Shown here one piece after another: positions 1 to 64,000 of a DNA stretch of 64,000 bases. The notes below the pieces were generated by a model. It was not told where the DNA came from. It saw nothing but the letters and a program-made list of their open reading frames with translations, and did not search any database. Position 1 is the first letter of the stretch. Each line of letters opens with the position of its first letter. The stretch comes from Dyadobacter fanqingshengii. Lineage in GTDB: Bacteria; Bacteroidota; Bacteroidia; Cytophagales; Spirosomataceae. A program made the translations under genes and the position numbers. Where the stretch lies: the NCBI RefSeq assembly GCF_023822005.2, contig NZ_CP098806.1, positions 3,596,001 to 3,660,000 of the forward strand, read 5' to 3'.

Positions 1-118
1 ATGACTGAATTTTGAATGAGCGAATGACTGACCGGGTCGACGGTGCGATGAGTGAATAAAATGCAGGCGGCCGTGCGATAATTAGCCTATTGGCATGTTA
101 AATCTTCGTTTATCGACC

Positions 119-2026
119 TTAATACAGCATTCTGAATCTGATTGTGCCTTCTATGTCTTTCACTTCCTGAATGAATTCTTCGGTATAATCTTTGGCAATG
201 TCTACGATTACGTAACCAATATGCTCATTGGTTTTCAAATACTGACCTGTAATGTTGATATTGTTTTTACCAAAAATATGGTTCAGCTTCGCCAGAATTC
301 CCGGAACGTTTGCGTGAATGTGCAATAGTCGGTGGGAATCTTTCAGTTTCGGCAACTGCACTTCGGGGAAATTTACGCTTCCGTAAGAGCTGCCGTTGTT
401 CATGAATTCCAATAATTTGGATGGCACGAAATGACCAATGTTCTCCTGCGCTTCCTCGGTGCTTCCGCCAATGTGTGGTGTAAGGATCACGTTAGGCAAG
501 CCTCTTAATTCACTTTCAAAAATCTCGTCGTTCGTCTTTGGCTCTTTTGGAAACACGTCTACACCCGCTCCCGCCACTTTTCCACTCTTCACAGCATTTG
601 CCAGCGCCTGAATGTCCACAACGTGACCGCGTGACAGATTCAGGAAGATAACGCCGTCTTTCATCAGGTCAAATTCACGCTTGCCGATCAGGTTTGTATT
701 TTCCTTACGACCATCCACATGCATGCTAATCACGTCAGAAATAGCCAAAAGCTCTTCCAATGTGCTCACTTTTCTTGCATTACCCAGGGATAATTTCTCA
801 ACTGAATCGTAGAAATAAACTTCCATCCCAAGCGCTTCGGCCACAACCGAAAGTTGGGTCCCAATGCTTCCGTAACCTACCATTCCCAATTTCTTACCGC
901 GAACTTCAAAACTTCCGTTTGCCGATTTGTCCCAAATGCCCTTATGCAGCTGATTGCTCTTGCCAACAATGTTACGGATCAGCATAATCATTTCACCCAC
1001 GGCCAGTTCTACAACCGAACGGGTGTTGCTATATGGTGCATTAAAAACGGCAATTCCTTTTTTCGCAGCTTCTTCCAGATCAATTTGATTGGTTCCGATG
1101 CAGAATGCGCCAATCGCCATCAAACGGTTCGCATTATCCAGAACGCGCTTGGTAATGTTGGTTTTGGAACGAATCCCGATGATGGAAACATCCTTGATAC
1201 GCTCGCAAAGCTCATCTTCATCCAACGCACCTTTGACAAATTCTACATTAAAACCTTGCTCCTCGAACGCGCGCAGCGCCGCCGGATGCACGTTTTCAAG
1301 CAAAAGCACCTTGATCCGGCTCTTCGGATAAGACTGGCTTCTGCTCATTTTATTATCGTATAAAAAGTCATCAAATGACGTCGCAATGTGGTCTGCAACA
1401 GCCATCACCCGCGGACGCTCCACATTTTCTGTAAATGCGTAAAAGCGACTTGCCAGGCCTGATGCCTTTAATTCATAGTCTGTATAACCATCCCCAATGG
1501 CATAAACGTCGCCAGTCAGGTTCAGGGAAGAAAGCAGTTTGATCTTTCCGCCATCCGTTGAAAGCACATTTTCTTCATCTACCCCGGTAATGTTCCCGTC
1601 TTCATCGAATAGAAATTCATTGGCATAGACATGGTCCGCACGAATGCCCAATTCCGTTGCAACCGGCACAATAAACTCCTTGAAACCGCTTGATACAATA
1701 AATATCTGATCTGCATTTTCAGTCAAAAACTGCCTGTTACGCTGAAAAGAATCCGAAATTTTAGTTCTCAAAAAAGAAACCAGCTCCTGAATGTGGGAAC
1801 GGTTCGCCTTCAACAGCTCTATTCGCTGGCGAAGCCCGTCAGCAAACGACATTTCGCCATTCATGCCCTTATTTGTCAGATCAGCTATTTTCTGAACAAC
1901 CTGATCACGTTCTGGATGGCCATTTAAGGCGATCGCTGCTAATTCGTCGAGCCCTTCCACTTTCGTAAAAGTGCTGTCAAAATCAATGATAATGTACGGT
2001 GATGGATTAAGTGTTAATGTGGACAT
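119..2026 (-). CDS. serA: Fused HAD-IB phosphatase / D-3-phosphoglycerate dehydrogenase
   Basis: 635 aa, ATG start. Residues 1-230 form a SerB-like HAD phosphatase: DFDST at 15-19 (nucleophile Asp15 and Asp17), a VSSGF motif II near 110 and GDGYTD motif III near 178. From about 237 a phosphoglycerate dehydrogenase follows: Rossmann motif GYGSIG, catalytic Arg in IRSKTN, Glu in VFPKEP, His in TPHIGGS, and a C-terminal ACT domain (about 565-635) of the kind that binds serine for feedback inhibition. SerA proteins are usually 400-530 aa, so the extra N-terminus is a true added domain. It would cover the first and third steps of phosphorylated serine synthesis (3-phosphoglycerate oxidation and phosphoserine hydrolysis) in one cytoplasmic protein; the SerC aminotransferase is not nearby. 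The domain assignment is firm; phosphatase activity on phosphoserine is inferred. Confidence 0.92.
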   Translation of the reverse strand: MSTLTLNPSPYIIIDFDSTFTKVEGLDELAAIALNGHPERDQVVQKIADLTNKGMNGEMSFADGLRQRIELLKANRSHIQELVSFLRTKISDSFQRNRQFLTENADQIFIVSSGFKEFIVPVATELGIRADHVYANEFLFDEDGNITGVDEENVLSTDGGKIKLLSSLNLTGDVYAIGDGYTDYELKASGLASRFYAFTENVERPRVMAVADHIATSFDDFLYDNKMSRSQSYPKSRIKVLLLENVHPAALRAFEEQGFNVEFVKGALDEDELCERIKDVSIIGIRSKTNITKRVLDNANRLMAIGAFCIGTNQIDLEEAAKKGIAVFNAPYSNTRSVVELAVGEMIMLIRNIVGKSNQLHKGIWDKSANGSFEVRGKKLGMVGYGSIGTQLSVVAEALGMEVYFYDSVEKLSLGNARKVSTLEELLAISDVISMHVDGRKENTNLIGKREFDLMKDGVIFLNLSRGHVVDIQALANAVKSGKVAGAGVDVFPKEPKTNDEIFESELRGLPNVILTPHIGGSTEEAQENIGHFVPSKLLEFMNNGSSYGSVNFPEVQLPKLKDSHRLLHIHANVPGILAKLNHIFGKNNINITGQYLKTNEHIGYVIVDIAKDYTEEFIQEVKDIEGTIRFRMLY

Positions 2027-2135
2027 GAAACGGGAAATAACTGAATATTAATCGGTTAAATAGAATTGGTGTTAACAGCCGCAAAATTACGAATCTGAAA
2101 CATATCACACTAACAAAATAATATCTGAATCAGTT

Positions 2136-3107
2136 TTATCGTGAAAGAAACTCCAAAGCCCGCTCCTCTGACCAATAAACGCCGTTTTTCAACCTCCTTG
2201 GTCTGAATCCGCAATGTCCGCCATCTGGTGTCGCAACCAGACAAACCTGTGCATGGGCTTTCAGTTCTGCCAGCGGCAGGCTGCTATACGGCACAATCGG
2301 ATCGTTTTTAGCATTAATAACCATTGTTGGAATGGCTATGTCTCTGATGAAGAATTTAGAACTACACGCTTCGTAATAATGATCGGCACCATCGAACCCG
2401 TGCAGCGGGGCGGTAAAAATATGGTCGAAGTCGTAAAGCGTGCGGACGTGTTTTTGATCACTTACATTGATCCGGTCAGGAAAAAACGCAGCTTTTGCAT
2501 TCACTTTGGGTTTTAATGTATTCAAAAACCGATGCATATAGACCTTATTTTCAGGCTGTATAATAGAGAGGCTGCAAGCACGAAGATCCATGGGAACGCT
2601 GAAAACCAATGCGCTTTTAATTCTGCTGTCCAGGTCTGCACCCGATTCGCCGAGATATTTAAGCGTAAGGTTCCCGCCCAAACTAAATCCGAGCAAATGG
2701 ATCTGTTCATAATGCCTGGTTAATGCATTTTGAATAACGAGATCAAGATCCTCTGATGCGCCGCTGTGATAAAAGCGTGCGGTTTTGTTCATTTCGCCGC
2801 CGCAGCCACGAAAATTCCAGGCCAGGCAATCGAATCCATTCCTGTTTAAAAGCTTCACCATCCCTAAGATGTACTGCCGTGTGCTATTACCTTCGAGCCC
2901 GTGCGAAAGGATGGCGAGTTTCCCCGATTTCGCATTTTCGCCATAAGACCAATCCAGATCAAGAAAATCCTCGTCAGGTGTTACAATTCTTTCCCGGTGG
3001 TAAATAACACCGTTAACTTTCCGAAAAAGAGCGGGGTAAATGCTCTGAAAATGTCCGTTTGGAAGCCAGTAGGGCGATATAGTGCTTTCTGTTTCAATCA
3101 ATGGCAT
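2136..3107 (-). CDS. YheT-family alpha/beta hydrolase
   Basis: 323 aa, typical length of the YheT / EMB8 family of alpha/beta hydrolases. The nucleophile elbow GFSLGG, the acid Asp in NAKNDPIVP and the final His in TPDGGHCGF make a complete catalytic triad, and HGLEGNS is the oxyanion-side HG motif of the family. No signal peptide is seen, so it is likely cytoplasmic. The natural substrate of this family is poorly known; an ester or lipid substrate is only a family-level guess. It lies 109 bp upstream of the serA fusion on the same strand and could share its transcript. Its start is divergent from the cold-shock gene. Confidence 0.88.
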   Translation of the reverse strand: MPLIETESTISPYWLPNGHFQSIYPALFRKVNGVIYHRERIVTPDEDFLDLDWSYGENAKSGKLAILSHGLEGNSTRQYILGMVKLLNRNGFDCLAWNFRGCGGEMNKTARFYHSGASEDLDLVIQNALTRHYEQIHLLGFSLGGNLTLKYLGESGADLDSRIKSALVFSVPMDLRACSLSIIQPENKVYMHRFLNTLKPKVNAKAAFFPDRINVSDQKHVRTLYDFDHIFTAPLHGFDGADHYYEACSSKFFIRDIAIPTMVINAKNDPIVPYSSLPLAELKAHAQVCLVATPDGGHCGFRPRRLKNGVYWSEERALEFLSR

Positions 3108-3162
3108 GCGACAAAGATTATTGAATTAACTAGAATAATTCTAAGCGTTTTTTAATTTTATT

Positions 3163-3193
3163 ATTGCATTTATACTTTTTCTGTATACATTTG
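3163..3193 (+). promoter_or_regulatory. Predicted promoter of the cold-shock gene
   Basis: ATTG at 3163-3166, 19 bases, then TACATTTG at 3186-3193, which fits the Bacteroidota primary sigma consensus TTTG-N19-21-TAnnTTTG with one mismatch in the -33 element. It predicts a leader of about 20 nt before the ATG at 3221, which is short for a cold-shock mRNA. Confidence 0.6.
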
Positions 3194-3220
3194 GTTTTTA
3201 AAAATATAAGATCAATACTA

Positions 3221-3412
3221 ATGGCAGAAGGTACAGTAAAGTTTTTCAATGATTCCAAAGGATTTGGATTCATTCAACCATCAACTGGTGAAAAAGACAT
3301 TTTCGTTCACGTTTCAGGTCTTCAAGACGACATCCGTGAGAATGACAAAGTGTCTTACGACGTAGAAAATGGAAAAAAAGGTCTAAACGCTGTTAACGTT
3401 CGCGTTATCTAA
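3221..3412 (+). CDS. cspA: Cold-shock domain protein (CspA family)
   Basis: 63 aa. The start is the ATG at 3221 giving MAEGTVKFF; a longer frame from 3164 has a non-conserved extension with an alternative start and would overlap the promoter. The protein carries RNP1 (KGFGFI) and RNP2 (IFVHVS), the two single-stranded nucleic acid binding motifs of the OB-fold cold-shock domain, and nothing else. It is expected to act as a cytoplasmic RNA chaperone. It faces a DEAD-box helicase gene across a shared terminator; both types of protein commonly act on RNA structure in the cold. Confidence 0.95.
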   Translation: MAEGTVKFFNDSKGFGFIQPSTGEKDIFVHVSGLQDDIRENDKVSYDVENGKKGLNAVNVRVI

Positions 3413-3436
3413 GTTTAGTCATAATAAGACATTTCG

Positions 3437-3465
3437 AAAGCATGCTGAACCGCATGCTTTTTTTA
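3437..3465 (+). terminator. Rho-independent terminator after cspA
   Basis: Perfect 8-bp stem AAGCATGC (3438-3445) and GCATGCTT (3452-3459) with a TGAACC loop, followed by a run of T. It is placed 25 nt after the cspA stop; the A residues on the left arm may let it also serve the convergent helicase gene. Confidence 0.85.
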
Positions 3466-3490
3466 TGCCCTTTCCGCTCGCTTGTCGTTA

Positions 3491-4807
3491 CTATCTCGCT
3501 ACTTCTATTTTGTATTTCTTCCCTTTCATTTTTTCCGGGGCAATCAATTGCAGCATTGCCTTTGCTTTTCCACGTTTCACTGCCGCAAATGATATGTTGT
3601 CTTTCACCTCGATCAGGCCAAGGTCTTGCTTTTCGAGTTTGCCTTTTTGTAAAAGAAAGCCCACAATGTCCATTTTATTGAGCTTGCTTTTCTTGCCCCC
3701 GCTGATGTAAATGGTTACCCAATCCGAAACCGGCGGCGCAGCGAATTTTGCCGGAAGATCCAGGACCTTGGGCTTGCTGGAAATATATTCTGGCAATTTA
3801 TCTTCCTTATCCATTAAAATATAGGCCGTTCCCTCGGCCAGCATGCGCGCCGTGCGGCCGTTCCTATGCGTGAACTCGTCGCCTTTCATGGGCAGCTCGA
3901 AGTGGATCACGTGTTTCATGTCCGGAATGTCCAGGCCGCGTGCTGCAAGGTCTGTTGCTGCCAAAAACAATACGGAGCCGTTGCGAAAACGGATTAATGT
4001 GCGTTCGCGGTCTTCTTGTTCGAGTTTACCGTGAAAATAGGCACAATCAATGCCTTCTTCTTTCACTACGGCGCTGATGCGTTCGACAGAATCCCTTTGG
4101 TTACAGAAGATCAATGTTGATTCGGCGCCTAAAAAGCTCAATAACTTCACCAGCGTTGTCATTTTGTCCTTTTCAGCCAAAACCTGGACAACTGTAAGTC
4201 CCGCGCTCTTATTTTTATTTGTTACAAAATCAACGGTAACAGGCGCCTTAATGCTTGTAAATGAAGGAATTTTAGTGGTCGTAGCGGAGACCAGAACCTT
4301 TTTCTTCACATTTCTCAAATTCCGGACGATCTCAGACATTTCTTCCTGGAACCCGAGTTCGAGGGATTTATCAAACTCGTCCAAAATAAGCGTGGAAATA
4401 TGTCTGCCGGTAAATGAATTTCTGCGAATGTGGTCCAGAATGCGGCCTGGCGTTCCTACGATCAACGCGGGCGCTTCCACAAGGCTTCGAATTTCTGTCC
4501 GCATATCGTGACCGCCATAGCAGCACGTAACCTTAAACCCGGTCGACATTTTCTTCCAAACCTGTTCGATTTGCAGTGCGAGCTCGCGTGTAGGAACTAT
4601 GACCATGCATTGCACGTGATCGGTTTCCAGCTTTAAAAAGGACGCAACCGGAAGTAAAAAGGCGAGCGTTTTTCCCGAGCCAGTCGGTGCGAGCAGCACG
4701 ACTTCGCTATTCTGCTGAATGGCCTCATTCGCCTGCTGCTGCATTTCGTTCAGCTCGGTAATGCCCAGGCCAGCGAGATTTATTGTAGTATTTTCCGGAT
4801 TTGTCAT
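3491..4807 (-). CDS. DEAD-box family RNA helicase, DbpA-like
   Basis: 438 aa, ATG at 4807 (a TTG two codons upstream is less likely). Motifs in order: Q motif near 23, Walker A APTGSGKT at 40-47, PTRELA at 72-77, TPGR at 119-122, motif II as DEFD at 143-146 instead of DEAD, SAT, then a second RecA domain with TDLAARGLD and HRNGRTAR (motif VI). The last 70 residues resemble the DbpA-type RNA-binding domain, which in E. coli DbpA recognises 23S rRNA hairpin 92. It is likely an ATP-dependent RNA helicase for ribosome assembly; the rRNA target is an inference. The DEFD variant keeps both acidic residues needed for Mg-ATP. Confidence 0.9.
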   Translation of the reverse strand: MTNPENTTINLAGLGITELNEMQQQANEAIQQNSEVVLLAPTGSGKTLAFLLPVASFLKLETDHVQCMVIVPTRELALQIEQVWKKMSTGFKVTCCYGGHDMRTEIRSLVEAPALIVGTPGRILDHIRRNSFTGRHISTLILDEFDKSLELGFQEEMSEIVRNLRNVKKKVLVSATTTKIPSFTSIKAPVTVDFVTNKNKSAGLTVVQVLAEKDKMTTLVKLLSFLGAESTLIFCNQRDSVERISAVVKEEGIDCAYFHGKLEQEDRERTLIRFRNGSVLFLAATDLAARGLDIPDMKHVIHFELPMKGDEFTHRNGRTARMLAEGTAYILMDKEDKLPEYISSKPKVLDLPAKFAAPPVSDWVTIYISGGKKSKLNKMDIVGFLLQKGKLEKQDLGLIEVKDNISFAAVKRGKAKAMLQLIAPEKMKGKKYKIEVAR

Positions 4808-4825
4808 GGCCAAAGATAACAGTTA

Positions 4826-4895
4826 GCCCCGGATTAAAATCCGGGGCAATGTAAATCCGGGCTGGATTAAATACGGGGCAATTGAAGTTTGGGCT
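4826..4895. repeat. Intergenic imperfect tandem repeat with internal palindrome
   Basis: Between the helicase start and the GroES-like stop lie two degenerate copies of a 32-33 nt unit (4831-4863 and 4864-4895), both beginning GGATTAAA and containing CGGGGCAAT. The first copy with its left flank forms a perfect 10-bp inverted repeat, GCCCCGGATT (4826-4835) and AATCCGGGGC (4838-4847). It could be a small mobile-type intergenic repeat or act as a processing/termination hairpin; no gene fits here. Confidence 0.6.
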
Positions 4896-4896
4896 G

Positions 4897-5277
4897 TTAA
4901 TCGTACAAATCCTCCGAGCGTTCCAGCATTAAAATGGAAGCTTGCGGAACGATGACATATTTTTGTCCGTCATATTCCAAATCAATGGCATTACGCTGCA
5001 AATAGATGGCCAAATCACCTTCCTTGGACTGCAAAGGCATATATTTAACTTTTTCCTCCGTTTCTTTCCAGGGCTCATCTTCTGCCGCAACAGGAATCGG
5101 ATATCCCGGCCCTACTTTGATCACGTAACCACTTTGCACCTGCTCCCTTTCCGTTACGGTCGGAGGCAGATAAAGGCCACTGTTTGTGCGGTCACTCGGA
5201 CTTTTCGGGCGAATCAAAACACGATCTCCTACCACTATGAGGCTTCTTAACTTATTGTCAGCTGTTACTTCGTACAT
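4897..5277 (-). CDS. GroES-like (Cpn10 fold) co-chaperonin homologue
   Basis: 126 aa, longer than classical GroES (about 95 aa). The N-terminus (VVGDRVLIRPKSP) and the C-terminus (KEGDLAIYLQRNAIDLEYDGQKYVIVPQASILML) follow the Cpn10 barrel, while the middle, where the mobile loop normally sits, reads SDRTNSGLYLPPT and is followed by an extra insert rich in Pro, Glu and Lys. There is no groEL beside it, so it is probably a second, divergent paralogue rather than the housekeeping groES. It could assist a chaperonin or have left that role; I cannot decide. It is the next gene after the glycan operon on the same strand, 92 bp downstream of the acyltransferase. Confidence 0.8.
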   Translation of the reverse strand: MYEVTADNKLRSLIVVGDRVLIRPKSPSDRTNSGLYLPPTVTEREQVQSGYVIKVGPGYPIPVAAEDEPWKETEEKVKYMPLQSKEGDLAIYLQRNAIDLEYDGQKYVIVPQASILMLERSEDLYD

Positions 5278-5369
5278 TTTATTAAAACTTTAATCTAAAA
5301 GGACGTTGATCATCCCTCCCATTTCTGGTAACAAATATTTAAGCGCAAATGTTTTTCCTTTTCTCTTCC

Positions 5370-6830
5370 TTAAAACTGAAAATAAATGAACTGGTTTTCA
5401 GTGATAACGCCCAAAAAGTAAGTCAGGAAGGCAATGATGGGGAATAATATAAAAAATACGGCTGTGCTGGCAGTTGGTATTTTTTCAAAGTAATGTTCTT
5501 TCCAAAGCAAAAAACCAATCAGGAAAACGCAGAACCACATTTCGACCTGGTTGAAAGGGCTTGATATTTGGTCGGAAAATGAAAGGTTGCCAATTTTCTC
5601 AAAAATTACCATCGAGCGGCTCAGCGAATTTCGGAAAAATATCCAGGCTAATGTGACTAAGGCAAAGGTCAGCAGCACATTAACTGCTCGAATTAAAAAG
5701 TTGTCCGGAATTTGAATGTTCGCCTTCTTTAAATACTTATCTCGTAAAGACGCCATGATCTGGTAAAACCCGTGCAAGGCGCCCCAAATCACAAAACTCC
5801 AACTCGTTCCATGCCATAACCCGCTGACCATGAACACGATCATTTGGTTGCGGTATTTCATAAATTCTCCGTTCCGGTTGCCTCCGAGTGGAATGTATAA
5901 ATAATCCCGGAACCATGTTGATAGCGAAATATGCCATCTTCCCCAGAATTCGGGAATGGATCTGGACTCATAAGGAGACCGGAAATTATCCATTAATGTA
6001 AAGCCCATCACCCGCGCGGCGCCAATCGCAATGTCGGAATAGCCGGAAAAGTCGCAATAGATTTGAAAAGAATAAAACGCTGTGGCTGTCAGCAATGTAA
6101 GCCCATTATGGTCCGAAGCCGGATCGTAGGCATAATCCACGAAAACGGAAAGCCGGTCGGCAATGACCATTTTCTTGAAAAACCCGAAGGCCATCTGTAT
6201 TAACCCTGACTTCACCAGCTCAAAATCATATTTGAAATACGAATGAAACTGGAAAAGCATGTTTTGCGGGCGCTCGATCGGCCCGGCGACCAGCTGCGGG
6301 TAAAACATCACATACAATGCATAAATACCAAAGTTTCGCTCGGCGGTTTGGTTGCCGCGATAGACTTCAATGGTATAACTCATGGCCTGAAATGTGTGAA
6401 AAGACAAGCCAATCGGAAGCAGGACTTTCCCTTCGCCAGTTGTCATCCATTCTGCTATGCGACTGGGAATGAGCCTGGTTAATGCAGGAACAGCCGGTCG
6501 TAAATCGAAACTCGCCAGCACGCTGTTGACGGAATCCTGTAAAAAATCGTAATACTTGAAGAATGCAAGAATGCCGATGTTGGAGATTAAACTGATGATC
6601 AGCAGCAGCTTTTTTCGTTTTTGATCAGTCGATTGTTCAATCCAAATCCCTGCATAATAGTCGATTACGATGGTTCCAAACAGGATCAGGATAAAGATCG
6701 GCTTGAAAACCATGTAAAAGTAGCAACTGGCTGCCAGCAAAAGCATCCAGCGCCCACGCCACGACAAGCTGAAATATGCCAGCGTGACAACAATAAAGAA
6801 GATAATGAATTGTATATCGGTAAACAGCAT
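5370..6830 (-). CDS. MBOAT O-acyltransferase (AlgI-like)
   Basis: 486 aa polytopic membrane protein of the MBOAT family, close in length and motif to AlgI of alginate acetylation. The conserved WGRWHIS motif and the invariant His in SGLWHGTSW near residue 338 are both present. The family moves acyl groups, often acetyl, from the cytoplasm to extracytoplasmic sugars or lipids. It starts 4 bp after the stop of a polyprenyl-phosphate glycosyltransferase and is last in a five-gene block of sugar-modifying membrane proteins, so O-acetylation of the same surface glycan is the likely job. No AlgJ/AlgX-like SGNH partner is present in the window. Its acceptor is unknown. Confidence 0.9.
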   Translation of the reverse strand: MLFTDIQFIIFFIVVTLAYFSLSWRGRWMLLLAASCYFYMVFKPIFILILFGTIVIDYYAGIWIEQSTDQKRKKLLLIISLISNIGILAFFKYYDFLQDSVNSVLASFDLRPAVPALTRLIPSRIAEWMTTGEGKVLLPIGLSFHTFQAMSYTIEVYRGNQTAERNFGIYALYVMFYPQLVAGPIERPQNMLFQFHSYFKYDFELVKSGLIQMAFGFFKKMVIADRLSVFVDYAYDPASDHNGLTLLTATAFYSFQIYCDFSGYSDIAIGAARVMGFTLMDNFRSPYESRSIPEFWGRWHISLSTWFRDYLYIPLGGNRNGEFMKYRNQMIVFMVSGLWHGTSWSFVIWGALHGFYQIMASLRDKYLKKANIQIPDNFLIRAVNVLLTFALVTLAWIFFRNSLSRSMVIFEKIGNLSFSDQISSPFNQVEMWFCVFLIGFLLWKEHYFEKIPTASTAVFFILFPIIAFLTYFLGVITENQFIYFQF

Positions 6831-6834
6831 CAGT

Positions 6835-7782
6835 TCAAATGTACTCTCGGTTGACTATTTCTTCCTTAATAATGAACAAAGGGCGATTTTTGGACTGAAA
6901 AAATATGCGGAGCACGTATTCCCCGATGATGCCCAGCGCCAGTAACTGCACGCCGCTGAACAGAATTATAACAAAAAGCAAGGATGTGAAACCCTCAATC
7001 ACGTGGGCAAAAAACATCTTTTTGACGACAACAACAATAAAATAGAACAGAGAAATCAAGATTGCAGTAACGCCTACCCTGCTCATGAATTTAATCGGGA
7101 ATTCACTGAAATTGAAAATCCCGTTATAAGCCAGTTGAAATAATTGCTTGAACGAATATTTGGATTCTCCCGCGGCCCGTGCGTCTCTTTCGTACTCAAA
7201 ACCAACCTGCTTGAAACCGATCCAGGAGCGCATTCCCCTTAAATAACGGCTTTCCTCGGGCATTTTATTCAAAACATCCACAACCCGGCGACTGATCAAT
7301 GCAAAATCACCACTGTCCAGCGGAATTTCAACATAGGAAATGGAGCGCAAAATTCGATAGAACAAATGATAGCCCATTTTCTTCACAAAACCTTCCTTAC
7401 GCTTCTTGCGAACTGCGTAAACGACGTCGTTTCCTTCTTTTAATAATTTATAAAAATCCGGAAGCAACTCTGGTGGGTCCTGCAAATCACCGTCAATCAC
7501 GAAAAGTGCCTCAGTTCCTCTTGCTGCGGCAATTCCGGCTGTCAATGCGAGCTGGTGGCCGTGGTTTCTGGAAAGAAAAACACCGTGGTAACGCTCGTCT
7601 GTTAATGCCAGCTGCCTGATTTTGAGCGCCGTATCATCCCGGCTTCCGTCGTCGATCAGCACAACTTCAATAGCAAGCGGACTGGAATCCATCAATGCAT
7701 TGATTCGCTGAATGAGCATCGGAAACGACTCTGACTCATTATAAAGCGGGGCGACAATGGAAATCTGAGGGATTTGAGACAT
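6835..7782 (-). CDS. Polyprenyl-phosphate glycosyltransferase, GT2 (GtrB/DPM1-like), second copy
   Basis: 315 aa. Residues 1-225 are a GT-A fold GT2 domain with SIVAPLYNE at the start, DDGS in the nucleotide-binding strand and DGDLQDPP carrying the DxD-type metal motif near 97. Two hydrophobic segments follow (about 230-255 and 265-290), the arrangement of GtrB and ArnC type enzymes, which load a sugar from a nucleotide donor onto undecaprenyl phosphate at the inner membrane. It is separated by 4 bp from the MBOAT gene and by 69 bp from a large membrane protein gene. The paralogue at 10965 has the same domain plan, so the operon holds two lipid-linked sugar donors. The sugar is not predictable from sequence alone. 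Confidence 0.9.
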   Translation of the reverse strand: MSQIPQISIVAPLYNESESFPMLIQRINALMDSSPLAIEVVLIDDGSRDDTALKIRQLALTDERYHGVFLSRNHGHQLALTAGIAAARGTEALFVIDGDLQDPPELLPDFYKLLKEGNDVVYAVRKKRKEGFVKKMGYHLFYRILRSISYVEIPLDSGDFALISRRVVDVLNKMPEESRYLRGMRSWIGFKQVGFEYERDARAAGESKYSFKQLFQLAYNGIFNFSEFPIKFMSRVGVTAILISLFYFIVVVVKKMFFAHVIEGFTSLLFVIILFSGVQLLALGIIGEYVLRIFFQSKNRPLFIIKEEIVNREYI

Positions 7783-7851
7783 TCTTCTGTTTGGCTATTT
7801 GCTATGGCGGCAAAAATACACCTTTAAGCGCATATCAAGTGTGCAAATTAT

Positions 7852-9552
7852 TTATGGGATTGTAATTTTTCTAAGAATCCCGCCTTCCGACTTTCCGTTT
7901 TCAATGTTAATGATGCCCAAATCGTATGATCCGGGTTTGAGGGACGTCATTGGAATTTCCGTGTCGGCACCCTTGTCGTATTGCTTCAAAATGTTCCGTC
8001 CAGCGTATTTTTGAGGGGTCATTTTGAAGAAATAAAGCTGTTTATCGTCACGAACGAAGGCATAATGACCATTACTGCGGTTCAAAGACATGCTGCTTTG
8101 CGGATCATTGACAACTAAAATGCTGTCGCGCATGGTAACGGTTATGCCTTCTTCCACTGAGATCGGATTTTGTATCTTGCCAATTTCCTTTGCCAGGTTT
8201 TCGGGTTTGTCCGGATATTCATACGCTCCCCAGCTCACCATTTGCTTCATCATTCTATCCACATAAAACGCGCTTGTCGAAAACGGAACGTGACCCAGTC
8301 CAAATGCATTGTGCTCCTGGTTGTATCCATTGACTGTCAGGTATTTATTCCGTTCCGCAATGACCGGCAGATAACCATAAATGGAAAATACCCAAATGAT
8401 CACGCTGGTCGTTAATGCAAACTGAAATATCCATTCCTGAATCTGTTTACCGGAAACTGCATTGATGAATGTAAGATAAGCCACGGTCAGAAATAGCGCG
8501 GGATACATTTTGTAATTGCTGACAATCATTACAAAAAACCCAAAACGAGGTCTTAACAGGCCTATAATGAGCGCATTGACCAATAAAAATGTCAGTATGC
8601 CTAACAAGAACATGTCTTGATTTTTCTTATCAACGGATGCTTCCGGACCTGCGTAACGGGTATTTTTTGGCCAGTTGAATGTGCGGGTAAGCCACGGAAT
8701 GAGTTGTTTGTACAACCAGATAACCACCCAGATCATTACCAAAAAGCCCATCAAAACCGGCAGGGCGGAACGGACGACAATGGTTTTTTCGGGAAAGAAA
8801 TCAAATAAGCCTCCCAGAAACGCGAAGAATCCTAAAACGGACAAATGCGGATATTTGGCAAAGAACTCCATGCTGGACTCGTTGCCCTGCGCCGACATGC
8901 CGTAAAAATAGAACCCTACCGCCAACGCGCCTGCTAAAAGCCAGATGCTGAGTTGCTTATATTGGGATCTCAAAAGCAGGATCATCACGCCAGCCGGCCA
9001 CACGAAAATGCCATTACTCATTGCATATGTGGCACATACAGCGGCTAAAACCGCCCAACCAAACCTGTTTCTTGACAAAAGAAACATTGAAAGACTGATA
9101 AAAAACACCACTGGCTGATGTTGCAAACTGCAAATCGCCCACAGAAAAACCAGGTGATACTGCAATTGGAAAAGCAAAAAAGGAACCGGTAAAAAATACC
9201 ACCAGTTGATCTTTGTTTTGGCAAAAGACAGCCAGAAGATCCTGAATGTCCCCAGCGTGAAACAAGCCCCGGCAATGTGCAGAAAAGTGAAATTCAAATG
9301 TCCGGTAACCCAGTAGTAAGTAAGCGTCACGAGCTTGCCAATCACCATGCGGTGCTCATTATTGGGCTGAAATAGTAATGTTAGCCTGTCGGAAAAGGAT
9401 GAATCGGTGATCCATTTTCTTAAAAAATCAGGAAATGGGTCGAAATCGTCATACCAGGGCAGATTGACGGAATAATATAAGATGACAAACACCCAAAGCA
9501 GCACGGGCAGTGTCATGGCGGCACTTATGGCTAACTTTTTACTGCTGTTCAC
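7852..9552 (-). CDS. Large GT-C-like integral membrane protein
   Basis: 566 aa with about ten or more hydrophobic segments and a soluble C-terminal part (roughly 440-566) of mainly beta character. After the first membrane segment comes WYDDFDPFPDF, and about 40 residues later NEHRM; an acidic pair in the first external loop is the hallmark of GT-C glycosyltransferases that use polyprenyl-linked sugars. I do not recognise a named family with certainty. The start is GTG at 9552; the next ATG is 12 codons in. The 14-bp overlap with the preceding gene implies translational coupling. It probably transfers the sugar made by the adjacent GT2 enzyme to a surface acceptor (inference). Confidence 0.7.
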   Translation of the reverse strand: MNSSKKLAISAAMTLPVLLWVFVILYYSVNLPWYDDFDPFPDFLRKWITDSSFSDRLTLLFQPNNEHRMVIGKLVTLTYYWVTGHLNFTFLHIAGACFTLGTFRIFWLSFAKTKINWWYFLPVPFLLFQLQYHLVFLWAICSLQHQPVVFFISLSMFLLSRNRFGWAVLAAVCATYAMSNGIFVWPAGVMILLLRSQYKQLSIWLLAGALAVGFYFYGMSAQGNESSMEFFAKYPHLSVLGFFAFLGGLFDFFPEKTIVVRSALPVLMGFLVMIWVVIWLYKQLIPWLTRTFNWPKNTRYAGPEASVDKKNQDMFLLGILTFLLVNALIIGLLRPRFGFFVMIVSNYKMYPALFLTVAYLTFINAVSGKQIQEWIFQFALTTSVIIWVFSIYGYLPVIAERNKYLTVNGYNQEHNAFGLGHVPFSTSAFYVDRMMKQMVSWGAYEYPDKPENLAKEIGKIQNPISVEEGITVTMRDSILVVNDPQSSMSLNRSNGHYAFVRDDKQLYFFKMTPQKYAGRNILKQYDKGADTEIPMTSLKPGSYDLGIINIENGKSEGGILRKITIP

Positions 9553-10972
9553 CTTGCGAATCTTTCATGATAATTACTTTCTTACCAAAATATCCGGCCA
9601 TGCACCTATTCCACCAATGTATTTGATTGGTCTTGATATCATCATCATAAAAGATTGATAACGGCTTGGAATAAATCGGCGGTAAATAGACAGTGCTTTC
9701 CTTTGAGTCGCGCAATATGGCATAGCGCTCATACATTTCCTTGTCAAATGCCGCAGCTTTTCCGTGGATCAGGTCTGAGTACATTAAGCGAACATTGGCG
9801 CTGCGAAAAAATGATAAGCCGATGGACAAGATCAGGATAGCGTAAAGGATCCCGTAACGCACCACCGAAAAATGAAATTGATTGGTTTTGCTCTTTCTGA
9901 AATAGTGAAAGACAACGCCGATCACATAAAACCAGCCGATCAGGAAAAAGAAATAAACGCAGTTGATCACACGGGGCGTCGGTTCGATTCCAACTCCATA
10001 ATAAGAAGGGAAAAGTTGCGCGGACAGCACGCCGACGAATAAGAGCACCGCATACCAAACCGGGATGGAGAAATAATTTCTTGCCCCGGCCGACAACCTG
10101 GAAAGCACAACCAGCCACGCTAAGGAAAAGAAAATCAACGGTGTGCGGAAGACCCAGTTGAAGCTTAGAACGGCGAGTTTTTTGAATGAGGATATCACCG
10201 AAAACGGAACATTACCTCCCAAAGGATTGCCACCAATGCGAGCCTGATTGCCCGGAGAACTGAAATACAAGAAACAGGACGCCGCACAAACCAGCAACAT
10301 TGCTATCATGAAACCATCCACTTTGCGGTGGAAAAGAATGCGGTATACCCACCATGCGCCGATGAGTAAAACAATGATCAGCAGATTGGTTTCACTGCTT
10401 CCGACAATGGCAAAAACCAGAAACCCGGCTAATGTGCTTAATAATAATTTGGCCGTTTGCGTGTCCTGCCGATACCAGCGGAGCACAAGCACGATCCATA
10501 GCAATGTGAAAATGTTTGGAATCGTATAAGTCACAAAAGCCGCCATCCAGTAAAATGCCTCGGACATGCTGGCGATTTTCAATATATAAAGGAAGAAGAC
10601 AACGCCAGCGAACCCCAGATGCGCCATTCCCGACAATGTGGGCGTAAGGTGCCGGAACAGGCTGTACAATGCGAAAACCACTCCTGAAAGCAGGACAACC
10701 GGCAGTATTTTAAAACCGGTGACCGAATGAAACAGCAGCGGATTGGAATGGTTCAGGAAAATCCCGAAATAACGTCCCGTCCAGCCGGAATAGTAATAAT
10801 TCATGGCTTCGAGCCAGCCGAATCTGAACACCGTGTCGATGTAACAGTAATCGTCGGCGGGCGAAGGATGATTGAAATATGACAGTGCGAACAACGGAGC
10901 CAGGACTGTGACCATCAATAAGATGTTGATCCAGTTGCCTACGATCCGATATTTTCGATAAAATCTATTCAT
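9539..10972 (-). CDS. DUF6056-like GT-C-type integral membrane protein
   Basis: 477 aa, about eleven hydrophobic segments. The first external loop carries PSPADDYCYIDT followed by YYYSGWTGRYFG, again an acidic pair plus an aromatic/GR motif of the sort seen in DUF6056 and other GT-C-like proteins. The C-terminus (from about 400) is a short soluble region. It overlaps the upstream GT2 gene by 8 bp and the downstream membrane protein gene by 14 bp, so the three are co-translated. It is likely the transferase partner of the GT2 enzyme encoded at 10965. The family name is my recollection of the motif pattern rather than a search result. Confidence 0.7.
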   Translation of the reverse strand: MNRFYRKYRIVGNWINILLMVTVLAPLFALSYFNHPSPADDYCYIDTVFRFGWLEAMNYYYSGWTGRYFGIFLNHSNPLLFHSVTGFKILPVVLLSGVVFALYSLFRHLTPTLSGMAHLGFAGVVFFLYILKIASMSEAFYWMAAFVTYTIPNIFTLLWIVLVLRWYRQDTQTAKLLLSTLAGFLVFAIVGSSETNLLIIVLLIGAWWVYRILFHRKVDGFMIAMLLVCAASCFLYFSSPGNQARIGGNPLGGNVPFSVISSFKKLAVLSFNWVFRTPLIFFSLAWLVVLSRLSAGARNYFSIPVWYAVLLFVGVLSAQLFPSYYGVGIEPTPRVINCVYFFFLIGWFYVIGVVFHYFRKSKTNQFHFSVVRYGILYAILILSIGLSFFRSANVRLMYSDLIHGKAAAFDKEMYERYAILRDSKESTVYLPPIYSKPLSIFYDDDIKTNQIHWWNRCMAGYFGKKVIIMKDSQGEQQ

Positions 10973-11915
10973 TTAAAGTTTTTTCAATGATGTAACGAGG
11001 ACGGCCTTTTACTTCTTCGTAAATCTTGCCAATGTATTCTCCAATCAGCCCAAGCGCCATCATATTGGAACCACTAAAAAACGTGAGCGGTAACATGGTG
11101 GAAGTCCAGCCGGGCACGGTATAACCAACCAGATAGGAGAAAAGAATATAAGCCACGATAATCATCGCGACCAAAAAATTGAAAACCCCGAAATACAAAA
11201 CCAGCCGCATGGGGAATGTGGAAAAAGACGTAATGCCATTCCACGCGAAAAGCAGCATTTTGCTCAGCGGATATTTGGTTTCTCCGGCCTCACGTTCCAG
11301 GCGGTTATAAAAAACCTTGTCATTCCTGAAACCTACCAACGGCACAATGCCGCGCAGAAACATATTAATTTCCTTAAAATTACCCAGTTCCTGCAAAACT
11401 CGGCGGTCCATTAACCGGAAATCGGCATGATTGAAAACAACCGGAACGCCCATTTTTTGCATTAACACATAAAAACTCTCAGCAGTAACGCGCTTAAACC
11501 AGCTATCCGAACTCCTGTCGCCCCTTACACCGTAAACGACCATTGCGCCTTCGCGGTGCTTTTCAACCATGGCTGCAATGGCGTTCATATCGTCCTGCAA
11601 GTCGGCGTCGATGGTGATAAAGCAATCGAAGCTGTCCATGTTCTTTTCCAAACCGGCCATAATAGCGCTTTGGTGGCCGAAATTGCGGGATAATCCCACG
11701 CCGATAATGTTGGGATCCTGCTGGCAGAGCTGCTCTATAATGTTCCAGGTTTTGTCCCGGCTTCCATCATTCACGAAACAAATGCGGCTGTCTTCTGTGA
11801 TAAGGCCCTGCTGTTTGAGCGAGTTGTAGTAAACGCTCAGTTTAGAATAGGTCAGATGTAATATGGCCTCTTCATTGTAGCAGGGAATTACCAGAAGTAA
11901 ACGCGCTGGATTCAT
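10965..11915 (-). CDS. Polyprenyl-phosphate glycosyltransferase, GT2 (GtrB/DPM1-like), first copy
   Basis: 316 aa and first gene of the glycan operon. It has LLVIPCYNEE at the N-terminus, NDGSRD, and TIDADLQDD as the DxD region, followed by two C-terminal membrane segments around 235-290. It has the same architecture as the GT2 protein at 6835 but is clearly divergent in sequence, so the two probably load different sugars. The expected product is a sugar-phospho-undecaprenol that is flipped and used by a GT-C enzyme; no GtrA-type flippase is visible in the block. A candidate promoter lies 24 nt upstream. Confidence 0.9.
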   Translation of the reverse strand: MNPARLLLVIPCYNEEAILHLTYSKLSVYYNSLKQQGLITEDSRICFVNDGSRDKTWNIIEQLCQQDPNIIGVGLSRNFGHQSAIMAGLEKNMDSFDCFITIDADLQDDMNAIAAMVEKHREGAMVVYGVRGDRSSDSWFKRVTAESFYVLMQKMGVPVVFNHADFRLMDRRVLQELGNFKEINMFLRGIVPLVGFRNDKVFYNRLEREAGETKYPLSKMLLFAWNGITSFSTFPMRLVLYFGVFNFLVAMIIVAYILFSYLVGYTVPGWTSTMLPLTFFSGSNMMALGLIGEYIGKIYEEVKGRPRYIIEKTLNE

Positions 11916-11938
11916 AGAACACCTTTTGGTTGAGTCGA

Positions 11939-11946
11939 CAAAAATA
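11939..11946 (-). promoter_or_regulatory. Candidate -7 element of the glycan operon
   Basis: On the minus strand these bases read TATTTTTG, matching the Bacteroidota TAnnTTTG -7 element, about 24 nt before the ATG of the first GT2 gene. No good TTTG -33 element is seen at the expected distance, so confidence is limited. Confidence 0.4.
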
Positions 11947-12006
11947 GCAGTAATAAGTTAATATGCTCTTTTTATCAATGTAGTCTTCGGATTTAGGTTT
12001 AAATGT

Positions 12007-12921
12007 TCATTTCTCAGTTAATGTGCCTTTTTTACCTAAAACCGTATTAATCAGCAGCGGGTAAAGCAGCACGGCGAGTAATATCAGCAATGTGCCCATG
12101 TAAAATTCGCTGGTCATCCGCTCTTTCTCACCAAAAAAGAAAAAAGCCAGCGCAATGCCATAAACCGGTTCGAGATTAATGGTCAGGTTGATGAGATAGG
12201 CAGAAAACTGCTTCATCAGCTGCGTGGCCATGGTGCTTGCATAAACCGTGCATATGAATGCCAGGAACAAGATCCAGATCCAATCTCCTGTCGCAGGAAT
12301 GTATGGTTCGCCCTTAGACCAGCCTTGCCACTCAAATATGACTACAAAAATCAGCGAAAAGAATGTTGCACCTATCATTTCGAAAAATGTAATGACATAG
12401 GCGTCAATGCGTTGAACGAGCCTGCTATTAGCCACGGTGAACATGGCCGCGAGTAATGCAGAAGCCAGCGCAAGCATTAAGCCCAAAGCATGGTCAAACT
12501 CGAATTTGAACACCACATATAGACCCGCAAATGCCAGAATTCCCAGCCCTACTTCAAGCGGTCGCACGCTTCTTTTGTTAACCAATGGTTCAATTAGGCT
12601 CGTCCATAAGGAAGTGGTGGCCATTCCTGCCAGACAAACCGAGGCAGTGGAAACGCGCGCCGAGGCGAAAAACAACATCCAATGCGCTGATAAAATGAAA
12701 CCAACGGCCAGCATTCTGATAATGTCTTTATTATCGGCTTTGAACTGCTTATTCTTAAAGAAAATGATGGCTCCTAAACCAAGAGCCGCAAACAATGTTC
12801 TGTAAAAAACCAGCGCTACCGGTGAAATGGTGACCATCAGACCCACAATGGCCGTAAAACCCCAGATCAAAACCAGAAAATGAAGGTGCAGATACGAACG
12901 CAGCGCCGTGGGTGAGAACAT
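12007..12921 (-). CDS. EamA/DMT-family transporter
   Basis: 304 aa with ten predicted hydrophobic segments arranged as two five-helix EamA repeats, the classic drug/metabolite transporter plan. The N-terminal HFLVLIWGFTAIVG and the late NLEPVYGIALAFFFFGE segments are typical of the two halves. Members export amino acids, nucleosides or other metabolites from the cytoplasm; the substrate cannot be assigned. The gene is 2 bp downstream of an LptF/G-type permease gene on the same strand, suggesting one transcript but not a shared function. Confidence 0.88.
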   Translation of the reverse strand: MFSPTALRSYLHLHFLVLIWGFTAIVGLMVTISPVALVFYRTLFAALGLGAIIFFKNKQFKADNKDIIRMLAVGFILSAHWMLFFASARVSTASVCLAGMATTSLWTSLIEPLVNKRSVRPLEVGLGILAFAGLYVVFKFEFDHALGLMLALASALLAAMFTVANSRLVQRIDAYVITFFEMIGATFFSLIFVVIFEWQGWSKGEPYIPATGDWIWILFLAFICTVYASTMATQLMKQFSAYLINLTINLEPVYGIALAFFFFGEKERMTSEFYMGTLLILLAVLLYPLLINTVLGKKGTLTEK

Positions 12922-12923
12922 GT

Positions 12924-14006
12924 TTATCGGGGCAATGTTTTATACAAAATCAGCCCTATGCATGAAAATACAATGTTGGGAAGCCAAACTGCGAACAATG
13001 TATTGATCGTGCCTGCCTCGGCCACGCCTTTTGACAAAAGAAAAAATAGAATGTAAATAAAAGCCAGCATGAACCCGAGGGCAATTTGCCAGCCAACGCC
13101 GCGACGGCTTTTCCTGGCGGATACAATGACGCCGATCGCCGTAAGGATCAGGATCGCGAAGGGTTGGGTGAACCGGATGTATTTTTCAATTAAATAAACT
13201 TCCAGACCGTCCGCACCACGACTTTTCAAAAGATCAATGTAAGCATTCAGCTCGGGTAGGGTGAATGTTTCAAAAAGGTTATAATCACTCTCAAAATCCT
13301 TGGGTGACAAATTAATCGTGGTGTCAATTTCCGCCCCCGCCCGAAGCTTTTCTCCCAGACTGTCCAATGTCCGCACCTGGTAATTCTGCAACGTCCATTT
13401 GCCCTTTTTGGGCTGCCAGACAATTTTATCCGCATAGAATTTCTGCAAAAGCACATTGCCTTTGATCGTTTCCATTGTGAATTTATTACCCGTTTTCGTC
13501 ATCGTATTATAGCTTTCCAGATACGCATACACGTCAGGGGCAATGGTAATGTGCACGTTATGACCGCTGAAATAGAATTCCTGCTTTACATATGTTTTTT
13601 CAAAACTGTTCCGGACCTTATTCGCTTTTGGCAAAATCCAGCCAACCTGAATGAATGTAAGGAATCCCAGAACCGTCGCGCCGACCATATAAGGCAAAAG
13701 CATGCGCCCGAAACTGATCCCGCTGCTGAGCATGGCAATGATCTCTGTGCGGGCTGCGATCCGGGAAGTGAAGAAAACGGTGGCAATAAATACCATCAGC
13801 GGACTGATGTAATTGATCCAGTAGGGAATGAGATTAAAGTAATAATCAATGATTATCTCATTGAGCGGCGCTTTTTTGTCCAGAAAGTCATCCACCTTTT
13901 CCGTGTAATCGATCATGCAAATGATAAGCACGATGACGAACGCAACGAAAACGTATGTTATCAGGAAGTTTTTGATCAGATAACGATCCAGTATTTTCAA
14001 TCTCAT
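12924..14006 (-). CDS. LptF/LptG-family permease (YjgP/YjgQ)
   Basis: 360 aa. N-terminal membrane segments (LDRYLIKNFLITYVFVAFVIVLI), a large central soluble region (about 130-260, the beta-jellyroll of LptF/G) and three C-terminal helices. Proteins of this family form the membrane part of the LPS exporter with LptB, pulling LPS from the inner membrane toward the LptC-LptA bridge. Only one copy is present here and the ATPase is not nearby, as is usual in Bacteroidota. It lies 13 bp downstream of the metal regulator gene on the same strand. Confidence 0.88.
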   Translation of the reverse strand: MRLKILDRYLIKNFLITYVFVAFVIVLIICMIDYTEKVDDFLDKKAPLNEIIIDYYFNLIPYWINYISPLMVFIATVFFTSRIAARTEIIAMLSSGISFGRMLLPYMVGATVLGFLTFIQVGWILPKANKVRNSFEKTYVKQEFYFSGHNVHITIAPDVYAYLESYNTMTKTGNKFTMETIKGNVLLQKFYADKIVWQPKKGKWTLQNYQVRTLDSLGEKLRAGAEIDTTINLSPKDFESDYNLFETFTLPELNAYIDLLKSRGADGLEVYLIEKYIRFTQPFAILILTAIGVIVSARKSRRGVGWQIALGFMLAFIYILFFLLSKGVAEAGTINTLFAVWLPNIVFSCIGLILYKTLPR

Positions 14007-14019
14007 GGCTGGGGAAGTC

Positions 14020-14682
14020 TCATCGGCGCTGAACCAGTAAATTTTTGGACACCTCGAGACTGATAAACAACGTCTGACCGCCGTTTATTTGTACAGAAGC
14101 TGATTTATCATATTCATTAATCTCTCTCACTTCTATAACCGCACCCAAAGTAATGCCCGACCTGTCCAAGTGTTGCAAAAAAGAAGGCGCGTGATCCAGA
14201 ACACCCATCATTAATACTTTCTCACCAACCTGTATATCGGTCAATATCGTGTAGTCCGGCTCTGTAAGATTGCCCTTTGCATCGGGAATAGGATCGCCGT
14301 GCGGGTCGAATTTCGGATGGCCGAGAAATGTGTCCAGCTTTTCGACCAGGATCTCAGATGGGATATGTTCTAATTCTTCCGCAATGTCGTGCACCTCATC
14401 CCACCCGAATCCCAGTTTCTCGACTAAAAAAACTTCCCACAAACGATGCTTGCGGATTACTTTGATCGCGACCTTTTCACCGCTGTCGGTCAGCCTTACA
14501 CCCTGGTATTTCTTGTAATGAATTAATCCCTTATCCGCCAATTTACGTAACATATCTGTCACGGAAGCCGCGCGGGTGGATGTGCTTTCGGCCAGTGCAT
14601 TCGTGCTTACCTCTACGCCCTCGCGGCCGGAAAGTGAGTGAATGATCTTTAAATAATTTTCTTCTGTGAAGGAGTTTTGCAT
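14020..14682 (-). CDS. DtxR/IdeR-type metal-dependent transcriptional regulator
   Basis: 220 aa from the ATG at 14682 (MQNSFTEENYLKII, the usual DtxR-family start; a TTG five codons upstream is less likely). Residues 1-70 are the winged helix, about 70-140 the dimerisation/metal domain with EELEHIPSEILVEKL and HPKFDPHGDPIP, and 150-220 an SH3/FeoA-like domain. This three-domain length is that of DtxR/IdeR (about 225 aa), not of the short Bacillus MntR (about 140 aa). It is divergently arranged with an Nramp Mn/Fe transporter, and palindromic sites lie between them, so it very likely represses that transporter when Mn2+ or Fe2+ is plentiful. Which metal it senses is open. Confidence 0.9.
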   Translation of the reverse strand: MQNSFTEENYLKIIHSLSGREGVEVSTNALAESTSTRAASVTDMLRKLADKGLIHYKKYQGVRLTDSGEKVAIKVIRKHRLWEVFLVEKLGFGWDEVHDIAEELEHIPSEILVEKLDTFLGHPKFDPHGDPIPDAKGNLTEPDYTILTDIQVGEKVLMMGVLDHAPSFLQHLDRSGITLGAVIEVREINEYDKSASVQINGGQTLFISLEVSKNLLVQRR

Positions 14683-14751
14683 TGAAGTCAGCACCAAGGC
14701 ATTAATCTTGATATGAACAAAAGTACGACTTCCTAATCGTAAAATAAAAAA

Positions 14752-14767
14752 TTTAGACTAACCTAAA
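14752..14767. promoter_or_regulatory. Predicted DtxR-family operator 1
   Basis: The 16-bp sequence TTTAGACTAACCTAAA is a near-perfect palindrome of the form TTTAGnnTAnnCTAAA. On the other strand it reads TTTAGGTTAGTCTAAA, close to the classical DtxR box core as I remember it. It sits in the -33 zone of the Nramp gene and upstream of the regulator gene. Confidence 0.65.
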
Positions 14768-14787
14768 AATATATTTGTAAAATCTTT

Positions 14788-14795
14788 TATCTTTG
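14788..14795 (+). promoter_or_regulatory. Predicted -7 element of the Nramp gene
   Basis: TATCTTTG matches TAnnTTTG exactly. It lies between two palindromic operators and 40 nt before the ATG at 14836; no TTTG is found at the ideal -33 spacing. Confidence 0.5.
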
Positions 14796-14797
14796 TT

Positions 14798-14811
14798 TTT
14801 AGTAAACTAAA
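14798..14811. promoter_or_regulatory. Predicted DtxR-family operator 2
   Basis: TTTAGTAAACTAAA is an inverted repeat with the same TTTAG/CTAAA half-sites as operator 1 but four rather than six bases between them. It would overlap the predicted transcription start of the Nramp gene. Confidence 0.45.
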
Positions 14812-14835
14812 TTGTTTATTACAACGGCTTTAAAA

Positions 14836-16185
14836 ATGATTGATAGCTTGAAAATCAAAGAATCCTCGCGTAATGTAACACCTGGTGAAGGTGGAAGGCT
14901 GGCTTCTTTATCGGAGGTGCATTCGTCCATAGCAGTTCCGGAAGGGGCAGGATTTTGGAGGAAACTAATGGCATTTACGGGACCTGGATTAATGGTCGCT
15001 GTGGGATATATTGATCCGGGAAACTGGGCAACGGACATTGAGGGTGGCTCGCGGTTTGGTTACACATTGCTTTCTGTAATCCTGATTTCCAATCTTTTCG
15101 CCATGCTTTTGCAGCATCTTTCGCTAAAACTGGGCATCGCGTCCGGACGTGATCTCGCCCAGGCCTGCCGCGATTACTATTCAAGACCGGTTTCTTTTGT
15201 GCTTTGGGTGCTTTCAGAAATCGCCATCGCAGCGACGGATCTTGCAGAAGTGATCGGCTCGGCCATTGCGTTAAACCTCCTCTTTGGGCTTCCACTGCCC
15301 TTAGGCGTGCTTTTTACGGCATTTGACGTTCTTATTGTTCTCTATTTCCAGCAAAAAGGATTTCGTATCATTGAAAGCATTGTTGCCGGTTTGATGGGCA
15401 TAATCCTGCTGAGTTTTATTTATGAAATGATCGTTTCCCAGCCTTCTATGGCAGGAATTGTGGATGGTTTGATCCCCAAAACGCAAATCGTTACGGACTC
15501 GGCAATGCTTTACATTGCCATCGGGATTCTGGGCGCGACGGTTATGCCCCATAACCTTTACCTGCATTCCAGCATTGTGCAGACGCGGGCATTTAAGCGC
15601 GACGAAGAAGGCAAAAAATCCGCCATACGCTTCGCTACGATAGATTCTACGGTTTCTTTATTCCTTGCATTCTTCATTAATGCATCGATCCTGATCCTCG
15701 CCGCAACGGCTTTCCACTCCAACGGACACTTTGAAATTGCCGACATTACAGACGCATATCACCTGCTGGATCCGGTTTTAGGCGTTAGTTTGGCCGGGAT
15801 ATTCTTCGCACTCGCCCTACTCGCTTCCGGTCAGAGTTCCACATTAACAGGCACATTGGCAGGACAGATCGTGATGGAAGGATTCTTAAATATTCGCCTG
15901 AAACCATGGTTGCGCCGACTCATTACCCGAGGCATTGCCATTGTTCCTGCATTGATCGTTTCGTCTCTGTATGGAGAAAAAGGAACGGCCGATTTGCTGG
16001 TCTTCAGTCAGGTGATCTTGTCGCTGCAACTGAGCTTCGCCGTGGTGCCGCTGGTGTTCTTCACGTCCAACAGCCAGATCATGGGACGCTTCGCCAACTC
16101 GAAGTTCCTGACTGTTTTGGCCTGGGTAATCACTGCCGTTATCATCAGTTTGAACCTATTTTTGCTCTGGAAAACATTCTCGTAA
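14836..16185 (+). CDS. mntH: Nramp-family Mn2+/Fe2+ transporter
   Basis: 449 aa from the ATG at 14836; a TTG eight codons upstream overlaps operator 2 and is rejected. Eleven hydrophobic segments. Helix 1 carries the metal-binding DPGNWATD motif and helix 6 the MPHNLYLHSS motif, so the Asp, Asn and Met ligands of Nramp proteins are all present. It imports Mn2+ or Fe2+ with protons across the inner membrane. Divergent DtxR-type regulator plus two operators indicate metal-repressed expression. Confidence 0.93.
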   Translation: MIDSLKIKESSRNVTPGEGGRLASLSEVHSSIAVPEGAGFWRKLMAFTGPGLMVAVGYIDPGNWATDIEGGSRFGYTLLSVILISNLFAMLLQHLSLKLGIASGRDLAQACRDYYSRPVSFVLWVLSEIAIAATDLAEVIGSAIALNLLFGLPLPLGVLFTAFDVLIVLYFQQKGFRIIESIVAGLMGIILLSFIYEMIVSQPSMAGIVDGLIPKTQIVTDSAMLYIAIGILGATVMPHNLYLHSSIVQTRAFKRDEEGKKSAIRFATIDSTVSLFLAFFINASILILAATAFHSNGHFEIADITDAYHLLDPVLGVSLAGIFFALALLASGQSSTLTGTLAGQIVMEGFLNIRLKPWLRRLITRGIAIVPALIVSSLYGEKGTADLLVFSQVILSLQLSFAVVPLVFFTSNSQIMGRFANSKFLTVLAWVITAVIISLNLFLLWKTFS

Positions 16186-16367
16186 GGCGGAAAATTTAAC
16201 TTAGTTTAACACAATCTCTTCTGCCCGAAACCTTTGTCCGGGTCCCAAAACACAATATTTCCAGTATACGTTCCGCAAGAAGTGTCCGATTGAAAATTAA
16301 TTTCATCGCTGGAAGTATCATTTTGCATGCGGTTTCCTAACTTTCGCCGTTTTTCGACCTAAAGTGA

Positions 16368-18314
16368 ATGGAATCAAAGCATAAATTCGACAAAGTTACG
16401 GCAGCGGGTGTCCTGGTGGCGTTCGGGATTATTTATGGAGATATAGGCACTTCTCCGCTGTACGTAATGCAGGCGATCATCCTAAATGAGATTATCACAG
16501 AAGATATCATTTACGGTGCCATTTCCTGCATTTTCTGGACGCTGACGCTGCAAACGACCGTCAAATATGTAATTTTGATCTTACGGGCTGATAATAAAGG
16601 GGAAGGCGGGATTTTCGCACTTTATGCACTCGTCCGAAAACATGCCAAATGGCTCACTGTCCCGGCCGTTATCGGCGGCAGTACGCTGCTGGCCGATGGG
16701 ATCATTACCCCTCCTATCTCCGTCTCCTCCGCCGTTGAAGGTTTACAACTTATTTATCCCAACATTCAGACTGTTCCCATCGTAATCGGCATTCTGACAT
16801 TAATTTTCGTCATTCAGGCTTTCGGAACCAAGGTTGTTGGTCGTGCATTCGGGCCAATCATGATCACCTGGTTTGTCATGCTGGGCGTTTTAGGGCTCTT
16901 TCAGATCCTGGAACACCCGGAAATATTGAAAGCACTCAGTCCAGCCTACGGCTACGACCTCATCACCAAGCATCCCGGCGGTTTCTGGATCCTGGGAGCC
17001 GTTTTCCTTTGTACAACCGGAGCCGAAGCATTGTATTCCGATCTTGGACATTGCGGTCGTGAGAACATCCGGGTGAGCTGGATCTTTGTAAAAATATGCT
17101 TGTTACTCAACTATTTCGGCCAGGGCGCGTGGCTCCTTTCTGAGATGGGCAACCTTTTGGAAGCGCGTAAGCCGTTCTATGAAATCATGCCGGAATGGTG
17201 GCTGCTTCCCGGTGTTGTAATCGCAACATTGGCTGCCATTATCGCCAGTCAGGCTGTTATAACTGGCTCATTCACATTAATTTCCGAAGCGATCCGCCTG
17301 AATTTCTGGCCAAAGGTCCGATTGATCTATCCCAGCGATCAGAAAGGGCAGTTATATGTGCCCAGTATCAACTGGCTTCTGTGGCTAGGCTGCTGCGGGG
17401 TGGTTCTGTATTTTGGTAAATCATCCAATATGGAAGCTGCCTACGGTCTGGCGATTACGCTGACGATGATCATGACCACCATTTTGTTCTCCTATTATTT
17501 GTATATCAAACGGGTGAATTTGTGGATTGTGATCATTTTTATGCTTTTCTATTTGTGCATTGAAGGCATGTTCCTGGGCGCTAACCTCTTGAAGTTCACG
17601 CACGGAGGATGGTTTACAATTTTGATAGGAACTGTCGTTGCAGGTTTGATGACCGTCTGGCTCAAAGCATTTTACATTAAGCTGCGTTTGACGGAGTACA
17701 CCAAGCTGGAAAAATATCTACCCGCATTACACGAGCTCAGCCGCGACATTAGTATCCCAAAATATACTACTCACCTGGTGTTCATGACCAATGCGTCGCG
17801 GGCAACGGAAATTGAAACAAAAGTCATTTATTCTATATTCCAAAAACGACCCAAACGCGCTGACGTTTACTGGTTTATCCACGTGGACATTACGGATGAT
17901 CCGTACACCATGGAATATAAAGTGCTGTCGGACGACGACAATAATGATAATGTGATCAAGATCAATTTCCGCCTCGGTTTCCGGGTGGATCAGCGCATCA
18001 ATATGTTCTTCCGGAAGGTGGTGGAGGATATGGTAATGAACAAGGAAGTGGATATTACCAGCCGCTACGAATCGCTTAGCAGGCAGAACATTACGGGTGA
18101 TTTCCGCTTTGTCGTGCTGGAACGTTTCTTGTCTTTTGAGAATGACCTTCCGCTGTTTGAACAGCTGGTTATGAAGACCTATTTCTTCGTGAAAGACTTC
18201 ACCACGGCTGAGGACAAATGGTTTGGTTTGGACAGCAGTTCGGTGAAAATCGAGAAAGTGCCTTTGATCATCCGGCCGGTTGAGAATGTAAAGCTTCGGC
18301 GGGTTTTCAGTTAA
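16368..18314 (+). CDS. kup: Kup-family potassium uptake protein
   Basis: 648 aa, ATG start. It begins with the Kup signature (GIIYGDIGTSPLYV), has twelve hydrophobic segments up to about 450, and ends in the cytoplasmic domain usual for Kup. The E. coli protein is 622 aa, so it is full length. It mediates K+/H+ symport at the inner membrane. The 180-bp leader to the mntH stop shows no riboswitch I could recognise. Its stop codon is 2 bp from that of the convergent phosphoribosyltransferase gene, leaving no room for a terminator. Confidence 0.95.
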   Translation: MESKHKFDKVTAAGVLVAFGIIYGDIGTSPLYVMQAIILNEIITEDIIYGAISCIFWTLTLQTTVKYVILILRADNKGEGGIFALYALVRKHAKWLTVPAVIGGSTLLADGIITPPISVSSAVEGLQLIYPNIQTVPIVIGILTLIFVIQAFGTKVVGRAFGPIMITWFVMLGVLGLFQILEHPEILKALSPAYGYDLITKHPGGFWILGAVFLCTTGAEALYSDLGHCGRENIRVSWIFVKICLLLNYFGQGAWLLSEMGNLLEARKPFYEIMPEWWLLPGVVIATLAAIIASQAVITGSFTLISEAIRLNFWPKVRLIYPSDQKGQLYVPSINWLLWLGCCGVVLYFGKSSNMEAAYGLAITLTMIMTTILFSYYLYIKRVNLWIVIIFMLFYLCIEGMFLGANLLKFTHGGWFTILIGTVVAGLMTVWLKAFYIKLRLTEYTKLEKYLPALHELSRDISIPKYTTHLVFMTNASRATEIETKVIYSIFQKRPKRADVYWFIHVDITDDPYTMEYKVLSDDDNNDNVIKINFRLGFRVDQRINMFFRKVVEDMVMNKEVDITSRYESLSRQNITGDFRFVVLERFLSFENDLPLFEQLVMKTYFFVKDFTTAEDKWFGLDSSSVKIEKVPLIIRPVENVKLRRVFS

Positions 18315-18316
18315 TA

Positions 18317-18832
18317 CTATTTCAAATAAACACCTTCCTCTTCCGGGCGGCTCAAAACCACCTCTACGTGTTCCGTGAGCGTTGTGCTTAATGCATAACC
18401 CACGTAATCCGCATGAATGGGAAATTTGTGATGGCTGCGATCCACCACAACAGCAACCTGCACTTTTTTCATGCTCACTTTCAAAAATGGCTCCAAAGCA
18501 AATGCCAGTGTGCGGCCTGTGTTCAGCACGTCGTCGGCAATGATAATGACCTGGTTTTCAACCTGAACTTCATTATCAAAAATGATCGGGCTTTGAAAAT
18601 GAATGTGTTTATCAAAACGCAGCTCGATAAGCTGCACATTTAGAGGTGAAATGTCTGCCAGTTCGGCCACAAGCCTTTTTGCAAAAGCATAACCTTCGCC
18701 GGCAATCCCTGCAATGATAATGCTGGTTTCTTCAAAATTGTGCTCATATATTTCAAACGCGATCCTGCGGATCTTCTGACCAGTCTGAAGCGGACTTAAT
18801 ATCTGGCGTTTTGAAATTGTACTTTCGGTCAT
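18317..18832 (-). CDS. Phosphoribosyltransferase, PyrR-like
   Basis: 171 aa from the ATG at 18832; an upstream TTG at 18892 would overlap the preceding gene and is not preferred. The PRPP-binding loop IIIADDVLNTGRT is clear, and the flanking strands match type I phosphoribosyltransferases, with best overall likeness to the PyrR group (length about 175 aa). PyrR proteins bind pyrimidine mRNA leaders and have weak uracil phosphoribosyltransferase activity; no pyrimidine genes are present here, so the assignment to PyrR is tentative. It is the last gene, 35 bp downstream, of the amine-catabolism-like cluster. Confidence 0.8.
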   Translation of the reverse strand: MTESTISKRQILSPLQTGQKIRRIAFEIYEHNFEETSIIIAGIAGEGYAFAKRLVAELADISPLNVQLIELRFDKHIHFQSPIIFDNEVQVENQVIIIADDVLNTGRTLAFALEPFLKVSMKKVQVAVVVDRSHHKFPIHADYVGYALSTTLTEHVEVVLSRPEEEGVYLK

Positions 18833-18867
18833 TGGGGTGTGCTGAATTAATCTTTGTTGTGATAAAA

Positions 18868-19575
18868 TTAAGAAGAGAAGTTCTTTATCCAATGCGCAAA
18901 CATGATTTCCTGCGTCGGCAATTCCAGACTGGCGATGCCCAGCTCGACCTTATTTTCACCGATCCGCTCCACCCGAAGCTCCATGAGAGCCTGGTCATAT
19001 GCCTTCGGAAACTCAGGATGCGCCTGGATTCCTAACATGCGTTCACCAACGCGGAACATGGCATGCGGACAATCGGGCGTTTCCGCAAGCAATGTAGCGT
19101 CAGGCGGCAATGTCATGACCTGATCCTGACACATCATTAATAAATTGAATGAGTCGGTAAACGGCTCCATCCAGCTTTCACGTTTAGTTAACTGAAAACG
19201 ATGCACCCCCACACACCAGCCTGCGGGCGACTTTTCAACTTTGCCGCCCAATGCTTCGCCTAATATTTGATGTCCGAAACAGACGCCTATAAACGTTTTC
19301 TGGGATTGATGAATGGAAATTACAAACGCCTTTAACCGAGTTATCCAATCCTCCTGATCATAAACCGAACTTTTGGAACCGGTGCAAATGTAAATGTCAC
19401 ATGCATCGACCGAAGGAGGAAAATGACCATTGCAAACGTCATAGAATTGAAATTCCCACTCAGGGGCAACATTTAAAAATAGGGCCGGAAACATTTGCCG
19501 GTAATCACCCGCAATGTGGCGCAGTTCATCCCTGACATGGTCGCATTCCAGTAACCCTACCTTCACTGCCGACAT
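18868..19575 (-). CDS. Class I glutamine amidotransferase-like protein
   Basis: 235 aa. Cysteine in GVCFGHQILGEALGG and His-Glu in QAHPEF complete the class I amidotransferase triad, so it is expected to hydrolyse a gamma-glutamyl amide. It has no fused synthetase domain. The ATG overlaps the TAA of the aldehyde dehydrogenase gene by one base, so the two are translationally coupled. Together with the glutamine-synthetase-like ligase upstream it suggests a pathway in which an amine is gamma-glutamylated and later released, as PuuD does in E. coli putrescine breakdown, although PuuD itself belongs to a somewhat different (peptidase C26) branch. Confidence 0.85.
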   Translation of the reverse strand: MSAVKVGLLECDHVRDELRHIAGDYRQMFPALFLNVAPEWEFQFYDVCNGHFPPSVDACDIYICTGSKSSVYDQEDWITRLKAFVISIHQSQKTFIGVCFGHQILGEALGGKVEKSPAGWCVGVHRFQLTKRESWMEPFTDSFNLLMMCQDQVMTLPPDATLLAETPDCPHAMFRVGERMLGIQAHPEFPKAYDQALMELRVERIGENKVELGIASLELPTQEIMFAHWIKNFSS

Positions 19576-20966
19576 TATGCGTTGATTTTCAAATGAAAAG
19601 ATTTCGGGCGGGTTAATGCTTCATAACCGACCGTCGAAAGTGTACAGCCTCTGCCTGAATTTTTCACACCTGTCCACGCCAACGCAGGATCCAGATAATC
19701 GCAGCGGTTCATGAACCAGGTTCCGGTTTCCACTTGTTCGCCTATTGTCAAAGCTGCATCCATGTCGGTCGTCCAAATAGAGGCCGTAAGCCCGTATTGA
19801 CTGTCATTCATTAACTTAATCGCCTCCTCGTCACTTTCCACAGGCATTATACCCACCACCGGCGCAAAGGTTTCTTCGGTCATCACGTCCATATTGTGAT
19901 TGACATTCACCAAAACCTGCGGTGCAAAGTAAGGCGTCCCGGATTGATGTGCAGGGAAAAGTTTGGGGTCAATTAATGCTTTGGCTCCGTGGGCAATGGC
20001 TTCTTCCACTTGCTTCTGCGCAAAGTCCGCTGCGGACGTGCGAACCATTGGCCCGAGTGTCGTTTCGCTGTTCGTGGGATCTCCTAATGTGTAGGTTTTT
20101 GTCAATGCAGCGAATTCTGTAACAAACTGATCATAAACATCTTTATGCACATAAATCCGTTCAATTCCGCAACATGATTGTCCTGAATTAAAGAACGAAC
20201 CATCGACCAGATTTTCAACGGCATCGGCTAAATTGGCGTCGGCACGCACGTAAGCAGGATCTTTACCGCCTAATTCCAGTCCGCCAATGATAAACCGCTC
20301 ATTTATCGCTTTCTGCACGGCATGCCCGCCCTCTACGGAACCTGTAAATGCAACATAATCAATGCGGCTATCCACAATCACCTGCGCGACTTGCTCATGA
20401 TTTAAATGTACATATTGAAAAACGCCTTCCGGCAAACCGGCATATTCGAAAGCCGCAGCATAGCGTTCGGCACATAGCGGTGTTTGTTGTGCATGCTTCA
20501 AAATCACAGCATTACCAGCCATAATCGCCGGAATCACGGAGTTGACAGACGTCAGATAGGGATAATTCCATGGCGCCACCACGAAAACAACGCCCAATGG
20601 ATCTCTTCTGATAAATCTTTTAAATCCTGAAATTTCCTCCACTTCCACATCCGCTAGCGCTTTTGAAGCAATGGAAATCATATAATTGGCGCGTTCCTGA
20701 AAGCCTTTTCTGATCTCATTAGCCGTATAACGGATCGGCCTGCCCATTTGCCAGGTCAGTTCCAGGCCTATTTCATCTGCATTATTCAGGAAATATTCAA
20801 CTGCTTTACGGCAGATCGCTTCCCGTTCAGCCAGCGAAGTTTTCCGCCATTCTTTTTGGGCAGCAACAGCCTTAACCAATGCTGTTTCCACTTCTTGCGG
20901 CTCGGCCAAAGGACGTTCCACATACACAGAGCCATTAATCGGGCTTATTGTTTTTTGCGTTGGCAT
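19575..20966 (-). CDS. NAD(P)-dependent aldehyde dehydrogenase
   Basis: 463 aa, the usual length of succinate-semialdehyde-type aldehyde dehydrogenases. Catalytic Cys lies in FFNSGQSCCGIERIY and the general base Glu in GGLELGGKDPAYV; PWNYP is the family Asn motif. It oxidises an aldehyde to the acid in the cytoplasm. Position 2 bp after the SDR stop and coupled to the amidotransferase gene implies that its substrate is an intermediate of the same route, plausibly a gamma-glutamylamino aldehyde or a semialdehyde. Confidence 0.9.
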   Translation of the reverse strand: MPTQKTISPINGSVYVERPLAEPQEVETALVKAVAAQKEWRKTSLAEREAICRKAVEYFLNNADEIGLELTWQMGRPIRYTANEIRKGFQERANYMISIASKALADVEVEEISGFKRFIRRDPLGVVFVVAPWNYPYLTSVNSVIPAIMAGNAVILKHAQQTPLCAERYAAAFEYAGLPEGVFQYVHLNHEQVAQVIVDSRIDYVAFTGSVEGGHAVQKAINERFIIGGLELGGKDPAYVRADANLADAVENLVDGSFFNSGQSCCGIERIYVHKDVYDQFVTEFAALTKTYTLGDPTNSETTLGPMVRTSAADFAQKQVEEAIAHGAKALIDPKLFPAHQSGTPYFAPQVLVNVNHNMDVMTEETFAPVVGIMPVESDEEAIKLMNDSQYGLTASIWTTDMDAALTIGEQVETGTWFMNRCDYLDPALAWTGVKNSGRGCTLSTVGYEALTRPKSFHLKINA

Positions 20967-20968
20967 GA

Positions 20969-21742
20969 TCAGAGCGGCGTTACGTAGGCAGATGTGATCC
21001 CGCCGTCAACCAGAAAATCGGTTCCTGTTACAAAAGAGGATTCGTCGGAAGCGAGAAATAATGCGGCATAAGCCATTTCTTTCGCCTCACCGAAACGGCC
21101 CATTGGAATGTGGACCAACCTGCGCTGTTTCTTTTCTTCTGTATTTAAAAATTTCATCAGCAATTCTGTGCGTAAAGGGCCGGGGCACAATGCATTAACG
21201 CGGATATTCTCCCGTGCATGAATGATCGCCAGCTCACGTGTCAATGCCAGAACAGCTCCTTTACTAGCCGTGTAGGCAACCTGCGGAGTCGCCGCACCCA
21301 ATATGGCTACGAAAGATGCAGTATTAATGATTGAGCCGCCGCCTGCGCGTTGCAATGCCGGAATGCCATATTTGCATCCCAAAAACACCCCTTTTGCATT
21401 GATATTCATTGTCAGATCCCAAATGGATTCGTCGGTTGTCATCGCATTGTCATCATCGCTGTGCATAATGCCGGCGTTGTTGAAAATGATGTTCAGTTTA
21501 CCAAATTTCTCTTCTGCAAAAGCAACCGCCGCTTCATTATCAGCAGCTTTCGAAACATCCGAATGCAGGAAAAAGGCCTCGCCTCCGTTCGCAACAATTT
21601 CATCCGCCGTTTCCTGCCCAGCTGCGTCATTGACATCCGTAACAACAATTTTAGCTCCTTCTTTGGCAAATAAAAGCGCTGTTTCACGCCCGATTCCACC
21701 ACTTCCCCCGGTGATCAGGGCCACTTTATTTTCTAAACGCAT
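20969..21742 (-). CDS. SDR-family oxidoreductase
   Basis: 257 aa classical short-chain dehydrogenase. Cofactor motif TGGSGGIG near residue 11-18, NNAG motif, and the YTASK active site (Tyr and Lys). The acidic Asp after the second beta strand (VVTDVND) favours NAD over NADP. It lies 37 bp downstream of the glutamine-synthetase-like gene and 2 bp before the aldehyde dehydrogenase gene. In the E. coli Puu route the matching oxidation is done by the flavoprotein PuuB; here an SDR occupies that place, which would fit an amino-alcohol substrate (inference). Confidence 0.9.
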   Translation of the reverse strand: MRLENKVALITGGSGGIGRETALLFAKEGAKIVVTDVNDAAGQETADEIVANGGEAFFLHSDVSKAADNEAAVAFAEEKFGKLNIIFNNAGIMHSDDDNAMTTDESIWDLTMNINAKGVFLGCKYGIPALQRAGGGSIINTASFVAILGAATPQVAYTASKGAVLALTRELAIIHARENIRVNALCPGPLRTELLMKFLNTEEKKQRRLVHIPMGRFGEAKEMAYAALFLASDESSFVTGTDFLVDGGITSAYVTPL

Positions 21743-21779
21743 TGGTTTTTTATGGGGTTAATGTTTAATTGTAATTGAG

Positions 21780-23156
21780 TTATATCTGTTCAAAATAGCG
21801 TTTCCTTTCCCAATCCGTCACGGAAGTGTCGTATGCCCTTTGCTCGGTTTTGAAAAAATGGCTGTAATGTTCGACAACTTCGCTGCCAAATGTATTTTTG
21901 GCAAATTCGCTGTTTTCGAATAAAGCTGTGGCTTCTGCTAAGGTATAGGGCACGCGTGGCAAATGTGCTGCGGCGTAAATGTCCCCGATGAAACATTCCG
22001 GCGGCTCGATCTTGTTTTTTATCCCATCCAAACCGGAGGCTAACGAAGCCGCAAATGCCAAATAGGGGTTGCAATCCGCGCCTGGAATGCGACATTCGAT
22101 CCGAAGACTAGGCCCGTTTCCTACTACGCGGAATCCTGCCGTACGGTTATCATAGCTCCATGCTAGCCGGGTTGGGGCCCAGGAACCGTCTACAAAACGT
22201 TTGTACGAATTAACGGTTGGTGCGTAAAAAGGCATTACATCCGGCACATGCTTAATCCAACCCCCTAAAAACCAGCGAAATAAATCCGAACCCTTTACCG
22301 GACCAAACTCCTGGTCGCCGACAAAGGCATTTTGACCATCTTTCCACAAACTCATGTGAATGTGGCTGCTGGAACCGGCCTGATCAGATTGAAATTTGGC
22401 CATGAATGTGACGGAAACGCCCATTGCGTCAGCCACTTCCTTCATACATTGCTTGTAAACCACATGGTTATCAGCCATAGGAAGCACTTCCGCGAATTTT
22501 ACATTCAGTTCGTGCTGGCCCAGCCCCCATTCTCCTTTGGAAGTTTCAATGTCAATGCCTGAGTTTTTCAAGTGCCGCCTTACAGCCGAAGTATATTTCT
22601 CATTACGCGTTCCTTGCATAATGTGGTAATCTTCAAGATAATAGCCTGCCGGGGTGAGGTTTTGATAGCCTTGTTGGAACGCCTGTTTATAGCTGTTTTC
22701 CAAAAGATAATATTCCAGCTCCGACGCCGCAAAGCATTGAAAACCATCCGCTTCCAGTGTCTGTAACTGCTTTTTCAAAATGGAACGCGGACCGATGGAT
22801 TCCAGAGCGTGTGATTTATCATTATGCAAGTCGCAGATTATCAATGCCGTTTTATCCAGCCAGTCTGCGATACGCAAGGTGTTGAGATCTGGTACAAGAT
22901 GAAAATCGCCATAACCCAGCTCCCAATTGGCGTACTTATAGCCCGGAACCGGCTCCATCGCCATATCAGTCGTAAGCAGATAATTACATCCGTGCGTGCC
23001 CGATTTGATCACCGAATCCAGAAAATAATCCGCGTCAACGCGCTTTCCCATCATACGGCCATAATGGTCGGTGAAAGCAACGACGATGGTTTCTATCAAC
23101 CCTTCCCCTATCTTAGCTGTAAGTTCGTCTTGCGTCAGAAATCCTCTTTTACTCAT
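21780..23156 (-). CDS. Glutamine-synthetase-family gamma-glutamyl ligase (PuuA-like)
   Basis: 458 aa, type I-like glutamine synthetase fold. Metal and substrate motifs are visible: SELEYYL, NVKFAEVLPMADNHV, GSSSHIHMSL (ATP/metal His), NSYKRFVDGSWAPT and RIECRIPGADCNPYLAFA. The C-terminus ends in TDWERKRYFEQI, the ending usual for PuuA-type and other non-GlnA ligases, and the adenylylation-loop pattern of GlnA is missing. It probably joins glutamate to an amine (polyamine, ethanolamine or similar) with ATP. It heads a five-gene minus-strand cluster. Confidence 0.88.
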   Translation of the reverse strand: MSKRGFLTQDELTAKIGEGLIETIVVAFTDHYGRMMGKRVDADYFLDSVIKSGTHGCNYLLTTDMAMEPVPGYKYANWELGYGDFHLVPDLNTLRIADWLDKTALIICDLHNDKSHALESIGPRSILKKQLQTLEADGFQCFAASELEYYLLENSYKQAFQQGYQNLTPAGYYLEDYHIMQGTRNEKYTSAVRRHLKNSGIDIETSKGEWGLGQHELNVKFAEVLPMADNHVVYKQCMKEVADAMGVSVTFMAKFQSDQAGSSSHIHMSLWKDGQNAFVGDQEFGPVKGSDLFRWFLGGWIKHVPDVMPFYAPTVNSYKRFVDGSWAPTRLAWSYDNRTAGFRVVGNGPSLRIECRIPGADCNPYLAFAASLASGLDGIKNKIEPPECFIGDIYAAAHLPRVPYTLAEATALFENSEFAKNTFGSEVVEHYSHFFKTEQRAYDTSVTDWERKRYFEQI

Positions 23157-23183
23157 TGGAAAGGGCTATTTTAGAATTTTATA

Positions 23184-23798
23184 TCAACGCAATTTCTCTA
23201 TTTTGGCATTCAACGGAAACTTCAAAATCACTTTTTTACCTGAGGCTTTTTCCAAAACCGGAGTCAGGATTTTACGGGCATTGATTTGAGTCTGTTCCAA
23301 AATTCCCATATCAAGGGCCGATCTCTGGATTTGTTTTTCAGCTTGTTTGTATGCTTCCTGAACCAGCTTGGCCTCCTCATTGAAAGCATATTCCGTATTG
23401 TAAACCCTTGATTTGCTATGATCTATTTTGAAAACACAAAGTTCGGGCTCAGGCATGTTCACAACCAATGTCTCCGCTTCGGAAGTAATGTCGGCTATCT
23501 CAACTTTGGTCAGATCTATACAGCCTATGGCTTCGCCCTGCACAATGAGGATCGCCTTTGCATTAGGCAGCCACATTTTTGTAATCTGCTGCTCAACAAC
23601 GTCTTTGAAATTATATTTAACCAATTCCAGTTTACCCATGGCACTGATTTCCTGCAAAACCAGCGCATGCGTCGTCTCTGATTTCTCCGTGCTGCTCAGC
23701 CAATCCGGCACCCAGTTTCCCGCCCGGAAATTGCTCCAAATCGATTGAAGCCCGGCCAGCAAAAGGATCAACACAAGCAAACGCACTATCCAACGCAT
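23184..23798 (-). CDS. DUF4230-family membrane-anchored protein
   Basis: 204 aa. One N-terminal membrane segment (residues 3-20) then a soluble domain that reads as DUF4230: ALVLQEISAMGKLELVKYNFKDVVEQ at the start and an EEAKLVQEAYKQAEKQIQRSALDMGILEQTQ helix near the end. The domain likely faces the periplasm. Family function is unknown. It sits 11 bp downstream of the bile-acid/Na symporter homologue on the same strand. Confidence 0.8.
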   Translation of the reverse strand: MRWIVRLLVLILLLAGLQSIWSNFRAGNWVPDWLSSTEKSETTHALVLQEISAMGKLELVKYNFKDVVEQQITKMWLPNAKAILIVQGEAIGCIDLTKVEIADITSEAETLVVNMPEPELCVFKIDHSKSRVYNTEYAFNEEAKLVQEAYKQAEKQIQRSALDMGILEQTQINARKILTPVLEKASGKKVILKFPLNAKIEKLR

Positions 23799-23809
23799 AT
23801 CATTCGGTT

Positions 23810-24850
23810 TTAATTAATAATCCGCCCTGCTTCTTCCTCATCCATACGCGCCATTCGCTGCGCTATGATACTCGCCACGATCAGCTGCAAAGCGTGATAA
23901 ATCATAATCGGAAGCAGCATTAAGCCAGCCTGAGCGCCTGGAAAAAGCACTTTCGACATCACTGCTCCCTGCACCAGGGATTTTTTGGATCCACAAAAAA
24001 CGGCAGTAACCCTATCCTCTTGGTTGAAATGTAACAGGTTGCTGATGAATGTGAGCAGGAAATAAATCCCGAAAAACAGTGTCAGCATTCCTATCCCTAA
24101 AAATACAATTTCTTTTATTCCCAGCGAACTAAACAAATGCTCGCCGAAGGATTCGCAGAAAGAAGTATAAACAATCAGTAAAATGGAGGATTGGTCAAAA
24201 TAGCGAATGTATTTTTTGTGCTGCTCAGCAAAATGTCCCCAACTTTTGTTTAATGCAATGCCCGCACAAACCGGTAATAATACTTGTAAAGACAACTTTC
24301 CGACTACTGAAAGCAGATCGAAATGCCCCGGACTGCCCTGCCCGGCACTGGCATACCCCTGACCCGCGTCCATGACTAAACCCATCCATAATGGTGTGAT
24401 AAAAACGCCGATCAGGCTTGAAATGCTGGCATTAAAGATGGCCGCCGGAATGTTGCCTTTCGCAATGGAAACCATAACAACCGATGACGAAACCGTTGAA
24501 GGAAGCGCCGTAAGAAAGAAAATGGCCAGCCACAATGTTTGGCTTTCATCCGTTTTGAAAAGCGGGCGGAAGGCGAGCGCCAGTAAAGGGAACAGCACAA
24601 AAGTGGATAAATGCACCATTACATGCAGCTTCCAGTTGACGAGGCCTGTGCGGAGCTTTTCAGGGCTCAGCTTTAACCCATAGAAGAAGAAAATAATGGA
24701 AACTGCAAACGTGGAAATCTCCGAAAGCGGCACCGGACTTTCCTTCATTCCGGGATAAGGCCAAAGCCAGGCCAGGAAAATCATGGCCAGCAATGCCAGC
24801 ATGAATCCATCCAGTCCCGCTTTTTTAGCTGTATCAAATATTTTACTCAT
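23810..24850 (-). CDS. Bile acid:sodium symporter family transporter (YfeH-like)
   Basis: 346 aa with about ten hydrophobic segments, the BASS/SBF fold. Segments such as FYGLKLSPEKLRTGL, LPSTVSSSVVMVSIAKGN and FCGSKKSLVQGAVMS match the YfeH/SLC10A7-like branch, the latter two being the crossover regions that bind Na+. The substrate of this branch is uncertain. Co-directional with DUF4230 downstream. Confidence 0.88.
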   Translation of the reverse strand: MSKIFDTAKKAGLDGFMLALLAMIFLAWLWPYPGMKESPVPLSEISTFAVSIIFFFYGLKLSPEKLRTGLVNWKLHVMVHLSTFVLFPLLALAFRPLFKTDESQTLWLAIFFLTALPSTVSSSVVMVSIAKGNIPAAIFNASISSLIGVFITPLWMGLVMDAGQGYASAGQGSPGHFDLLSVVGKLSLQVLLPVCAGIALNKSWGHFAEQHKKYIRYFDQSSILLIVYTSFCESFGEHLFSSLGIKEIVFLGIGMLTLFFGIYFLLTFISNLLHFNQEDRVTAVFCGSKKSLVQGAVMSKVLFPGAQAGLMLLPIMIYHALQLIVASIIAQRMARMDEEEAGRIIN

Positions 24851-24919
24851 CCGATCCCAATATAGGCTCTTTCCTATGGAAGTAGAAAAATTTGGCCTAA
24901 AATTAGATGAGAATATATA

Positions 24920-26083
24920 TTACCGGATGACCAGATCGGGTTTTAACACGCGGAGATTCTTCCTGGTTTTTTTTGATTTTTTCCTCCTGCCCCACCAGAT
25001 AACGGTCCCGGTTACTGGCAGGCTGGCGCAAATGAGGCTGGCCAGAAAAACAATGATCTTACCCGGAAGCCCTAAAATGGCCCCTACGTGAATGTCGTAA
25101 TTCATCCTGCGCAATTTATTGGCAAAATCAGCATCCTTGTAACGCCCGGAATAAGGACCGGTTGCTTTAATTTTTTTCAGGGAATATTGGTCAAAATAAT
25201 TGTAATCAACGCTATAATAGGTGCCCTCCCGAAAATTGACGTACGAAAAGATGGACTCCGATTTTAGGTGCGGAATGGAGATATTTATACCTGTATTAAC
25301 CGGATATTCCTTCCTTAATGTATACCAAACTTTATCCACTGATGTAATCGGGGTAAATGCCGATGAATACAATGTCGAGTCGGAAACAGGATTGTAATAT
25401 TCATCCGAACCCTTGCCACCGGTAACCGTGTAAAGCCCTTGGGAAAACCATTTGAAACCCCATACCAACCCTGTGGAGCCCAACAGGAAGCCAATTGACA
25501 AAACATAAAACCCGAAAACATTGTGCAAGTCGTAGTTTTTCCGCCTCCAAGCCGCATCCCATTTGATTGAAAAACGCTGTTTTGCAGCCGATTTGTTTTT
25601 TGGCCACCATAATACCAGTCCGCTGATCAGCATGACGAGGAATATCAATGTTGCGGACGCCACAACCGGCTGGCCAATGGTTGGCGGCAGCCATAAATAG
25701 TAATGCCCGTGTAAAATAAAGTGAAAAAAATCGCCTTCTTCGTTCCAGACATGCTTCACTTCGGCCGTGTACGGATTAACATAAACTACGTAATAATATT
25801 CGGGATCTGCATTATAAAAACCAACTTCGGCATTGCGCGTAGGGACGCCGTACAGAACGCCATTCGCTTTTTTGCCCGGAAGCATTTTTTCTGCGCTGGC
25901 TTGTAAAACCGATGGCGGTAAAACTTTCGCATTCGCTGGCGGTTCCACGAACATATAAGGTTGCGTGAAACTTTTTATTTCCTGTTCAAAAGCCAGAATA
26001 CAGCCGGTTATGGCGACAACAAACACCACAATCCCGGACGCCAGACCAAGGTAAAGATGCAATGTCCCGATCAGTTTTTTCAT
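24920..26083 (-). CDS. PepSY-associated TM-helix protein (iron-uptake type)
   Basis: 387 aa from the ATG at 26083 (a GTG two codons upstream is less likely). Four main membrane segments: about 8-30, 140-160, 190-215 and 335-360, with PepSY-like soluble parts between. The IGTLHLYLGLASGIVVFVVAITGC start and HVWNEEGDFFHFILHGHYYLW loop with several His residues are typical of the PepSY_TM group, often encoded with siderophore receptors and thought to reduce or process ferric chelates at the inner membrane. No receptor is adjacent, but its promoter shares a 27-nt element with the haem operon 13 kb away, supporting an iron-related role. Confidence 0.85.
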   Translation of the reverse strand: MKKLIGTLHLYLGLASGIVVFVVAITGCILAFEQEIKSFTQPYMFVEPPANAKVLPPSVLQASAEKMLPGKKANGVLYGVPTRNAEVGFYNADPEYYYVVYVNPYTAEVKHVWNEEGDFFHFILHGHYYLWLPPTIGQPVVASATLIFLVMLISGLVLWWPKNKSAAKQRFSIKWDAAWRRKNYDLHNVFGFYVLSIGFLLGSTGLVWGFKWFSQGLYTVTGGKGSDEYYNPVSDSTLYSSAFTPITSVDKVWYTLRKEYPVNTGINISIPHLKSESIFSYVNFREGTYYSVDYNYFDQYSLKKIKATGPYSGRYKDADFANKLRRMNYDIHVGAILGLPGKIIVFLASLICASLPVTGTVIWWGRRKKSKKTRKNLRVLKPDLVIR

Positions 26084-26095
26084 TAACACAATGCT

Positions 26096-26122
26096 TGCAA
26101 TTATTATTTAGACTCAATCAAA
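26096..26122 (-). promoter_or_regulatory. Iron-type promoter element upstream of the PepSY gene
   Basis: On the minus strand it runs from a TTTG (26122-26119) through AGTCTAAATAATAATT (26114-26099). It matches 39086-39112 upstream of the TonB receptor at 25 of 27 positions. It ends 12 nt before the ATG. Confidence 0.6.
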
Positions 26123-26147
26123 TTACTAATGTAGTGGGAACATTTCA

Positions 26148-26192
26148 AAAAACAAGAAATCCTGATCGAATAGGACCAGGATTTCTTGTTTT
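26148..26192 (-). terminator. Rho-independent terminator of the carbonic anhydrase gene
   Basis: Inverted repeat ACAAGAAATCCTG (26152-26164) and CAGGATTTCTTGT (26177-26189) with a 12-nt loop; read on the minus strand the stem is followed by a T-rich tract ending near 26145. It begins at the stop codon of the carbonic anhydrase gene. Confidence 0.8.
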
Positions 26193-26824
26193 CAGTCGAA
26201 CTGATATTTATAAATGCCCGTAACCTCTGTGCCCGGCGGCATATCAATGATCGGTTTTAGAATCCCGTCGTGCATTCCATACACCCATCCGTGCAAGTGC
26301 AAAGGCTGATTGTTCTTCCAGGCTTTTTGTACGATGTCGGTTTTGGATAAATTTTTAACCTGCTCCACCACATTCAACTCAACGAGCCTGTCAAAGCGTT
26401 TCCCTTGCTCTGTAATGGCTTCAAGTTCTGTTTCATGTTTGTCGTACACATCTTTAATGTTGCACAGCCATTTATTGATCAGCCCAAAATCGTTGTTCGT
26501 CATGGCAGCCCTGACGCCACCACATTGGTAATGTCCCACGACCAAAATATGCTTGACCTTTAAAACTTCAACAGCATATTGCAGCACGCTCAGCATGTTC
26601 ATATCCGTATGAACGACCAGGTTTGCAACATTACGGTGCACGAACATTTCGCCCGGCCGCGAACCTGTAAGATCTTCCGCCGGAACGCGACTGTCGGCAC
26701 AGCCGATCCATAAAAAATCGGGTTTTTGATCTTTGGCAAGATCTGTGAAATACGATTCATCCAGACCTAATTGCTCAGCAGCCCAGGTTTTATTGAAGTC
26801 TAAAAGCCTTTTGTATTGCTCCAT
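26192..26824 (-). CDS. Beta-class carbonic anhydrase
   Basis: 210 aa. Zinc ligands are seen in CADSRVPAEDL (Cys and the Asp-Arg dyad) and HYQCGGVRAA (His and Cys), the full beta-class set. E. coli Can is 220 aa, so this is full length. It interconverts CO2 and bicarbonate in the cytoplasm. It is a single-gene unit: its own terminator follows and ileS is divergent upstream. Confidence 0.94.
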   Translation of the reverse strand: MEQYKRLLDFNKTWAAEQLGLDESYFTDLAKDQKPDFLWIGCADSRVPAEDLTGSRPGEMFVHRNVANLVVHTDMNMLSVLQYAVEVLKVKHILVVGHYQCGGVRAAMTNNDFGLINKWLCNIKDVYDKHETELEAITEQGKRFDRLVELNVVEQVKNLSKTDIVQKAWKNNQPLHLHGWVYGMHDGILKPIIDMPPGTEVTGIYKYQFD

Positions 26825-26930
26825 TTGCGTTTTGTATAGTTATGTCCTGCTTTTGAAACGGCTGCAAAATAATACAATCTGCTTTCACATTCATTGAAAG
26901 CCGGACATCCTTTTAGCAGAAAAAAAATCG

Positions 26931-26938
26931 TAATTTTG
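26931..26938 (+). promoter_or_regulatory. Predicted -7 element for ileS
   Basis: TAATTTTG fits TAnnTTTG, about 94 nt before the ileS ATG. The -33 element is weak. The leader that follows carries a heptad-like repeat. Confidence 0.45.
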
Positions 26939-26989
26939 CGCTCTTAAATTCCCGATTGGCGTTAACGATACATTGCATTTACATTAGAA

Positions 26990-27027
26990 AGCTAATAGTC
27001 GAGCGCTAAAAGCTAACAGCTAACAGC
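26990..27027. repeat. Heptad-like AGCTAAC repeat in the ileS leader
   Basis: Degenerate reiteration of AGCTAA(C/T/A): AGCTAATAG, then GCTAAAAGCTAACAGCTAACAG, ending 4 nt before the start codon. It may be a simple repeat that drifted into the leader or a translation-control element; no T-box features are present. Confidence 0.5.
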
Positions 27028-27031
27028 ACAT

Positions 27032-30000
27032 ATGAAATACAGCGAATATAAAAACCTGAGTTATCCGCAAATAGGAGACGAAGTTCTGCAATTCTGGAAA
27101 GACAAAAAGATATTTGAAGCATCGGTTGAAACACGCGAAGGCGCACCCTCCTTTACATTTTTTGAAGGGCCGCCTTCTGCCAATGGAACGCCTGGTATTC
27201 ACCACGTTATGGCGCGGTCGATTAAGGATATTTTCTGCCGTTATAAAACATTGCAGGGCTTTCAGGTAAAAAGAAAGGGCGGCTGGGACACACACGGGCT
27301 TCCTGTTGAATTGCAGGTAGAAAAGGAACTCGGCATCACCAAGGACGACATCGGAAAAACCATTTCCATTGAAGACTACAACGAAAGATGCCGTCAGACT
27401 GTAATGAAATTTACGGATCAATGGAATGACCTGACCGAGAAAATGGGTTATTGGGTTGATCTGGAAGATCCATACATTACTTACAAAAGTGAATATATTG
27501 AAAGCCTTTGGAGCCTGCTTAAACAGCTGTATGACAAAGGTTTATTATACAAAGGCTACACAATCCAGCCATATTCCCCAGCTGCCGGAACCGGACTTTC
27601 GTCTCACGAGCTGAACATGCCGGGGACTTATAAGGACGTGAAAGACACGACCATCGTGGCAATGTTCAAGGTAAAAACGCCTGGCAACTACACAGCCTTT
27701 GGTGACTTGGAAAATCAGGATGCCGACAGTCCGGACATTAGAATCCTTGCCTGGACAACAACGCCCTGGACGCTTCCTGCGAACTCTGCGCTGACGGTTG
27801 GTGCCAACATTAATTATGTTTTGGTCAAAACCTTTAACCCATACACGCATGCGCCCGTGGCCGTGGTTCTGGCCAAAGATCTGATTGCCAAATATTTCTC
27901 TGAAAAAGGACGCGATGGTGACTTTGAAGGTTATGAAGCAAGCGATAAAAAGCTGCTCCCCTGGACGATTTTGAAAGAATTTAAGGGAAAAGACCTGGAA
28001 GGCATTGAGTATGAACAATTATTGCCCTATGTACAACCCACGGCACCCGCATTTCGCGTGATTCTGGGCGATTTTGTGACTACGGAAGACGGAACCGGTG
28101 TGGTGCATACATCCCCCACATTTGGTGCGGATGACTTCCGGGTGGCACAAGCCAATGGCATTCCGGCCATTATGGTAAAAGATGAAACGGGCAAGGACGT
28201 GCCTATTGTGGATCGTCAGGGCCGTTTTGTTAAAGAAATCACTGATTACGCCGGGCGCTACGTAAAGCCTGAATATTATTCCGAAGAAGAACAAAATGAC
28301 CCCGAGTTCCGCGCAACTGATGTGCTGATTGCGATCAGGTTGAAAGAGGAAGGAAAAGCATTCAAAGTTGAAAAATACGAACATCCTTACCCACATTGCT
28401 GGCGTACGGATAAGCCCGTTTTATATTATCCACTGGATAGTTGGTTTATCAAAACAACAGCCATGAAAGACAGGCTGGTGGAATTGAATAAAACCATCAA
28501 CTGGAAACCCGAAAGCACAGGAACAGGCCGTTTTGGCAACTGGCTCGAAAATCTGGTCGATTGGAACCTTTCACGCTCACGTTACTGGGGAACGCCCCTG
28601 CCGATCTGGCGCAACGATCACGGCGACGAAGTGTGCGTAGGTTCGATTGAACAGTTGAAAGATTTATTGGAAGAGGCATTGCTGACCGATCATTTGACAA
28701 GAGAGCAGGCGCTGCACAATTCCGAATATTTATTAAAATTGGAAAATGGCGACTACGACCTTCACAGGCCGTATGTTGACAACATTGTGCTGGTTTCGAA
28801 AAATGGCCACGTTATGCACCGCGAGCCGGACCTGATCGACGTTTGGTTTGATTCGGGCGCTATGCCTTATGCGCAATGGCATTATCCGTTCGAAAACAAG
28901 GAGATTTTTGAAAACAGCTATCCTGCCGATTTCATCTCGGAAGGTGTGGACCAAACACGCGGCTGGTTCTTCACATTACACGCCATCGCCGGAATGTTGT
29001 TTGATTCGGTGGCATTTAAAAACGTGGTTTCCACCGGTTTGGTTTTGGATAAAAATGGCAACAAGATGTCCAAACGTCTTGGCAATGCTGTTGATCCATT
29101 TACAACGCTTTCGAAATACGGGCCAGACACGACGCGCTGGTATATGATCACCAATGCAGAACCTTGGGATAACCTGAAATTCAACATTGACGGCATCGGC
29201 GAGGTGCAACGCAAGTTCTTTGGAACGCTCGTGAACACCTATAATTTCTTTGCATTATATGCCAATCTGGATGGTTATGAGTTTCATGAAAACCATTCTG
29301 TGCCGATCGAAAAACGCACCGAACTGGATCGCTGGATCCTTTCCAAGCTGAATACATTGGTGAAAGAAGTTGGCGAGCAATTTGATGACTATAATCCAAC
29401 GAAAGCGGGACGGCTTGTCCAGGATTTTGTTACGGACCAGCTTTCCAACTGGTATATCCGCCTCAACCGTCGCCGTTTCTGGAATCCGTCACAAGATTCC
29501 GGCGAAGGTTTGACAGAAGACAAACAAGCGGCATACGAAACATTGCAACATTGCCTTGTAACGGTGTCGCAATTAATGTCGCCAATCGCTCCGTTTTTTG
29601 GGGAATGGTTATACAAAAACCTCACAGACGGCGACCGTGCGGCTTCGATTGCAAATAACACAGATCATAAATACGAATCAGTCCACCTGACTTACTGGCC
29701 GAAGATCGAAACCGAAGTGGTTGATCTGGATTTGGAAGCGGCCATGGAGCAGGCCCAAACGATCAGTTCGCTCGTTCACTCAATCCGTAAAGGACACAAG
29801 ATCAAGGTGCGCCAGCCACTTTCCAAGATTTTGATCCCGGTTTTGAATGATAATACAAAACGTCAGATCGAGCAGGTTACGGCCATTATTTTGTCTGAGG
29901 TTAATGTTAAAACCATCGAGTTTGTACACGATGACAGCGGAATCCTGATCAAAAAAATCAAGCCGAATTTCAAGACTTTGGGACCGAAATTTGGCCCTAA

Positions 30001-30478
30001 AATGAAGGAAGTGGCGGCAGCAATTTCTGCAATGGATGAAACGGCGATTAAAGAAATAGAGAGAAACGGCTCAATAACGCTTAATGGGACAACGTCGCCT
30101 CTCGAAATTGCGCTTACTGATGTTGAAATCCATGCAGAAGACGTTCCAGGATGGTTAGTAGCCAGTGAAGGCGGCCTAACCGTTGCCCTTGACGTCACAA
30201 TCACAGATGAACTGCGCCTGGAAGGCATCGCCCGTGACTTTGTTAACCGCGTCCAGAATTTACGGAAAGACAGCGGTTTTGAAGTCACCGACAAGATCAG
30301 GATCACCTTACAAGACAACGACCGCCTGCTTACCAGTGCCGTAACTGCCAACAAAGATTACATCTGCCAGGAAGTGCAAGCGATGGAATTAAACCTCATC
30401 AACGACCTCAACGGCGAAGCCAATGAGATTGAAATGGATGAGTTTCTATTGAAGGTAAAGATTGAGGTTGTTTCGTAA
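27032..30478 (+). CDS. ileS: Isoleucyl-tRNA synthetase
   Basis: 1148 aa, class I synthetase of the long form (eukaryote-like IleRS type 2 length, against about 940 aa for E. coli IleS). The HIGH motif appears as GIHH (in PSANGTPGIHHVMARS), KMSKR is intact in NGNKMSKRLGNA, and the CP1 editing domain with the WTTTPWTLP threonine-rich motif is present. The C-terminal region after about 780 holds the anticodon-binding domain and an extra C-terminal extension. It charges tRNA-Ile and edits Val-tRNA-Ile. Long IleRS forms are linked in the literature to mupirocin tolerance, which is not provable here. A short frame overlaps its stop by one base. Confidence 0.97.
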   Translation: MKYSEYKNLSYPQIGDEVLQFWKDKKIFEASVETREGAPSFTFFEGPPSANGTPGIHHVMARSIKDIFCRYKTLQGFQVKRKGGWDTHGLPVELQVEKELGITKDDIGKTISIEDYNERCRQTVMKFTDQWNDLTEKMGYWVDLEDPYITYKSEYIESLWSLLKQLYDKGLLYKGYTIQPYSPAAGTGLSSHELNMPGTYKDVKDTTIVAMFKVKTPGNYTAFGDLENQDADSPDIRILAWTTTPWTLPANSALTVGANINYVLVKTFNPYTHAPVAVVLAKDLIAKYFSEKGRDGDFEGYEASDKKLLPWTILKEFKGKDLEGIEYEQLLPYVQPTAPAFRVILGDFVTTEDGTGVVHTSPTFGADDFRVAQANGIPAIMVKDETGKDVPIVDRQGRFVKEITDYAGRYVKPEYYSEEEQNDPEFRATDVLIAIRLKEEGKAFKVEKYEHPYPHCWRTDKPVLYYPLDSWFIKTTAMKDRLVELNKTINWKPESTGTGRFGNWLENLVDWNLSRSRYWGTPLPIWRNDHGDEVCVGSIEQLKDLLEEALLTDHLTREQALHNSEYLLKLENGDYDLHRPYVDNIVLVSKNGHVMHREPDLIDVWFDSGAMPYAQWHYPFENKEIFENSYPADFISEGVDQTRGWFFTLHAIAGMLFDSVAFKNVVSTGLVLDKNGNKMSKRLGNAVDPFTTLSKYGPDTTRWYMITNAEPWDNLKFNIDGIGEVQRKFFGTLVNTYNFFALYANLDGYEFHENHSVPIEKRTELDRWILSKLNTLVKEVGEQFDDYNPTKAGRLVQDFVTDQLSNWYIRLNRRRFWNPSQDSGEGLTEDKQAAYETLQHCLVTVSQLMSPIAPFFGEWLYKNLTDGDRAASIANNTDHKYESVHLTYWPKIETEVVDLDLEAAMEQAQTISSLVHSIRKGHKIKVRQPLSKILIPVLNDNTKRQIEQVTAIILSEVNVKTIEFVHDDSGILIKKIKPNFKTLGPKFGPKMKEVAAAISAMDETAIKEIERNGSITLNGTTSPLEIALTDVEIHAEDVPGWLVASEGGLTVALDVTITDELRLEGIARDFVNRVQNLRKDSGFEVTDKIRITLQDNDRLLTSAVTANKDYICQEVQAMELNLINDLNGEANEIEMDEFLLKVKIEVVS

Positions 30479-30654
30479 TGCAGCATCAAGCTTATCCATT
30501 TGTTCTTAATGAACAGGAGACACACTATAAGTTTGAAAGTATTGGTAAGCGGGGAATTTTTGAGAAGGCCGTCGCTTTCTCAGAACTTCGCCCGAATGTT
30601 TACAATCTTGCGATAACTCTTTTGAACACAACGGGTCTTTCGAAAGTTTTTTAA
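30478..30654 (+). pseudogene. Truncated DUF6934-like gene
   Basis: 58-codon frame whose ATG overlaps the ileS TAA (TAATG). The product reads YPFVLNEQETHYKFESIGKRG, then FEKAVAFSELRPNVYNLAI, which resembles the N-terminal third of DUF6934 proteins (about 150 aa in Bacteroidota, where YNLAFGD follows). After this point the likeness ends and a stop comes 12 codons later, so the rest of the domain is gone. I read it as a remnant; a short functional protein cannot be excluded. Confidence 0.55.
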
Positions 30655-30699
30655 TAGCACGTAAATCTTTAAATTCGTGATAAACACTGGTTTTAGGCT

Positions 30700-30870
30700 A
30701 TGAAAGTTTTAGAAAAAAAATTTACGATTCCAGCAAATCTGGCTCCAAAGACCACGATTGATAACTCGTTGCCAGATCTTTCGAATCATCCGGTAGTATT
30801 AAAAAAAGCAGAAGCTGCGCGAAAATTCCTGGAAACACATCCGATTCCAGAACATCTTTTGAAAAGATAG
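30700..30870 (+). CDS. Small protein, unknown function (DUF6934 neighbour)
   Basis: 56 aa: begins [18 protein letters not shown], has a central [23 protein letters not shown] helix and ends PEHLLKR. It is too short for automatic callers but has a proper ATG and stop. It lies 45 bp after the DUF6934-like remnant and 4 bp before the SDR start. Small proteins beside DUF6934 genes recur in this group as far as I recall, so the two may be remains of a two-gene module. No function can be given. Confidence 0.5.
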
Positions 30871-30874
30871 TCAG

Positions 30875-31654
30875 GTGCAGCTGCAAAACTCCACAGCATT
30901 GATAACAGGCGGCGCTTCCGGGCTTGGCGAGGCGACAGCGCGGTTGTTTGTTGAGTTAGGAGCGAATGTTGTTGTTTTGGACTTAAATGAAATTGCTGGG
31001 AAGCAATTAGAAGCTGAATTTTTTGATAGAATAATATTTATAAAGACTGACGTTTCCAGTGAAAGCGATGTGCAAAACGCCGTTGACCTTACGCTGGAAA
31101 CGTTTGGTTTTATAAGCATTGTCGTGAACTGTGCTGGCATTGCTCCCGCGCGAAAAATCGTGGGAAAAGCGGACGGCATTTATGGGCCGCATTCATTTGA
31201 GCTTTTCGAAAAGACGGTTAAGACCAATCTGATCGGCACTTTTAATGTGATGCGATTGGCTGCGTTTGCTATGGAACGGAATGACCCTAACGATGAGGGC
31301 GAGCGCGGTGTGATCATCAATACGGCTTCCGTTGCTGCATTTGACGGACAAATGGGACAGGTTGCCTATGCTGCCAGCAAAGGCGGCATTGTGAGCATGA
31401 CCTTGCCCGTTGCCCGGGATCTCGCAAAGTCCGGCATTCGGGTTATGGCCATTGCGCCAGGCCTGTTTGAAACGCCATTAATGCTTGGACTCCCCGAAGA
31501 AGCCCGCATTTCACTGGGACAGCAGGTTCCTTTTCCATCACGTTTAGGCCGGCCGTCGGAATACGCATTGCTCGTGAAATCCATTGTAGAAAACCCAATG
31601 CTGAACGGCGAAGTGATCCGGCTGGATGGTGCCATTAGAATGAGTCCGAAATGA
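30875..31654 (+). CDS. SDR dehydrogenase, 3-hydroxyacyl-CoA dehydrogenase type-2-like
   Basis: 259 aa with a GTG start at 30875; no ATG occurs before the conserved [18 protein letters not shown] cofactor motif. NCAG, the catalytic Ser in [12 protein letters not shown] and YAASK (Tyr-Lys) are present, and the inserted [22 protein letters not shown] stretch is characteristic of the HSD17B10 / short-chain 3-hydroxyacyl-CoA dehydrogenase group. Asp in VVLDLNE favours NAD. It may oxidise 3-hydroxyacyl-CoA in fatty-acid breakdown, but no other beta-oxidation gene is adjacent. Confidence 0.88.
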
Positions 31655-32040
31655 GAGAGAAGCCGAAATTCAAGAACGAAAATTCAATGTGGCGCTGGTT
31701 AATTCTAGCGCTATTGCTGACGAGCATTGTTTCGGAAAATTTTACTGAGCCAAGATCGATATACAGAATAGAGGAAGTAATTTCCAATGTTAAAGAGACT
31801 TCTCCGGCGGCAACACCATTCTCGCATTTTTCTGAAAATCTAAATAAAGCAGCCGCTCCTTCAAATAAATATCAACTACAACGCAAACGCCTTCGCATTC
31901 TTTCTGAAATGCTCCACTTACACACTGAACTGGCGATTTCCAACGCGCCAGCCTTGCTGCCTATGGTCATGAGCGCGACTGGCCAGTATCTCAAAAGCAG
32001 ATCAATTTCTTCCGAAGAACCAATCCATCTCCATTCCTGA
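31651..32040 (+). CDS. Hypothetical small protein with N-terminal hydrophobic segment
   Basis: 129 aa, ATG overlapping the SDR stop (ATGA), which supports coupled translation. Residues 14-28 ([15 protein letters not shown]) are hydrophobic and may be a signal anchor; an internal ATG at 31687 would put this segment at the very N-terminus. The rest is polar with an [16 protein letters not shown] helix. I do not recognise a family. Confidence 0.5.
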
Positions 32041-32124
32041 AACACATCTGATATTCTGTCAGTGTGATTAACGCTCTTTCCTCAAAGGACTGAGTCGCTT
32101 TTCTTTTTTTAATCGAAAAACGGA

Positions 32125-32277
32125 ATGGGAAAAATTTTATCGGCCGCTAAAAAGTGGCTTAGAAGGCTTGCTATGGCTTATATGCTTGGTTTTGCCAATG
32201 CGATCAATCAGGAAGTAAAAACCGTAGACGACACCTTTTTCAAAACAGAAGAAATTCAAAAGGATAAGAAAGGTTAG
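32125..32277 (+). CDS. Small basic/hydrophobic protein of unknown function
   Basis: 50 aa, ATG at 32125. It has a basic amphipathic start (GKILSAAKKWLRRL), a hydrophobic stretch AMAYMLGFANAI and an acidic-to-basic tail ending IQKDKKG. Missed by length cut-offs. It precedes, convergently, the DeoR gene. A membrane-active or membrane-associated small protein is possible but unproven. Confidence 0.5.
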   Translation: MGKILSAAKKWLRRLAMAYMLGFANAINQEVKTVDDTFFKTEEIQKDKKG

Positions 32278-32290
32278 ATCAATATCAACC

Positions 32291-33040
32291 TCAAACCATT
32301 CGAATCCCGATATCGGTGTAAATTTTAAACTCTTCCTTGTCTGCCGGCTGATCGGTAATGATCATAGACAACTGTTCAGCCGGACAGACATAATGTGCTT
32401 CCGCAGTCGCCAGTTTCTCTACGGATGCAAGCGCAATCACTTCCCTGGAACATTCAATCATCGCTCTTTTTACCTCGCTTTCCTCGTAATCCGGGCCTGT
32501 AACGCCCAAGTGTGAGTGAATGCTGCATATGCCGAGCAGGCAAATATCTGCGCGAAATTTCTTTAAAAACTGGATCGTGTCGTAGCCTATCGTCACAAAA
32601 GAGTTTTTTAATAGTCGGCCTCCTGCAAACAGCACGTCGACATGCTCATGTTCTTCGAGAATAGATGCGATTGGAAAACTGTTGGTAACAACCGTCAACC
32701 GAATGTCTTTTGGTAATGACTGGGCAATGAGCATAGCAGACGTCCCGCCGTCAAAAATAACGAGCTGACCGTCTTTGAGGAAATTCAAAGCCTTGTTTGC
32801 AATAATCTGCTTTTGCTCGTTATCACGTAAAACCCTGTCGCGGAAATGATGCGGACCCGGAGAATGTGGCACGGCGCCCCCACGCACAGACTTTAAAAGT
32901 CCCTGGTCGGCAAGCTCTTTGATATCCCTGCGGACTGTGTCCTCGGAAACATTCAACAATGCACTTAGCCCAGCCAGATATACTTTCTGCTCATTGTTAA
33001 GCCGATCCAGTATGAGTTGAAACCGTTCCTCTTTTAACAT
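32291..33040 (-). CDS. DeoR/GlpR-family transcriptional regulator
   Basis: 249 aa from the ATG at 33040 (MLKEERFQLILDRL is the usual start of the family; a TTG seven codons upstream is less likely). Winged HTH at 5-57 (LLNVSEDTVRRDIKEL), then a sugar-phosphate isomerase-like effector domain with FDGGTSAMLIAQ and GICSIHSHLGVTGPDYEE. These repressors usually respond to a phosphorylated sugar or nucleoside. It is divergent from a 5'-nucleotidase-like gene, and two copies of a TTGCAA palindrome lie between, so autoregulation and control of the nucleotidase gene are likely. Confidence 0.9.
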   Translation of the reverse strand: MLKEERFQLILDRLNNEQKVYLAGLSALLNVSEDTVRRDIKELADQGLLKSVRGGAVPHSPGPHHFRDRVLRDNEQKQIIANKALNFLKDGQLVIFDGGTSAMLIAQSLPKDIRLTVVTNSFPIASILEEHEHVDVLFAGGRLLKNSFVTIGYDTIQFLKKFRADICLLGICSIHSHLGVTGPDYEESEVKRAMIECSREVIALASVEKLATAEAHYVCPAEQLSMIITDQPADKEEFKIYTDIGIRMV

Positions 33041-33086
33041 TATCACTTCTGTTTTATGCAAAAATAGAAATATAACTGAAATTTCA

Positions 33087-33102
33087 TTGCAACATACTGC
33101 AT
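33087..33102. promoter_or_regulatory. Predicted DeoR operator, copy 1
   Basis: TTGCAACATACTGCAT, a degenerate copy of TTGCAA-N4-TTGCAA, placed at the -33 region of the nucleotidase promoter (ATTG at 33086-33089). Confidence 0.55.
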
Positions 33103-33110
33103 ATTAAATT

Positions 33111-33118
33111 TACATTTG
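33111..33118 (+). promoter_or_regulatory. Predicted -7 element of the nucleotidase gene
   Basis: TACATTTG matches TAnnTTTG exactly. ATTG at 33086-33089 lies 21 bases upstream as a -33 element. The box lies between the two operator copies. Confidence 0.6.
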
Positions 33119-33134
33119 TTGCAAAATATTGCAA
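33119..33134. promoter_or_regulatory. Predicted DeoR operator, copy 2
   Basis: TTGCAAAATATTGCAA is an exact TTGCAA-N4-TTGCAA inverted repeat, 32 bp from copy 1 (three helical turns) and over the predicted transcription start. Confidence 0.65.
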
Positions 33135-33149
33135 ATCAAAGTTTGAATC

Positions 33150-33677
33150 ATGAAGAAATCGATTGCCATTGACATGGATAATGTCATCGTTGATATTGAA
33201 ACCAACTGGATAGGTTGGTATGAAAAAGAATTTGGAGTCAGAATTGATAAACAAGATTTGCTGGGTATTCCGGAAGACGATGCCTTCCCAGACCCTGTTG
33301 CTGCCAGGAGCCTGATTTACAAAACGGGTTTTTTCCGTGATGCGCCCATGATCCAGGGAGCGGCAGAAGCGGTTTTAAAGTTGCAGGAAAATTATGACAT
33401 TTTTATTGTGTCAGCTGCCATGGAATTTCCCAATTCCCTCATTGAAAAACATGACTGGCTCAACGAACATTTCCCATTCATATCCTGGAAAAACATTGTT
33501 TTTTGCGGCGATAAAAGAATCATCGACACCGATTACCTCATCGACGACCACCTAAAAAACCTCGATTTCTGCAAAGGAACACCTATTCTTTTCACTGCCA
33601 GCCACAATGTGAATGTGACAAAGCATAAACGTGTGAATAACTGGAATGAAGCGCTGGCGTTGCTGGAAGTTGGTTAA
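33150..33677 (+). CDS. 5'(3')-deoxyribonucleotidase-like HAD phosphatase
   Basis: 175 aa. IAIDMDNVIVD carries the DxD nucleophile pair (Asp8 and Asp10) with Asn in place of the usual Gly of the NT5C signature; motif II Ser in IVSAAMEFP and motif III DYLIDDH follow. The pattern and length match the NT5C group that removes phosphate from deoxyribonucleoside monophosphates. Divergent from a DeoR repressor, which fits nucleoside-linked regulation. Confidence 0.85.
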   Translation: MKKSIAIDMDNVIVDIETNWIGWYEKEFGVRIDKQDLLGIPEDDAFPDPVAARSLIYKTGFFRDAPMIQGAAEAVLKLQENYDIFIVSAAMEFPNSLIEKHDWLNEHFPFISWKNIVFCGDKRIIDTDYLIDDHLKNLDFCKGTPILFTASHNVNVTKHKRVNNWNEALALLEVG

Positions 33678-33685
33678 TTCTGCAA

Positions 33686-35704
33686 TCAAGCCGCTGCCTT
33701 TGCACGCTCTTTCAACTGCAGTAACTCGTCTCTGAGCCTTGCTGCTTCCAGGAAGTCCAGATCCTTAGCGGCGGTTTCCATTTTGCGCTGGGTTTCGGAA
33801 ATTAGCTTTTGGAGATCGTTCTTGCCCATGTATTGAACAACCGGATCTGCGGCGATGCGAACTTCGGTCGGCTCTACGTAAACCTTGCGGACTTTCGAAT
33901 CGGCAACGGACGTTTGTTCCATGATCGCTTCTTTGGATTTCAGGATGGTCCTCGGCGTTATGCCATGCTCAGCATTGTATTCCAGCTGAATGCTTCTTCT
34001 CCTGTTCGTCTCATCAATAGCAAGTTGCATGGAGCCGGTCATCACATCCGCATACATAATCACCTTTCCCCGGTCATTACGCGCGGCGCGACCAATGGTC
34101 TGGATCATGGAACGCGTGTCCCGCAAAAATCCTTCCTTATCGGCATCCATAATGGCGACGAGGGAAACCTCAGGCAAATCCAATCCTTCGCGAAGCAAGT
34201 TAACGCCTACCAGCACATCAAAAATACCCAACCTCAACTCCCGCAAAATCTCAACACGATCCAGCGTTTTGACTTCCGAATGTATATAGCGACATTTCAC
34301 GCCTACTCTCTCCAAATATTTGCTCAGCTCCTCTGCCATTCTTTTGGTCAAAGTCGTGATCAGCACGCGGTCACCCATCGCAATGCGCTTGTGGGATTCT
34401 TCCAGCAAATCATCAATCTGATTCAAGCTTGGCCTTACTTCAATTTCCGGGTCCAACAGGCCGGTAGGACGGATAATTTGCTCTACTACAACACCCTCCG
34501 ATTTGCGCAGCTCGTAATCCGCAGGCGTAGCGCTTACAAATATAGTCTGCGGCGTCATATCTTCGAATTCCTGGAATGTTAGCGGCCTGTTGTCCATCGC
34601 CGAGGGCAAACGGAAACCATATTCCACCAATTGCTCCTTCCGCGAACGGTCACCACCCCACATGGCGCGGATCTGCGGCATAGTAACGTGACTTTCGTCC
34701 ACCACCATTAAGAAATCGTCGGGAAAATAATCGAGCAAGCAGAATGGCCTCTGACCCGGCAAACGGCGGTCGAAATAGCGTGAATAGTTTTCGATTCCTG
34801 AGCAATAACCCAGTTCACGCATCATTTCCATATCGAATTCGGTGCGCTCCTTCACCCGCTCTGCCTCTGCTAATCTGCCTTCTTTTGTAAAAAAGTTTAT
34901 TTGCTGCAACAGGTCATCCTGAATTTCCTTGATGGATTGTACCAGAACATCTCTTCCCGTTACAAAAAGGTTTGCAGGGAAAATAGCAATTGCGCGCTCG
35001 GAAGATATCTTTTTACCCGTTTCAGGCTCAATGCGCTGTATTTCTTCAATTTCATCCCCAAAAAAGATGATCCGGTATGCAAAATCTGCATAACCCGGAA
35101 AAACGTCGACCGTGTCGCCTTTCACCCGGAATGTCCCGCGATTGAATTCAAGCTCGGTGCGGCTGTAAAGAATTTCCACCAAACGAAACAGAAATTGATT
35201 GCGGCTCACAATGTCGCCCAGCTTGGCGCTGACAATGCTTTTCTTGTATTCATTGGGGTTACCTGCGCCATAAATACAAGAAACCGAAGCCACCACGATC
35301 ACATCACGCCTCCCGCTCATCAGGGACGAAACCGTGTGTAAACGCAGTTTTTCAATCTCCTGATTGATCTGCAAATCTTTTTCAATGTATGTGTTGGTGC
35401 TGGAAATGAAGGCTTCCGGCTGGTAATAGTCGTAGTAGCTGATAAAATACTCGACGGCATTCTGCGGGAAAAATTGCTTGAATTCCCCGTAAAGCTGCGC
35501 AGCAAGTGTCTTGTTATGACTTAAAACAAGGGTTGGTTTTTTCACCTGCTTCACCACATTGGCAATGGTGAAAGTCTTACCGGAACCCGTCACACCCAAA
35601 AGCGTCTGGGCGGGTTCTCCGGCTTCAATTCCCTGTACAAGTTGTTGGATAGCCGCAGGTTGATCGCCCGTTGGCTGGTATTCAGAGGTTATTTCAAAGT
35701 CCAT
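33686..35704 (-). CDS. uvrB: Excinuclease ABC subunit B
   Basis: 672 aa, full length. Walker A GVTGSGKTFT near 37-46, the YYDYYQPEAF beta-hairpin region that grips damaged DNA, DESHVT as motif II, the RecA2 motifs (GRAARN), and the C-terminal UVR domain (LQKLISETQRKMETAAKDLDFLEAARLRDEL) that contacts UvrC. It works with UvrA and UvrC in nucleotide excision repair. Stop codons of uvrB and the convergent nucleotidase gene are 8 bp apart. Confidence 0.97.
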   Translation of the reverse strand: MDFEITSEYQPTGDQPAAIQQLVQGIEAGEPAQTLLGVTGSGKTFTIANVVKQVKKPTLVLSHNKTLAAQLYGEFKQFFPQNAVEYFISYYDYYQPEAFISSTNTYIEKDLQINQEIEKLRLHTVSSLMSGRRDVIVVASVSCIYGAGNPNEYKKSIVSAKLGDIVSRNQFLFRLVEILYSRTELEFNRGTFRVKGDTVDVFPGYADFAYRIIFFGDEIEEIQRIEPETGKKISSERAIAIFPANLFVTGRDVLVQSIKEIQDDLLQQINFFTKEGRLAEAERVKERTEFDMEMMRELGYCSGIENYSRYFDRRLPGQRPFCLLDYFPDDFLMVVDESHVTMPQIRAMWGGDRSRKEQLVEYGFRLPSAMDNRPLTFQEFEDMTPQTIFVSATPADYELRKSEGVVVEQIIRPTGLLDPEIEVRPSLNQIDDLLEESHKRIAMGDRVLITTLTKRMAEELSKYLERVGVKCRYIHSEVKTLDRVEILRELRLGIFDVLVGVNLLREGLDLPEVSLVAIMDADKEGFLRDTRSMIQTIGRAARNDRGKVIMYADVMTGSMQLAIDETNRRRSIQLEYNAEHGITPRTILKSKEAIMEQTSVADSKVRKVYVEPTEVRIAADPVVQYMGKNDLQKLISETQRKMETAAKDLDFLEAARLRDELLQLKERAKAAA

Positions 35705-35731
35705 AACGTATTGTGAGCATTCCAGAGATAA

Positions 35732-35767
35732 CGCATTTCAAAGATAGATTAGTTTCTTTGAAATGCG
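35732..35767. repeat. Perfect 13-bp inverted repeat between uvrB and the cupin gene
   Basis: CGCATTTCAAAGA (35732-35744) and TCTTTGAAATGCG (35755-35767) with a 10-nt loop. It lies just after the cupin stop and 28 nt before the uvrB start. No T-run follows on either strand, so it may be an atypical terminator or a regulatory site for uvrB. Confidence 0.55.
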
Positions 35768-35779
35768 TCCCGGATACTT

Positions 35780-36634
35780 CTACGCCTGTTCAGTCAAAAC
35801 TTCTTTAGCGTTTTCAGCCGCTTTTTTCTCTTTCCAATGCTGCCAGCCCAAGCCTAGCAACTTGGTCATGCTTTTATCCACGAATGTATGTCTCACGAGG
35901 TTCATGCCGCCGCGCACTGCCGTAAAAATGGAATTATTGGCTCTCAATGCTAAGCTGAAACCGCCATCCACATAGCGGATATAATGCCACCAAAGCGAAG
36001 GAATAAATATCGTTTCACCGTGCAGCAATGTTGTTTCGTGGCCCACCGCGCCTTTCAATGCAGGGAATCTTTCGTAATCCGGGTTAATAGGATCTACTTT
36101 GCTCATTACGGTAAATGGGTGGTGATATAATCTCCTGCTTTCTTCGGGAGAGAACAAAATCACTTGCTTACGTGTCTGAAACTGCGTCAAAAACACATTC
36201 GAGCAATCCATATCATAGTGCAGACTGGTAATAGAACCCTGTCCGCCAAAGAAAACAAATTTATATGACTTCAAAAATCCATCCATAATGGTTGGAAAAC
36301 GAATGTCATTGGCCAATTCGGGCACTTTTTTGAATATATCAAAAAGGAAAATCCGCAGGTCCGTCGGGCCGCCCTCGATGAGTTTCAGGTAATCACCGAA
36401 CTTCATTGTTTTGGCAATCTGAAAATATTTATCGGCGTCGTGCATGTGGTTATCCACCAAAGGCACATCAATTTCTCCGTGGTTTTCGCGCAGCCATTCA
36501 AAGGTCCATTTCTGAACTGCCGGCCAATCTTTTGCCAGGTCTGTGAAGACAACCGGGCGACTTGGTTTTAAATAATTTTCAATGAATTCTTCGCGGGTAA
36601 GCCCGCTGCGTTTCTCTATGGGCACTAATTTCAT
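35780..36634 (-). CDS. JmjC-like cupin (cupin_8) family protein
   Basis: 284 aa. The Fe(II)/2-oxoglutarate facial triad is visible: HxD in ITSLHYDMDCS and the distal His in PSLWWHYIRY; Lys/Thr residues expected for 2-oxoglutarate are in the same barrel. The family includes asparagine and arginine hydroxylases acting on proteins such as ribosomal subunits. Target unknown. It is 75 bp upstream of uvrB on the same strand and divergent from an AraC gene. Confidence 0.85.
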   Translation of the reverse strand: MKLVPIEKRSGLTREEFIENYLKPSRPVVFTDLAKDWPAVQKWTFEWLRENHGEIDVPLVDNHMHDADKYFQIAKTMKFGDYLKLIEGGPTDLRIFLFDIFKKVPELANDIRFPTIMDGFLKSYKFVFFGGQGSITSLHYDMDCSNVFLTQFQTRKQVILFSPEESRRLYHHPFTVMSKVDPINPDYERFPALKGAVGHETTLLHGETIFIPSLWWHYIRYVDGGFSLALRANNSIFTAVRGGMNLVRHTFVDKSMTKLLGLGWQHWKEKKAAENAKEVLTEQA

Positions 36635-36848
36635 GACAGAAACTGAGTAAATGGTAATCGACTATTGAAAAAATTAATGTCAGAATTACTTTTCTAACAT
36701 CCTTTGAAAGTGAATAATTCTAAATTTATCCGAATCTTAGCTAGATCAAATGTATTAAAGAGATTTCAAATATGTAAATTTCTGAATGAATCCTTAAATG
36801 GGTTATCCAATTTATAGATTTAGTAGAATGTTCATTTAACCTGCTGCA

Positions 36849-37658
36849 ATGAAATATTTTACCATTCCACCATCCCCTGAGCTGGCAAAGTATGTAAGAT
36901 TTTTTTGGGTCCTCGAACACGAAATCGGATCAGGGCAACCTTACATTCACCGCACTATGGCTGATGGTTGCGCGGAAATGATATTTCATTACAAAGGCCG
37001 GTTTGATGAATTTGTGAATGGCGACGAGACGGAACAATCTTTCTACTCCGGCATTCACGGGCAATCACAAACGTTCAGGCGGTTTGTCATTCATGAGGAC
37101 TTCGGAATCTTTGGAGTTTACCTATATCCGTTTGCCATTCCGGTGCTGTTTGGAATGCCGTCTACCGAACTTACGGGCCAAATGCCCGACCTGCATACGT
37201 TCCTGGGCGAAAAAGCAAATGGCCTGGAAGAGCGGATGATGCTGGCGGCAGATCATACAGAGCGCGTCGCCGTCATTTCAGCATTTCTCGAATCGCTTCT
37301 TGTCAAAAACAGGACACATGAACCGGCCGTTTTTTCAGTCATTAATCAAATTATTCAAAATAAGGGCCTTACCACTGTGCAGGAGCTTGCTGCGCAAAGT
37401 TTTCTTTCGACCCGTCAGTTTGAGAGGAAATTCAAGGAATTCTCCGGATTCAGTCCTAAACTTTATCTGCGCATAGCCCGCTTTCATGCAGCGCTGGATG
37501 CTTATGGAGAGAAGGACAAGTCGCTGACCGAGATCGCTTATGAATGCGGTTATTACGATCAGTCGCATTTTATTCACGATTTTAAATCCTTTTCAGGTCA
37601 GCACCCGCGTTTTTACTTTTCAGGAAAGTCGGAAGGGCAAGCGTATCGGGATGTATAA
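36849..37658 (+). CDS. AraC-family transcriptional regulator with DUF6597-type N-domain
   Basis: 269 aa. Residues 1-150 form the small-ligand domain common in Bacteroidota AraC proteins (IPPSPELAKYVRFFWVLEHE, MADGCAEMIFHYKG). Residues 165-265 hold the two helix-turn-helix motifs: VQELAAQSFLSTRQFERKFKEFSG and LTEIAYECGYYDQSHFIHDFKSFSG. The following genes for a VOC protein, a small beta protein and YceI lie on the same strand, making them possible targets. Confidence 0.9.
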   Translation: MKYFTIPPSPELAKYVRFFWVLEHEIGSGQPYIHRTMADGCAEMIFHYKGRFDEFVNGDETEQSFYSGIHGQSQTFRRFVIHEDFGIFGVYLYPFAIPVLFGMPSTELTGQMPDLHTFLGEKANGLEERMMLAADHTERVAVISAFLESLLVKNRTHEPAVFSVINQIIQNKGLTTVQELAAQSFLSTRQFERKFKEFSGFSPKLYLRIARFHAALDAYGEKDKSLTEIAYECGYYDQSHFIHDFKSFSGQHPRFYFSGKSEGQAYRDV

Positions 37659-37727
37659 TGTCGCGTTTTTCCAATTTTGAGCGCTGGGGACGCGGCTACA
37701 TTTGCCTAAACTAAAAAAACAAAAATC

Positions 37728-38114
37728 ATGAGCACAGTAAAAATCCCAAATGGCCATCAGGCGGTTATGCCTTACTTAATGTTGGATGGAGCTGCCAAAT
37801 TCAAGGACTTTGTAACCAATGTCTTCAATAGTGCGGTCTCTCACACGCAATTTCAGGACGATAATCCCAACGCGATCAAGCATGCCGAGGCCAACATTAG
37901 CGGAAGCACGATCATGTTTTGCGACAGCCGTCCCGAGTGGCCTGCGCAACCTGCGAATATGTTTGTATATGTAGAAAATGCAGATGACACTTATGAAAAA
38001 GCATTGGCGGAAAGTGGAAAATCAGTAATGGAGCCAGCAGACCAGGATTATGGGCGCAGCTGCGGCGTGGAAGATCCATGCGGAAATGTTTGGTGGATCA
38101 CATCTGTTCTTTAA
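37728..38114 (+). CDS. VOC-superfamily protein (PhnB/glyoxalase-like)
   Basis: 128 aa, a PhnB-type vicinal oxygen chelate protein: AVMPYLMLDGAAKFKDFVTNVF at the start, ISGSTIMFCDSRPEW in the middle and YGRSCGVEDPCGNVWWIT at the end. The residues normally used for a metal are only partly present, as in most PhnB proteins. No substrate can be named. The next gene starts 2 bp after its stop. Confidence 0.87.
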   Translation: MSTVKIPNGHQAVMPYLMLDGAAKFKDFVTNVFNSAVSHTQFQDDNPNAIKHAEANISGSTIMFCDSRPEWPAQPANMFVYVENADDTYEKALAESGKSVMEPADQDYGRSCGVEDPCGNVWWITSVL

Positions 38115-38116
38115 AA

Positions 38117-38455
38117 ATGATCAATTACAATAACAAAGTCTTTGTTCCTCTTTCCAATTCAGAAAATGGTGAGGTTGACCTTTCCATGCAATTTGTATAT
38201 CATCAAAATGGCAACATTGTCACCTCAACATATTCCGGTGGCCGGATTCACACCGGACATCTGATCGCGTTGGTGGACGAAGACGGGAATCTGGATATGC
38301 GTTACCATCAGGTGAATGACAAAGGCGAGATCACGACAGGCATTTGCAAATCAACGCCCGAGCAACTTCCCAATGGAAAAATCCGTATGCATGAGAAATG
38401 GCAATGGACTTCGGGAGATCAATCCGAAGGCGAATCGCTGTTGGAAGAAATATAG
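38117..38455 (+). CDS. Small conserved protein of the so-called N-acetylglutamate-synthase-like family
   Basis: 112 aa from the ATG at 38117, 2 bp after the VOC stop; an upstream alternative start at 38078 lies inside that gene and is rejected. Beta-rich, with SENGEVDLSMQFVYHQNGNIVTS, YSGGRIHTGHLIALVDEDGNLDMRYHQ and a final RMHEKWQW. Homologues carry a label of N-acetylglutamate synthase that I believe to be a database error, since no GNAT motif is present. Function unknown. Confidence 0.75.
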   Translation: MINYNNKVFVPLSNSENGEVDLSMQFVYHQNGNIVTSTYSGGRIHTGHLIALVDEDGNLDMRYHQVNDKGEITTGICKSTPEQLPNGKIRMHEKWQWTSGDQSEGESLLEEI

Positions 38456-38480
38456 AATTTAAAAAACCGTCTCCCTGTTT

Positions 38481-39017
38481 ATGCGCAACCGCCTTCAAAT
38501 TATTACATTCTTTTTTGCATTCATTGGTCCAAATATGGCTTTTGGGCAAACGTCCAAAGTCGTTTCAGGATCTACCAATTTCAAAGTAAAATATGTATTG
38601 GGAACTTGCGACGGCACCTTTGATGCGCCGAAAGGTGAGGCGGTTTTCAACGAAAACTCCCCGCAAAATGCTTCATTCAACATTGATATTGCCGCCAATA
38701 GTTTCAAAACAGGGAATAATTCGCGGGATAAGGATATGAAAAGCGACAAGTATTTTTATGTCGAAAAACATCCCAATATCAATTTCAAATCCACCAAAGT
38801 GGAGAAAAAGAATGGCAAATATGAAGCAACAGGAAAGCTGACCATCAGGGATGTTACCAAAACGGTTACGCTGCCCTTTGAGGCTAAAAAGAATGCGGAC
38901 GGCAGTTACGCAGTTTCGAGCACTTTCGAAGTAAACCGTCTCGATTACAAGGTCGGAACAAAGGACTGGAAGTTAAAAGATGTCGTTACGGTCGATATGA
39001 AGGCGATTATCAAGTAG
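38481..39017 (+). CDS. YceI-family protein, secreted
   Basis: 178 aa with an N-terminal signal peptide (RLQIITFFFAFIGPNMAFGQ) and a YceI lipocalin-like beta barrel: NFKVKYVLGTCDGTFDAPKGEAVF, then KYFYVEKHPNINFKSTKVE and a final VGTKDWKLKDVVTVDM. YceI proteins bind polyisoprenoid or other lipids in the periplasm; ligand not defined here. A terminator follows directly. A second YceI gene without signal peptide occurs at 58347. Confidence 0.88.
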   Translation: MRNRLQIITFFFAFIGPNMAFGQTSKVVSGSTNFKVKYVLGTCDGTFDAPKGEAVFNENSPQNASFNIDIAANSFKTGNNSRDKDMKSDKYFYVEKHPNINFKSTKVEKKNGKYEATGKLTIRDVTKTVTLPFEAKKNADGSYAVSSTFEVNRLDYKVGTKDWKLKDVVTVDMKAIIK

Positions 39018-39035
39018 TATTAATGGCGTTTAGGC

Positions 39036-39067
39036 AAAAAACCCGGTTCATTTGAGCCGGGTTTTTT
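39036..39067 (+). terminator. Rho-independent terminator after the secreted YceI gene
   Basis: AAAAAACCCGG (39036-39046), 10-nt loop, CCGGGTTTTTT (39057-39067). It isolates YceI from the haem operon downstream. Confidence 0.85.
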
Positions 39068-39085
39068 ATTTATTATCAATTCTAT

Positions 39086-39116
39086 TTTGATTTAGTCTAA
39101 ATAATAATTTCATTTG
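39086..39116 (+). promoter_or_regulatory. Promoter and iron-type operator of the haem operon
   Basis: TTTG at 39086-39089, 19 bases, then TTCATTTG at 39109-39116 (one mismatch to TAnnTTTG). The spacer contains the perfect palindrome ATTTAGTCTAAAT (39090-39102), so a bound repressor would block the promoter. 39086-39112 repeats upstream of the PepSY gene with 2 mismatches. Confidence 0.65.
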
Positions 39117-39139
39117 CAAACATTCTAAATGAGCCTTCC

Positions 39140-41206
39140 ATGCAGCAGCTTTTTACCATCACCTTCATTGTGCTTTGGGCGCTTGGCCCGGTGGCAGGAC
39201 AGCCGGATCGTGAGCGTGTGAAAGGCGACACGCTTGCTAAGGATTCCATTGCGCTGGACGAATTTGTGGTCACAGGCCAGTTTGAAGCACAGTCCCTCAA
39301 AAATTCAGTTTACCAGGTTCGTACCATTGACAGCGAACGTATAGCGGCCAGAGGCGCGACGAACCTACAATCCATTCTAAACACAGAGCTCGGCATCCGT
39401 TTCTCAAATGATCTCACGCTGGGAACCAGTGACATCCAGTTAATGGGCATGTCAGGCCAAAATGTAAAAATTCTCCTGGACGGCATTCCGATGGTTGACC
39501 GGGGGAGCACGCGTGAAAGCCTTGGGCAGATTGACATTAACACCATAGAAAGAATTGAAATCGTGGAAGGCCCGATGTCGGTGATTTACGGGACGGACGC
39601 ATTGGCCGGGGTCATAAATTTGATTACCAAAAAAGGGCATAGCGGCGATAATCTGATCTTAAATGCGCGGATCCAGGAAGAGACCGCCGGGAAAGAATAC
39701 AATGCATTATCCAAAAAAGGCACGCACAACGAAAGTCTTGGCCCGACCTGGCAAAATAAGGCGCTTCAATTCTCGGGCAATGTGACCCGCAATAATTTTG
39801 GCGGCTGGCAAGGCGGCTCCACAGGGCGCGCAAAGGATTGGATGCCTAAGGATCAAATGCTTTACAGTGCTTCTGCTAAATATCAGGGCAGTAAATGGAA
39901 TATTTGGTATCGGTTCAATGGCACGGACGAGACGATCAAATTCGAAGGCAACCGCAATCCGATCACGCAAATCGCAGCTGATAAGGACTATAACACCTAT
40001 CGCTGGTTTCACCAGATCCAATCGGAGTTGAAGATTAACGACAAGTTTCATGTTAACGGCGTGCTTTCCTACACCGACTATTCCCGCAAGACATTAAGCA
40101 CGAATGTGGATGCAAACGGCCGTGAAACGCTTTCCCTGGAACCGGGCTCGCAGGATAAATCGGTCTCTACAACGACTTTTTTCAGAGGAACCGCTTTTTA
40201 TAAAGCCAATCCCCATTTTTCATTACTGGCGGGTTTCGATTTTTCAGATAACCAAAGCTCCGGCGCTCGTATCCTGGGCTCCCCGCAGATCCTGGAATAC
40301 GCATTATTTGTGGCTCCTGAGGTTAAGTTCGGTAAAATCTTCAAATTAAGTCCCGGCTTGCGCTTCCTGAAAAACTCGGTTTACAATGCGCCACCAGTAA
40401 TTCCTTCCATCAACGGAAAACTGTCCATTACAAAAACACTTGATCTGCGGCTTGGTTACGCGCGCGGGTTCCGCTCGCCTGCATTAAGGGAGCTGTATTT
40501 TGATTTTCACGATGCCTCCCACTCCATTAACGGCAACACAAATTTGAAAGCCGAATATTCCAACAGTTTCAACTCATTTCTGGTCTGGCAGTCGGTTAGC
40601 AAGCCTACAATGCGGGTTAACACAACATTGGGAGGCTTCTACAATGTTTTTCACGACCTCATCGACACCGGCGTTGATCCGAACGACCGAACGCAAACGA
40701 CTTATCTGAACATTTTCCTTTTCAAGACAACCGGCTTCACGCTGGACAACAAGATTTTCCTGAAAAATCTGCAAGCATCCCTGGGTGGTTCTTATATTGG
40801 CCGCTATAATCAGTTTTCAGCCGATCCCGAGCAATTCGGCTCACTTCCTGAGTTTGTCTGGTCGCCCGAAATCAATGCGAATCTGCTTTATAAGTTCAGC
40901 AAAATCGGCGCTAGTGTGAATCTGTTTTACAAATATTCAGGCAAAAGGCCCATTTACGAAACCACAGACCAGGTGAATGTCAAGCTAGCCGAAACGGAAG
41001 GTTTTCACATGGCGGACCTCACATTCAGCAAGAATTTGGGAAAATGTGTCAATCTGTTAGCGGGCGTCAAAAATCTGTTTGACGTAACAACCCTTAACAA
41101 TTCATCCACAGACACAGGCGGCGCACACAGCACGGGTGGCTCCGTGCCGCTTTCCTACGGCAGATCCTACTTTCTGGGACTGAACTTCCAATGGTCAAAA
41201 AATTAA
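39140..41206 (+). CDS. TonB-dependent outer-membrane receptor, haem type
   Basis: 688 aa with a signal peptide (about 1-20), a short N-terminal segment with DEFVVTGQF as the probable TonB box, a plug domain (about 45-165; ILLDGIPMVDRG, IVEGPMSVIYGTDALAGVINLITKK) and a 22-strand barrel ending in LSYGRSYFLGLNFQWSKN. It belongs to the BtuB/HmuR group. Two HmuY-family genes follow within 60 bp of each other, so haem or haem-protein is the likely cargo. Its promoter bears an iron-type operator. Confidence 0.92.
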   Translation: MQQLFTITFIVLWALGPVAGQPDRERVKGDTLAKDSIALDEFVVTGQFEAQSLKNSVYQVRTIDSERIAARGATNLQSILNTELGIRFSNDLTLGTSDIQLMGMSGQNVKILLDGIPMVDRGSTRESLGQIDINTIERIEIVEGPMSVIYGTDALAGVINLITKKGHSGDNLILNARIQEETAGKEYNALSKKGTHNESLGPTWQNKALQFSGNVTRNNFGGWQGGSTGRAKDWMPKDQMLYSASAKYQGSKWNIWYRFNGTDETIKFEGNRNPITQIAADKDYNTYRWFHQIQSELKINDKFHVNGVLSYTDYSRKTLSTNVDANGRETLSLEPGSQDKSVSTTTFFRGTAFYKANPHFSLLAGFDFSDNQSSGARILGSPQILEYALFVAPEVKFGKIFKLSPGLRFLKNSVYNAPPVIPSINGKLSITKTLDLRLGYARGFRSPALRELYFDFHDASHSINGNTNLKAEYSNSFNSFLVWQSVSKPTMRVNTTLGGFYNVFHDLIDTGVDPNDRTQTTYLNIFLFKTTGFTLDNKIFLKNLQASLGGSYIGRYNQFSADPEQFGSLPEFVWSPEINANLLYKFSKIGASVNLFYKYSGKRPIYETTDQVNVKLAETEGFHMADLTFSKNLGKCVNLLAGVKNLFDVTTLNNSSTDTGGAHSTGGSVPLSYGRSYFLGLNFQWSKN

Positions 41207-41231
41207 ATTTTACCCTAATAACAAGTTAATT

Positions 41232-42626
41232 ATGAAGAAGATAGCCAAATCCCTGTTACTGATTGCTTTTTTTGCCAGTTTCAATGCTTGTAATGATGAC
41301 GAGCCGCCACTTCCCGACAACACTGCCAGCTTTGAAAGTGCCGCACAAGGTTTTGAAGGTGAAGAAGCTGAAATAAAAATCGTTTTGTCCAGGGCCGTGG
41401 ATGTTGCTACGCCAATCAGCATTTCGCTTACGCCAGCATTGCTTGTCTACGGCACAGAATTCACGACAGCGCCCGCCGCCGCAAATAACACAATCGCCCT
41501 GACCGTTCCAGCCGGGCAGTCTTCGGCTTCCATTAAAGTAGCCAGGAAAGCGGGCGTTTTGCTGGATGGGGACGAAAGCGTAGCATTTAAAATCACTTCC
41601 GTTGGTGCCCCGGCAATGATCGGAGCCAACACAGAGCTGAAACTGAGCTTCAAAGCAATCGTTTCGGATGGCACCAGCATTCAACTGAACGGAATTGCGG
41701 GAACCGAGCTGGGAAGCAGCGCCGCTAATTCAGTATTTCTGGACCTGAGCAGCAACATTCAAACGCCGGTTTTGCGTGATAGCTGGGATCTTGGCTTCTA
41801 TAATGATGCCGATTTCCGCGTGGTGATCAATGCTACGAACGGCGCTTCGGTGCTGGAAATCAACAAAACGGACATTAATGCGGTTTCGGCCAAAGACGTC
41901 GTAATGGATTCATTGGCAGTGGGCCAGGGAATGGGGAAACTGAGCCTGGTTGATGATGCAAAAGGAGATCTGACCAAAACTGCGATCAAAGAGATTTCCG
42001 TAACCGATGCAGATAACAAAGTTTACATTTTGAACAGAAAAGGCGGAAACGCGACGGTCCTTCCTGCCGATCAAATTTACAAGATCCGCGTTTTGAGAAA
42101 AGGAACAGGTTATGTACTACAATACGCAAAACTCAATGAAACGACTTCCAAAACCATTGATATAACCAAAGACACAGCCTACAACTTCGAATATGTTTCC
42201 CTTGAAAAAGGCGCGACCGTGGACGTGGAGCCATTAAAAGCGCGCTGGGACCTGAACTGGGGTTATAGCATGTATTACACCAATTTCGGCACAGGCATGA
42301 TCCCTTACGGATTCTCAGACCTTGTATTTACCAACAAACAGGCAAAAGTGGAAGCGGCAGAAGTGCTCACCAGCACCGTCACTTATGATGCATTCAATGA
42401 AAACAACATTGCCGCAGCAAAATTCAGCACAGACGCAGACGCCATCGGTTCCAAATGGCGGGTTACTTCTGGTGGACCCGTTGGTGTAAAAACAGATCGT
42501 TTTTATGTGATTAAGGACAGCGCGGGGAATGTTTATAAGCTTAGGTTTGTAAGCTTTCACGCAGAAGATGGAGGTGTAAGAGGCAAGCCCAAGTTGGAAT
42601 ACAAGCTGGTTAAAAAAGGAGCCTGA
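41232..42626 (+). CDS. HmuY-family haem-binding lipoprotein with Calx-beta-like domain
   Basis: 464 aa lipoprotein: lipobox ending at Cys20 (FFASFNAC). Residues about 28-130 resemble a Calx-beta domain (LLDGDESVAFKITS), followed by HmuY-like domain(s) with DSWDLGFYNDADFRVVIN and later RWDLNWGYSMYYTNFG. Two WDL blocks suggest a duplicated HmuY unit. HmuY proteins bind haem at the cell surface and pass it to the receptor. Starts 25 bp after the receptor stop. Confidence 0.87.
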   Translation: MKKIAKSLLLIAFFASFNACNDDEPPLPDNTASFESAAQGFEGEEAEIKIVLSRAVDVATPISISLTPALLVYGTEFTTAPAAANNTIALTVPAGQSSASIKVARKAGVLLDGDESVAFKITSVGAPAMIGANTELKLSFKAIVSDGTSIQLNGIAGTELGSSAANSVFLDLSSNIQTPVLRDSWDLGFYNDADFRVVINATNGASVLEINKTDINAVSAKDVVMDSLAVGQGMGKLSLVDDAKGDLTKTAIKEISVTDADNKVYILNRKGGNATVLPADQIYKIRVLRKGTGYVLQYAKLNETTSKTIDITKDTAYNFEYVSLEKGATVDVEPLKARWDLNWGYSMYYTNFGTGMIPYGFSDLVFTNKQAKVEAAEVLTSTVTYDAFNENNIAAAKFSTDADAIGSKWRVTSGGPVGVKTDRFYVIKDSAGNVYKLRFVSFHAEDGGVRGKPKLEYKLVKKGA

Positions 42627-42661
42627 TCAAATATTTTGTCATAAAATTCGAGATTTAAAAA

Positions 42662-43225
42662 ATGATGTTACTAACAACGCTTATCTTGTCCTTATCAATT
42701 TTTTCAACACAAAAAGACAATAAGGAACCTGATAACATGAAATCTGAAATAATTGTCATCAAAGATCTGGACGCAAATGCCAAGCCGTACGCGTATTTCA
42801 ATCTGGCAACAGGCAAAGCCGTTCCCGCAGGCGACGCCCAAACCGCAAACTGGGACATTGCATTCAGCAAAACGACCATAGCAGTAAACAGCGGCAGCAG
42901 CGGCCCGGGCCACGCCGGCGCATTGGTGGTTGAACAACCATTCGAAGCGATCACGGAAGCCCCGAAAGGCGGATACAAATCGGATCACGACGACACATTT
43001 GCCATTCCGGGCGGAAGTGGAAATTCGTGGTATAAATATGACATGAGCGTGCACGCAATCAGGACCATTCCGGGAAGAACGCTTCTCGTAAAGACGTCGG
43101 ATGGCAAATATGCCAAAGTTCAGATCATTAGTTACTACAAAGGCGCCCCGGAAGAAGTGCCGACGGAAGAATCCAGTTATTTTACTTTTCGCTACGTATT
43201 AGCGGATGCAAATGGGAAGTTTTAA
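42662..43225 (+). CDS. Second HmuY-family protein
   Basis: 187 aa with a hydrophobic N-terminus (MMLLTTLILSLSIFS) that looks like a signal peptide, then a single HmuY domain: NWDIAFSKTTIAVNSGSSGP, SGNSWYKYDMSVHAIRTIPGR and SSYFTFRYVLADANG at the end. It is last in the operon, 35 bp after the larger HmuY gene and before a strong terminator. Haem-binding His/Met residues cannot be assigned by eye. Confidence 0.85.
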   Translation: MMLLTTLILSLSIFSTQKDNKEPDNMKSEIIVIKDLDANAKPYAYFNLATGKAVPAGDAQTANWDIAFSKTTIAVNSGSSGPGHAGALVVEQPFEAITEAPKGGYKSDHDDTFAIPGGSGNSWYKYDMSVHAIRTIPGRTLLVKTSDGKYAKVQIISYYKGAPEEVPTEESSYFTFRYVLADANGKF

Positions 43226-43242
43226 TTGATCTTCAATGCACG

Positions 43243-43280
43243 AGAGACCTGGAAAGCGCTATGCTTTCCAGGTCTCTTTT
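43243..43280. terminator. Bidirectional terminator after the haem operon
   Basis: Perfect 15-bp stem, AGAGACCTGGAAAGC (43243-43257) and GCTTTCCAGGTCTCT (43263-43277), 5-nt loop, then TTT. It reaches the stop codon of the convergent YdeI-like gene. Confidence 0.85.
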
Positions 43281-43890
43281 ATTTCGCAGCATATTTCCAG
43301 AGCCTGATTTTCCCTTCTTCCAGCCACTCAACAGCCGTGGCCATTCGCCTTTCTCTCGTCGCCTCTGTTTTTGCTTCGGTAATCCAGACTACGTATTCCT
43401 TTTTTTGAGAATAGCTGAAATTGTCAAATGTCTGCCGGGCTTTTGATGTCATTGCATTCAGAAAATATTCGGGCACGTCCAGTTCCTTACTTACTTCCGG
43501 TTTCTGTTCGCGCACAACTTTCACGCCGCTGTCGATCAACTGCATGGATTGAATTATAAAATCACCCAGAATGGATTCATCCGGCAAATCGTCAATTTTC
43601 TGGATTCTGCCTAAATGTCCCATGGAAGCCTTGTCACCCAAAGCCAGCATCTTATCCGGATCCGAAAGCCGCGACCCGTGCCAGAACCCTAGTGAACAAT
43701 GCTGCTTGAATGATGCCATATTGCAAAGAATGCTTCCCTTGTATTCGAAATGCGGGAAGCTCCACTTCATGGTTTCCGTTGCGTCGGGACAATAAATGTG
43801 AATCAGATCGCGCAGGTAAGTAAGGATTGGGATAGCAAAATTGGCAGATTTCAAAATATAGGTGTCTATCCTTGGATCCGTTTTTTTCAT
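43279..43890 (-). CDS. YdeI/OmpD-associated family protein (DUF1801 plus OmdA)
   Basis: 203 aa. The N-terminal part (about 15-120) resembles DUF1801 (PDATETMKWSFPHFEYKGSILCNMASFKQH), and the C-terminal part (about 140-200) the bacteriocin-protection/OmdA domain (VPEYFLNAMTSKARQTFDNFSYSQKKEYVVWITEAKTEATRERRMATAVEWL). Linked in Enterobacteria to polymyxin or bacteriocin resistance; role here unknown. Followed 6 bp upstream by the fused GNAT-SRPBCC gene. Confidence 0.85.
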   Translation of the reverse strand: MKKTDPRIDTYILKSANFAIPILTYLRDLIHIYCPDATETMKWSFPHFEYKGSILCNMASFKQHCSLGFWHGSRLSDPDKMLALGDKASMGHLGRIQKIDDLPDESILGDFIIQSMQLIDSGVKVVREQKPEVSKELDVPEYFLNAMTSKARQTFDNFSYSQKKEYVVWITEAKTEATRERRMATAVEWLEEGKIRLWKYAAK

Positions 43891-43896
43891 GATCTT

Positions 43897-44937
43897 TTAT
43901 TTTTCCAAAATCCCTTTCAAGTTATTCAATCCGTCCTGAAAATCCTTTCCGACGGATTCTTCCATTCCCATAAAAGGCAGCATTACGTTCATGGGTATAG
44001 GCATGGATCCGGAAAAGCCCCACTTTACTTTGGTCGCACTCGGATCAACTTCTTCGGTGATCATATAAGCGTCGTTCGAACTTTCAAAAGGCTCGATGAA
44101 CCTGAGTTGCGTGTCCACGCGCTCGCCTTCCGTTATTTTGGTAATCTCCTGCTCCCCCTTCCCTACCTCTTTATTTCCTTCCCACATGGAAGTAAATCCC
44201 ACGGTTCCGTCCGTTCCCGTATAATTCTTTTTAATGTTCGGGTCTTTACCCATCCATACGCTCCAGTTATCCTGGTTTTTCAGTGATTTGATGTATTCGA
44301 AAACCTGGGATTTAGGGCGGTTGATGATCACTTCCCTTTCAACTGCGTAGTCTTTTGGCATAATGAACGCCGCAATGAGGACGACAGCAATTATTCCTAA
44401 GATAATGTAGAGCACTTTTTTCATAAGGGGATTATTTTGAGGTGAATAAATAAACTTGTACTTAATTTCATCCAAATCTTCTATGCGCTCAATATTGACC
44501 ATCCCGGCCTTTTCCAACACCCGGATCGACGCGGCATTACCCACATTCACATAAGCAATAACCTGCTTCGCAAGCAGTGTTTGCTTTGCAAAACCAATCA
44601 GTCCGCGTGCGATCTCCGTTGCGATCCCCTTCCCCCAATGCTCTTCCAAAATCCGGTAACCAATCTCGACCTCGCTCCCATCCATATCGAGCTTTGCCGT
44701 ACCAATTAATTCGCCGGAATAACGGCCTTCAATTAAATATCTTCCCAAATAAGTGTCGTTTCCATATTCGGCCAGAAAAGTCCGCAGCATCTTATCTGAC
44801 TCCTGACGGTCCAGCGCATGTCCCGTCACATATTTCATCACATTGTCATTATTACTTAACCTGAAATATTTGTCCCCGTCCGCTGCGGTCATCTTGGTCA
44901 GCACAAAGTTTTCGGTGCTTATGGTTTTAACTTTCAT
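43897..44937 (-). CDS. GNAT acetyltransferase fused in frame to an SRPBCC/START-like protein
   Basis: 346 aa from the ATG at 44937. Residues 1-165 are a GNAT acyltransferase of the RimJ/RimL type (VEIGYRILEEHWGKGIATEIARGL acetyl-CoA motif, NAASIRVLEKAGM). Residue 172 is Met at the start of MKKVLYIILGIIAVVLIAAFIMP, a membrane anchor typical of free-standing SRPBCC proteins, which continues to the end as a polyketide-cyclase-like domain (YAVEREVIINRPKSQVFEYI). A GNAT domain is normally cytoplasmic and complete at about 165 aa, so two ancestral genes appear joined by loss of a stop codon; the ATG at 44424 may still serve as an internal start. Confidence 0.8.
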   Translation of the reverse strand: MKVKTISTENFVLTKMTAADGDKYFRLSNNDNVMKYVTGHALDRQESDKMLRTFLAEYGNDTYLGRYLIEGRYSGELIGTAKLDMDGSEVEIGYRILEEHWGKGIATEIARGLIGFAKQTLLAKQVIAYVNVGNAASIRVLEKAGMVNIERIEDLDEIKYKFIYSPQNNPLMKKVLYIILGIIAVVLIAAFIMPKDYAVEREVIINRPKSQVFEYIKSLKNQDNWSVWMGKDPNIKKNYTGTDGTVGFTSMWEGNKEVGKGEQEITKITEGERVDTQLRFIEPFESSNDAYMITEEVDPSATKVKWGFSGSMPIPMNVMLPFMGMEESVGKDFQDGLNNLKGILEK

Positions 44938-45096
44938 TGCGGCCAAACGTAGGTTATTATTCTAAATATACTCTGTTTCCCGATTAAGTCACATTGTTAT
45001 CCCATTGTAATTTTATAAAAATCAAGGGATAAATCTCAAATTCAGCGGGATTTGTGGGCATATCTGCTAATTAACAGTCATTAACAACTGATATAA

Positions 45097-45127
45097 TTTG
45101 CAGTATACATTTGAATTATTATATTTG
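45097..45127 (+). promoter_or_regulatory. Consensus Bacteroidota promoter
   Basis: TTTG (45097-45100), exactly 19 bases, TATATTTG (45120-45127): a perfect TTTG-N19-TAnnTTTG. It predicts a transcript beginning near 45134 that would cover the small gene at 45231 and possibly the RND operon. A second TACATTTG at 45106-45113 overlaps it. The flanking region 44938-45230 holds no gene I can support. Confidence 0.65.
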
Positions 45128-45230
45128 GCAGCAGGCATCATTTTATCAAGATTCCTTTCCATTATTCCCAATCATTCTTGAATTCATTATAAAAGTATGG
45201 ATTTTTCAATGTTCTGATTAAATCAGCATC

Positions 45231-45650
45231 ATGACAAAAAGAACTTTTGTATTGTTTTTCAGCCTAGTTCACTTCCTGGCTCTCTCGCTGTCCGCAAAGC
45301 AGCCGGCCACGCTGTGCAAGCTTGATTACGGAACTGGGTTCTCGCCGTATTCGGTTGAAACAAGCGTTGAGTCGGCGGATGTGGTCATTGTGGACGATAC
45401 CATTGATCCAAACCGCACCATCGTAAAAGCAGATGGATGCAAATGGCGAGAGAATTTATCAAAGCTGCTTCGGCACCGCCATTCAAGTTACCGGTTCGCT
45501 TCTTTCGAAACCGTTGTTTTTTCAAATTACTATTTTCTACGCAAGCCAAAGTTTATCCGCGAAAGTTTATTAGCGATAAATTTCACCGAAAGGGAAAACA
45601 TTGTACTCCCTGGTTACTACGGCTTTCTGCACCGCCTTTGCCCATTCTAA
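45231..45650 (+). CDS. Hypothetical protein with signal-peptide-like N-terminus
   Basis: 139 aa. MTKRTFVLFFSLVHFLALSLSAKQ is a convincing Sec signal by eye, but the remainder is not recognisable and from about residue 70 is rich in Arg, Phe and Tyr with an odd composition. It follows a perfect promoter by 100 nt, which favours expression, and precedes the RND operon by 170 bp. It may be a real small secreted protein or a leader frame whose later part has drifted. Confidence 0.4.
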   Translation: MTKRTFVLFFSLVHFLALSLSAKQPATLCKLDYGTGFSPYSVETSVESADVVIVDDTIDPNRTIVKADGCKWRENLSKLLRHRHSSYRFASFETVVFSNYYFLRKPKFIRESLLAINFTERENIVLPGYYGFLHRLCPF

Positions 45651-45744
45651 TTTCCTCATTGCAAGCTATGTTTGATTACTGACGGACGGGTTTACTGTGC
45701 CATAAAAAGCGCTGTGTATCTGTCCCGGATCAGCACATACATTT

Positions 45745-45765
45745 TGTTGGCTACACCAGCCAACA
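45745..45765. promoter_or_regulatory. Inverted repeat upstream of the RND operon
   Basis: TGTTGGCT (45745-45752), ACACC, AGCCAACA (45758-45765): a perfect 8-bp inverted repeat 55 nt before the efflux adaptor start. Could be the operator of a distant repressor or an mRNA hairpin; no regulator gene is adjacent. Confidence 0.45.
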
Positions 45766-45820
45766 TATAAGGCTATTCCTATCCCCCAAAAACTCATATC
45801 ACATTAAAAATCAACTTATT

Positions 45821-46969
45821 ATGAATAATTTCAGATGGTTTCTGCTTGCCTTGCCATGCGTACTCGCGTACGGCTGTACTTCGGAAGGCGCTAGTGAATC
45901 TAAAAAAGAAACTGCTATCCCCACCATTCCCGTTACGGAATTAGTCCCCCAAAAAACCGAAGTTTACCGCGAATATGTGGGTGACATTCACGCTGTCCGT
46001 AATGTTGAAATATATGCCCGCGTCAAAGGTTACCTGGAAGAAGTTTATGTAGATGAAGGCAAAGAAGTGAAGAAAGGACAAACATTGTTCAGGATCAACA
46101 ATGAGGAATATGAGGCACAGCTGGCCTCCGCAAAAGCAAACCTTCAAAGTGCCATCGCAGAAGCAAAAGGTGCTGAGCTTGAACTGAAAAGGGTCAAACT
46201 GCTGGTTGAAAAAAATGTAATTGCCAAATCGGAAGTGGAAGTTGCAGAAGCAAAACTAGCGGCTGTGAATGCACGGATCGAAGAAGCACGTTCCGAAAAA
46301 TCAAAGGCTGCCATTCACCTGGCTCAAACAGAGATTAAAGCCCCTTTCGACGGCATAGTGGACCGTATCCCGCATAAAATGGGCAGCCTGATTGACGAGG
46401 GAACATTACTGACAACACTTTCAGATACAAAAAGCGTTTTTGCCTATTTCAATGTTTCTGAAAATGAGTATCTCGAATATGTGAAAGCACGCGGGAAAGC
46501 CGAAAGTGCAACGGTGGTTGAATTGGAACTGGCAGATGGTTCATACTTCAAACAAAAAGGAACCGTAGAAACAATGGAAGGCGCATTCGATGAAGGAACC
46601 GGCTCTATAGCATTCAGGGCGCGGTTTAAAAATCCTGATAAATTGTTGAAACACGGATCCACAGGAACCATCAGACTGACGAACACGGTGGATAATGCGA
46701 TTCTCGTGCCGCAAAAAGCCGCCTTCGAAATACAGGATAAGAACTTTGTATACGTGCTGGGGAAAGACAATGTGATTAAAACGCGCAGCTTTGTTCCGAA
46801 ATCACGGTTAGCAGGATATTATGTGGTAAAATCAGGTTTGCAATCAGGAGAAACCATTGTGTACGAAGGACTTCAGGGATTGAAGGACGGGGCAACCATT
46901 ACGCCTAAAAACATTCCGCTTGACAGTCTGAATGTGAAGGCAGCAAAAATAGAGCTGACCGCGCGCTAG
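45821..46969 (+). CDS. RND efflux periplasmic adaptor (membrane fusion lipoprotein)
   Basis: 382 aa. Lipobox with Cys19 (LAYGC) anchors it to a membrane. Biotinyl-lipoyl halves flank a coiled-coil hairpin (about 95-165; SAKANLQSAIAEAKGAELELKRVKLLVEKNVIAKSEVEVAEAKLAAVNARIEEARSEKSKA is the helical part), followed by beta-barrel and membrane-proximal domains (IKAPFDGIVDRI, NAILVPQKAAFE). AcrA-like. First gene of a three-gene operon with pump and outer-membrane channel. Confidence 0.93.
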   Translation: MNNFRWFLLALPCVLAYGCTSEGASESKKETAIPTIPVTELVPQKTEVYREYVGDIHAVRNVEIYARVKGYLEEVYVDEGKEVKKGQTLFRINNEEYEAQLASAKANLQSAIAEAKGAELELKRVKLLVEKNVIAKSEVEVAEAKLAAVNARIEEARSEKSKAAIHLAQTEIKAPFDGIVDRIPHKMGSLIDEGTLLTTLSDTKSVFAYFNVSENEYLEYVKARGKAESATVVELELADGSYFKQKGTVETMEGAFDEGTGSIAFRARFKNPDKLLKHGSTGTIRLTNTVDNAILVPQKAAFEIQDKNFVYVLGKDNVIKTRSFVPKSRLAGYYVVKSGLQSGETIVYEGLQGLKDGATITPKNIPLDSLNVKAAKIELTAR

Positions 46970-46999
46970 GGTTCATTCTTCTCACCTGAATTTCAAATC

Positions 47000-49900
47000 A
47001 TGTTTCAAAAATTTATAGAGAGGCCAGTGTTGTCACTGGTCATCTCAATCTTCATAACCTTACTCGGGCTTTTTGCGCTTGTAGACCTTCCCGTTTCACA
47101 GTTTCCGGACATTGTGCCGCCATCGGTTGTCGTAACGGCGACCTATACGGGTGCCAATTCAGAGGTCGGCGTGGATGCCGTTGCTGTTCCGCTCGAACGC
47201 GCCATCAATGGCGTGCCGGGCATGACTTACATGACCAGCGTGTCTGGCAACGATGGTGTTACAACCATTACAATCTCATTCAACGTGGGCATTGACCCCG
47301 ATCTTGCGGCCGTAAACGTGCAAAACCGCGTTCAGACTGTCATTGACGAACTTCCGGAAGAAGTAATTAAAGCCGGTGTAACCACCGAAAAAGAAGTGAA
47401 CAGTATGCTGATGTACCTGGACATTATGAGTTCGGATACATCTGTTGCTGAGGACTTTGTATATAATTTCGCCGACATTAACCTGCTCAAAGAACTGAAA
47501 AGGATTGATGGTGTGGGCCGGGCCGTTATCATGGGAAGCCGCGACTATTCCATGCGCGTTTGGTTAAAGCCAGACCGGATGAATGGTTATAATATTTCGG
47601 CAGATGATGTGGTTAAAGCAATCCGTGAGCAGAATGTTGTAGCCGCTCCAGGTAAAACCGGAGTCAGTTCAGGCCGGGAAGTGCAGGCGTTGCAATATGT
47701 GCTGAAATATACCGGGAAGTTGTTCGAGCCAGCTCAGTATGAAAATATCGTTTTGCGATCCAATCCCGACGGCTCCATGCTAAAATTGAAGGATGTAGCT
47801 GATATTGAGTTTGGTACACTTGAATACGATATGGCTTCAAAGTCTAACGGCAAGCCGTCCGCATCCATTATGCTGAAACAACGCCCGGGATCGAATGCAC
47901 AGGAAGTCATTGCAAATGTGAAAAAGAAAGTAGCCGAACTGAAAGCGACGACATTCCCTCCCGGTATGGATTATATGGTTTCGTACGACGTCTCCCGCTT
48001 CCTTGACGCGTCTATTCACGAGGTTGTGCGCACGCTGATCGAAGCATTTATCCTTGTAATTATCATCGTTTACATATTCCTGCAAGATTTCCGTTCGACC
48101 CTTATTCCGGCGCTGGCGGTGCCTGTTGCATTGGTGGGAACGTTCGCATTTATGCAGTTATTCGGGTTTTCTATTAACCTTTTAACATTGTTTGCGCTTG
48201 TTCTGGCCATTGGGATTGTGGTGGATAATGCCATTGTCGTCGTCGAGGCCGTCCACGCGAAGATGGCCGAAAAACACCTGGATGCCCGCGAAGCGACCAT
48301 TGAATCCATGAAAGAAATGAGCGGCGCGATCATTGCGATTACGCTGGTCATGTCAGCGGTTTTTGTTCCGGTTGCATTTATGTCCGGACCGGTGGGGATT
48401 TTTTATCGCCAGTTCTCGATTACCCTCGCCATTTCCATTGTGATTTCCGGGATTAATGCATTGACATTAACCCCCGCACTTTGCGCGTTAATGTTGAAAA
48501 ACACCCACGGACAACCATCGAAAAACACGCTTCTCGACAAATTCTTCGCAGGATTTAATAAAGGCTACGACGGCATTTCAGCAAAATACAGGAAGTTGCT
48601 GGGCTTGATTATCAACAGAAGAGTAATCACGGTCGGATTATTAATAGCCTTCTGCGTAGCAACTTATGGAATCAACACAGTGCTTCCGACTGGTTTTATT
48701 CCCACAGAAGACCAGGGAGTTATCAATGTAAATGTGACTACTCCGGTGGCTGCTACGGTTGAAAGGACCGAAGCTGTTCTGGATGAAATTCAAAAAGTTG
48801 CAAAAGGGCTCGAAGCTGTCGAGTCTGTTTCGTCACTTTCAGGATACAGCCTGATCACAGAATCCGCGGGATCTTCCTACGGTATGGCTATGATCAACCT
48901 GAAACCCTGGGATGAGCGGACGGTGTCTGTTCAAGACATTATCTCCGAAATGGAGGCGAAAACCAAGCATATTACCGATGCGGAGATTCAGTTTTTCCCT
49001 CCACCCACCGTCCCCGGATTCGGTAATTCAAGTGGTTTCGAGCTCCGCGTGCAGGACCGCACAGGAAGCGACGACTTGCAGAAGACCGCAGAGATTACCA
49101 ACAAATTTGTAAAAGACCTGATGGACTCGCCGGAAATTGCAAGCGCATTCAGCAGCTTCGACGCGAGTTTCCCGCAATATATGATCCATGTTGATCCGGA
49201 TATAGCAGCAAAAAAAGGGGTTTCGGTTGATGTGGCGATGAGCACATTGCAAACTCTGATAGGAAGTTTGTACGCTTCCAACTTCATTCGCTTCGGGCAA
49301 ATGTATAAAGTGATGGTCCAGGCCGATCCGAGTTTCAGGAAAAATCCGGAGGATATCCTTAAACTTTATGTAAAAAACAACCGTGGTGAAATGGTGCCGT
49401 TCTCGACATTCATCCGCCTCGAAAGGGTTTACGGACCTGAGTTGCTGACGCGTTATAATATGTACACCTCCGCCATGATTAATGGCGATGCGGCACCGGG
49501 TTATAGCAGCGGGGATGCCATTGAAGCTGTTGAGCGCGTGGCTGCTGCCAGTTTGCCGAGAGGTTTTACCTATGAATGGTCGGGCATGACGCGGGAAGAA
49601 ATTCTTTCCGGTGACCAGGCTATTTACATTTTTGGCGTCTGTCTGATCTTCGTTTATCTACTGCTTGCGGCGCAATATGAAAGTTTCCTGCTTCCCTTGC
49701 CTGTTATACTTTCCTTACCAACCGGAATTTTCGGAGCATTCCTTGCATTGAAATTAATGGGATTGGAAAATAACATTTATGCGCAGGTATCACTCGTCAT
49801 GCTCATTGGTTTACTGGGTAAAAATGCCATCCTGATTGTAGAATACGCGATTATCAGGCAAAAAGAAGGACGCTCCGTGATTGAAGCAGCGTTGGAAGGC

Positions 49901-50152
49901 GCCACAGAAAGGCTGCGTCCGATCCTCATGACTTCACTGGCATTTATAGCCGGACTTATTCCCCTGGTAATGGCCTCTGGCGCAGGTGCGATCGGTAACC
50001 GGTCCATCGGGACCGCTGCTGCTGGCGGGATGCTGATCGGAACATTGTTCGGGGTAATTATTATCCCTGGATTGTATGTGCTGTTTGCCAGCATGGTCAA
50101 ACCAAAGAAACCGAAAGTAGTAAACCAACACGCAGAAGTTGTTCTGGAATAA
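47000..50152 (+). CDS. RND multidrug efflux permease (HAE1, AcrB-like)
   Basis: 1050 aa, the usual AcrB length, with two repeats of six membrane helices and large periplasmic loops. It begins MFQKFIERPVLSLVISIFITLLGL. The helix 10 Lys (LLGKNAILIVEYAI) is present. In helix 4 the proton-relay pair reads VVDNAIVVVE, so the position of AcrB Asp408 is Asn while Asp407 is kept. It exports hydrophobic compounds, driven by the proton gradient, through the adjacent adaptor and outer-membrane channel. Starts 30 bp after the adaptor stop. Confidence 0.94.
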   Translation: MFQKFIERPVLSLVISIFITLLGLFALVDLPVSQFPDIVPPSVVVTATYTGANSEVGVDAVAVPLERAINGVPGMTYMTSVSGNDGVTTITISFNVGIDPDLAAVNVQNRVQTVIDELPEEVIKAGVTTEKEVNSMLMYLDIMSSDTSVAEDFVYNFADINLLKELKRIDGVGRAVIMGSRDYSMRVWLKPDRMNGYNISADDVVKAIREQNVVAAPGKTGVSSGREVQALQYVLKYTGKLFEPAQYENIVLRSNPDGSMLKLKDVADIEFGTLEYDMASKSNGKPSASIMLKQRPGSNAQEVIANVKKKVAELKATTFPPGMDYMVSYDVSRFLDASIHEVVRTLIEAFILVIIIVYIFLQDFRSTLIPALAVPVALVGTFAFMQLFGFSINLLTLFALVLAIGIVVDNAIVVVEAVHAKMAEKHLDAREATIESMKEMSGAIIAITLVMSAVFVPVAFMSGPVGIFYRQFSITLAISIVISGINALTLTPALCALMLKNTHGQPSKNTLLDKFFAGFNKGYDGISAKYRKLLGLIINRRVITVGLLIAFCVATYGINTVLPTGFIPTEDQGVINVNVTTPVAATVERTEAVLDEIQKVAKGLEAVESVSSLSGYSLITESAGSSYGMAMINLKPWDERTVSVQDIISEMEAKTKHITDAEIQFFPPPTVPGFGNSSGFELRVQDRTGSDDLQKTAEITNKFVKDLMDSPEIASAFSSFDASFPQYMIHVDPDIAAKKGVSVDVAMSTLQTLIGSLYASNFIRFGQMYKVMVQADPSFRKNPEDILKLYVKNNRGEMVPFSTFIRLERVYGPELLTRYNMYTSAMINGDAAPGYSSGDAIEAVERVAAASLPRGFTYEWSGMTREEILSGDQAIYIFGVCLIFVYLLLAAQYESFLLPLPVILSLPTGIFGAFLALKLMGLENNIYAQVSLVMLIGLLGKNAILIVEYAIIRQKEGRSVIEAALEGATERLRPILMTSLAFIAGLIPLVMASGAGAIGNRSIGTAAAGGMLIGTLFGVIIIPGLYVLFASMVKPKKPKVVNQHAEVVLE

Positions 50153-50206
50153 TCCCTGGCAGCCGGGCAAATCGTCCGGCTGCTTCCCTCACTGATCTTA
50201 TATTTA

Positions 50207-51649
50207 ATGAAAACATATAAAACGATATATAACCTCCTGCTCGCGGGCGCCCTTATGGGTGTGGCCGGGTGTAAGCTCACACAACCCATCGAGCAGAAAG
50301 CGCGCATCAATGCGCCTCAGACATTTGCTGACCAAACCGACTCAACAGGCATAGCAGCCATACAATGGAAATCATTTTTCAAAGACGCGCACCTGATAGC
50401 GCTGATCGATACTGCACTTCAAAACAACCTTGATTTGAAGATCGCTGCGCAAAGGATCGAGATGGTTAGGACAAACATTCTCGCTGCGCAGGGCGCATTG
50501 CTGCCATCCGTTTCCGCGGAAGTGACCGGCGGCGGCCGGAAATTTGGCGATTACACCATGGACGGCGTCGGGAATTATGACACGAATTTTTCAGAAAACA
50601 TTGATGCGGACCGCAGGCTACCTGCCCCTTTCCTGCCGGATTATTTTATCGGGCTGAGAAGTTCCTGGGAAATTGATATCTGGGGGAAGCTGAAAACGCA
50701 GAAAAAAGCAGCCTATAACCGCGTGCTGGCCACTGAAAAGGCCCGCCACACGATCATTACAGGCCTTATTGCAGAAATTGCAAGTGCTTATTACGAGCTG
50801 ATCGCGCTGGATACTGAAATGGCGATCATTCAAAAAAACATTGCCTTGCAACAATCGGCGGTGGAGACGATCAAAATCCAGAAAGAAGGCGGACGGGCTA
50901 ATGAACTGGGCGTGCAACAACTCAGCGCGCAGCTGTTCAACACGCAAAGTCTCGAAGTTGAAAAACAACAGCAGATCATCGAATCGGAAAACAAACTTAA
51001 TTTACTCCTCGGCCGTTTCCCGCAACCCATCGTTCGCAATACGATACTGGAACAAACGTTGCCTCAAACCGCTCAGGCAGGAGTTCCTGCCAATATGTTG
51101 AGAAGAAGACCGGACATTCAGCAAGCGCAATTTGACCTGCTTGCAAATTACTCCGAGCAACAGGCCGCGCAACTTGCGTTTCTGCCATCATTGAACATTA
51201 CTGCATTTCTTGGTTTTAATTCATTTAAAAGCAATTTACTCCTCAATCCGGCCTCCATGGCGTATAATGCAATCGGAGGCCTAGCCGCGCCGCTTCTGAA
51301 CAGTAAAGCCTTGAAGGCTGGACAAAAGAGGACAGAAGCTGCCAGCCTGGAAGCCTTATACACCTATAATAAGGCTGTGCTTACCGGTTTTCAGGAAGTA
51401 AGCACCAGTCTGAAAAAGCTGGAAAACAACAGGAGAATCAATGACTTCAAAACACAGGAAGTTGACGTGCTGCAACAAGCCGTGGTAACATCCAAAGACT
51501 TATTCGCGACAGGTTATGCTTCCTACCTGGAAGTAATCACCGCGCAAAGAAGTGTTTTAGAAGCCGAGCTGTCATTAACAGATGTTCAAAAGAATCAGTA
51601 TTTAGCATTGATCGAGTTGTATCGTTCGCTGGGTGGCGGTTGGGAATAA
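50207..51649 (+). CDS. Outer-membrane efflux lipoprotein (NodT/OprM family)
   Basis: 480 aa, lipobox with Cys22 (GVAGC). Two OEP repeats can be seen (TALQNNLDLKIAAQRIEMVRTN and VPANMLRRRPDIQQAQFDLLANYSEQQAAQLAFLPSLN), the RRPDIQQA block being diagnostic of NodT-type channels. It forms the trimeric exit duct of the tripartite pump. Last gene of the operon, 54 bp after the permease. Confidence 0.93.
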   Translation: MKTYKTIYNLLLAGALMGVAGCKLTQPIEQKARINAPQTFADQTDSTGIAAIQWKSFFKDAHLIALIDTALQNNLDLKIAAQRIEMVRTNILAAQGALLPSVSAEVTGGGRKFGDYTMDGVGNYDTNFSENIDADRRLPAPFLPDYFIGLRSSWEIDIWGKLKTQKKAAYNRVLATEKARHTIITGLIAEIASAYYELIALDTEMAIIQKNIALQQSAVETIKIQKEGGRANELGVQQLSAQLFNTQSLEVEKQQQIIESENKLNLLLGRFPQPIVRNTILEQTLPQTAQAGVPANMLRRRPDIQQAQFDLLANYSEQQAAQLAFLPSLNITAFLGFNSFKSNLLLNPASMAYNAIGGLAAPLLNSKALKAGQKRTEAASLEALYTYNKAVLTGFQEVSTSLKKLENNRRINDFKTQEVDVLQQAVVTSKDLFATGYASYLEVITAQRSVLEAELSLTDVQKNQYLALIELYRSLGGGWE

Positions 51650-51685
51650 AAAAAAGAGCCCGTACTGTCACCAGTGCGGGCTCTT
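51647..51685 (-). terminator. Terminator of the tail-specific protease gene
   Basis: Stem AAGAGCCCGTACTG (51654-51667) with CAGTGCGGGCTCTT (51672-51685), one mismatch. On the minus strand it is followed by a run of eight or more T, so it mainly serves the protease gene; the hairpin may also stop the convergent efflux operon. Confidence 0.8.
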
Positions 51686-51702
51686 CAATATGCTCTTAAA
51701 TG

Positions 51703-53823
51703 TTACTTTTTCTTCGTTCCTGCGAAGCTTGGCTCTTTTGATATAACAATCAAGTCAGCTAGCATGCGACTGGTTTCGGTCAGATAAATGTCTTTCTTTT
51801 TCTTAACCTCTTTTGGAGCTTCAACAGCTTTACCGTCTTCTTCTTCCTCATCGTCAGCGCTATCTTCGCCAAGCTGCTTCATAGCAAGTCTTTTCTTTTC
51901 AGCTTCTGCGCGCTCAACTTTACGTTTCGACTCCTGTAAAGAAACCACTTTGTTTTCTCGGGCTTCTTTGAATTCATCAAGTGTTTTAACCAATGTTTTC
52001 AATTCCTCGTCGCTTTTCAGACGCTGATTGTGTTTGCCTTTCAGCTGGTCAACAACTTTTGCGTTAATGTTGTTGGTAGGCTCATAGCGTGATGATGGGA
52101 TTTGATCCCAAGGCAATGCGCTCGGCTGTGAACCCTCACCATATTCGTTTACCTTGAATGCTGTTGGCAATTCCAGATCAGGCATAACACCTTTCAGCTG
52201 CGTACTGCTTCCGTTGATTCTATAAAACTTCGCCACAGTCAACTTCACTTGTCCCAGCTGATCTGTTTCCTTAGGCACCCATTGGTTCAGGTCGATCAAC
52301 GTTTGCACGGTTCCTTTGCCATATGTTTGCTCTCCTACAATAATCCCACGTTTGTAATCCTGAATGGCAGCTGCAAAAATCTCTGATGCAGAAGCACTGA
52401 ACCGGTTTACCATCACAGCCATCGGGCCGTCATAAGCAATGGCTGGATCATTATCAGACTGCACTTCCACTTCGCCCTGGCCTTCCTTCACCTGAACAAC
52501 CGGTCCTCTGTTTATGAACAAACCGGTCAGTGAAACTGCTTCGGTTAACGAACCGCCTCCATTGTTTCGGAGGTCAATCACGATTCCGTCCACATTGGCT
52601 GCCTGCAATTCGGTAATCAGCTTTTGAACATCACGCGTTGTGCTTGAAAATTCTTTTTCTTTATGCTGCGCACCTTCGAAATCGCGGTAGAAAAGCGGAA
52701 TATCGATCACACCGACCTTGTATTCTTTGTTAGCATTGTTAACCGAAACGATCTCGCTCTTAGCACGCTGCTCTTCCAATTTTATCTTTTCACGCACCAG
52801 TCTGTATTCTTTTGGAGGCGTGCCGGCTATTGCATCCGCAGAAATGATCTGCAAACGAACAACCGTTGATTTCGGACCTTTGATGAGCTTTACAGCGTCA
52901 TCAACAAACCAGCCAACAATGTCGACCATTTTGCCTTCGTCGCCTTGGGCAACTGCAATGATCTTATCTTCTTTTTTAAGTTGCTTTCCTTTGAATGCAG
53001 GACCGCCTGGGATTACTTCCACGATTTTGATATAATTATCTTCCTCACGAAGCAATGCACCAATTCCTTCCAGTGACTGGCTCATTTCCTGCTTGAAACG
53101 ATCCGCAGAAGTAGGCGCCATATAGCTTGTATGCGGGTCCATGGACTCAGCATAAGCATTCATGAACATTTGGAAAACCTGCTCTGTACGAATGCGGCCC
53201 AATGCGCGGTCACGGTTTTTGTAACGATCTCTTAAAGTTGAAACAACCGCCGTATCCGCCTTGCCCGACAATTTCAGATCCAGTGCTTCGCTCTTCAAAT
53301 ATTTGCGCCATGTATCATTCAACTCATCCGTGGTTTTAGCCCAGGTTGCCTTTTCGCGGTCTGTGTTCATGGATTCGTCCGCTGTAAAGTCAAATGGTTT
53401 TGGCTCTTTCAACAGGGTCTGAATGTAATCGCTTCTTTCCTTGTAACGTTTTCTAAAAACATTATACATGCTGAAAGGCACGTCCAGCTCTCTCTTCTGG
53501 AGATAATCGTCGAATGAATTTTTGTATTTTTCAAAATCTGCGAGATCGCTGGCCAGATAATAAAGCTTGCCATGATCTATTCCATCAATGTACTTATCAA
53601 AGATCGCTGCTGAAAGTGAGTCGCTGAGCCTGGTCTTTCTGTAATGATAACTGGAAAGAATACGGGTCGTCAGCTCCTCAGCTTTAAACTGAGCAGGAAT
53701 AGGCTTGATATCCTCATCCATTGACACCTCTGCTGCTGGCACTAAAGCCGCTTTTTCCTGAACAGGCCCTCTCTGCCAGCCCAGTAATACTACCGGAATA
53801 AGCGTGATTAAGTACTTTTTCAT
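51703..53823 (-). CDS. Carboxy-terminal (tail-specific) protease, Prc-like
   Basis: 706 aa from the ATG at 53823 (MKKYLITLIPVVLLG, a signal peptide; an earlier TTG would overlap the FKBP gene). A helical N-domain, a PDZ domain (about 235-330; GIGALLREEDNYIKIVEVIPGGPAFKGKQLKKED) and an S41 peptidase domain with Ser in RFSASASEIFAAA and Lys in TYGKGTVQ, then a Prc C-terminal domain with a Lys/Glu-rich stretch. E. coli Prc is 682 aa. It cleaves periplasmic proteins from their C-termini. 13 bp after the FKBP stop, so both likely form an envelope protein quality-control unit. Confidence 0.92.
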   Translation of the reverse strand: MKKYLITLIPVVLLGWQRGPVQEKAALVPAAEVSMDEDIKPIPAQFKAEELTTRILSSYHYRKTRLSDSLSAAIFDKYIDGIDHGKLYYLASDLADFEKYKNSFDDYLQKRELDVPFSMYNVFRKRYKERSDYIQTLLKEPKPFDFTADESMNTDREKATWAKTTDELNDTWRKYLKSEALDLKLSGKADTAVVSTLRDRYKNRDRALGRIRTEQVFQMFMNAYAESMDPHTSYMAPTSADRFKQEMSQSLEGIGALLREEDNYIKIVEVIPGGPAFKGKQLKKEDKIIAVAQGDEGKMVDIVGWFVDDAVKLIKGPKSTVVRLQIISADAIAGTPPKEYRLVREKIKLEEQRAKSEIVSVNNANKEYKVGVIDIPLFYRDFEGAQHKEKEFSSTTRDVQKLITELQAANVDGIVIDLRNNGGGSLTEAVSLTGLFINRGPVVQVKEGQGEVEVQSDNDPAIAYDGPMAVMVNRFSASASEIFAAAIQDYKRGIIVGEQTYGKGTVQTLIDLNQWVPKETDQLGQVKLTVAKFYRINGSSTQLKGVMPDLELPTAFKVNEYGEGSQPSALPWDQIPSSRYEPTNNINAKVVDQLKGKHNQRLKSDEELKTLVKTLDEFKEARENKVVSLQESKRKVERAEAEKKRLAMKQLGEDSADDEEEEDGKAVEAPKEVKKKKDIYLTETSRMLADLIVISKEPSFAGTKKK

Positions 53824-53836
53824 TGTTGAACGTTTG

Positions 53837-54595
53837 CTATTTAACAATTTCTAATAATTCAACCTCAAACACCAGCGCTGAAAAAGCCGGAATCTGAGGG
53901 CCTGCTGCACGCTCTCCGTATGCAAGCTGGTAAGGAATGAATAATTTCCATTTCGACCCAACTGGCATTAGCTGTAACGCTTCTGTCCACCCTTTGATCA
54001 CACCGTTAACCGGAAACTCTACTGGCTCACCTCTGTCAACTGAACTGTCAAAAACCGTTCCATTGGTCAATGTGCCATGGTAATGGGTTTTGACTTTATC
54101 TGTTGCGGTAGGCTTAGGACCATCACCTGTTTTAATGATCTGATATTGAAGGCCACTTTCAGTCGTGGTAACCCCTTCTTTTGTCTTATTTTCTGCTAAG
54201 AACTTTTCTCCCTCTACTTTGAACACGGCTCCTTTTTCTTCAGTTATTTTTTGGAAATATTCCCCTATGAATTTATTGGCATCTTCTGGCGTAAACGCAG
54301 TTTTGCCGCCTTTTAATGAAGCGTTGATGGTTTTCGTCAAAACTTCTGTATTGATATTCTCGATTCCTTGTGAACTTAATGAATTTGAGAAGCTTACACC
54401 GATCGCCGCTGACAAAGAATCCATCTGATTTTTGAGTACGGCGGGGGTTGCTGCTGCTTTTACAGGTGTGCCCGGTGCTTTCTTAACTGCTGCTGCCGGT
54501 TTTGTTGTCTTTTTGATAGTCTGTGCTGTGCTTCCTGTTGTTACCAAAACTGCTAATACGAAGGCTGCTAAAATGGTTTTTTCTAATTTGTACAT
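53837..54595 (-). CDS. FKBP-type peptidyl-prolyl isomerase, periplasmic
   Basis: 252 aa. Signal peptide (ILAAFVLAVLVTTGSTAQ), a Lys/Ala/Pro-rich linker, an FkpA-like helical dimerisation domain (about 55-135; MDSLSAAIGVSFSNSLSSQGI) and a C-terminal FKBP domain (about 145-252; VKTHYHGTLTNGTVFDSSVDRGEPVEF, IPYQLAYGERAAG). It assists folding of periplasmic or outer-membrane proteins. Divergent from atpA and directly upstream of the Prc-like protease gene. Confidence 0.92.
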   Translation of the reverse strand: MYKLEKTILAAFVLAVLVTTGSTAQTIKKTTKPAAAVKKAPGTPVKAAATPAVLKNQMDSLSAAIGVSFSNSLSSQGIENINTEVLTKTINASLKGGKTAFTPEDANKFIGEYFQKITEEKGAVFKVEGEKFLAENKTKEGVTTTESGLQYQIIKTGDGPKPTATDKVKTHYHGTLTNGTVFDSSVDRGEPVEFPVNGVIKGWTEALQLMPVGSKWKLFIPYQLAYGERAAGPQIPAFSALVFEVELLEIVK

Positions 54596-54804
54596 TATGC
54601 TTGGAGAATGGTCAATGAAATTGAAATTCGATTTATAAGTGTTATTAACGAACTCAATTACAACAAAAACACAAATAGTACCTAAAAAAGTTTTAAAAAT
54701 GTCAATTATGAAGGATAAACGGCAAAATCTTTTCCGGTGAAGTAGTTGGTCGAAATACCTTGGAAAAATCTAATTTTTAGAGACACGTTTTACTCAAAAC
54801 ATTC

Positions 54805-54834
54805 TTTATATACCAAAATAAAACGCTACCTTTG
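54805..54834 (+). promoter_or_regulatory. Predicted atpA promoter
   Basis: TTTA (54805-54808), 18 bases, TACCTTTG (54827-54834): exact -7 element, one mismatch in the -33. 50 nt before the atpA ATG. The 289-bp gap to the FKBP gene holds no other gene. Confidence 0.6.
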
Positions 54835-54884
54835 CGGCAGTTTTCAAAAACTTACTACTATACTTTCAATAAGTCAATTATACT

Positions 54885-56462
54885 ATGGTATCTGTTAGAC
54901 CGGATGAAGTTTCGGCCATCCTGCGCGAACAACTTGCAGGAGCTAAATCAGAAGCAGAACTCGAAGAAGTAGGAACAGTCCTTCAGGTTGGCGACGGTGT
55001 TGCCCGCATTTATGGCCTTTCCCAGGTGCAGGCAGGTGAGCTGCTTGTTTTCGAGAACGGCCTTAAAGCCCTCGCGCTTAACCTCGAGGAAGACAATGTA
55101 GGAGCCGTGTTGCTGGGTGATTTTAGCGACATCAAGGAAGGAGCCACCGTGAAGCGTACGAAAGAGATCGCTTCTGTAAAGGTTGGAGACGGAATTATAG
55201 GCCGCGTTGTAAATACACTCGCTGAACCAATCGACGGAAATGGTCCGTTGACAGGTGACCTTTACGAAATGCCACTTGAGCGTAAAGCTCCCGGGGTTAT
55301 TTTCCGTCAGCCTGTTACTGAACCCCTTCAGACTGGTATCAAGGCAATCGACGCAATGATCCCCATCGGCCGTGGCCAGCGGGAATTAATCATCGGTGAC
55401 CGCCAGACAGGTAAGACGGCAGTTGCTATTGATACAATTATTAATCAAAAAGAATATTACGACAAAGGCGAACCCGTATTCTGTATCTACGTAGCCTGCG
55501 GACAAAAAGCATCAACCATCAAAGGGATTGAAGCTACACTTCGCCGTTACGGAGCCATGGATTACACGGTAATCGTTGCTGCCGGAGCATCGGATCCCTC
55601 ACCAATGCAATTTTACGCGCCGTTTACAGGTGCAGCGATTGGTGAATTCTTCCGTGATACAGGCCGTCCTGCTTTGGTTATCTATGATGACCTTTCCAAG
55701 CAAGCGGTTTCTTATCGTGAAGTTTCTCTGCTTCTTCGCCGCCCTCCGGGACGTGAAGCTTATCCGGGAGACGTATTTTATCTGCATAGCCGCCTTTTGG
55801 AGCGTGCAGCAAAAATCATCGCAGATGATACAATCGCAAGAAACATGAACGACCTTCCTCCTTCATTGAAGGGAATCGTTAAAGGTGGTGGTTCGCTAAC
55901 CGCTCTTCCAATTATCGAAACACAAGCGGGAGACGTTTCAGCATATATTCCTACAAACGTAATTTCTATTACCGACGGACAGATTTTCCTTGAGTCTAAC
56001 TTGTTTAACTCTGGTATCCGTCCTGCCATTAACGTGGGTATTTCGGTATCGCGTGTGGGTGGTAATGCACAGATCAAGTCGATGAAGAAGGTTTCAGGAA
56101 CATTGAAACTGGATCAGGCGCAGTTCCGTGAATTGGAAGCGTTTGCAAAATTCGGTTCGGATCTTGATGCGGCTACCAAGCTTGCCATTGACAGGGGTCG
56201 CCGTAACCAGGAAGTTTTGAAACAACCTCAATATTCGCCGGTTCCGGTTGAACAGCAGGTAGCAACAGTTTATGCTTCTACCAAAGGTCTGCTTGACCTG
56301 GTTGACGTAAACCGCGTGAAGGAGTTTGAAAAAGATTTCCTTACTGTTTTGACTACTCAACACAAAGACACTTTACTGGCATTGCGCGCTGGTAAACTGG
56401 ACAACAGCGTAACCGATGTAGTTGACAAAGTTGCGCGTGAAATTGCTGTAAAATATCGTTAA
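54885..56462 (+). CDS. atpA: F1F0 ATP synthase subunit alpha
   Basis: 525 aa. N-terminal crown domain, Walker A-like GDRQTGKTA near 170, and the [10 protein letters not shown] motif of alpha subunits; the C-terminal helical domain is complete. It forms the non-catalytic sites of the alpha3beta3 ring on the cytoplasmic face. Followed 6 bp later by atpG. atpH, atpF, atpE and atpB, which commonly precede atpA, are absent upstream, and atpD is absent downstream. Confidence 0.97.
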
Positions 56463-56468
56463 TCAAGT

Positions 56469-57353
56469 ATGGCGAGCTTAAAAGAAGTCCGTAACCGGAT
56501 CGTATCCGTAAATTCCACGCAGCAGATCACTAAGGCCATGAAAATGGTTGCAGCTGCAAAGTTGCGCAGGGCTCAGGATAATATCATGCAAATGAGACCT
56601 TATGCTCAGAAGCTTGGTGATATGCTTACAACAGTATCTTCCAGCTCAGAAAGCGCGGTCGATAGTCCTTTGAAAACGGTTCGTCCGGTTGAAAAGGTGC
56701 TTATCGTGGTCGTTACTTCCGACCGTGGATTGTGTGGTGCTTTCAATACGAATATCGTGAAGGCAACATTGCTGTTGATTGAGACAAAATATGCTGCCCA
56801 AGCTGCGAGAGGAAATGTGGAGATTTTCGCTATTGGTAAAAAAGGCGCTGAATCGCTTGCGAAAAGGGGTTTTGTGGTGAATAAAACTTACATGGACCTT
56901 TTTACCAGATTGAATTTCGTTGCTGTTAAACAGGCTGCGGAAGAAATCATGAAAGCGTTTTCAGACGGTCGCTATGATGCAGTTGATTTGGTTTATAATG
57001 AATTTAAAAACGTTGCAACCCAGATCATTCATACAGACCGCTATTTGCCGATCGTAGCAGAGGATAAAACGACAAGAACAAAAACGGCTGAGGTTAACTA
57101 CATTTTCGAACCGACTGAGGAGGAAATTCTTGCTGAATTGATTCCAAAATCATTGAAAATCCAGCTTTACCGTGCTGTCCTGGAATCCAATGCTTCTGAA
57201 CAAGGTGCTCGGATGACAGCGATGGATAAGGCCACTGAGAATGCTCAGGAGCTTTTGAAAGAACTGAAATTGGTTTATAACCGTACGCGTCAGGCTGCGA
57301 TTACAACTGAAATCCTTGAAATTGTCGGCGGAGCAGAAGCTTTGAAGAACTAA
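56469..57353 (+). CDS. atpG: F1F0 ATP synthase subunit gamma
   Basis: 294 aa, usual length. The N-terminal helix (EVRNRIVSVNSTQQITKAMKMVAAAKLRRAQ) and C-terminal helix (ARMTAMDKATENAQELLKELKLVYNRTRQAAITTEILEIVGGAEAL) make the rotor coiled coil; the central Rossmann-like part includes TSDRGLCGAFNTN. It is co-transcribed with atpA and ended by its own terminator. Confidence 0.97.
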   Translation: MASLKEVRNRIVSVNSTQQITKAMKMVAAAKLRRAQDNIMQMRPYAQKLGDMLTTVSSSSESAVDSPLKTVRPVEKVLIVVVTSDRGLCGAFNTNIVKATLLLIETKYAAQAARGNVEIFAIGKKGAESLAKRGFVVNKTYMDLFTRLNFVAVKQAAEEIMKAFSDGRYDAVDLVYNEFKNVATQIIHTDRYLPIVAEDKTTRTKTAEVNYIFEPTEEEILAELIPKSLKIQLYRAVLESNASEQGARMTAMDKATENAQELLKELKLVYNRTRQAAITTEILEIVGGAEALKN

Positions 57354-57381
57354 GAGAATTCCTTAATATTATTTGAAAGAG

Positions 57382-57412
57382 CGGGCGGATATTCATTTAT
57401 CTGCCCGTTTTT
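57382..57412 (+). terminator. Rho-independent terminator after atpG
   Basis: CGGGCGGATA (57382-57391), TTCATT loop, TATCTGCCCG (57398-57407, one G-U pair), then five T. It marks the end of the atpA-atpG unit. Confidence 0.82.
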
Positions 57413-57482
57413 GTTTCAAATCTTGCCATATTTACAATATCAGGACTTGCCAGGAGTTCAGATTAAAACAAACGAACATTTC

Positions 57483-58214
57483 ATGCTGAAATCCATCTTT
57501 TCAAAATCACTTATTGCCATCCTTCTCCTTGGAAGCATTCATATTTCTGTTGCTCAAAATGTGGATGAAATCATTGACAAACATATCAAGGCAATGGGAG
57601 GCGCAGATAAGCTATCCAAATTACAAAGTCTGAAAATCACTGCTGATATGGAAGTCATGAATATGAAAGTGCCCATCAGCACGATCATTGTGCAGGACAA
57701 AGGTTTTCGCAGTGAAACCACGGTGCAGGGAATGACTGTTGTGCAGGCGATCAGCGGCAACACAGGTTGGACGATCAACCCCATGGCCGGGCAAACCACC
57801 GCGACCGCCCTACCCGAAGAATCAGTGAAAGCTATGGCGACTGAAACGGACTTAACCGGTTTATATAATTACAAACAAAAAGGCTACGTGCTCACACTGG
57901 ACGGTGAAGAAGAATTGGCCGGCGCTAAGGTCTATAAGATTTCAATGGCTTTGAAAAATGGCACCAAACGCATTAACTACATTTCGAAAGACACGTACTA
58001 CATTTTGAAAATGATCGTTCAGACGACGATCAATGGGCAGGAAGTAAAATCTGAAAATACGCAATCCGATTTCCGCCAGGTCGACGGCGTGACCTATCCT
58101 TACACATCGGAAGTTTCCACATCCGCCATGCCTGGAACCACAATGGTCTTGAAAATCAGTTCATTGGAAGTTAATCCTAAAATAGACCCCAAGATTTTTG
58201 AAATGCCAAAGTGA
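57483..58214 (+). CDS. LolA-like outer-membrane lipoprotein-sorting family protein
   Basis: 243 aa from the ATG at 57483; upstream alternative starts fall in the atpG terminator region. Signal peptide SLIAILLLGSIHISVAQ. The rest is a half-barrel LolA/LppX-type fold: VDEIIDKHIKAMGGADKLSKLQSLKI, then GYVLTLDGEEELAGAKVYKI, and the ending LEVNPKIDPKIFEMP is common in this Bacteroidota group. It may carry lipids or lipoproteins in the periplasm; true LolA function is not established. Confidence 0.8.
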   Translation: MLKSIFSKSLIAILLLGSIHISVAQNVDEIIDKHIKAMGGADKLSKLQSLKITADMEVMNMKVPISTIIVQDKGFRSETTVQGMTVVQAISGNTGWTINPMAGQTTATALPEESVKAMATETDLTGLYNYKQKGYVLTLDGEEELAGAKVYKISMALKNGTKRINYISKDTYYILKMIVQTTINGQEVKSENTQSDFRQVDGVTYPYTSEVSTSAMPGTTMVLKISSLEVNPKIDPKIFEMPK

Positions 58215-58237
58215 TATTTCGCACAGCAACAACAGTC

Positions 58238-58272
58238 AAAAAATCCCGGACAGAAATTGTCCGGGATTTTTT
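58238..58272 (+). terminator. Rho-independent terminator after the LolA-like gene
   Basis: AAAAAATCCCGGACA (58238-58252), GAAAT loop, TGTCCGGGATTTTTT (58258-58272): perfect 15-bp stem. Confidence 0.87.
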
Positions 58273-58346
58273 TGTCCCTCTTTGAAACTAATTCTGAAAA
58301 ATACGTGTATATACATTAAATGTAAAAACATTAAATTTTTATAGAG

Positions 58347-58874
58347 ATGGCTACTACAACATGGGTTATCGACCCAACACATTCAGAGGTTCAATTCAAA
58401 GTGAAACATTTGGTAATCTCAACTGTTACAGGTTCTTTCAAATCTTTCGAAGGCTCGGTAGAAACTGAAACTGAGGATTTCGATGGTGCAACTGTTCAGT
58501 TCACAGCAGACGTTACCAGCATAGATACAAATCAGGCGCAACGCGACGAGCATTTGAAATCAGGTGATTTCTTCGATGCAGCAAAGCACCCTAAGCTTAC
58601 TATCAAAGGAACATTGGTAAAAAAAGGCGATGAAAGCTATACTTTGAAAGGTGATCTTACCGTGAAAGACGTAACAAAAGCAGTCGAATTTGCTGTTGAA
58701 TACGGCGGTAACATGACAGACTTTTACGGAAACAACAAATCAGGATTTGAAATATCCGGCAAGATCAATCGCAAAGAATTCGGCCTGGAATGGAGCGCAG
58801 TTACGGAAGCAGGTGGTGTGGTTGTAGGAGACGACGTGAAATTGATCGCGAATATCCAGGTTGTAAAACAATAG
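58347..58874 (+). CDS. YceI-family protein, apparently cytoplasmic
   Basis: 175 aa. It starts MATTTWVIDPTHSEVQFKVKH without a signal peptide, then continues as a full YceI barrel: DVTSIDTNQAQRDEHLKSGDFFDAAKHPKLTIKG and EFGLEWSAVTEAGGVVVGDDVKL. The family binds isoprenoid lipids. Lack of export signal sets it apart from the secreted paralogue at 38481. Flanked by terminators on both sides, so it is a single-gene unit. Confidence 0.9.
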   Translation: MATTTWVIDPTHSEVQFKVKHLVISTVTGSFKSFEGSVETETEDFDGATVQFTADVTSIDTNQAQRDEHLKSGDFFDAAKHPKLTIKGTLVKKGDESYTLKGDLTVKDVTKAVEFAVEYGGNMTDFYGNNKSGFEISGKINRKEFGLEWSAVTEAGGVVVGDDVKLIANIQVVKQ

Positions 58875-58900
58875 GAAATAATAGTAAACCCGTTTTATTG

Positions 58901-58932
58901 AAGCGTGGGCGTTGAATCGTCCCGCTTTTTTT
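58901..58932 (+). terminator. Terminator after the second YceI gene
   Basis: AAGCGTGGGCG (58901-58911) pairs with CGTCCCGCTT (58918-58927) with one bulge and one G-U pair, followed by T residues. Confidence 0.65.
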
Positions 58933-58981
58933 GTGCCTGATCAGTTTTTTAATAATTGACAGCATATCAGGGCAAAATCGC

Positions 58982-59010
58982 TTTGTATCGTCATTAAGTT
59001 ATTACTTTTG
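58982..59010 (+). promoter_or_regulatory. Predicted promoter of the GHMP kinase gene
   Basis: TTTG (58982-58985), 17 bases, TACTTTTG (59003-59010), an exact TAnnTTTG. The transcript would begin only about 13 nt before the TTG start at 59030. Confidence 0.5.
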
Positions 59011-59029
59011 ACCAAAAAAGATTTTTACC

Positions 59030-60025
59030 TTGATAATTGAAACACGTGCGTATGCCCGGGCCGGGCTGCTAGGCAATCCTTCTGATGGTTTTTTTGGGAA
59101 AACGATATCCATTTCTGTCAGAAATTTTGGCGCTTCCATTTCACTATACGAATCTCCCGAACTCCACATTGAGTCGGAACCGCAGGATGAGAGCACATTC
59201 CGCAGCATTTTTCATTTGCGGGACACAGTTAGCATGCTTGGTTATAACGGCGGGATTCCGTTGATTAAAGCCGGTATTAAGAAATTCGGTGACTATTGTG
59301 AAGACAATGGCATCCGCCTTCCTAACCGCAATTTCACCGTTCGTTACCGCTCTTCCATTCCGCGTCAGGTTGGTATGTCGGGTTCAAGCGCCATTGTGGT
59401 TGCGTTGTTCAGGGCGCTGATGCAATTTTATAAAGTTGAAATCCCCATTGAAATCCTTCCGCAACTCGTTATGGTGACCGAAACCGAAGAACTTGGCATT
59501 ACGGCCGGTTTGCAGGATCGTGTTATCCAGTGTTACGAAGGTTGTGTGTACATGGATTTCGACAAAAAACTGATTGATAGTCAGGGTTACGGACATTATG
59601 AGCGCATTAACCCGGCGCTCTTGCCCAAATTATATGTTGCTTACAACACCAACCTCAGCAAGGTTTCGGGTAAGGTCCATAGCGATGTCAGAACGCGTTT
59701 TGACCGGGGCGAAACCGATGTGATCGACGTTTTGGGCCAGATTGCTAAGAAAGCGGCCGATGGTCGGGAAGCTTTGATGGAAGGTCGCGCCCACGATTTG
59801 CACCAGTTGATGAATGAGAATTTCGACCTGCGTTGCAAAATTTACAATGTGCCTGAGTCTAACAAACGGCTGATCAATGCTGCCAGGGCATGCGGTGCAT
59901 CCGCCAAATTCGCAGGATCAGGCGGAACGATCATTGGCATTTATCACGACGATGATATGCTGAACCAACTTTTTGTAGAGCTGAAAAAACACAATGCACG
60001 CGTAATTAGGCCATTTGTAGTTTGA
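59030..60025 (+). CDS. GHMP kinase, glucuronokinase-like
   Basis: 331 aa with a TTG start at 59030: an in-frame TGA at 59009-59011 closes the frame upstream and no ATG lies before the conserved RAYARAGLLGNPSDGFFGKTIS block. That block closely resembles plant glucuronokinase; the GHMP ATP-binding motif PRQVGMSGSSAI is at about 112-123 and GSGGTIIGIY near the C-terminus. It would phosphorylate D-glucuronate at C1 (glucuronate salvage) in the cytoplasm; other anomeric sugar kinases are possible. galU follows 118 bp downstream, consistent with nucleotide-sugar synthesis. Confidence 0.82.
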   Translation: MIIETRAYARAGLLGNPSDGFFGKTISISVRNFGASISLYESPELHIESEPQDESTFRSIFHLRDTVSMLGYNGGIPLIKAGIKKFGDYCEDNGIRLPNRNFTVRYRSSIPRQVGMSGSSAIVVALFRALMQFYKVEIPIEILPQLVMVTETEELGITAGLQDRVIQCYEGCVYMDFDKKLIDSQGYGHYERINPALLPKLYVAYNTNLSKVSGKVHSDVRTRFDRGETDVIDVLGQIAKKAADGREALMEGRAHDLHQLMNENFDLRCKIYNVPESNKRLINAARACGASAKFAGSGGTIIGIYHDDDMLNQLFVELKKHNARVIRPFVV

Positions 60026-60108
60026 CAGCAACCAGCGGTTGACTATGAAAAGAACCGACTGGTGATATCAAAAAGACCTAAAAGAATATTTCAACACTAA
60101 CTTATAAA

Positions 60109-60140
60109 CCGAAAGCCGAAAGCTGACGGGCGAAAGCCAA
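60109..60140. repeat. Degenerate GCCGAAAGC repeat in the galU leader
   Basis: Reiterated CCGAAAGC / GGCGAAAGCC units ending 3 nt before the galU ATG, in style like the AGCTAAC repeat before ileS but with a different unit. Confidence 0.45.
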
Positions 60141-60143
60141 CTT

Positions 60144-61007
60144 ATGATTCGTAAAGCTGTAATTCCTGCTGCCGGACTTGGCACGCGGTTTCTTCCCGCA
60201 ACCAAATCGATGCCCAAAGAAATGCTTCCTATTATCGACATTCCAACGATCCAGTATGTGGTTCAGGAAGCGGTCGATTCGGGGATTGAGGACATTTTGA
60301 TCATATCAGGAAAAGGAAAACGCGCCATTGAAGACCATTTCGACCGCAATGTGGAACTGGAAACCCGCCTGGAAGAAAAGGAAGATTTAATGTGGTTCAA
60401 TGAAATGCGCCGTCTGGCGGATATGGCCAATGTGCATTTTGTCCGGCAGAAAGAAGCAAACGGCTTGGGCGATGCCATTTATTATGCCCGTCATCATGTT
60501 GGTAATGAGCCATTTGCAGTGCTTCTGGGAGACACCATTATGGACTCTGTAATTCCGGTTACGCAACAGTTAATGGACACTTACGAGCAATATGGCGGTT
60601 CGGTAATCGCAGTGGAAGAAGTGCCTGCCAACAAAGTAAACCGCTACGGAATTGTAGGAGGAACGTCATTGAGTGATACGATATTGGAACTAAGCACGCT
60701 CATTGAAAAACCCGCCATTGACCTCGCACCTTCCAATCTGGCCATTGCAGGACGTTACATTTTAACGCCTGAAATTTTCAACACAATCGAACAAACGCCC
60801 AAAGGCAAAAACAACGAAATCCAGCTCACCGATTCCTTGTTACTGCTCCTTAAACGCGAAAACATCTACGCTCACCACATCGAAGGCAAGCGTCACGACA
60901 TTGGAGATAAGCTGGATTATTTGAAAACAACGGTCGAGTTTGCATTAAAAAGAAAAGAGTTTGCAGAGCCGTTCAGGAAGTTTTTGATTGATATTTTGAA
61001 TAAGTAG
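60144..61007 (+). CDS. galU: UTP-glucose-1-phosphate uridylyltransferase
   Basis: 287 aa. Nucleotidyltransferase signature AVIPAAGLGTRFLPATKSMPKEMLPI at the N-terminus, VQEAVDSGIEDILIISGKGK, LLGDTIMD and EKPA motifs, all of GalU. It forms UDP-glucose for surface polysaccharide. The stop codon TAG lies inside the left arm of a 108-bp palindrome. Together with the upstream kinase it could also feed UDP-glucuronate, if the enzyme tolerates glucuronate-1-phosphate (inference). Confidence 0.95.
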   Translation: MIRKAVIPAAGLGTRFLPATKSMPKEMLPIIDIPTIQYVVQEAVDSGIEDILIISGKGKRAIEDHFDRNVELETRLEEKEDLMWFNEMRRLADMANVHFVRQKEANGLGDAIYYARHHVGNEPFAVLLGDTIMDSVIPVTQQLMDTYEQYGGSVIAVEEVPANKVNRYGIVGGTSLSDTILELSTLIEKPAIDLAPSNLAIAGRYILTPEIFNTIEQTPKGKNNEIQLTDSLLLLLKRENIYAHHIEGKRHDIGDKLDYLKTTVEFALKRKEFAEPFRKFLIDILNK

Positions 61008-61110
61008 GGAGTTACTTGATTTGTCAGCCTGAGCGGAGTCGAAGGCGCGTTACCAAGGAGTAGCGCGCCTTCGACTCCGCTCAGGCTGACAATGCAAGTA
61101 ACTCCCTACT
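61003..61110. repeat. REP-like palindromic element (108 bp)
   Basis: Arms of 47 nt at 61003-61049 and 61064-61110 differ at only two positions; loop of 14 nt. The core CCTGAGCGGAGTCGAAGG is a motif I recall from dispersed palindromic repeats in many genomes. It fills the space between convergent galU (overlapping its stop) and the small secreted protein gene (ending 4 bp away), and would also act as a terminator. Confidence 0.85.
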
Positions 61111-61113
61111 CAC

Positions 61114-61524
61114 TCACTCCTCATAATCAATCCGAATCACCCGCCTCCCTCTTCCATCCATCGCACCGATTGAAATGTCGGTAATGTTCCTACTCTTCGT
61201 CCTGATCTCCTTTTCCGCACGCTTCGCGTCCCTTTCCTTTCTTCCGTTCAAAATATAGGTAACGCTGTCTTTGGGGTAACCGAAAACGTCAAATCCGTGC
61301 TCGGTGACTATGCTTCGTTTAATAAGCGTGTATTTCCCTGTCTCCGGGACCGCTGATGTTGGGTTGGCTTGAATGCTTTGAGGCGCGACAAAATCGTATG
61401 TCTCCGATTTATTTCCTCTGATCTGTTCGTACGTAGGAAAAGAATTTTTCTTTTTTGTCTGCGCGAAAACGAGCTGAGTTGTGCTTGTCAGCATGATAAT
61501 GATGATCGAATAAGGACACTTCAT
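61114..61524 (-). CDS. Hypothetical secreted protein
   Basis: 136 aa. Signal peptide MKCPYSIIIIMLTSTTQLVFAQ, then a basic polar domain with IKRSIVTEHGFDVFGYPKDSVTYILNGRKERDAKRAEKEIRTKSRNI and a final IGAMDGRGRRVIRIDYEE. I do not recognise the family. VTYILNG suggests a short beta domain of the kind found beside carboxypeptidase-regulatory/plug proteins, which is weak. Convergent with galU. Confidence 0.6.
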   Translation of the reverse strand: MKCPYSIIIIMLTSTTQLVFAQTKKKNSFPTYEQIRGNKSETYDFVAPQSIQANPTSAVPETGKYTLIKRSIVTEHGFDVFGYPKDSVTYILNGRKERDAKRAEKEIRTKSRNITDISIGAMDGRGRRVIRIDYEE

Positions 61525-61574
61525 AGGATTTTAGTCTTAATTTGAGTCAGCATTCCATAAATATACCTAAACCA

Positions 61575-63923
61575 ATGCATAGCAGGATCCTGGGGCTTTT
61601 TTTGTTCAAATTAATGGCATTGGCTTTCGTTAGCCATGCCCAAAACCTGTACGTGTCGCCAGGCGGAAATGATGCAAATGCGGGCACATTGCAGTCTCCG
61701 CTGAAAACGCCATCCGCAGCTGTTGCCCAGATAAAGCAGCTGCCGCAAAGCAAGATTACGATTTTTCTGCGGAGCGGCGTGTATTATCTTGATACACCAT
61801 TAAAAATAGATCCGGCTTCGCTAAATGGGAAGTCGCTTACTATCGAAGCATTTAAAAATGAGCCTGTTACATTAAGTGCAGGGAGAAAAATAATGCTGAA
61901 ATGGGAGAAACATGACAAAAACATCCTGAAAGCAAAAGTGTCCGGCAACGGCTTTGAAATGCTTTTTATCAACGGAAAGCAATTGCCAATTGCACGTTAT
62001 CCCAACTTCGATTCGACTGCCCGGGTTTTCAACGGGACAGCAGAAGATGCACTTTCACCCGCGAGAATTGCCAACTCCCGAAACATTGCAGGCGGTTATG
62101 TGCATGCTTTACATAAGTCTGAGTGGGGAAGTTTCCATTATCGGATCAAAGGAACTAAGAACGGCGAAGCTGAGCTGGAAGGCGGCTGGCAGAATAATCG
62201 GCCATCTACATTGCATTCGCAGCATCGGTTTGTGGAAAATGTTTTTAGCGAGCTGGATGCGCCGGGCGAATGGTTTTTGGATAAAAAAACACAAACGCTT
62301 TATCTGTATCCTCCTCAAAAACTTGACATTAGCAAAGCTAACATTGAAGTTTCCCATCTCAAACACATCATTGAACTGATAGGAACGAAGCAAGAGCCTG
62401 TTAAAAACATAACCATTAGCAGCATCCGTTTTGAACACACGGAACGCACATTCATGGAACATTATGAGCCACTGTTACGAAGCGACTGGATGATCTATCG
62501 TGGCGGGGCCGTGCTCATGGAAAATACTGAAAACTGCCTCATTAAGGATTCCGAATTCACAAATCTGGGCGGCAACGCGGTCATGATCAGCGGCTATAAT
62601 GTCGGTTCTGGTGTCACTGGTTCGCATATTTACAACATTGGTTCGAGCGCGATATGCTTTATAGGCGATTCCTCGGCCGTTCGCTCGGCTGCTTTTGGTT
62701 ATGAAAATTTCATTCCGCTTGCCAAAATTGACCGCACGCCAGGCCCGAAGAATAACAAGTATCCGCTCAAATGCTTTGCCGAAGGCAATTTGATCCATAA
62801 CATTGGAAAAATAGAAAAGCAATGCACCGGCGTGCAGATTGAGATGGCCTCTGAAATTCATGTGAGCCACAACACCATTTATCAGGTGCCGCGTGCCGGG
62901 ATCAACATTGGCGACGGAGCTTGGGGCGGGCATCTCATCGAAAATAATGACGTCTTCGAAACCGTACTCGAAACCGGCGATCATGGCGCATTTAACTCCT
63001 GGGGACGCGACCGCTTCTGGCACCCCGACCGTAAAACCATGGATAGCATTGCCGCAACGCACCCGGAGCTCATCTTTCTGGACGCCCAAAAAACAGTGAT
63101 CATCCGCAACAACCGCTTCCGCTGCGACCATGGCTGGGATGTGGATCTGGACGACGGCAGCAGCAATTATCATATATATAACAATGTGTTTATGAGCGGT
63201 GGGCTGAAATTCCGCGAAGGATTTCAGCGGATTGCCGAGAACAACGTCATTCTGAATAATAGCTTTCATCCGCACGTTTGGTTTAAAAACAGCGGCGATG
63301 TTTTCAGGAAAAACATTCTGATGCGTCCATATTTCCCGATCCTGATCAAGGATTGGGGCAAGGAAGTAGACTACAATCTTTTCCCTAATAAAAATGACCT
63401 TAAAAACGCCCAATCAAATAAAACCGACTCGCACAGCACATTTGGCGACGCAGCTTTTGTCGATCCGGAAAACGGCAATTATCAGGTCAAATCTGCAAGT
63501 CCGGCATTGGCTTTGGGATTCAAAAATTTCCCTACGGACCGTTTTGGCGTAACAAAAGAAACATTCAAAAAAATAGCGAAGAAAGTCTCCTACCCTGTTT
63601 TGCTGAATGCTGCTTTGGAAAAAGACATGCAGGAAATGACCTGGCTGGGCGTTAAAATCAGAAATGTGCGAGGCCTTGGAGACCGGTCTGCATTTGGTTT
63701 GCCAGATGAAAAAGGCGTCGTTGTTGTGGATGTTCCTGCCAACAGCATTTTAGTAAAAAGCGGATTGCAGAATAACGATGTGGTTATCAGCGCTAATAAA
63801 GAAAAAACAGACAATGTTGTTCGCCTCGAAGCGATCCGTCAGCAAGTTAACTGGACGGGCCAAATGGATGTGGAAGTGCTGCGTAATCAGCAGACATTAA
63901 CATTGAAATTGAACCTAAAATAA
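61575..63923 (+). CDS. Secreted right-handed beta-helix protein with C-terminal PDZ (GH141-like)
   Basis: 782 aa from the ATG at 61575 (a TTG at 61542 would precede the signal peptide). Signal peptide FLFKLMALAFVSHAQ. It then reads LYVSPGGNDANAGTLQSPLKTPSAAV, the start common to GH141 and related parallel beta-helix enzymes; WFLDKKTQTLYLYPP and many beta-helix coils (about 270-610) follow. From about 690 a PDZ-like domain (LGVKIRNVRGLGDRSAFG, NSILVKSGLQNNDVVISANKEKT). Probably a polysaccharide-active enzyme or binding protein in the periplasm or outside; substrate unknown. The PDZ tail on such an enzyme is unusual. Confidence 0.82.
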   Translation: MHSRILGLFLFKLMALAFVSHAQNLYVSPGGNDANAGTLQSPLKTPSAAVAQIKQLPQSKITIFLRSGVYYLDTPLKIDPASLNGKSLTIEAFKNEPVTLSAGRKIMLKWEKHDKNILKAKVSGNGFEMLFINGKQLPIARYPNFDSTARVFNGTAEDALSPARIANSRNIAGGYVHALHKSEWGSFHYRIKGTKNGEAELEGGWQNNRPSTLHSQHRFVENVFSELDAPGEWFLDKKTQTLYLYPPQKLDISKANIEVSHLKHIIELIGTKQEPVKNITISSIRFEHTERTFMEHYEPLLRSDWMIYRGGAVLMENTENCLIKDSEFTNLGGNAVMISGYNVGSGVTGSHIYNIGSSAICFIGDSSAVRSAAFGYENFIPLAKIDRTPGPKNNKYPLKCFAEGNLIHNIGKIEKQCTGVQIEMASEIHVSHNTIYQVPRAGINIGDGAWGGHLIENNDVFETVLETGDHGAFNSWGRDRFWHPDRKTMDSIAATHPELIFLDAQKTVIIRNNRFRCDHGWDVDLDDGSSNYHIYNNVFMSGGLKFREGFQRIAENNVILNNSFHPHVWFKNSGDVFRKNILMRPYFPILIKDWGKEVDYNLFPNKNDLKNAQSNKTDSHSTFGDAAFVDPENGNYQVKSASPALALGFKNFPTDRFGVTKETFKKIAKKVSYPVLLNAALEKDMQEMTWLGVKIRNVRGLGDRSAFGLPDEKGVVVVDVPANSILVKSGLQNNDVVISANKEKTDNVVRLEAIRQQVNWTGQMDVEVLRNQQTLTLKLNLK

Positions 63924-64000
63924 GAATCAAAAACCCCCTTAGGAATCAAAAATAGTAATTTTCACCTGTGAAATGGTGGCACGCTGCTTTTTGAGAATAG

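Follow-up and report, generated by a model that had tools for sequence, protein, structure and literature searches.

The window analysed here, a stretch of 64,000 nucleotides from Dyadobacter fanqingshengii, contains a haem operon, a PepSY gene and a regulator gene divergent from an Nramp transporter gene. The haem operon on the plus strand starts with a TonB-dependent receptor (39140..41206; Pfam Plug and TonB barrel) whose best NCBIfam name is a haem/haemoglobin receptor family, below the cut-off. It continues with two HmuY-family proteins, the first with two stretches matched by Pfam HmuY (41232..42626, plus strand) and the second also recognised by this family (42662..43225, plus strand). 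The PepSY_TM protein of 387 amino acids is encoded on the minus strand (24920..26083, ATG at 26083) and matched Pfam PepSY_TM with 5e-67 in a scan run from the GTG at 26089. The only DtxR-family regulator of the genome (14020..14697, minus strand) carries DtxR-family and FeoA domains and lies next to mntH (14812..16185, plus strand; Pfam Nramp; mechanical ORF limits).

The stretch shared by the haem operon and the PepSY gene

The original prediction described a 27-nt promoter element in front of both genes, and its coordinates and identity were confirmed: 26096-26122 (minus strand) and 39086-39112 (plus strand) agree at 25 of 27 positions. When 24 nucleotides are compared, TTTGATTGAGTCTAAATAATAATT (minus, 26122-26099) and TTTGATTTAGTCTAAATAATAATT (plus, 39086-39109) are identical at 23 of them. 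The window holds 28 pairs of 27-mers with at most 2 mismatches, two of which are the haem/PepSY pair in two registers while the other 26 stem from a single inverted repeat near 61.0 kb. None of 20 windows simulated with a first-order Markov model contained such a pair. Moreover, no third place with at most 3 mismatches to the 24-mer occurs in the 6.27 Mb genome.

At the haem operon, the palindrome ATTTAGTCTAAAT (39090-39102) lies, as had been proposed, in the 19-nt interval between TTTG (39086-39089, plus strand), a candidate -33 element, and TTCATTTG (39109-39116, plus strand), a candidate -7 element. The latter fits 7/8 positions of TANNTTTG, which we take to be the -7 promoter consensus of Bacteroidota. 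In the relatives L166-L168, L172 and L177, which keep the haem core at 12/12, reading by eye found TTTG or TTG at about the -33 place as well as the TTTG of the -7 candidate at about the same place. The palindrome forms the 13-bp core of a putative Fur-type operator (ATTTTGATTTAGTCTAAATAAT, 39084..39105, plus strand), and the box ends 34 bp before the ATG. A weak second putative operator with a matrix score of 11.6 follows at 39112..39133 (plus strand; ATTTGCAAACATTCTAAATGAG), where L166-L168 carry CAATTATTCTAAATAA; in many further relatives there is a second AATTAGTCTAAAT. The -7/-33 naming of promoter elements is also used in an excerpt of a study on Riemerella anatipestifer (PMC5609570).

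The predicted promoter geometry of the PepSY gene differs. Its putative Fur-type operator (AATTTGATTGAGTCTAAATAAT, 26103..26124, minus strand), with the box ending 19 bp before the ATG, lies downstream of the candidate -7 element TACATTAG (26126..26133, minus strand), and CTTG 19 nt further upstream (26153..26156, minus strand) is a candidate -33 element chosen by its spacing. The box is kept at 10/12 or better in 27 of 30 PepSY promoters of the genus (own included), all 27 of which show TANNTT upstream of it at an offset of -15 (n=18) or -16 (n=9). At the haem spacing, the PepSY gene has no -7-like box downstream of the TTTG. Since TANNTT stands upstream of the operator and TTTG directly precedes the box in only 7 of these 27 promoters, the TTTG at PepSY is probably no -33 element, and the TTTG element originally claimed for both genes is retained as a candidate at the haem operon. 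A shared promoter was rejected for the PepSY gene, where the operator follows the conserved -7-like box. Because of this difference in predicted geometry we prefer to speak of a shared operator: the sequence is common to both genes, and what they share is a putative operator, not a promoter.

Conservation and recurrence of the box

In related species, a box similar to TTATAATTAGTCTAAATAA is retained in front of both genes, one copy for each. At the haem TonB loci, TTAGNCTAA was found in 25/30 within 320 bp of the match start and in 28/30 within 330 bp; these and the PepSY locus counts (n=30 each) include the own genome. A matrix was then built from haem, PepSY and DUF4856 loci, from which the own genome, a broken fragment (L251) and loci with a best box below 9/12 were excluded, leaving 22/29, 28/29 and 24/27 loci, respectively. 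With this matrix, which derives from relatives only and whose test is partly circular as the training sites were chosen by likeness to the haem core, the haem site ranked first among 127,958 window positions and the PepSY site second. Both sites kept these ranks in each of the three runs that omitted a gene family from training, including the run from which PepSY was excluded. At 15 bits the left-out matrices matched 27/29 haem TonB and 24/27 DUF4856 promoters, and roughly 106 kb of gene bodies gave no match. The left half of the PepSY box is variable, and only 6/29 of the relatives' PepSY promoters reached at least 15 bits after PepSY-excluded training.

Elsewhere in the genome, near-matches were located ahead of further TonB receptors, of a FecB/FecCD transporter and of a DUF4856-imelysin operon. 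A genome-wide pattern with at most 2 mismatches identified 14 places compared to 3 for the reversed control. Nine of the 14 face iron-uptake-type genes, but seven of these nine were known before the pattern was written, which makes the pattern test partly circular. Allowing up to 3 mismatches gave little excess (59 places vs 41 in the control), and at this level 30 of the 59 real and 30 of the 41 control places were examined. Of these, five of the 30 real and 17 of the 30 control places lay inside predicted genes. Plug was mildly commoner among the facing proteins (8/27 real vs 3/18 control; the real set was reduced from 30 to 27 by removing three proteins of two double-counted sites, L274 and L281). 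Since the excess of TonB receptors over the reversed pattern was not clear at this level, it was dropped as support; the control set itself contained genes for an Nramp protein and a coproporphyrinogen oxidase.

The core TTAGNCTAA alone proved unspecific and was rejected as a marker. It occurs at 31 genome places (188 for the reversed pattern), 24 of them intergenic by a simple ORF rule. Some of the genes facing these places were scanned: Fur-type iron genes are faced by five places, the mntH site is another, and a further TTAGNCTAA place is followed after 111 bp by a ferritin gene. The remaining scanned genes either lacked a Pfam match or were not obviously linked to iron. In draft form, the predicted iron regulon comprises the haem TonB/HmuY genes, two PepSY_TM genes, FecB/FecCD, DUF4856-imelysin and several TonB receptors.

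Candidate regulators

One iron-related regulator probably acts on both genes, as the original prediction supposed; the genus-wide conservation of the box and its recurrence before iron-uptake-type genes agree with this. We consider it likely that both sites are operators of Fe-Fur, which would repress both genes. The box was assigned to Fur because of its likeness to the Riemerella box, its conservation and its company of iron genes. Both loci have, less than about 100 bp from the start codon, a 19-bp box like ATTTAGAATTATTCTAAAT, the Fur box of Riemerella anatipestifer according to an excerpt of PMC5609570. Relative to the predicted -33/-7 elements, the position of both boxes would fit an overlap with the promoter through which bound Fur may block transcription.

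The most likely regulator is a Fur-family protein encoded outside the window (G000:C1, 3,728,798-3,729,298, minus strand), directly upstream of purA. It matches PF01475 above the cut-off, the PDB entry that it matches best is a ferric uptake regulation protein, and its best NCBIfam name is Fur, below the NCBIfam Fur cut-off; it thus combines a FUR domain with Fur-named relatives. For Flavobacterium psychrophilum, a single Fur gene before purA is described in an excerpt of PMC9331221, which also reports unsuccessful efforts to delete fur in that species. An excerpt of PMC10434189 reports that a Bacteroides thetaiotaomicron locus in which PepSY and TonB genes occur is up under low iron. Our literature search found no Fur study in Dyadobacter.

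When iron is sufficient, Fe-Fur would bind the 6-6-1-6 box ATTTTG ATTTAG T CTAAAT, which is followed by AATAAT. Bound Fur would cover the predicted -33/-7 spacer at the haem operon. At the PepSY gene it would occupy the positions immediately behind the -7-like box, close to where transcription is expected to start, and at either gene it would block RNA polymerase. Under iron shortage the haem operon and the PepSY gene would be on. Fur binding, repression, start sites and iron response at both genes are what we infer from the sequence.

The regulator originally named as a candidate, the DtxR-type protein, would be an iron-dependent repressor that, besides its own box, binds the sites at the haem operon and the PepSY gene; we regard this as unlikely. 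The TTTAG/CTAAA half-sites noted at 14.75 kb are present (TTTAGACTAACCTAAA, 14752..14767, between dtxR/mntR and mntH), but they belong to a different, MntR-type box with a half-site spacing of 6 instead of 1. TTTAG-N6-CTAAA is exact in the dtxR-mntH intergenic region of 77/80 relatives, and a matrix trained on these 77 scored 32.1 at its own site vs at most 7.0 at the haem and 5.0 at the PepSY site. It reached 15 bits in 0/29 haem, 1/29 PepSY and 0/27 DUF4856 promoters. The haem/PepSY matrix matched 0/80 dtxR-mntH promoters at 18 bits, whereas at 15 bits 8/80 were matched, which counts for the DtxR-type protein together with the CTAAA common to both boxes and the presence of TTAGNCTAA in 17/80 dtxR-mntH regions. 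Based on the cross-scored matrices, we rejected DtxR as first-choice regulator. Another point for it is that the haem/PepSY core looks like the middle of the classical DtxR box. The haem/PepSY sites do not match the regulator's own box. The second-best PDB match, 'iron dependent repressor, putative', speaks for an iron role, against which stand the best NCBIfam name MntR (below the cut-off), SloR and ScaR among the PDB matches and the adjoining mntH. With its DtxR-family and FeoA domains, this neighbour and a palindromic intergenic box, the protein is probably a SloR/ScaR-like MntR. Its being the sole DtxR-family protein and the occurrence of such a gene in all 48 genus genomes favour the DtxR-type protein, although this 48/48 makes a presence/absence test uninformative. 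A further point in its favour comes from Porphyromonas gingivalis, in which a DtxR-family gene, listed with feoB1, is up under low iron according to an excerpt.

We give little credence to another iron-answering regulator binding the box, either an unrecognised factor or the second of the two Fur-family proteins of the genome (L084:4813-5232). The latter is short, His/Cys-rich and has weak scores for all Fur-family names, our guess being a zinc regulator, and the Riemerella likeness of the box points to Fur instead. That the 27-nt identity reflects chance or a duplicated promoter of no regulatory meaning is hardly credible: part of the 25/27 is fortuitous, as AATAATT outside the box is mostly not kept in relatives, but all 20 simulations lacked such a pair, and throughout the genus the box is retained at the two genes independently.

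Comparison with known systems

Fe-Fur control of the haem operon and the PepSY gene would be an ordinary iron switch of a known type. Our analysis supplies a candidate Fur operator for Dyadobacter in testable form and tells the Fur-type box apart from the similar MntR box, with which it is easily confused when reading by eye. A wider reading, which we find rather doubtful, is that Fur of Cytophagales has shifted to the compact ATTTAGTCTAAAT core so that it and the manganese regulator MntR partly recognise each other's sites, and that tandem Fur boxes are standard in Dyadobacter. The compact core would have the CTAAA half-site, and often TAGTCTAAA, in common with the MntR box of the same genome, and strongly iron-controlled promoters may carry one box inside the -33/-7 spacer and another directly behind the -7 box.

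The proposed Fur operator resembles ATTTAGAATTATTCTAAAT of Riemerella in the right half TCTAAAT, the hexamers ATTTAG/CTAAAT, the 6-6-1-6 layout and the location within about 100 bp of haem/iron receptor genes; the haem site agrees at 16/19 positions in a hand alignment. Among 11 listed Riemerella boxes, two of which are one site read on both strands, nine scored 10.6-23.9 with the Dyadobacter matrix, with no more than 4 of 2000 shuffles scoring higher, whereas two did not fit, including the EMSA-tested sprT. In Dyadobacter the second hexamer is often AATTAG or ATTTAG, which gives the compact ATTTAGTCTAAAT core, and AA usually follows. For Riemerella, an excerpt of a second paper gives the classical box GATAATGATAATCATTATC (PMC7976709). 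This box shares with the Dyadobacter box the repeated hexamers around one central base, but its hexamer is GATAAT and not ATTTAG. The MntR/DtxR-type box of the same genome, TTTAGRYNNRYCTAAA, has CTAAA half-sites, often TAGTCTAAA, in common with the Fur-type box; it differs in half-sites 6 apart followed by T-runs and in its place at another regulator gene beside mntH. A similar gene content was described for the Hfp haem system of F. psychrophilum, with a TonB receptor and a HmuY-like protein induced by iron shortage, for which the excerpt of PMC9331221 names no operator. The Hfp system in this excerpt has one HmuY-like gene, whereas the haem operon of Dyadobacter has two HmuY-family genes.

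A matching pair of boxes and its relatives

The two stretches were found as described in the original prediction and match at 25 of 27 positions. The haem site (39084-39105, plus strand) precedes an operon in which a TonB receptor gene (39140-41206) is followed by two HmuY-family genes, and the PepSY site (26103-26124, minus strand) precedes the gene of a PepSY_TM protein (24920-26083, minus strand). With up to three mismatches, the 24-nt form TTTGATTKAGTCTAAATAATAATT occurs in just these two places of the 6.27 Mb genome. On either strand of the window 28 pairs of 27-mers differ by at most two mismatches; two are registers of the PepSY/haem pair, and the remaining 26 come from an inverted repeat near 61.0 kb. 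No comparable pair appeared in 20 of 20 first-order simulated windows. Since the 24-mer is unique to both sites and the simulations gave no pair, the match is not a product of chance. The inverted repeat itself is long (61003-61110), with arms at 61003-61054 and 61059-61110 that are complementary at 48 of 52 positions.

From 48 genomes of the genus we drew 30 loci each for haem TonB (best 30 of 41 matches), PepSY (best 30 of 43) and DUF4856 (30 of 30). At haem TonB, TTAGNCTAA lay no more than 320 bp from the start of the match in 25 of the best 30 of 41 and no more than 330 bp from it in 28, distances which are shifted because several matches begin inside the gene. None of the best 30 of 43 PepSY loci contained the exact TTAGNCTAA; a box matching at 10 or more of 12 positions was present in 27 of them, beginning 28-37 bp upstream of the match. 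For DUF4856 the exact box was found in 10/30 loci and a box of at least 10/12 in 17/30. The consensus across the relatives' boxes is close to TTATAATTAGTCTAAATAA. In one relative (G006) the DUF4856 match is split in two pieces (L251 and L254), each with a stop within it.

In the whole genome, the pattern TTTWKAWTTAKTCTAAATWA was found with up to two mismatches at 14 places, compared with 3 for the reversed pattern. Nine of the 14 face genes of iron-uptake type: haem TonB, PepSY, a TonB gene followed by PepSY_TM (L070), FecB/FecCD (L075, also facing a dicarboxylate symporter gene), DUF4856-imelysin-HTTM (L057) and TonB genes at L056, L260, L264 and L265, the last 263 bp away and its place also facing a PAP2 protein gene. 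Seven of the nine were already known when the pattern was written, L260 and L265 being new. The other five concern an 86-aa ORF, an outer-membrane protein, a cytochrome, a sugar-isomerase-like gene and a place inside a gene. At three mismatches, however, the signal was weak (59 places versus 41 for the reversed pattern); among the matches listed, a Plug domain occurred in 8/27 facing proteins versus 3/18 in the control, and 5/30 real versus 17/30 control places lay inside genes. Separately, TTAGTCTAA at L062:4997-5005, 111 bp upstream of a ferritin gene and inside the terminal part of a small predicted ORF, is a possible regulated site of that gene.

Two separate boxes and their candidate regulators

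The TTTAG/CTAAA half-sites noted at 14.75 kb are present (palindrome 14752-14767), but they form a separate box. Exact TTTAG-N6-CTAAA occurs in 77/80 loci of the dtxR-mntH region, just 17/80 of which additionally contain TTAGNCTAA. Matrix F, built from the haem, PepSY and DUF4856 boxes of relatives without the Dyadobacter fanqingshengii genome itself, scored 30.6 at the haem site, 28.4 at the PepSY site and only 9.9 at the dtxR-mntH site. When one family was left out, F ranked the haem site first and the PepSY site second among 127,958 positions in each run. At 15 bits the left-out matrices detected 27/29 haem TonB, 24/27 DUF4856 and just 6/29 PepSY promoters, with zero matches in gene bodies (52, 28 and 26 kb), tests that are not wholly independent because the training sites were chosen by likeness to the haem core. 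On dtxR-mntH promoters the full F matrix reached 15 bits in 8/80 and 18 bits in 0/80. Matrix M, built from the dtxR-mntH boxes, reached 15 bits in 0/29 haem TonB, 1/29 PepSY and 0/27 DUF4856 promoters.

The genome encodes one DtxR-family protein, which has a FeoA domain (14020-14697, minus strand; divergent from the Nramp transporter gene) and is 98% identical to counterparts in Dyadobacter alkalitolerans, D. psychrophilus and Dyadobacter sp. CY347, which places the window in Dyadobacter. Its top NCBIfam name is MntR, below the cut-off, and its PDB matches rank an unnamed metal-dependent regulator before a putative iron-dependent repressor, SloR and ScaR. The suggestion that it controls both sites is not supported by M, which scored 32.1 at the protein's own site, at most 7.0 at the haem site and at most 5.0 at the PepSY site. 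More likely, the protein is MntR with a box of its own. Two Fur-family proteins are encoded, both outside the window. The first (L083:4799-5299, minus strand) has Fur as its top NCBIfam name, below the cut-off, and as its top PDB match; purA (adenylosuccinate synthetase) lies directly downstream, and inspection by eye of some 120 bp upstream of this fur gene showed no F-type box. The second, a short protein, has many His and Cys residues.

Predicted promoter geometry

All -33 and -7 elements are predictions. At the haem promoter the box sits between TTTG and TTCATTTG, in agreement with the spacer proposed originally, and a weak second box follows TTCATTTG. Two separate boxes at 15 bits were found in 15/29 haem TonB relatives, where by eye they flank the TTTG-type -7 box, one on each side. 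TANNTTTG is a promoter consensus, and 21/29 DUF4856 promoters contain TTTG...TCTAAATAA...TANNTTTG with, by eye, a second box downstream. In the DUF4856-imelysin promoters of L057 and its orthologues L225-L245, boxes stand before and after a TATGTTTG-like -7 element.

The PepSY side differs from the original prediction. In 27/27 promoters a TANNTT box stands upstream of the operator box, at either of two adjacent offsets, and the TTTG immediately upstream of the operator box is kept in just 7/27; the shared TTTG therefore probably does not act as a -33 element at PepSY.

Comparison with Fur in Riemerella and Flavobacterium

In Riemerella anatipestifer the Fur box has been predicted as ATTTAGAATTATTCTAAAT, and Fur binding to four promoters was reported by EMSA (PMC5609570). 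Nine of the 11 boxes listed in that paper, two being one site read on either strand, scored 10.6 to 23.9 with F, at most 4 of 2000 shuffles being as high; the MarR and sprT boxes did not fit. None of the 11 exceeded 8.6 with M. Since both box types contain CTAAA, four of them still outscored nearly all of their shuffles under M, with at most 1 of 2000 reaching the same score. In Riemerella, a haemophore gene was described as raised by fur deletion and by Fur-box mutation (PMC11967795), and an iron-uptake promoter as bound by Fur, but with the classical box quoted for the species (PMC7976709). F. psychrophilum reportedly has a single Fur gene, which lies upstream of purA, and an hfp haem operon that iron represses (PMC9331221). 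Judged by title and abstract, our literature search found no study of Fur and iron in Dyadobacter; searching for the box strings, the Riemerella paper alone was relevant by title among the matches listed. In the window, CTTAGAATTATTCTAGTTAA (3125-3146, minus strand; F score 14.1), about 17 bp upstream of an alpha/beta hydrolase gene (2136-3107), resembles the central part of the Fur consensus from Riemerella.

Judged from sequence, the haem and PepSY sites are most likely operators of Fur. A single iron regulator for both genes, as proposed, is consistent with this, but probably not in the form of the DtxR-type protein. The haem site, ATTTTG ATTTAG T CTAAAT AATAAT, has the same 6-6-1-6 layout as the Riemerella Fur box.
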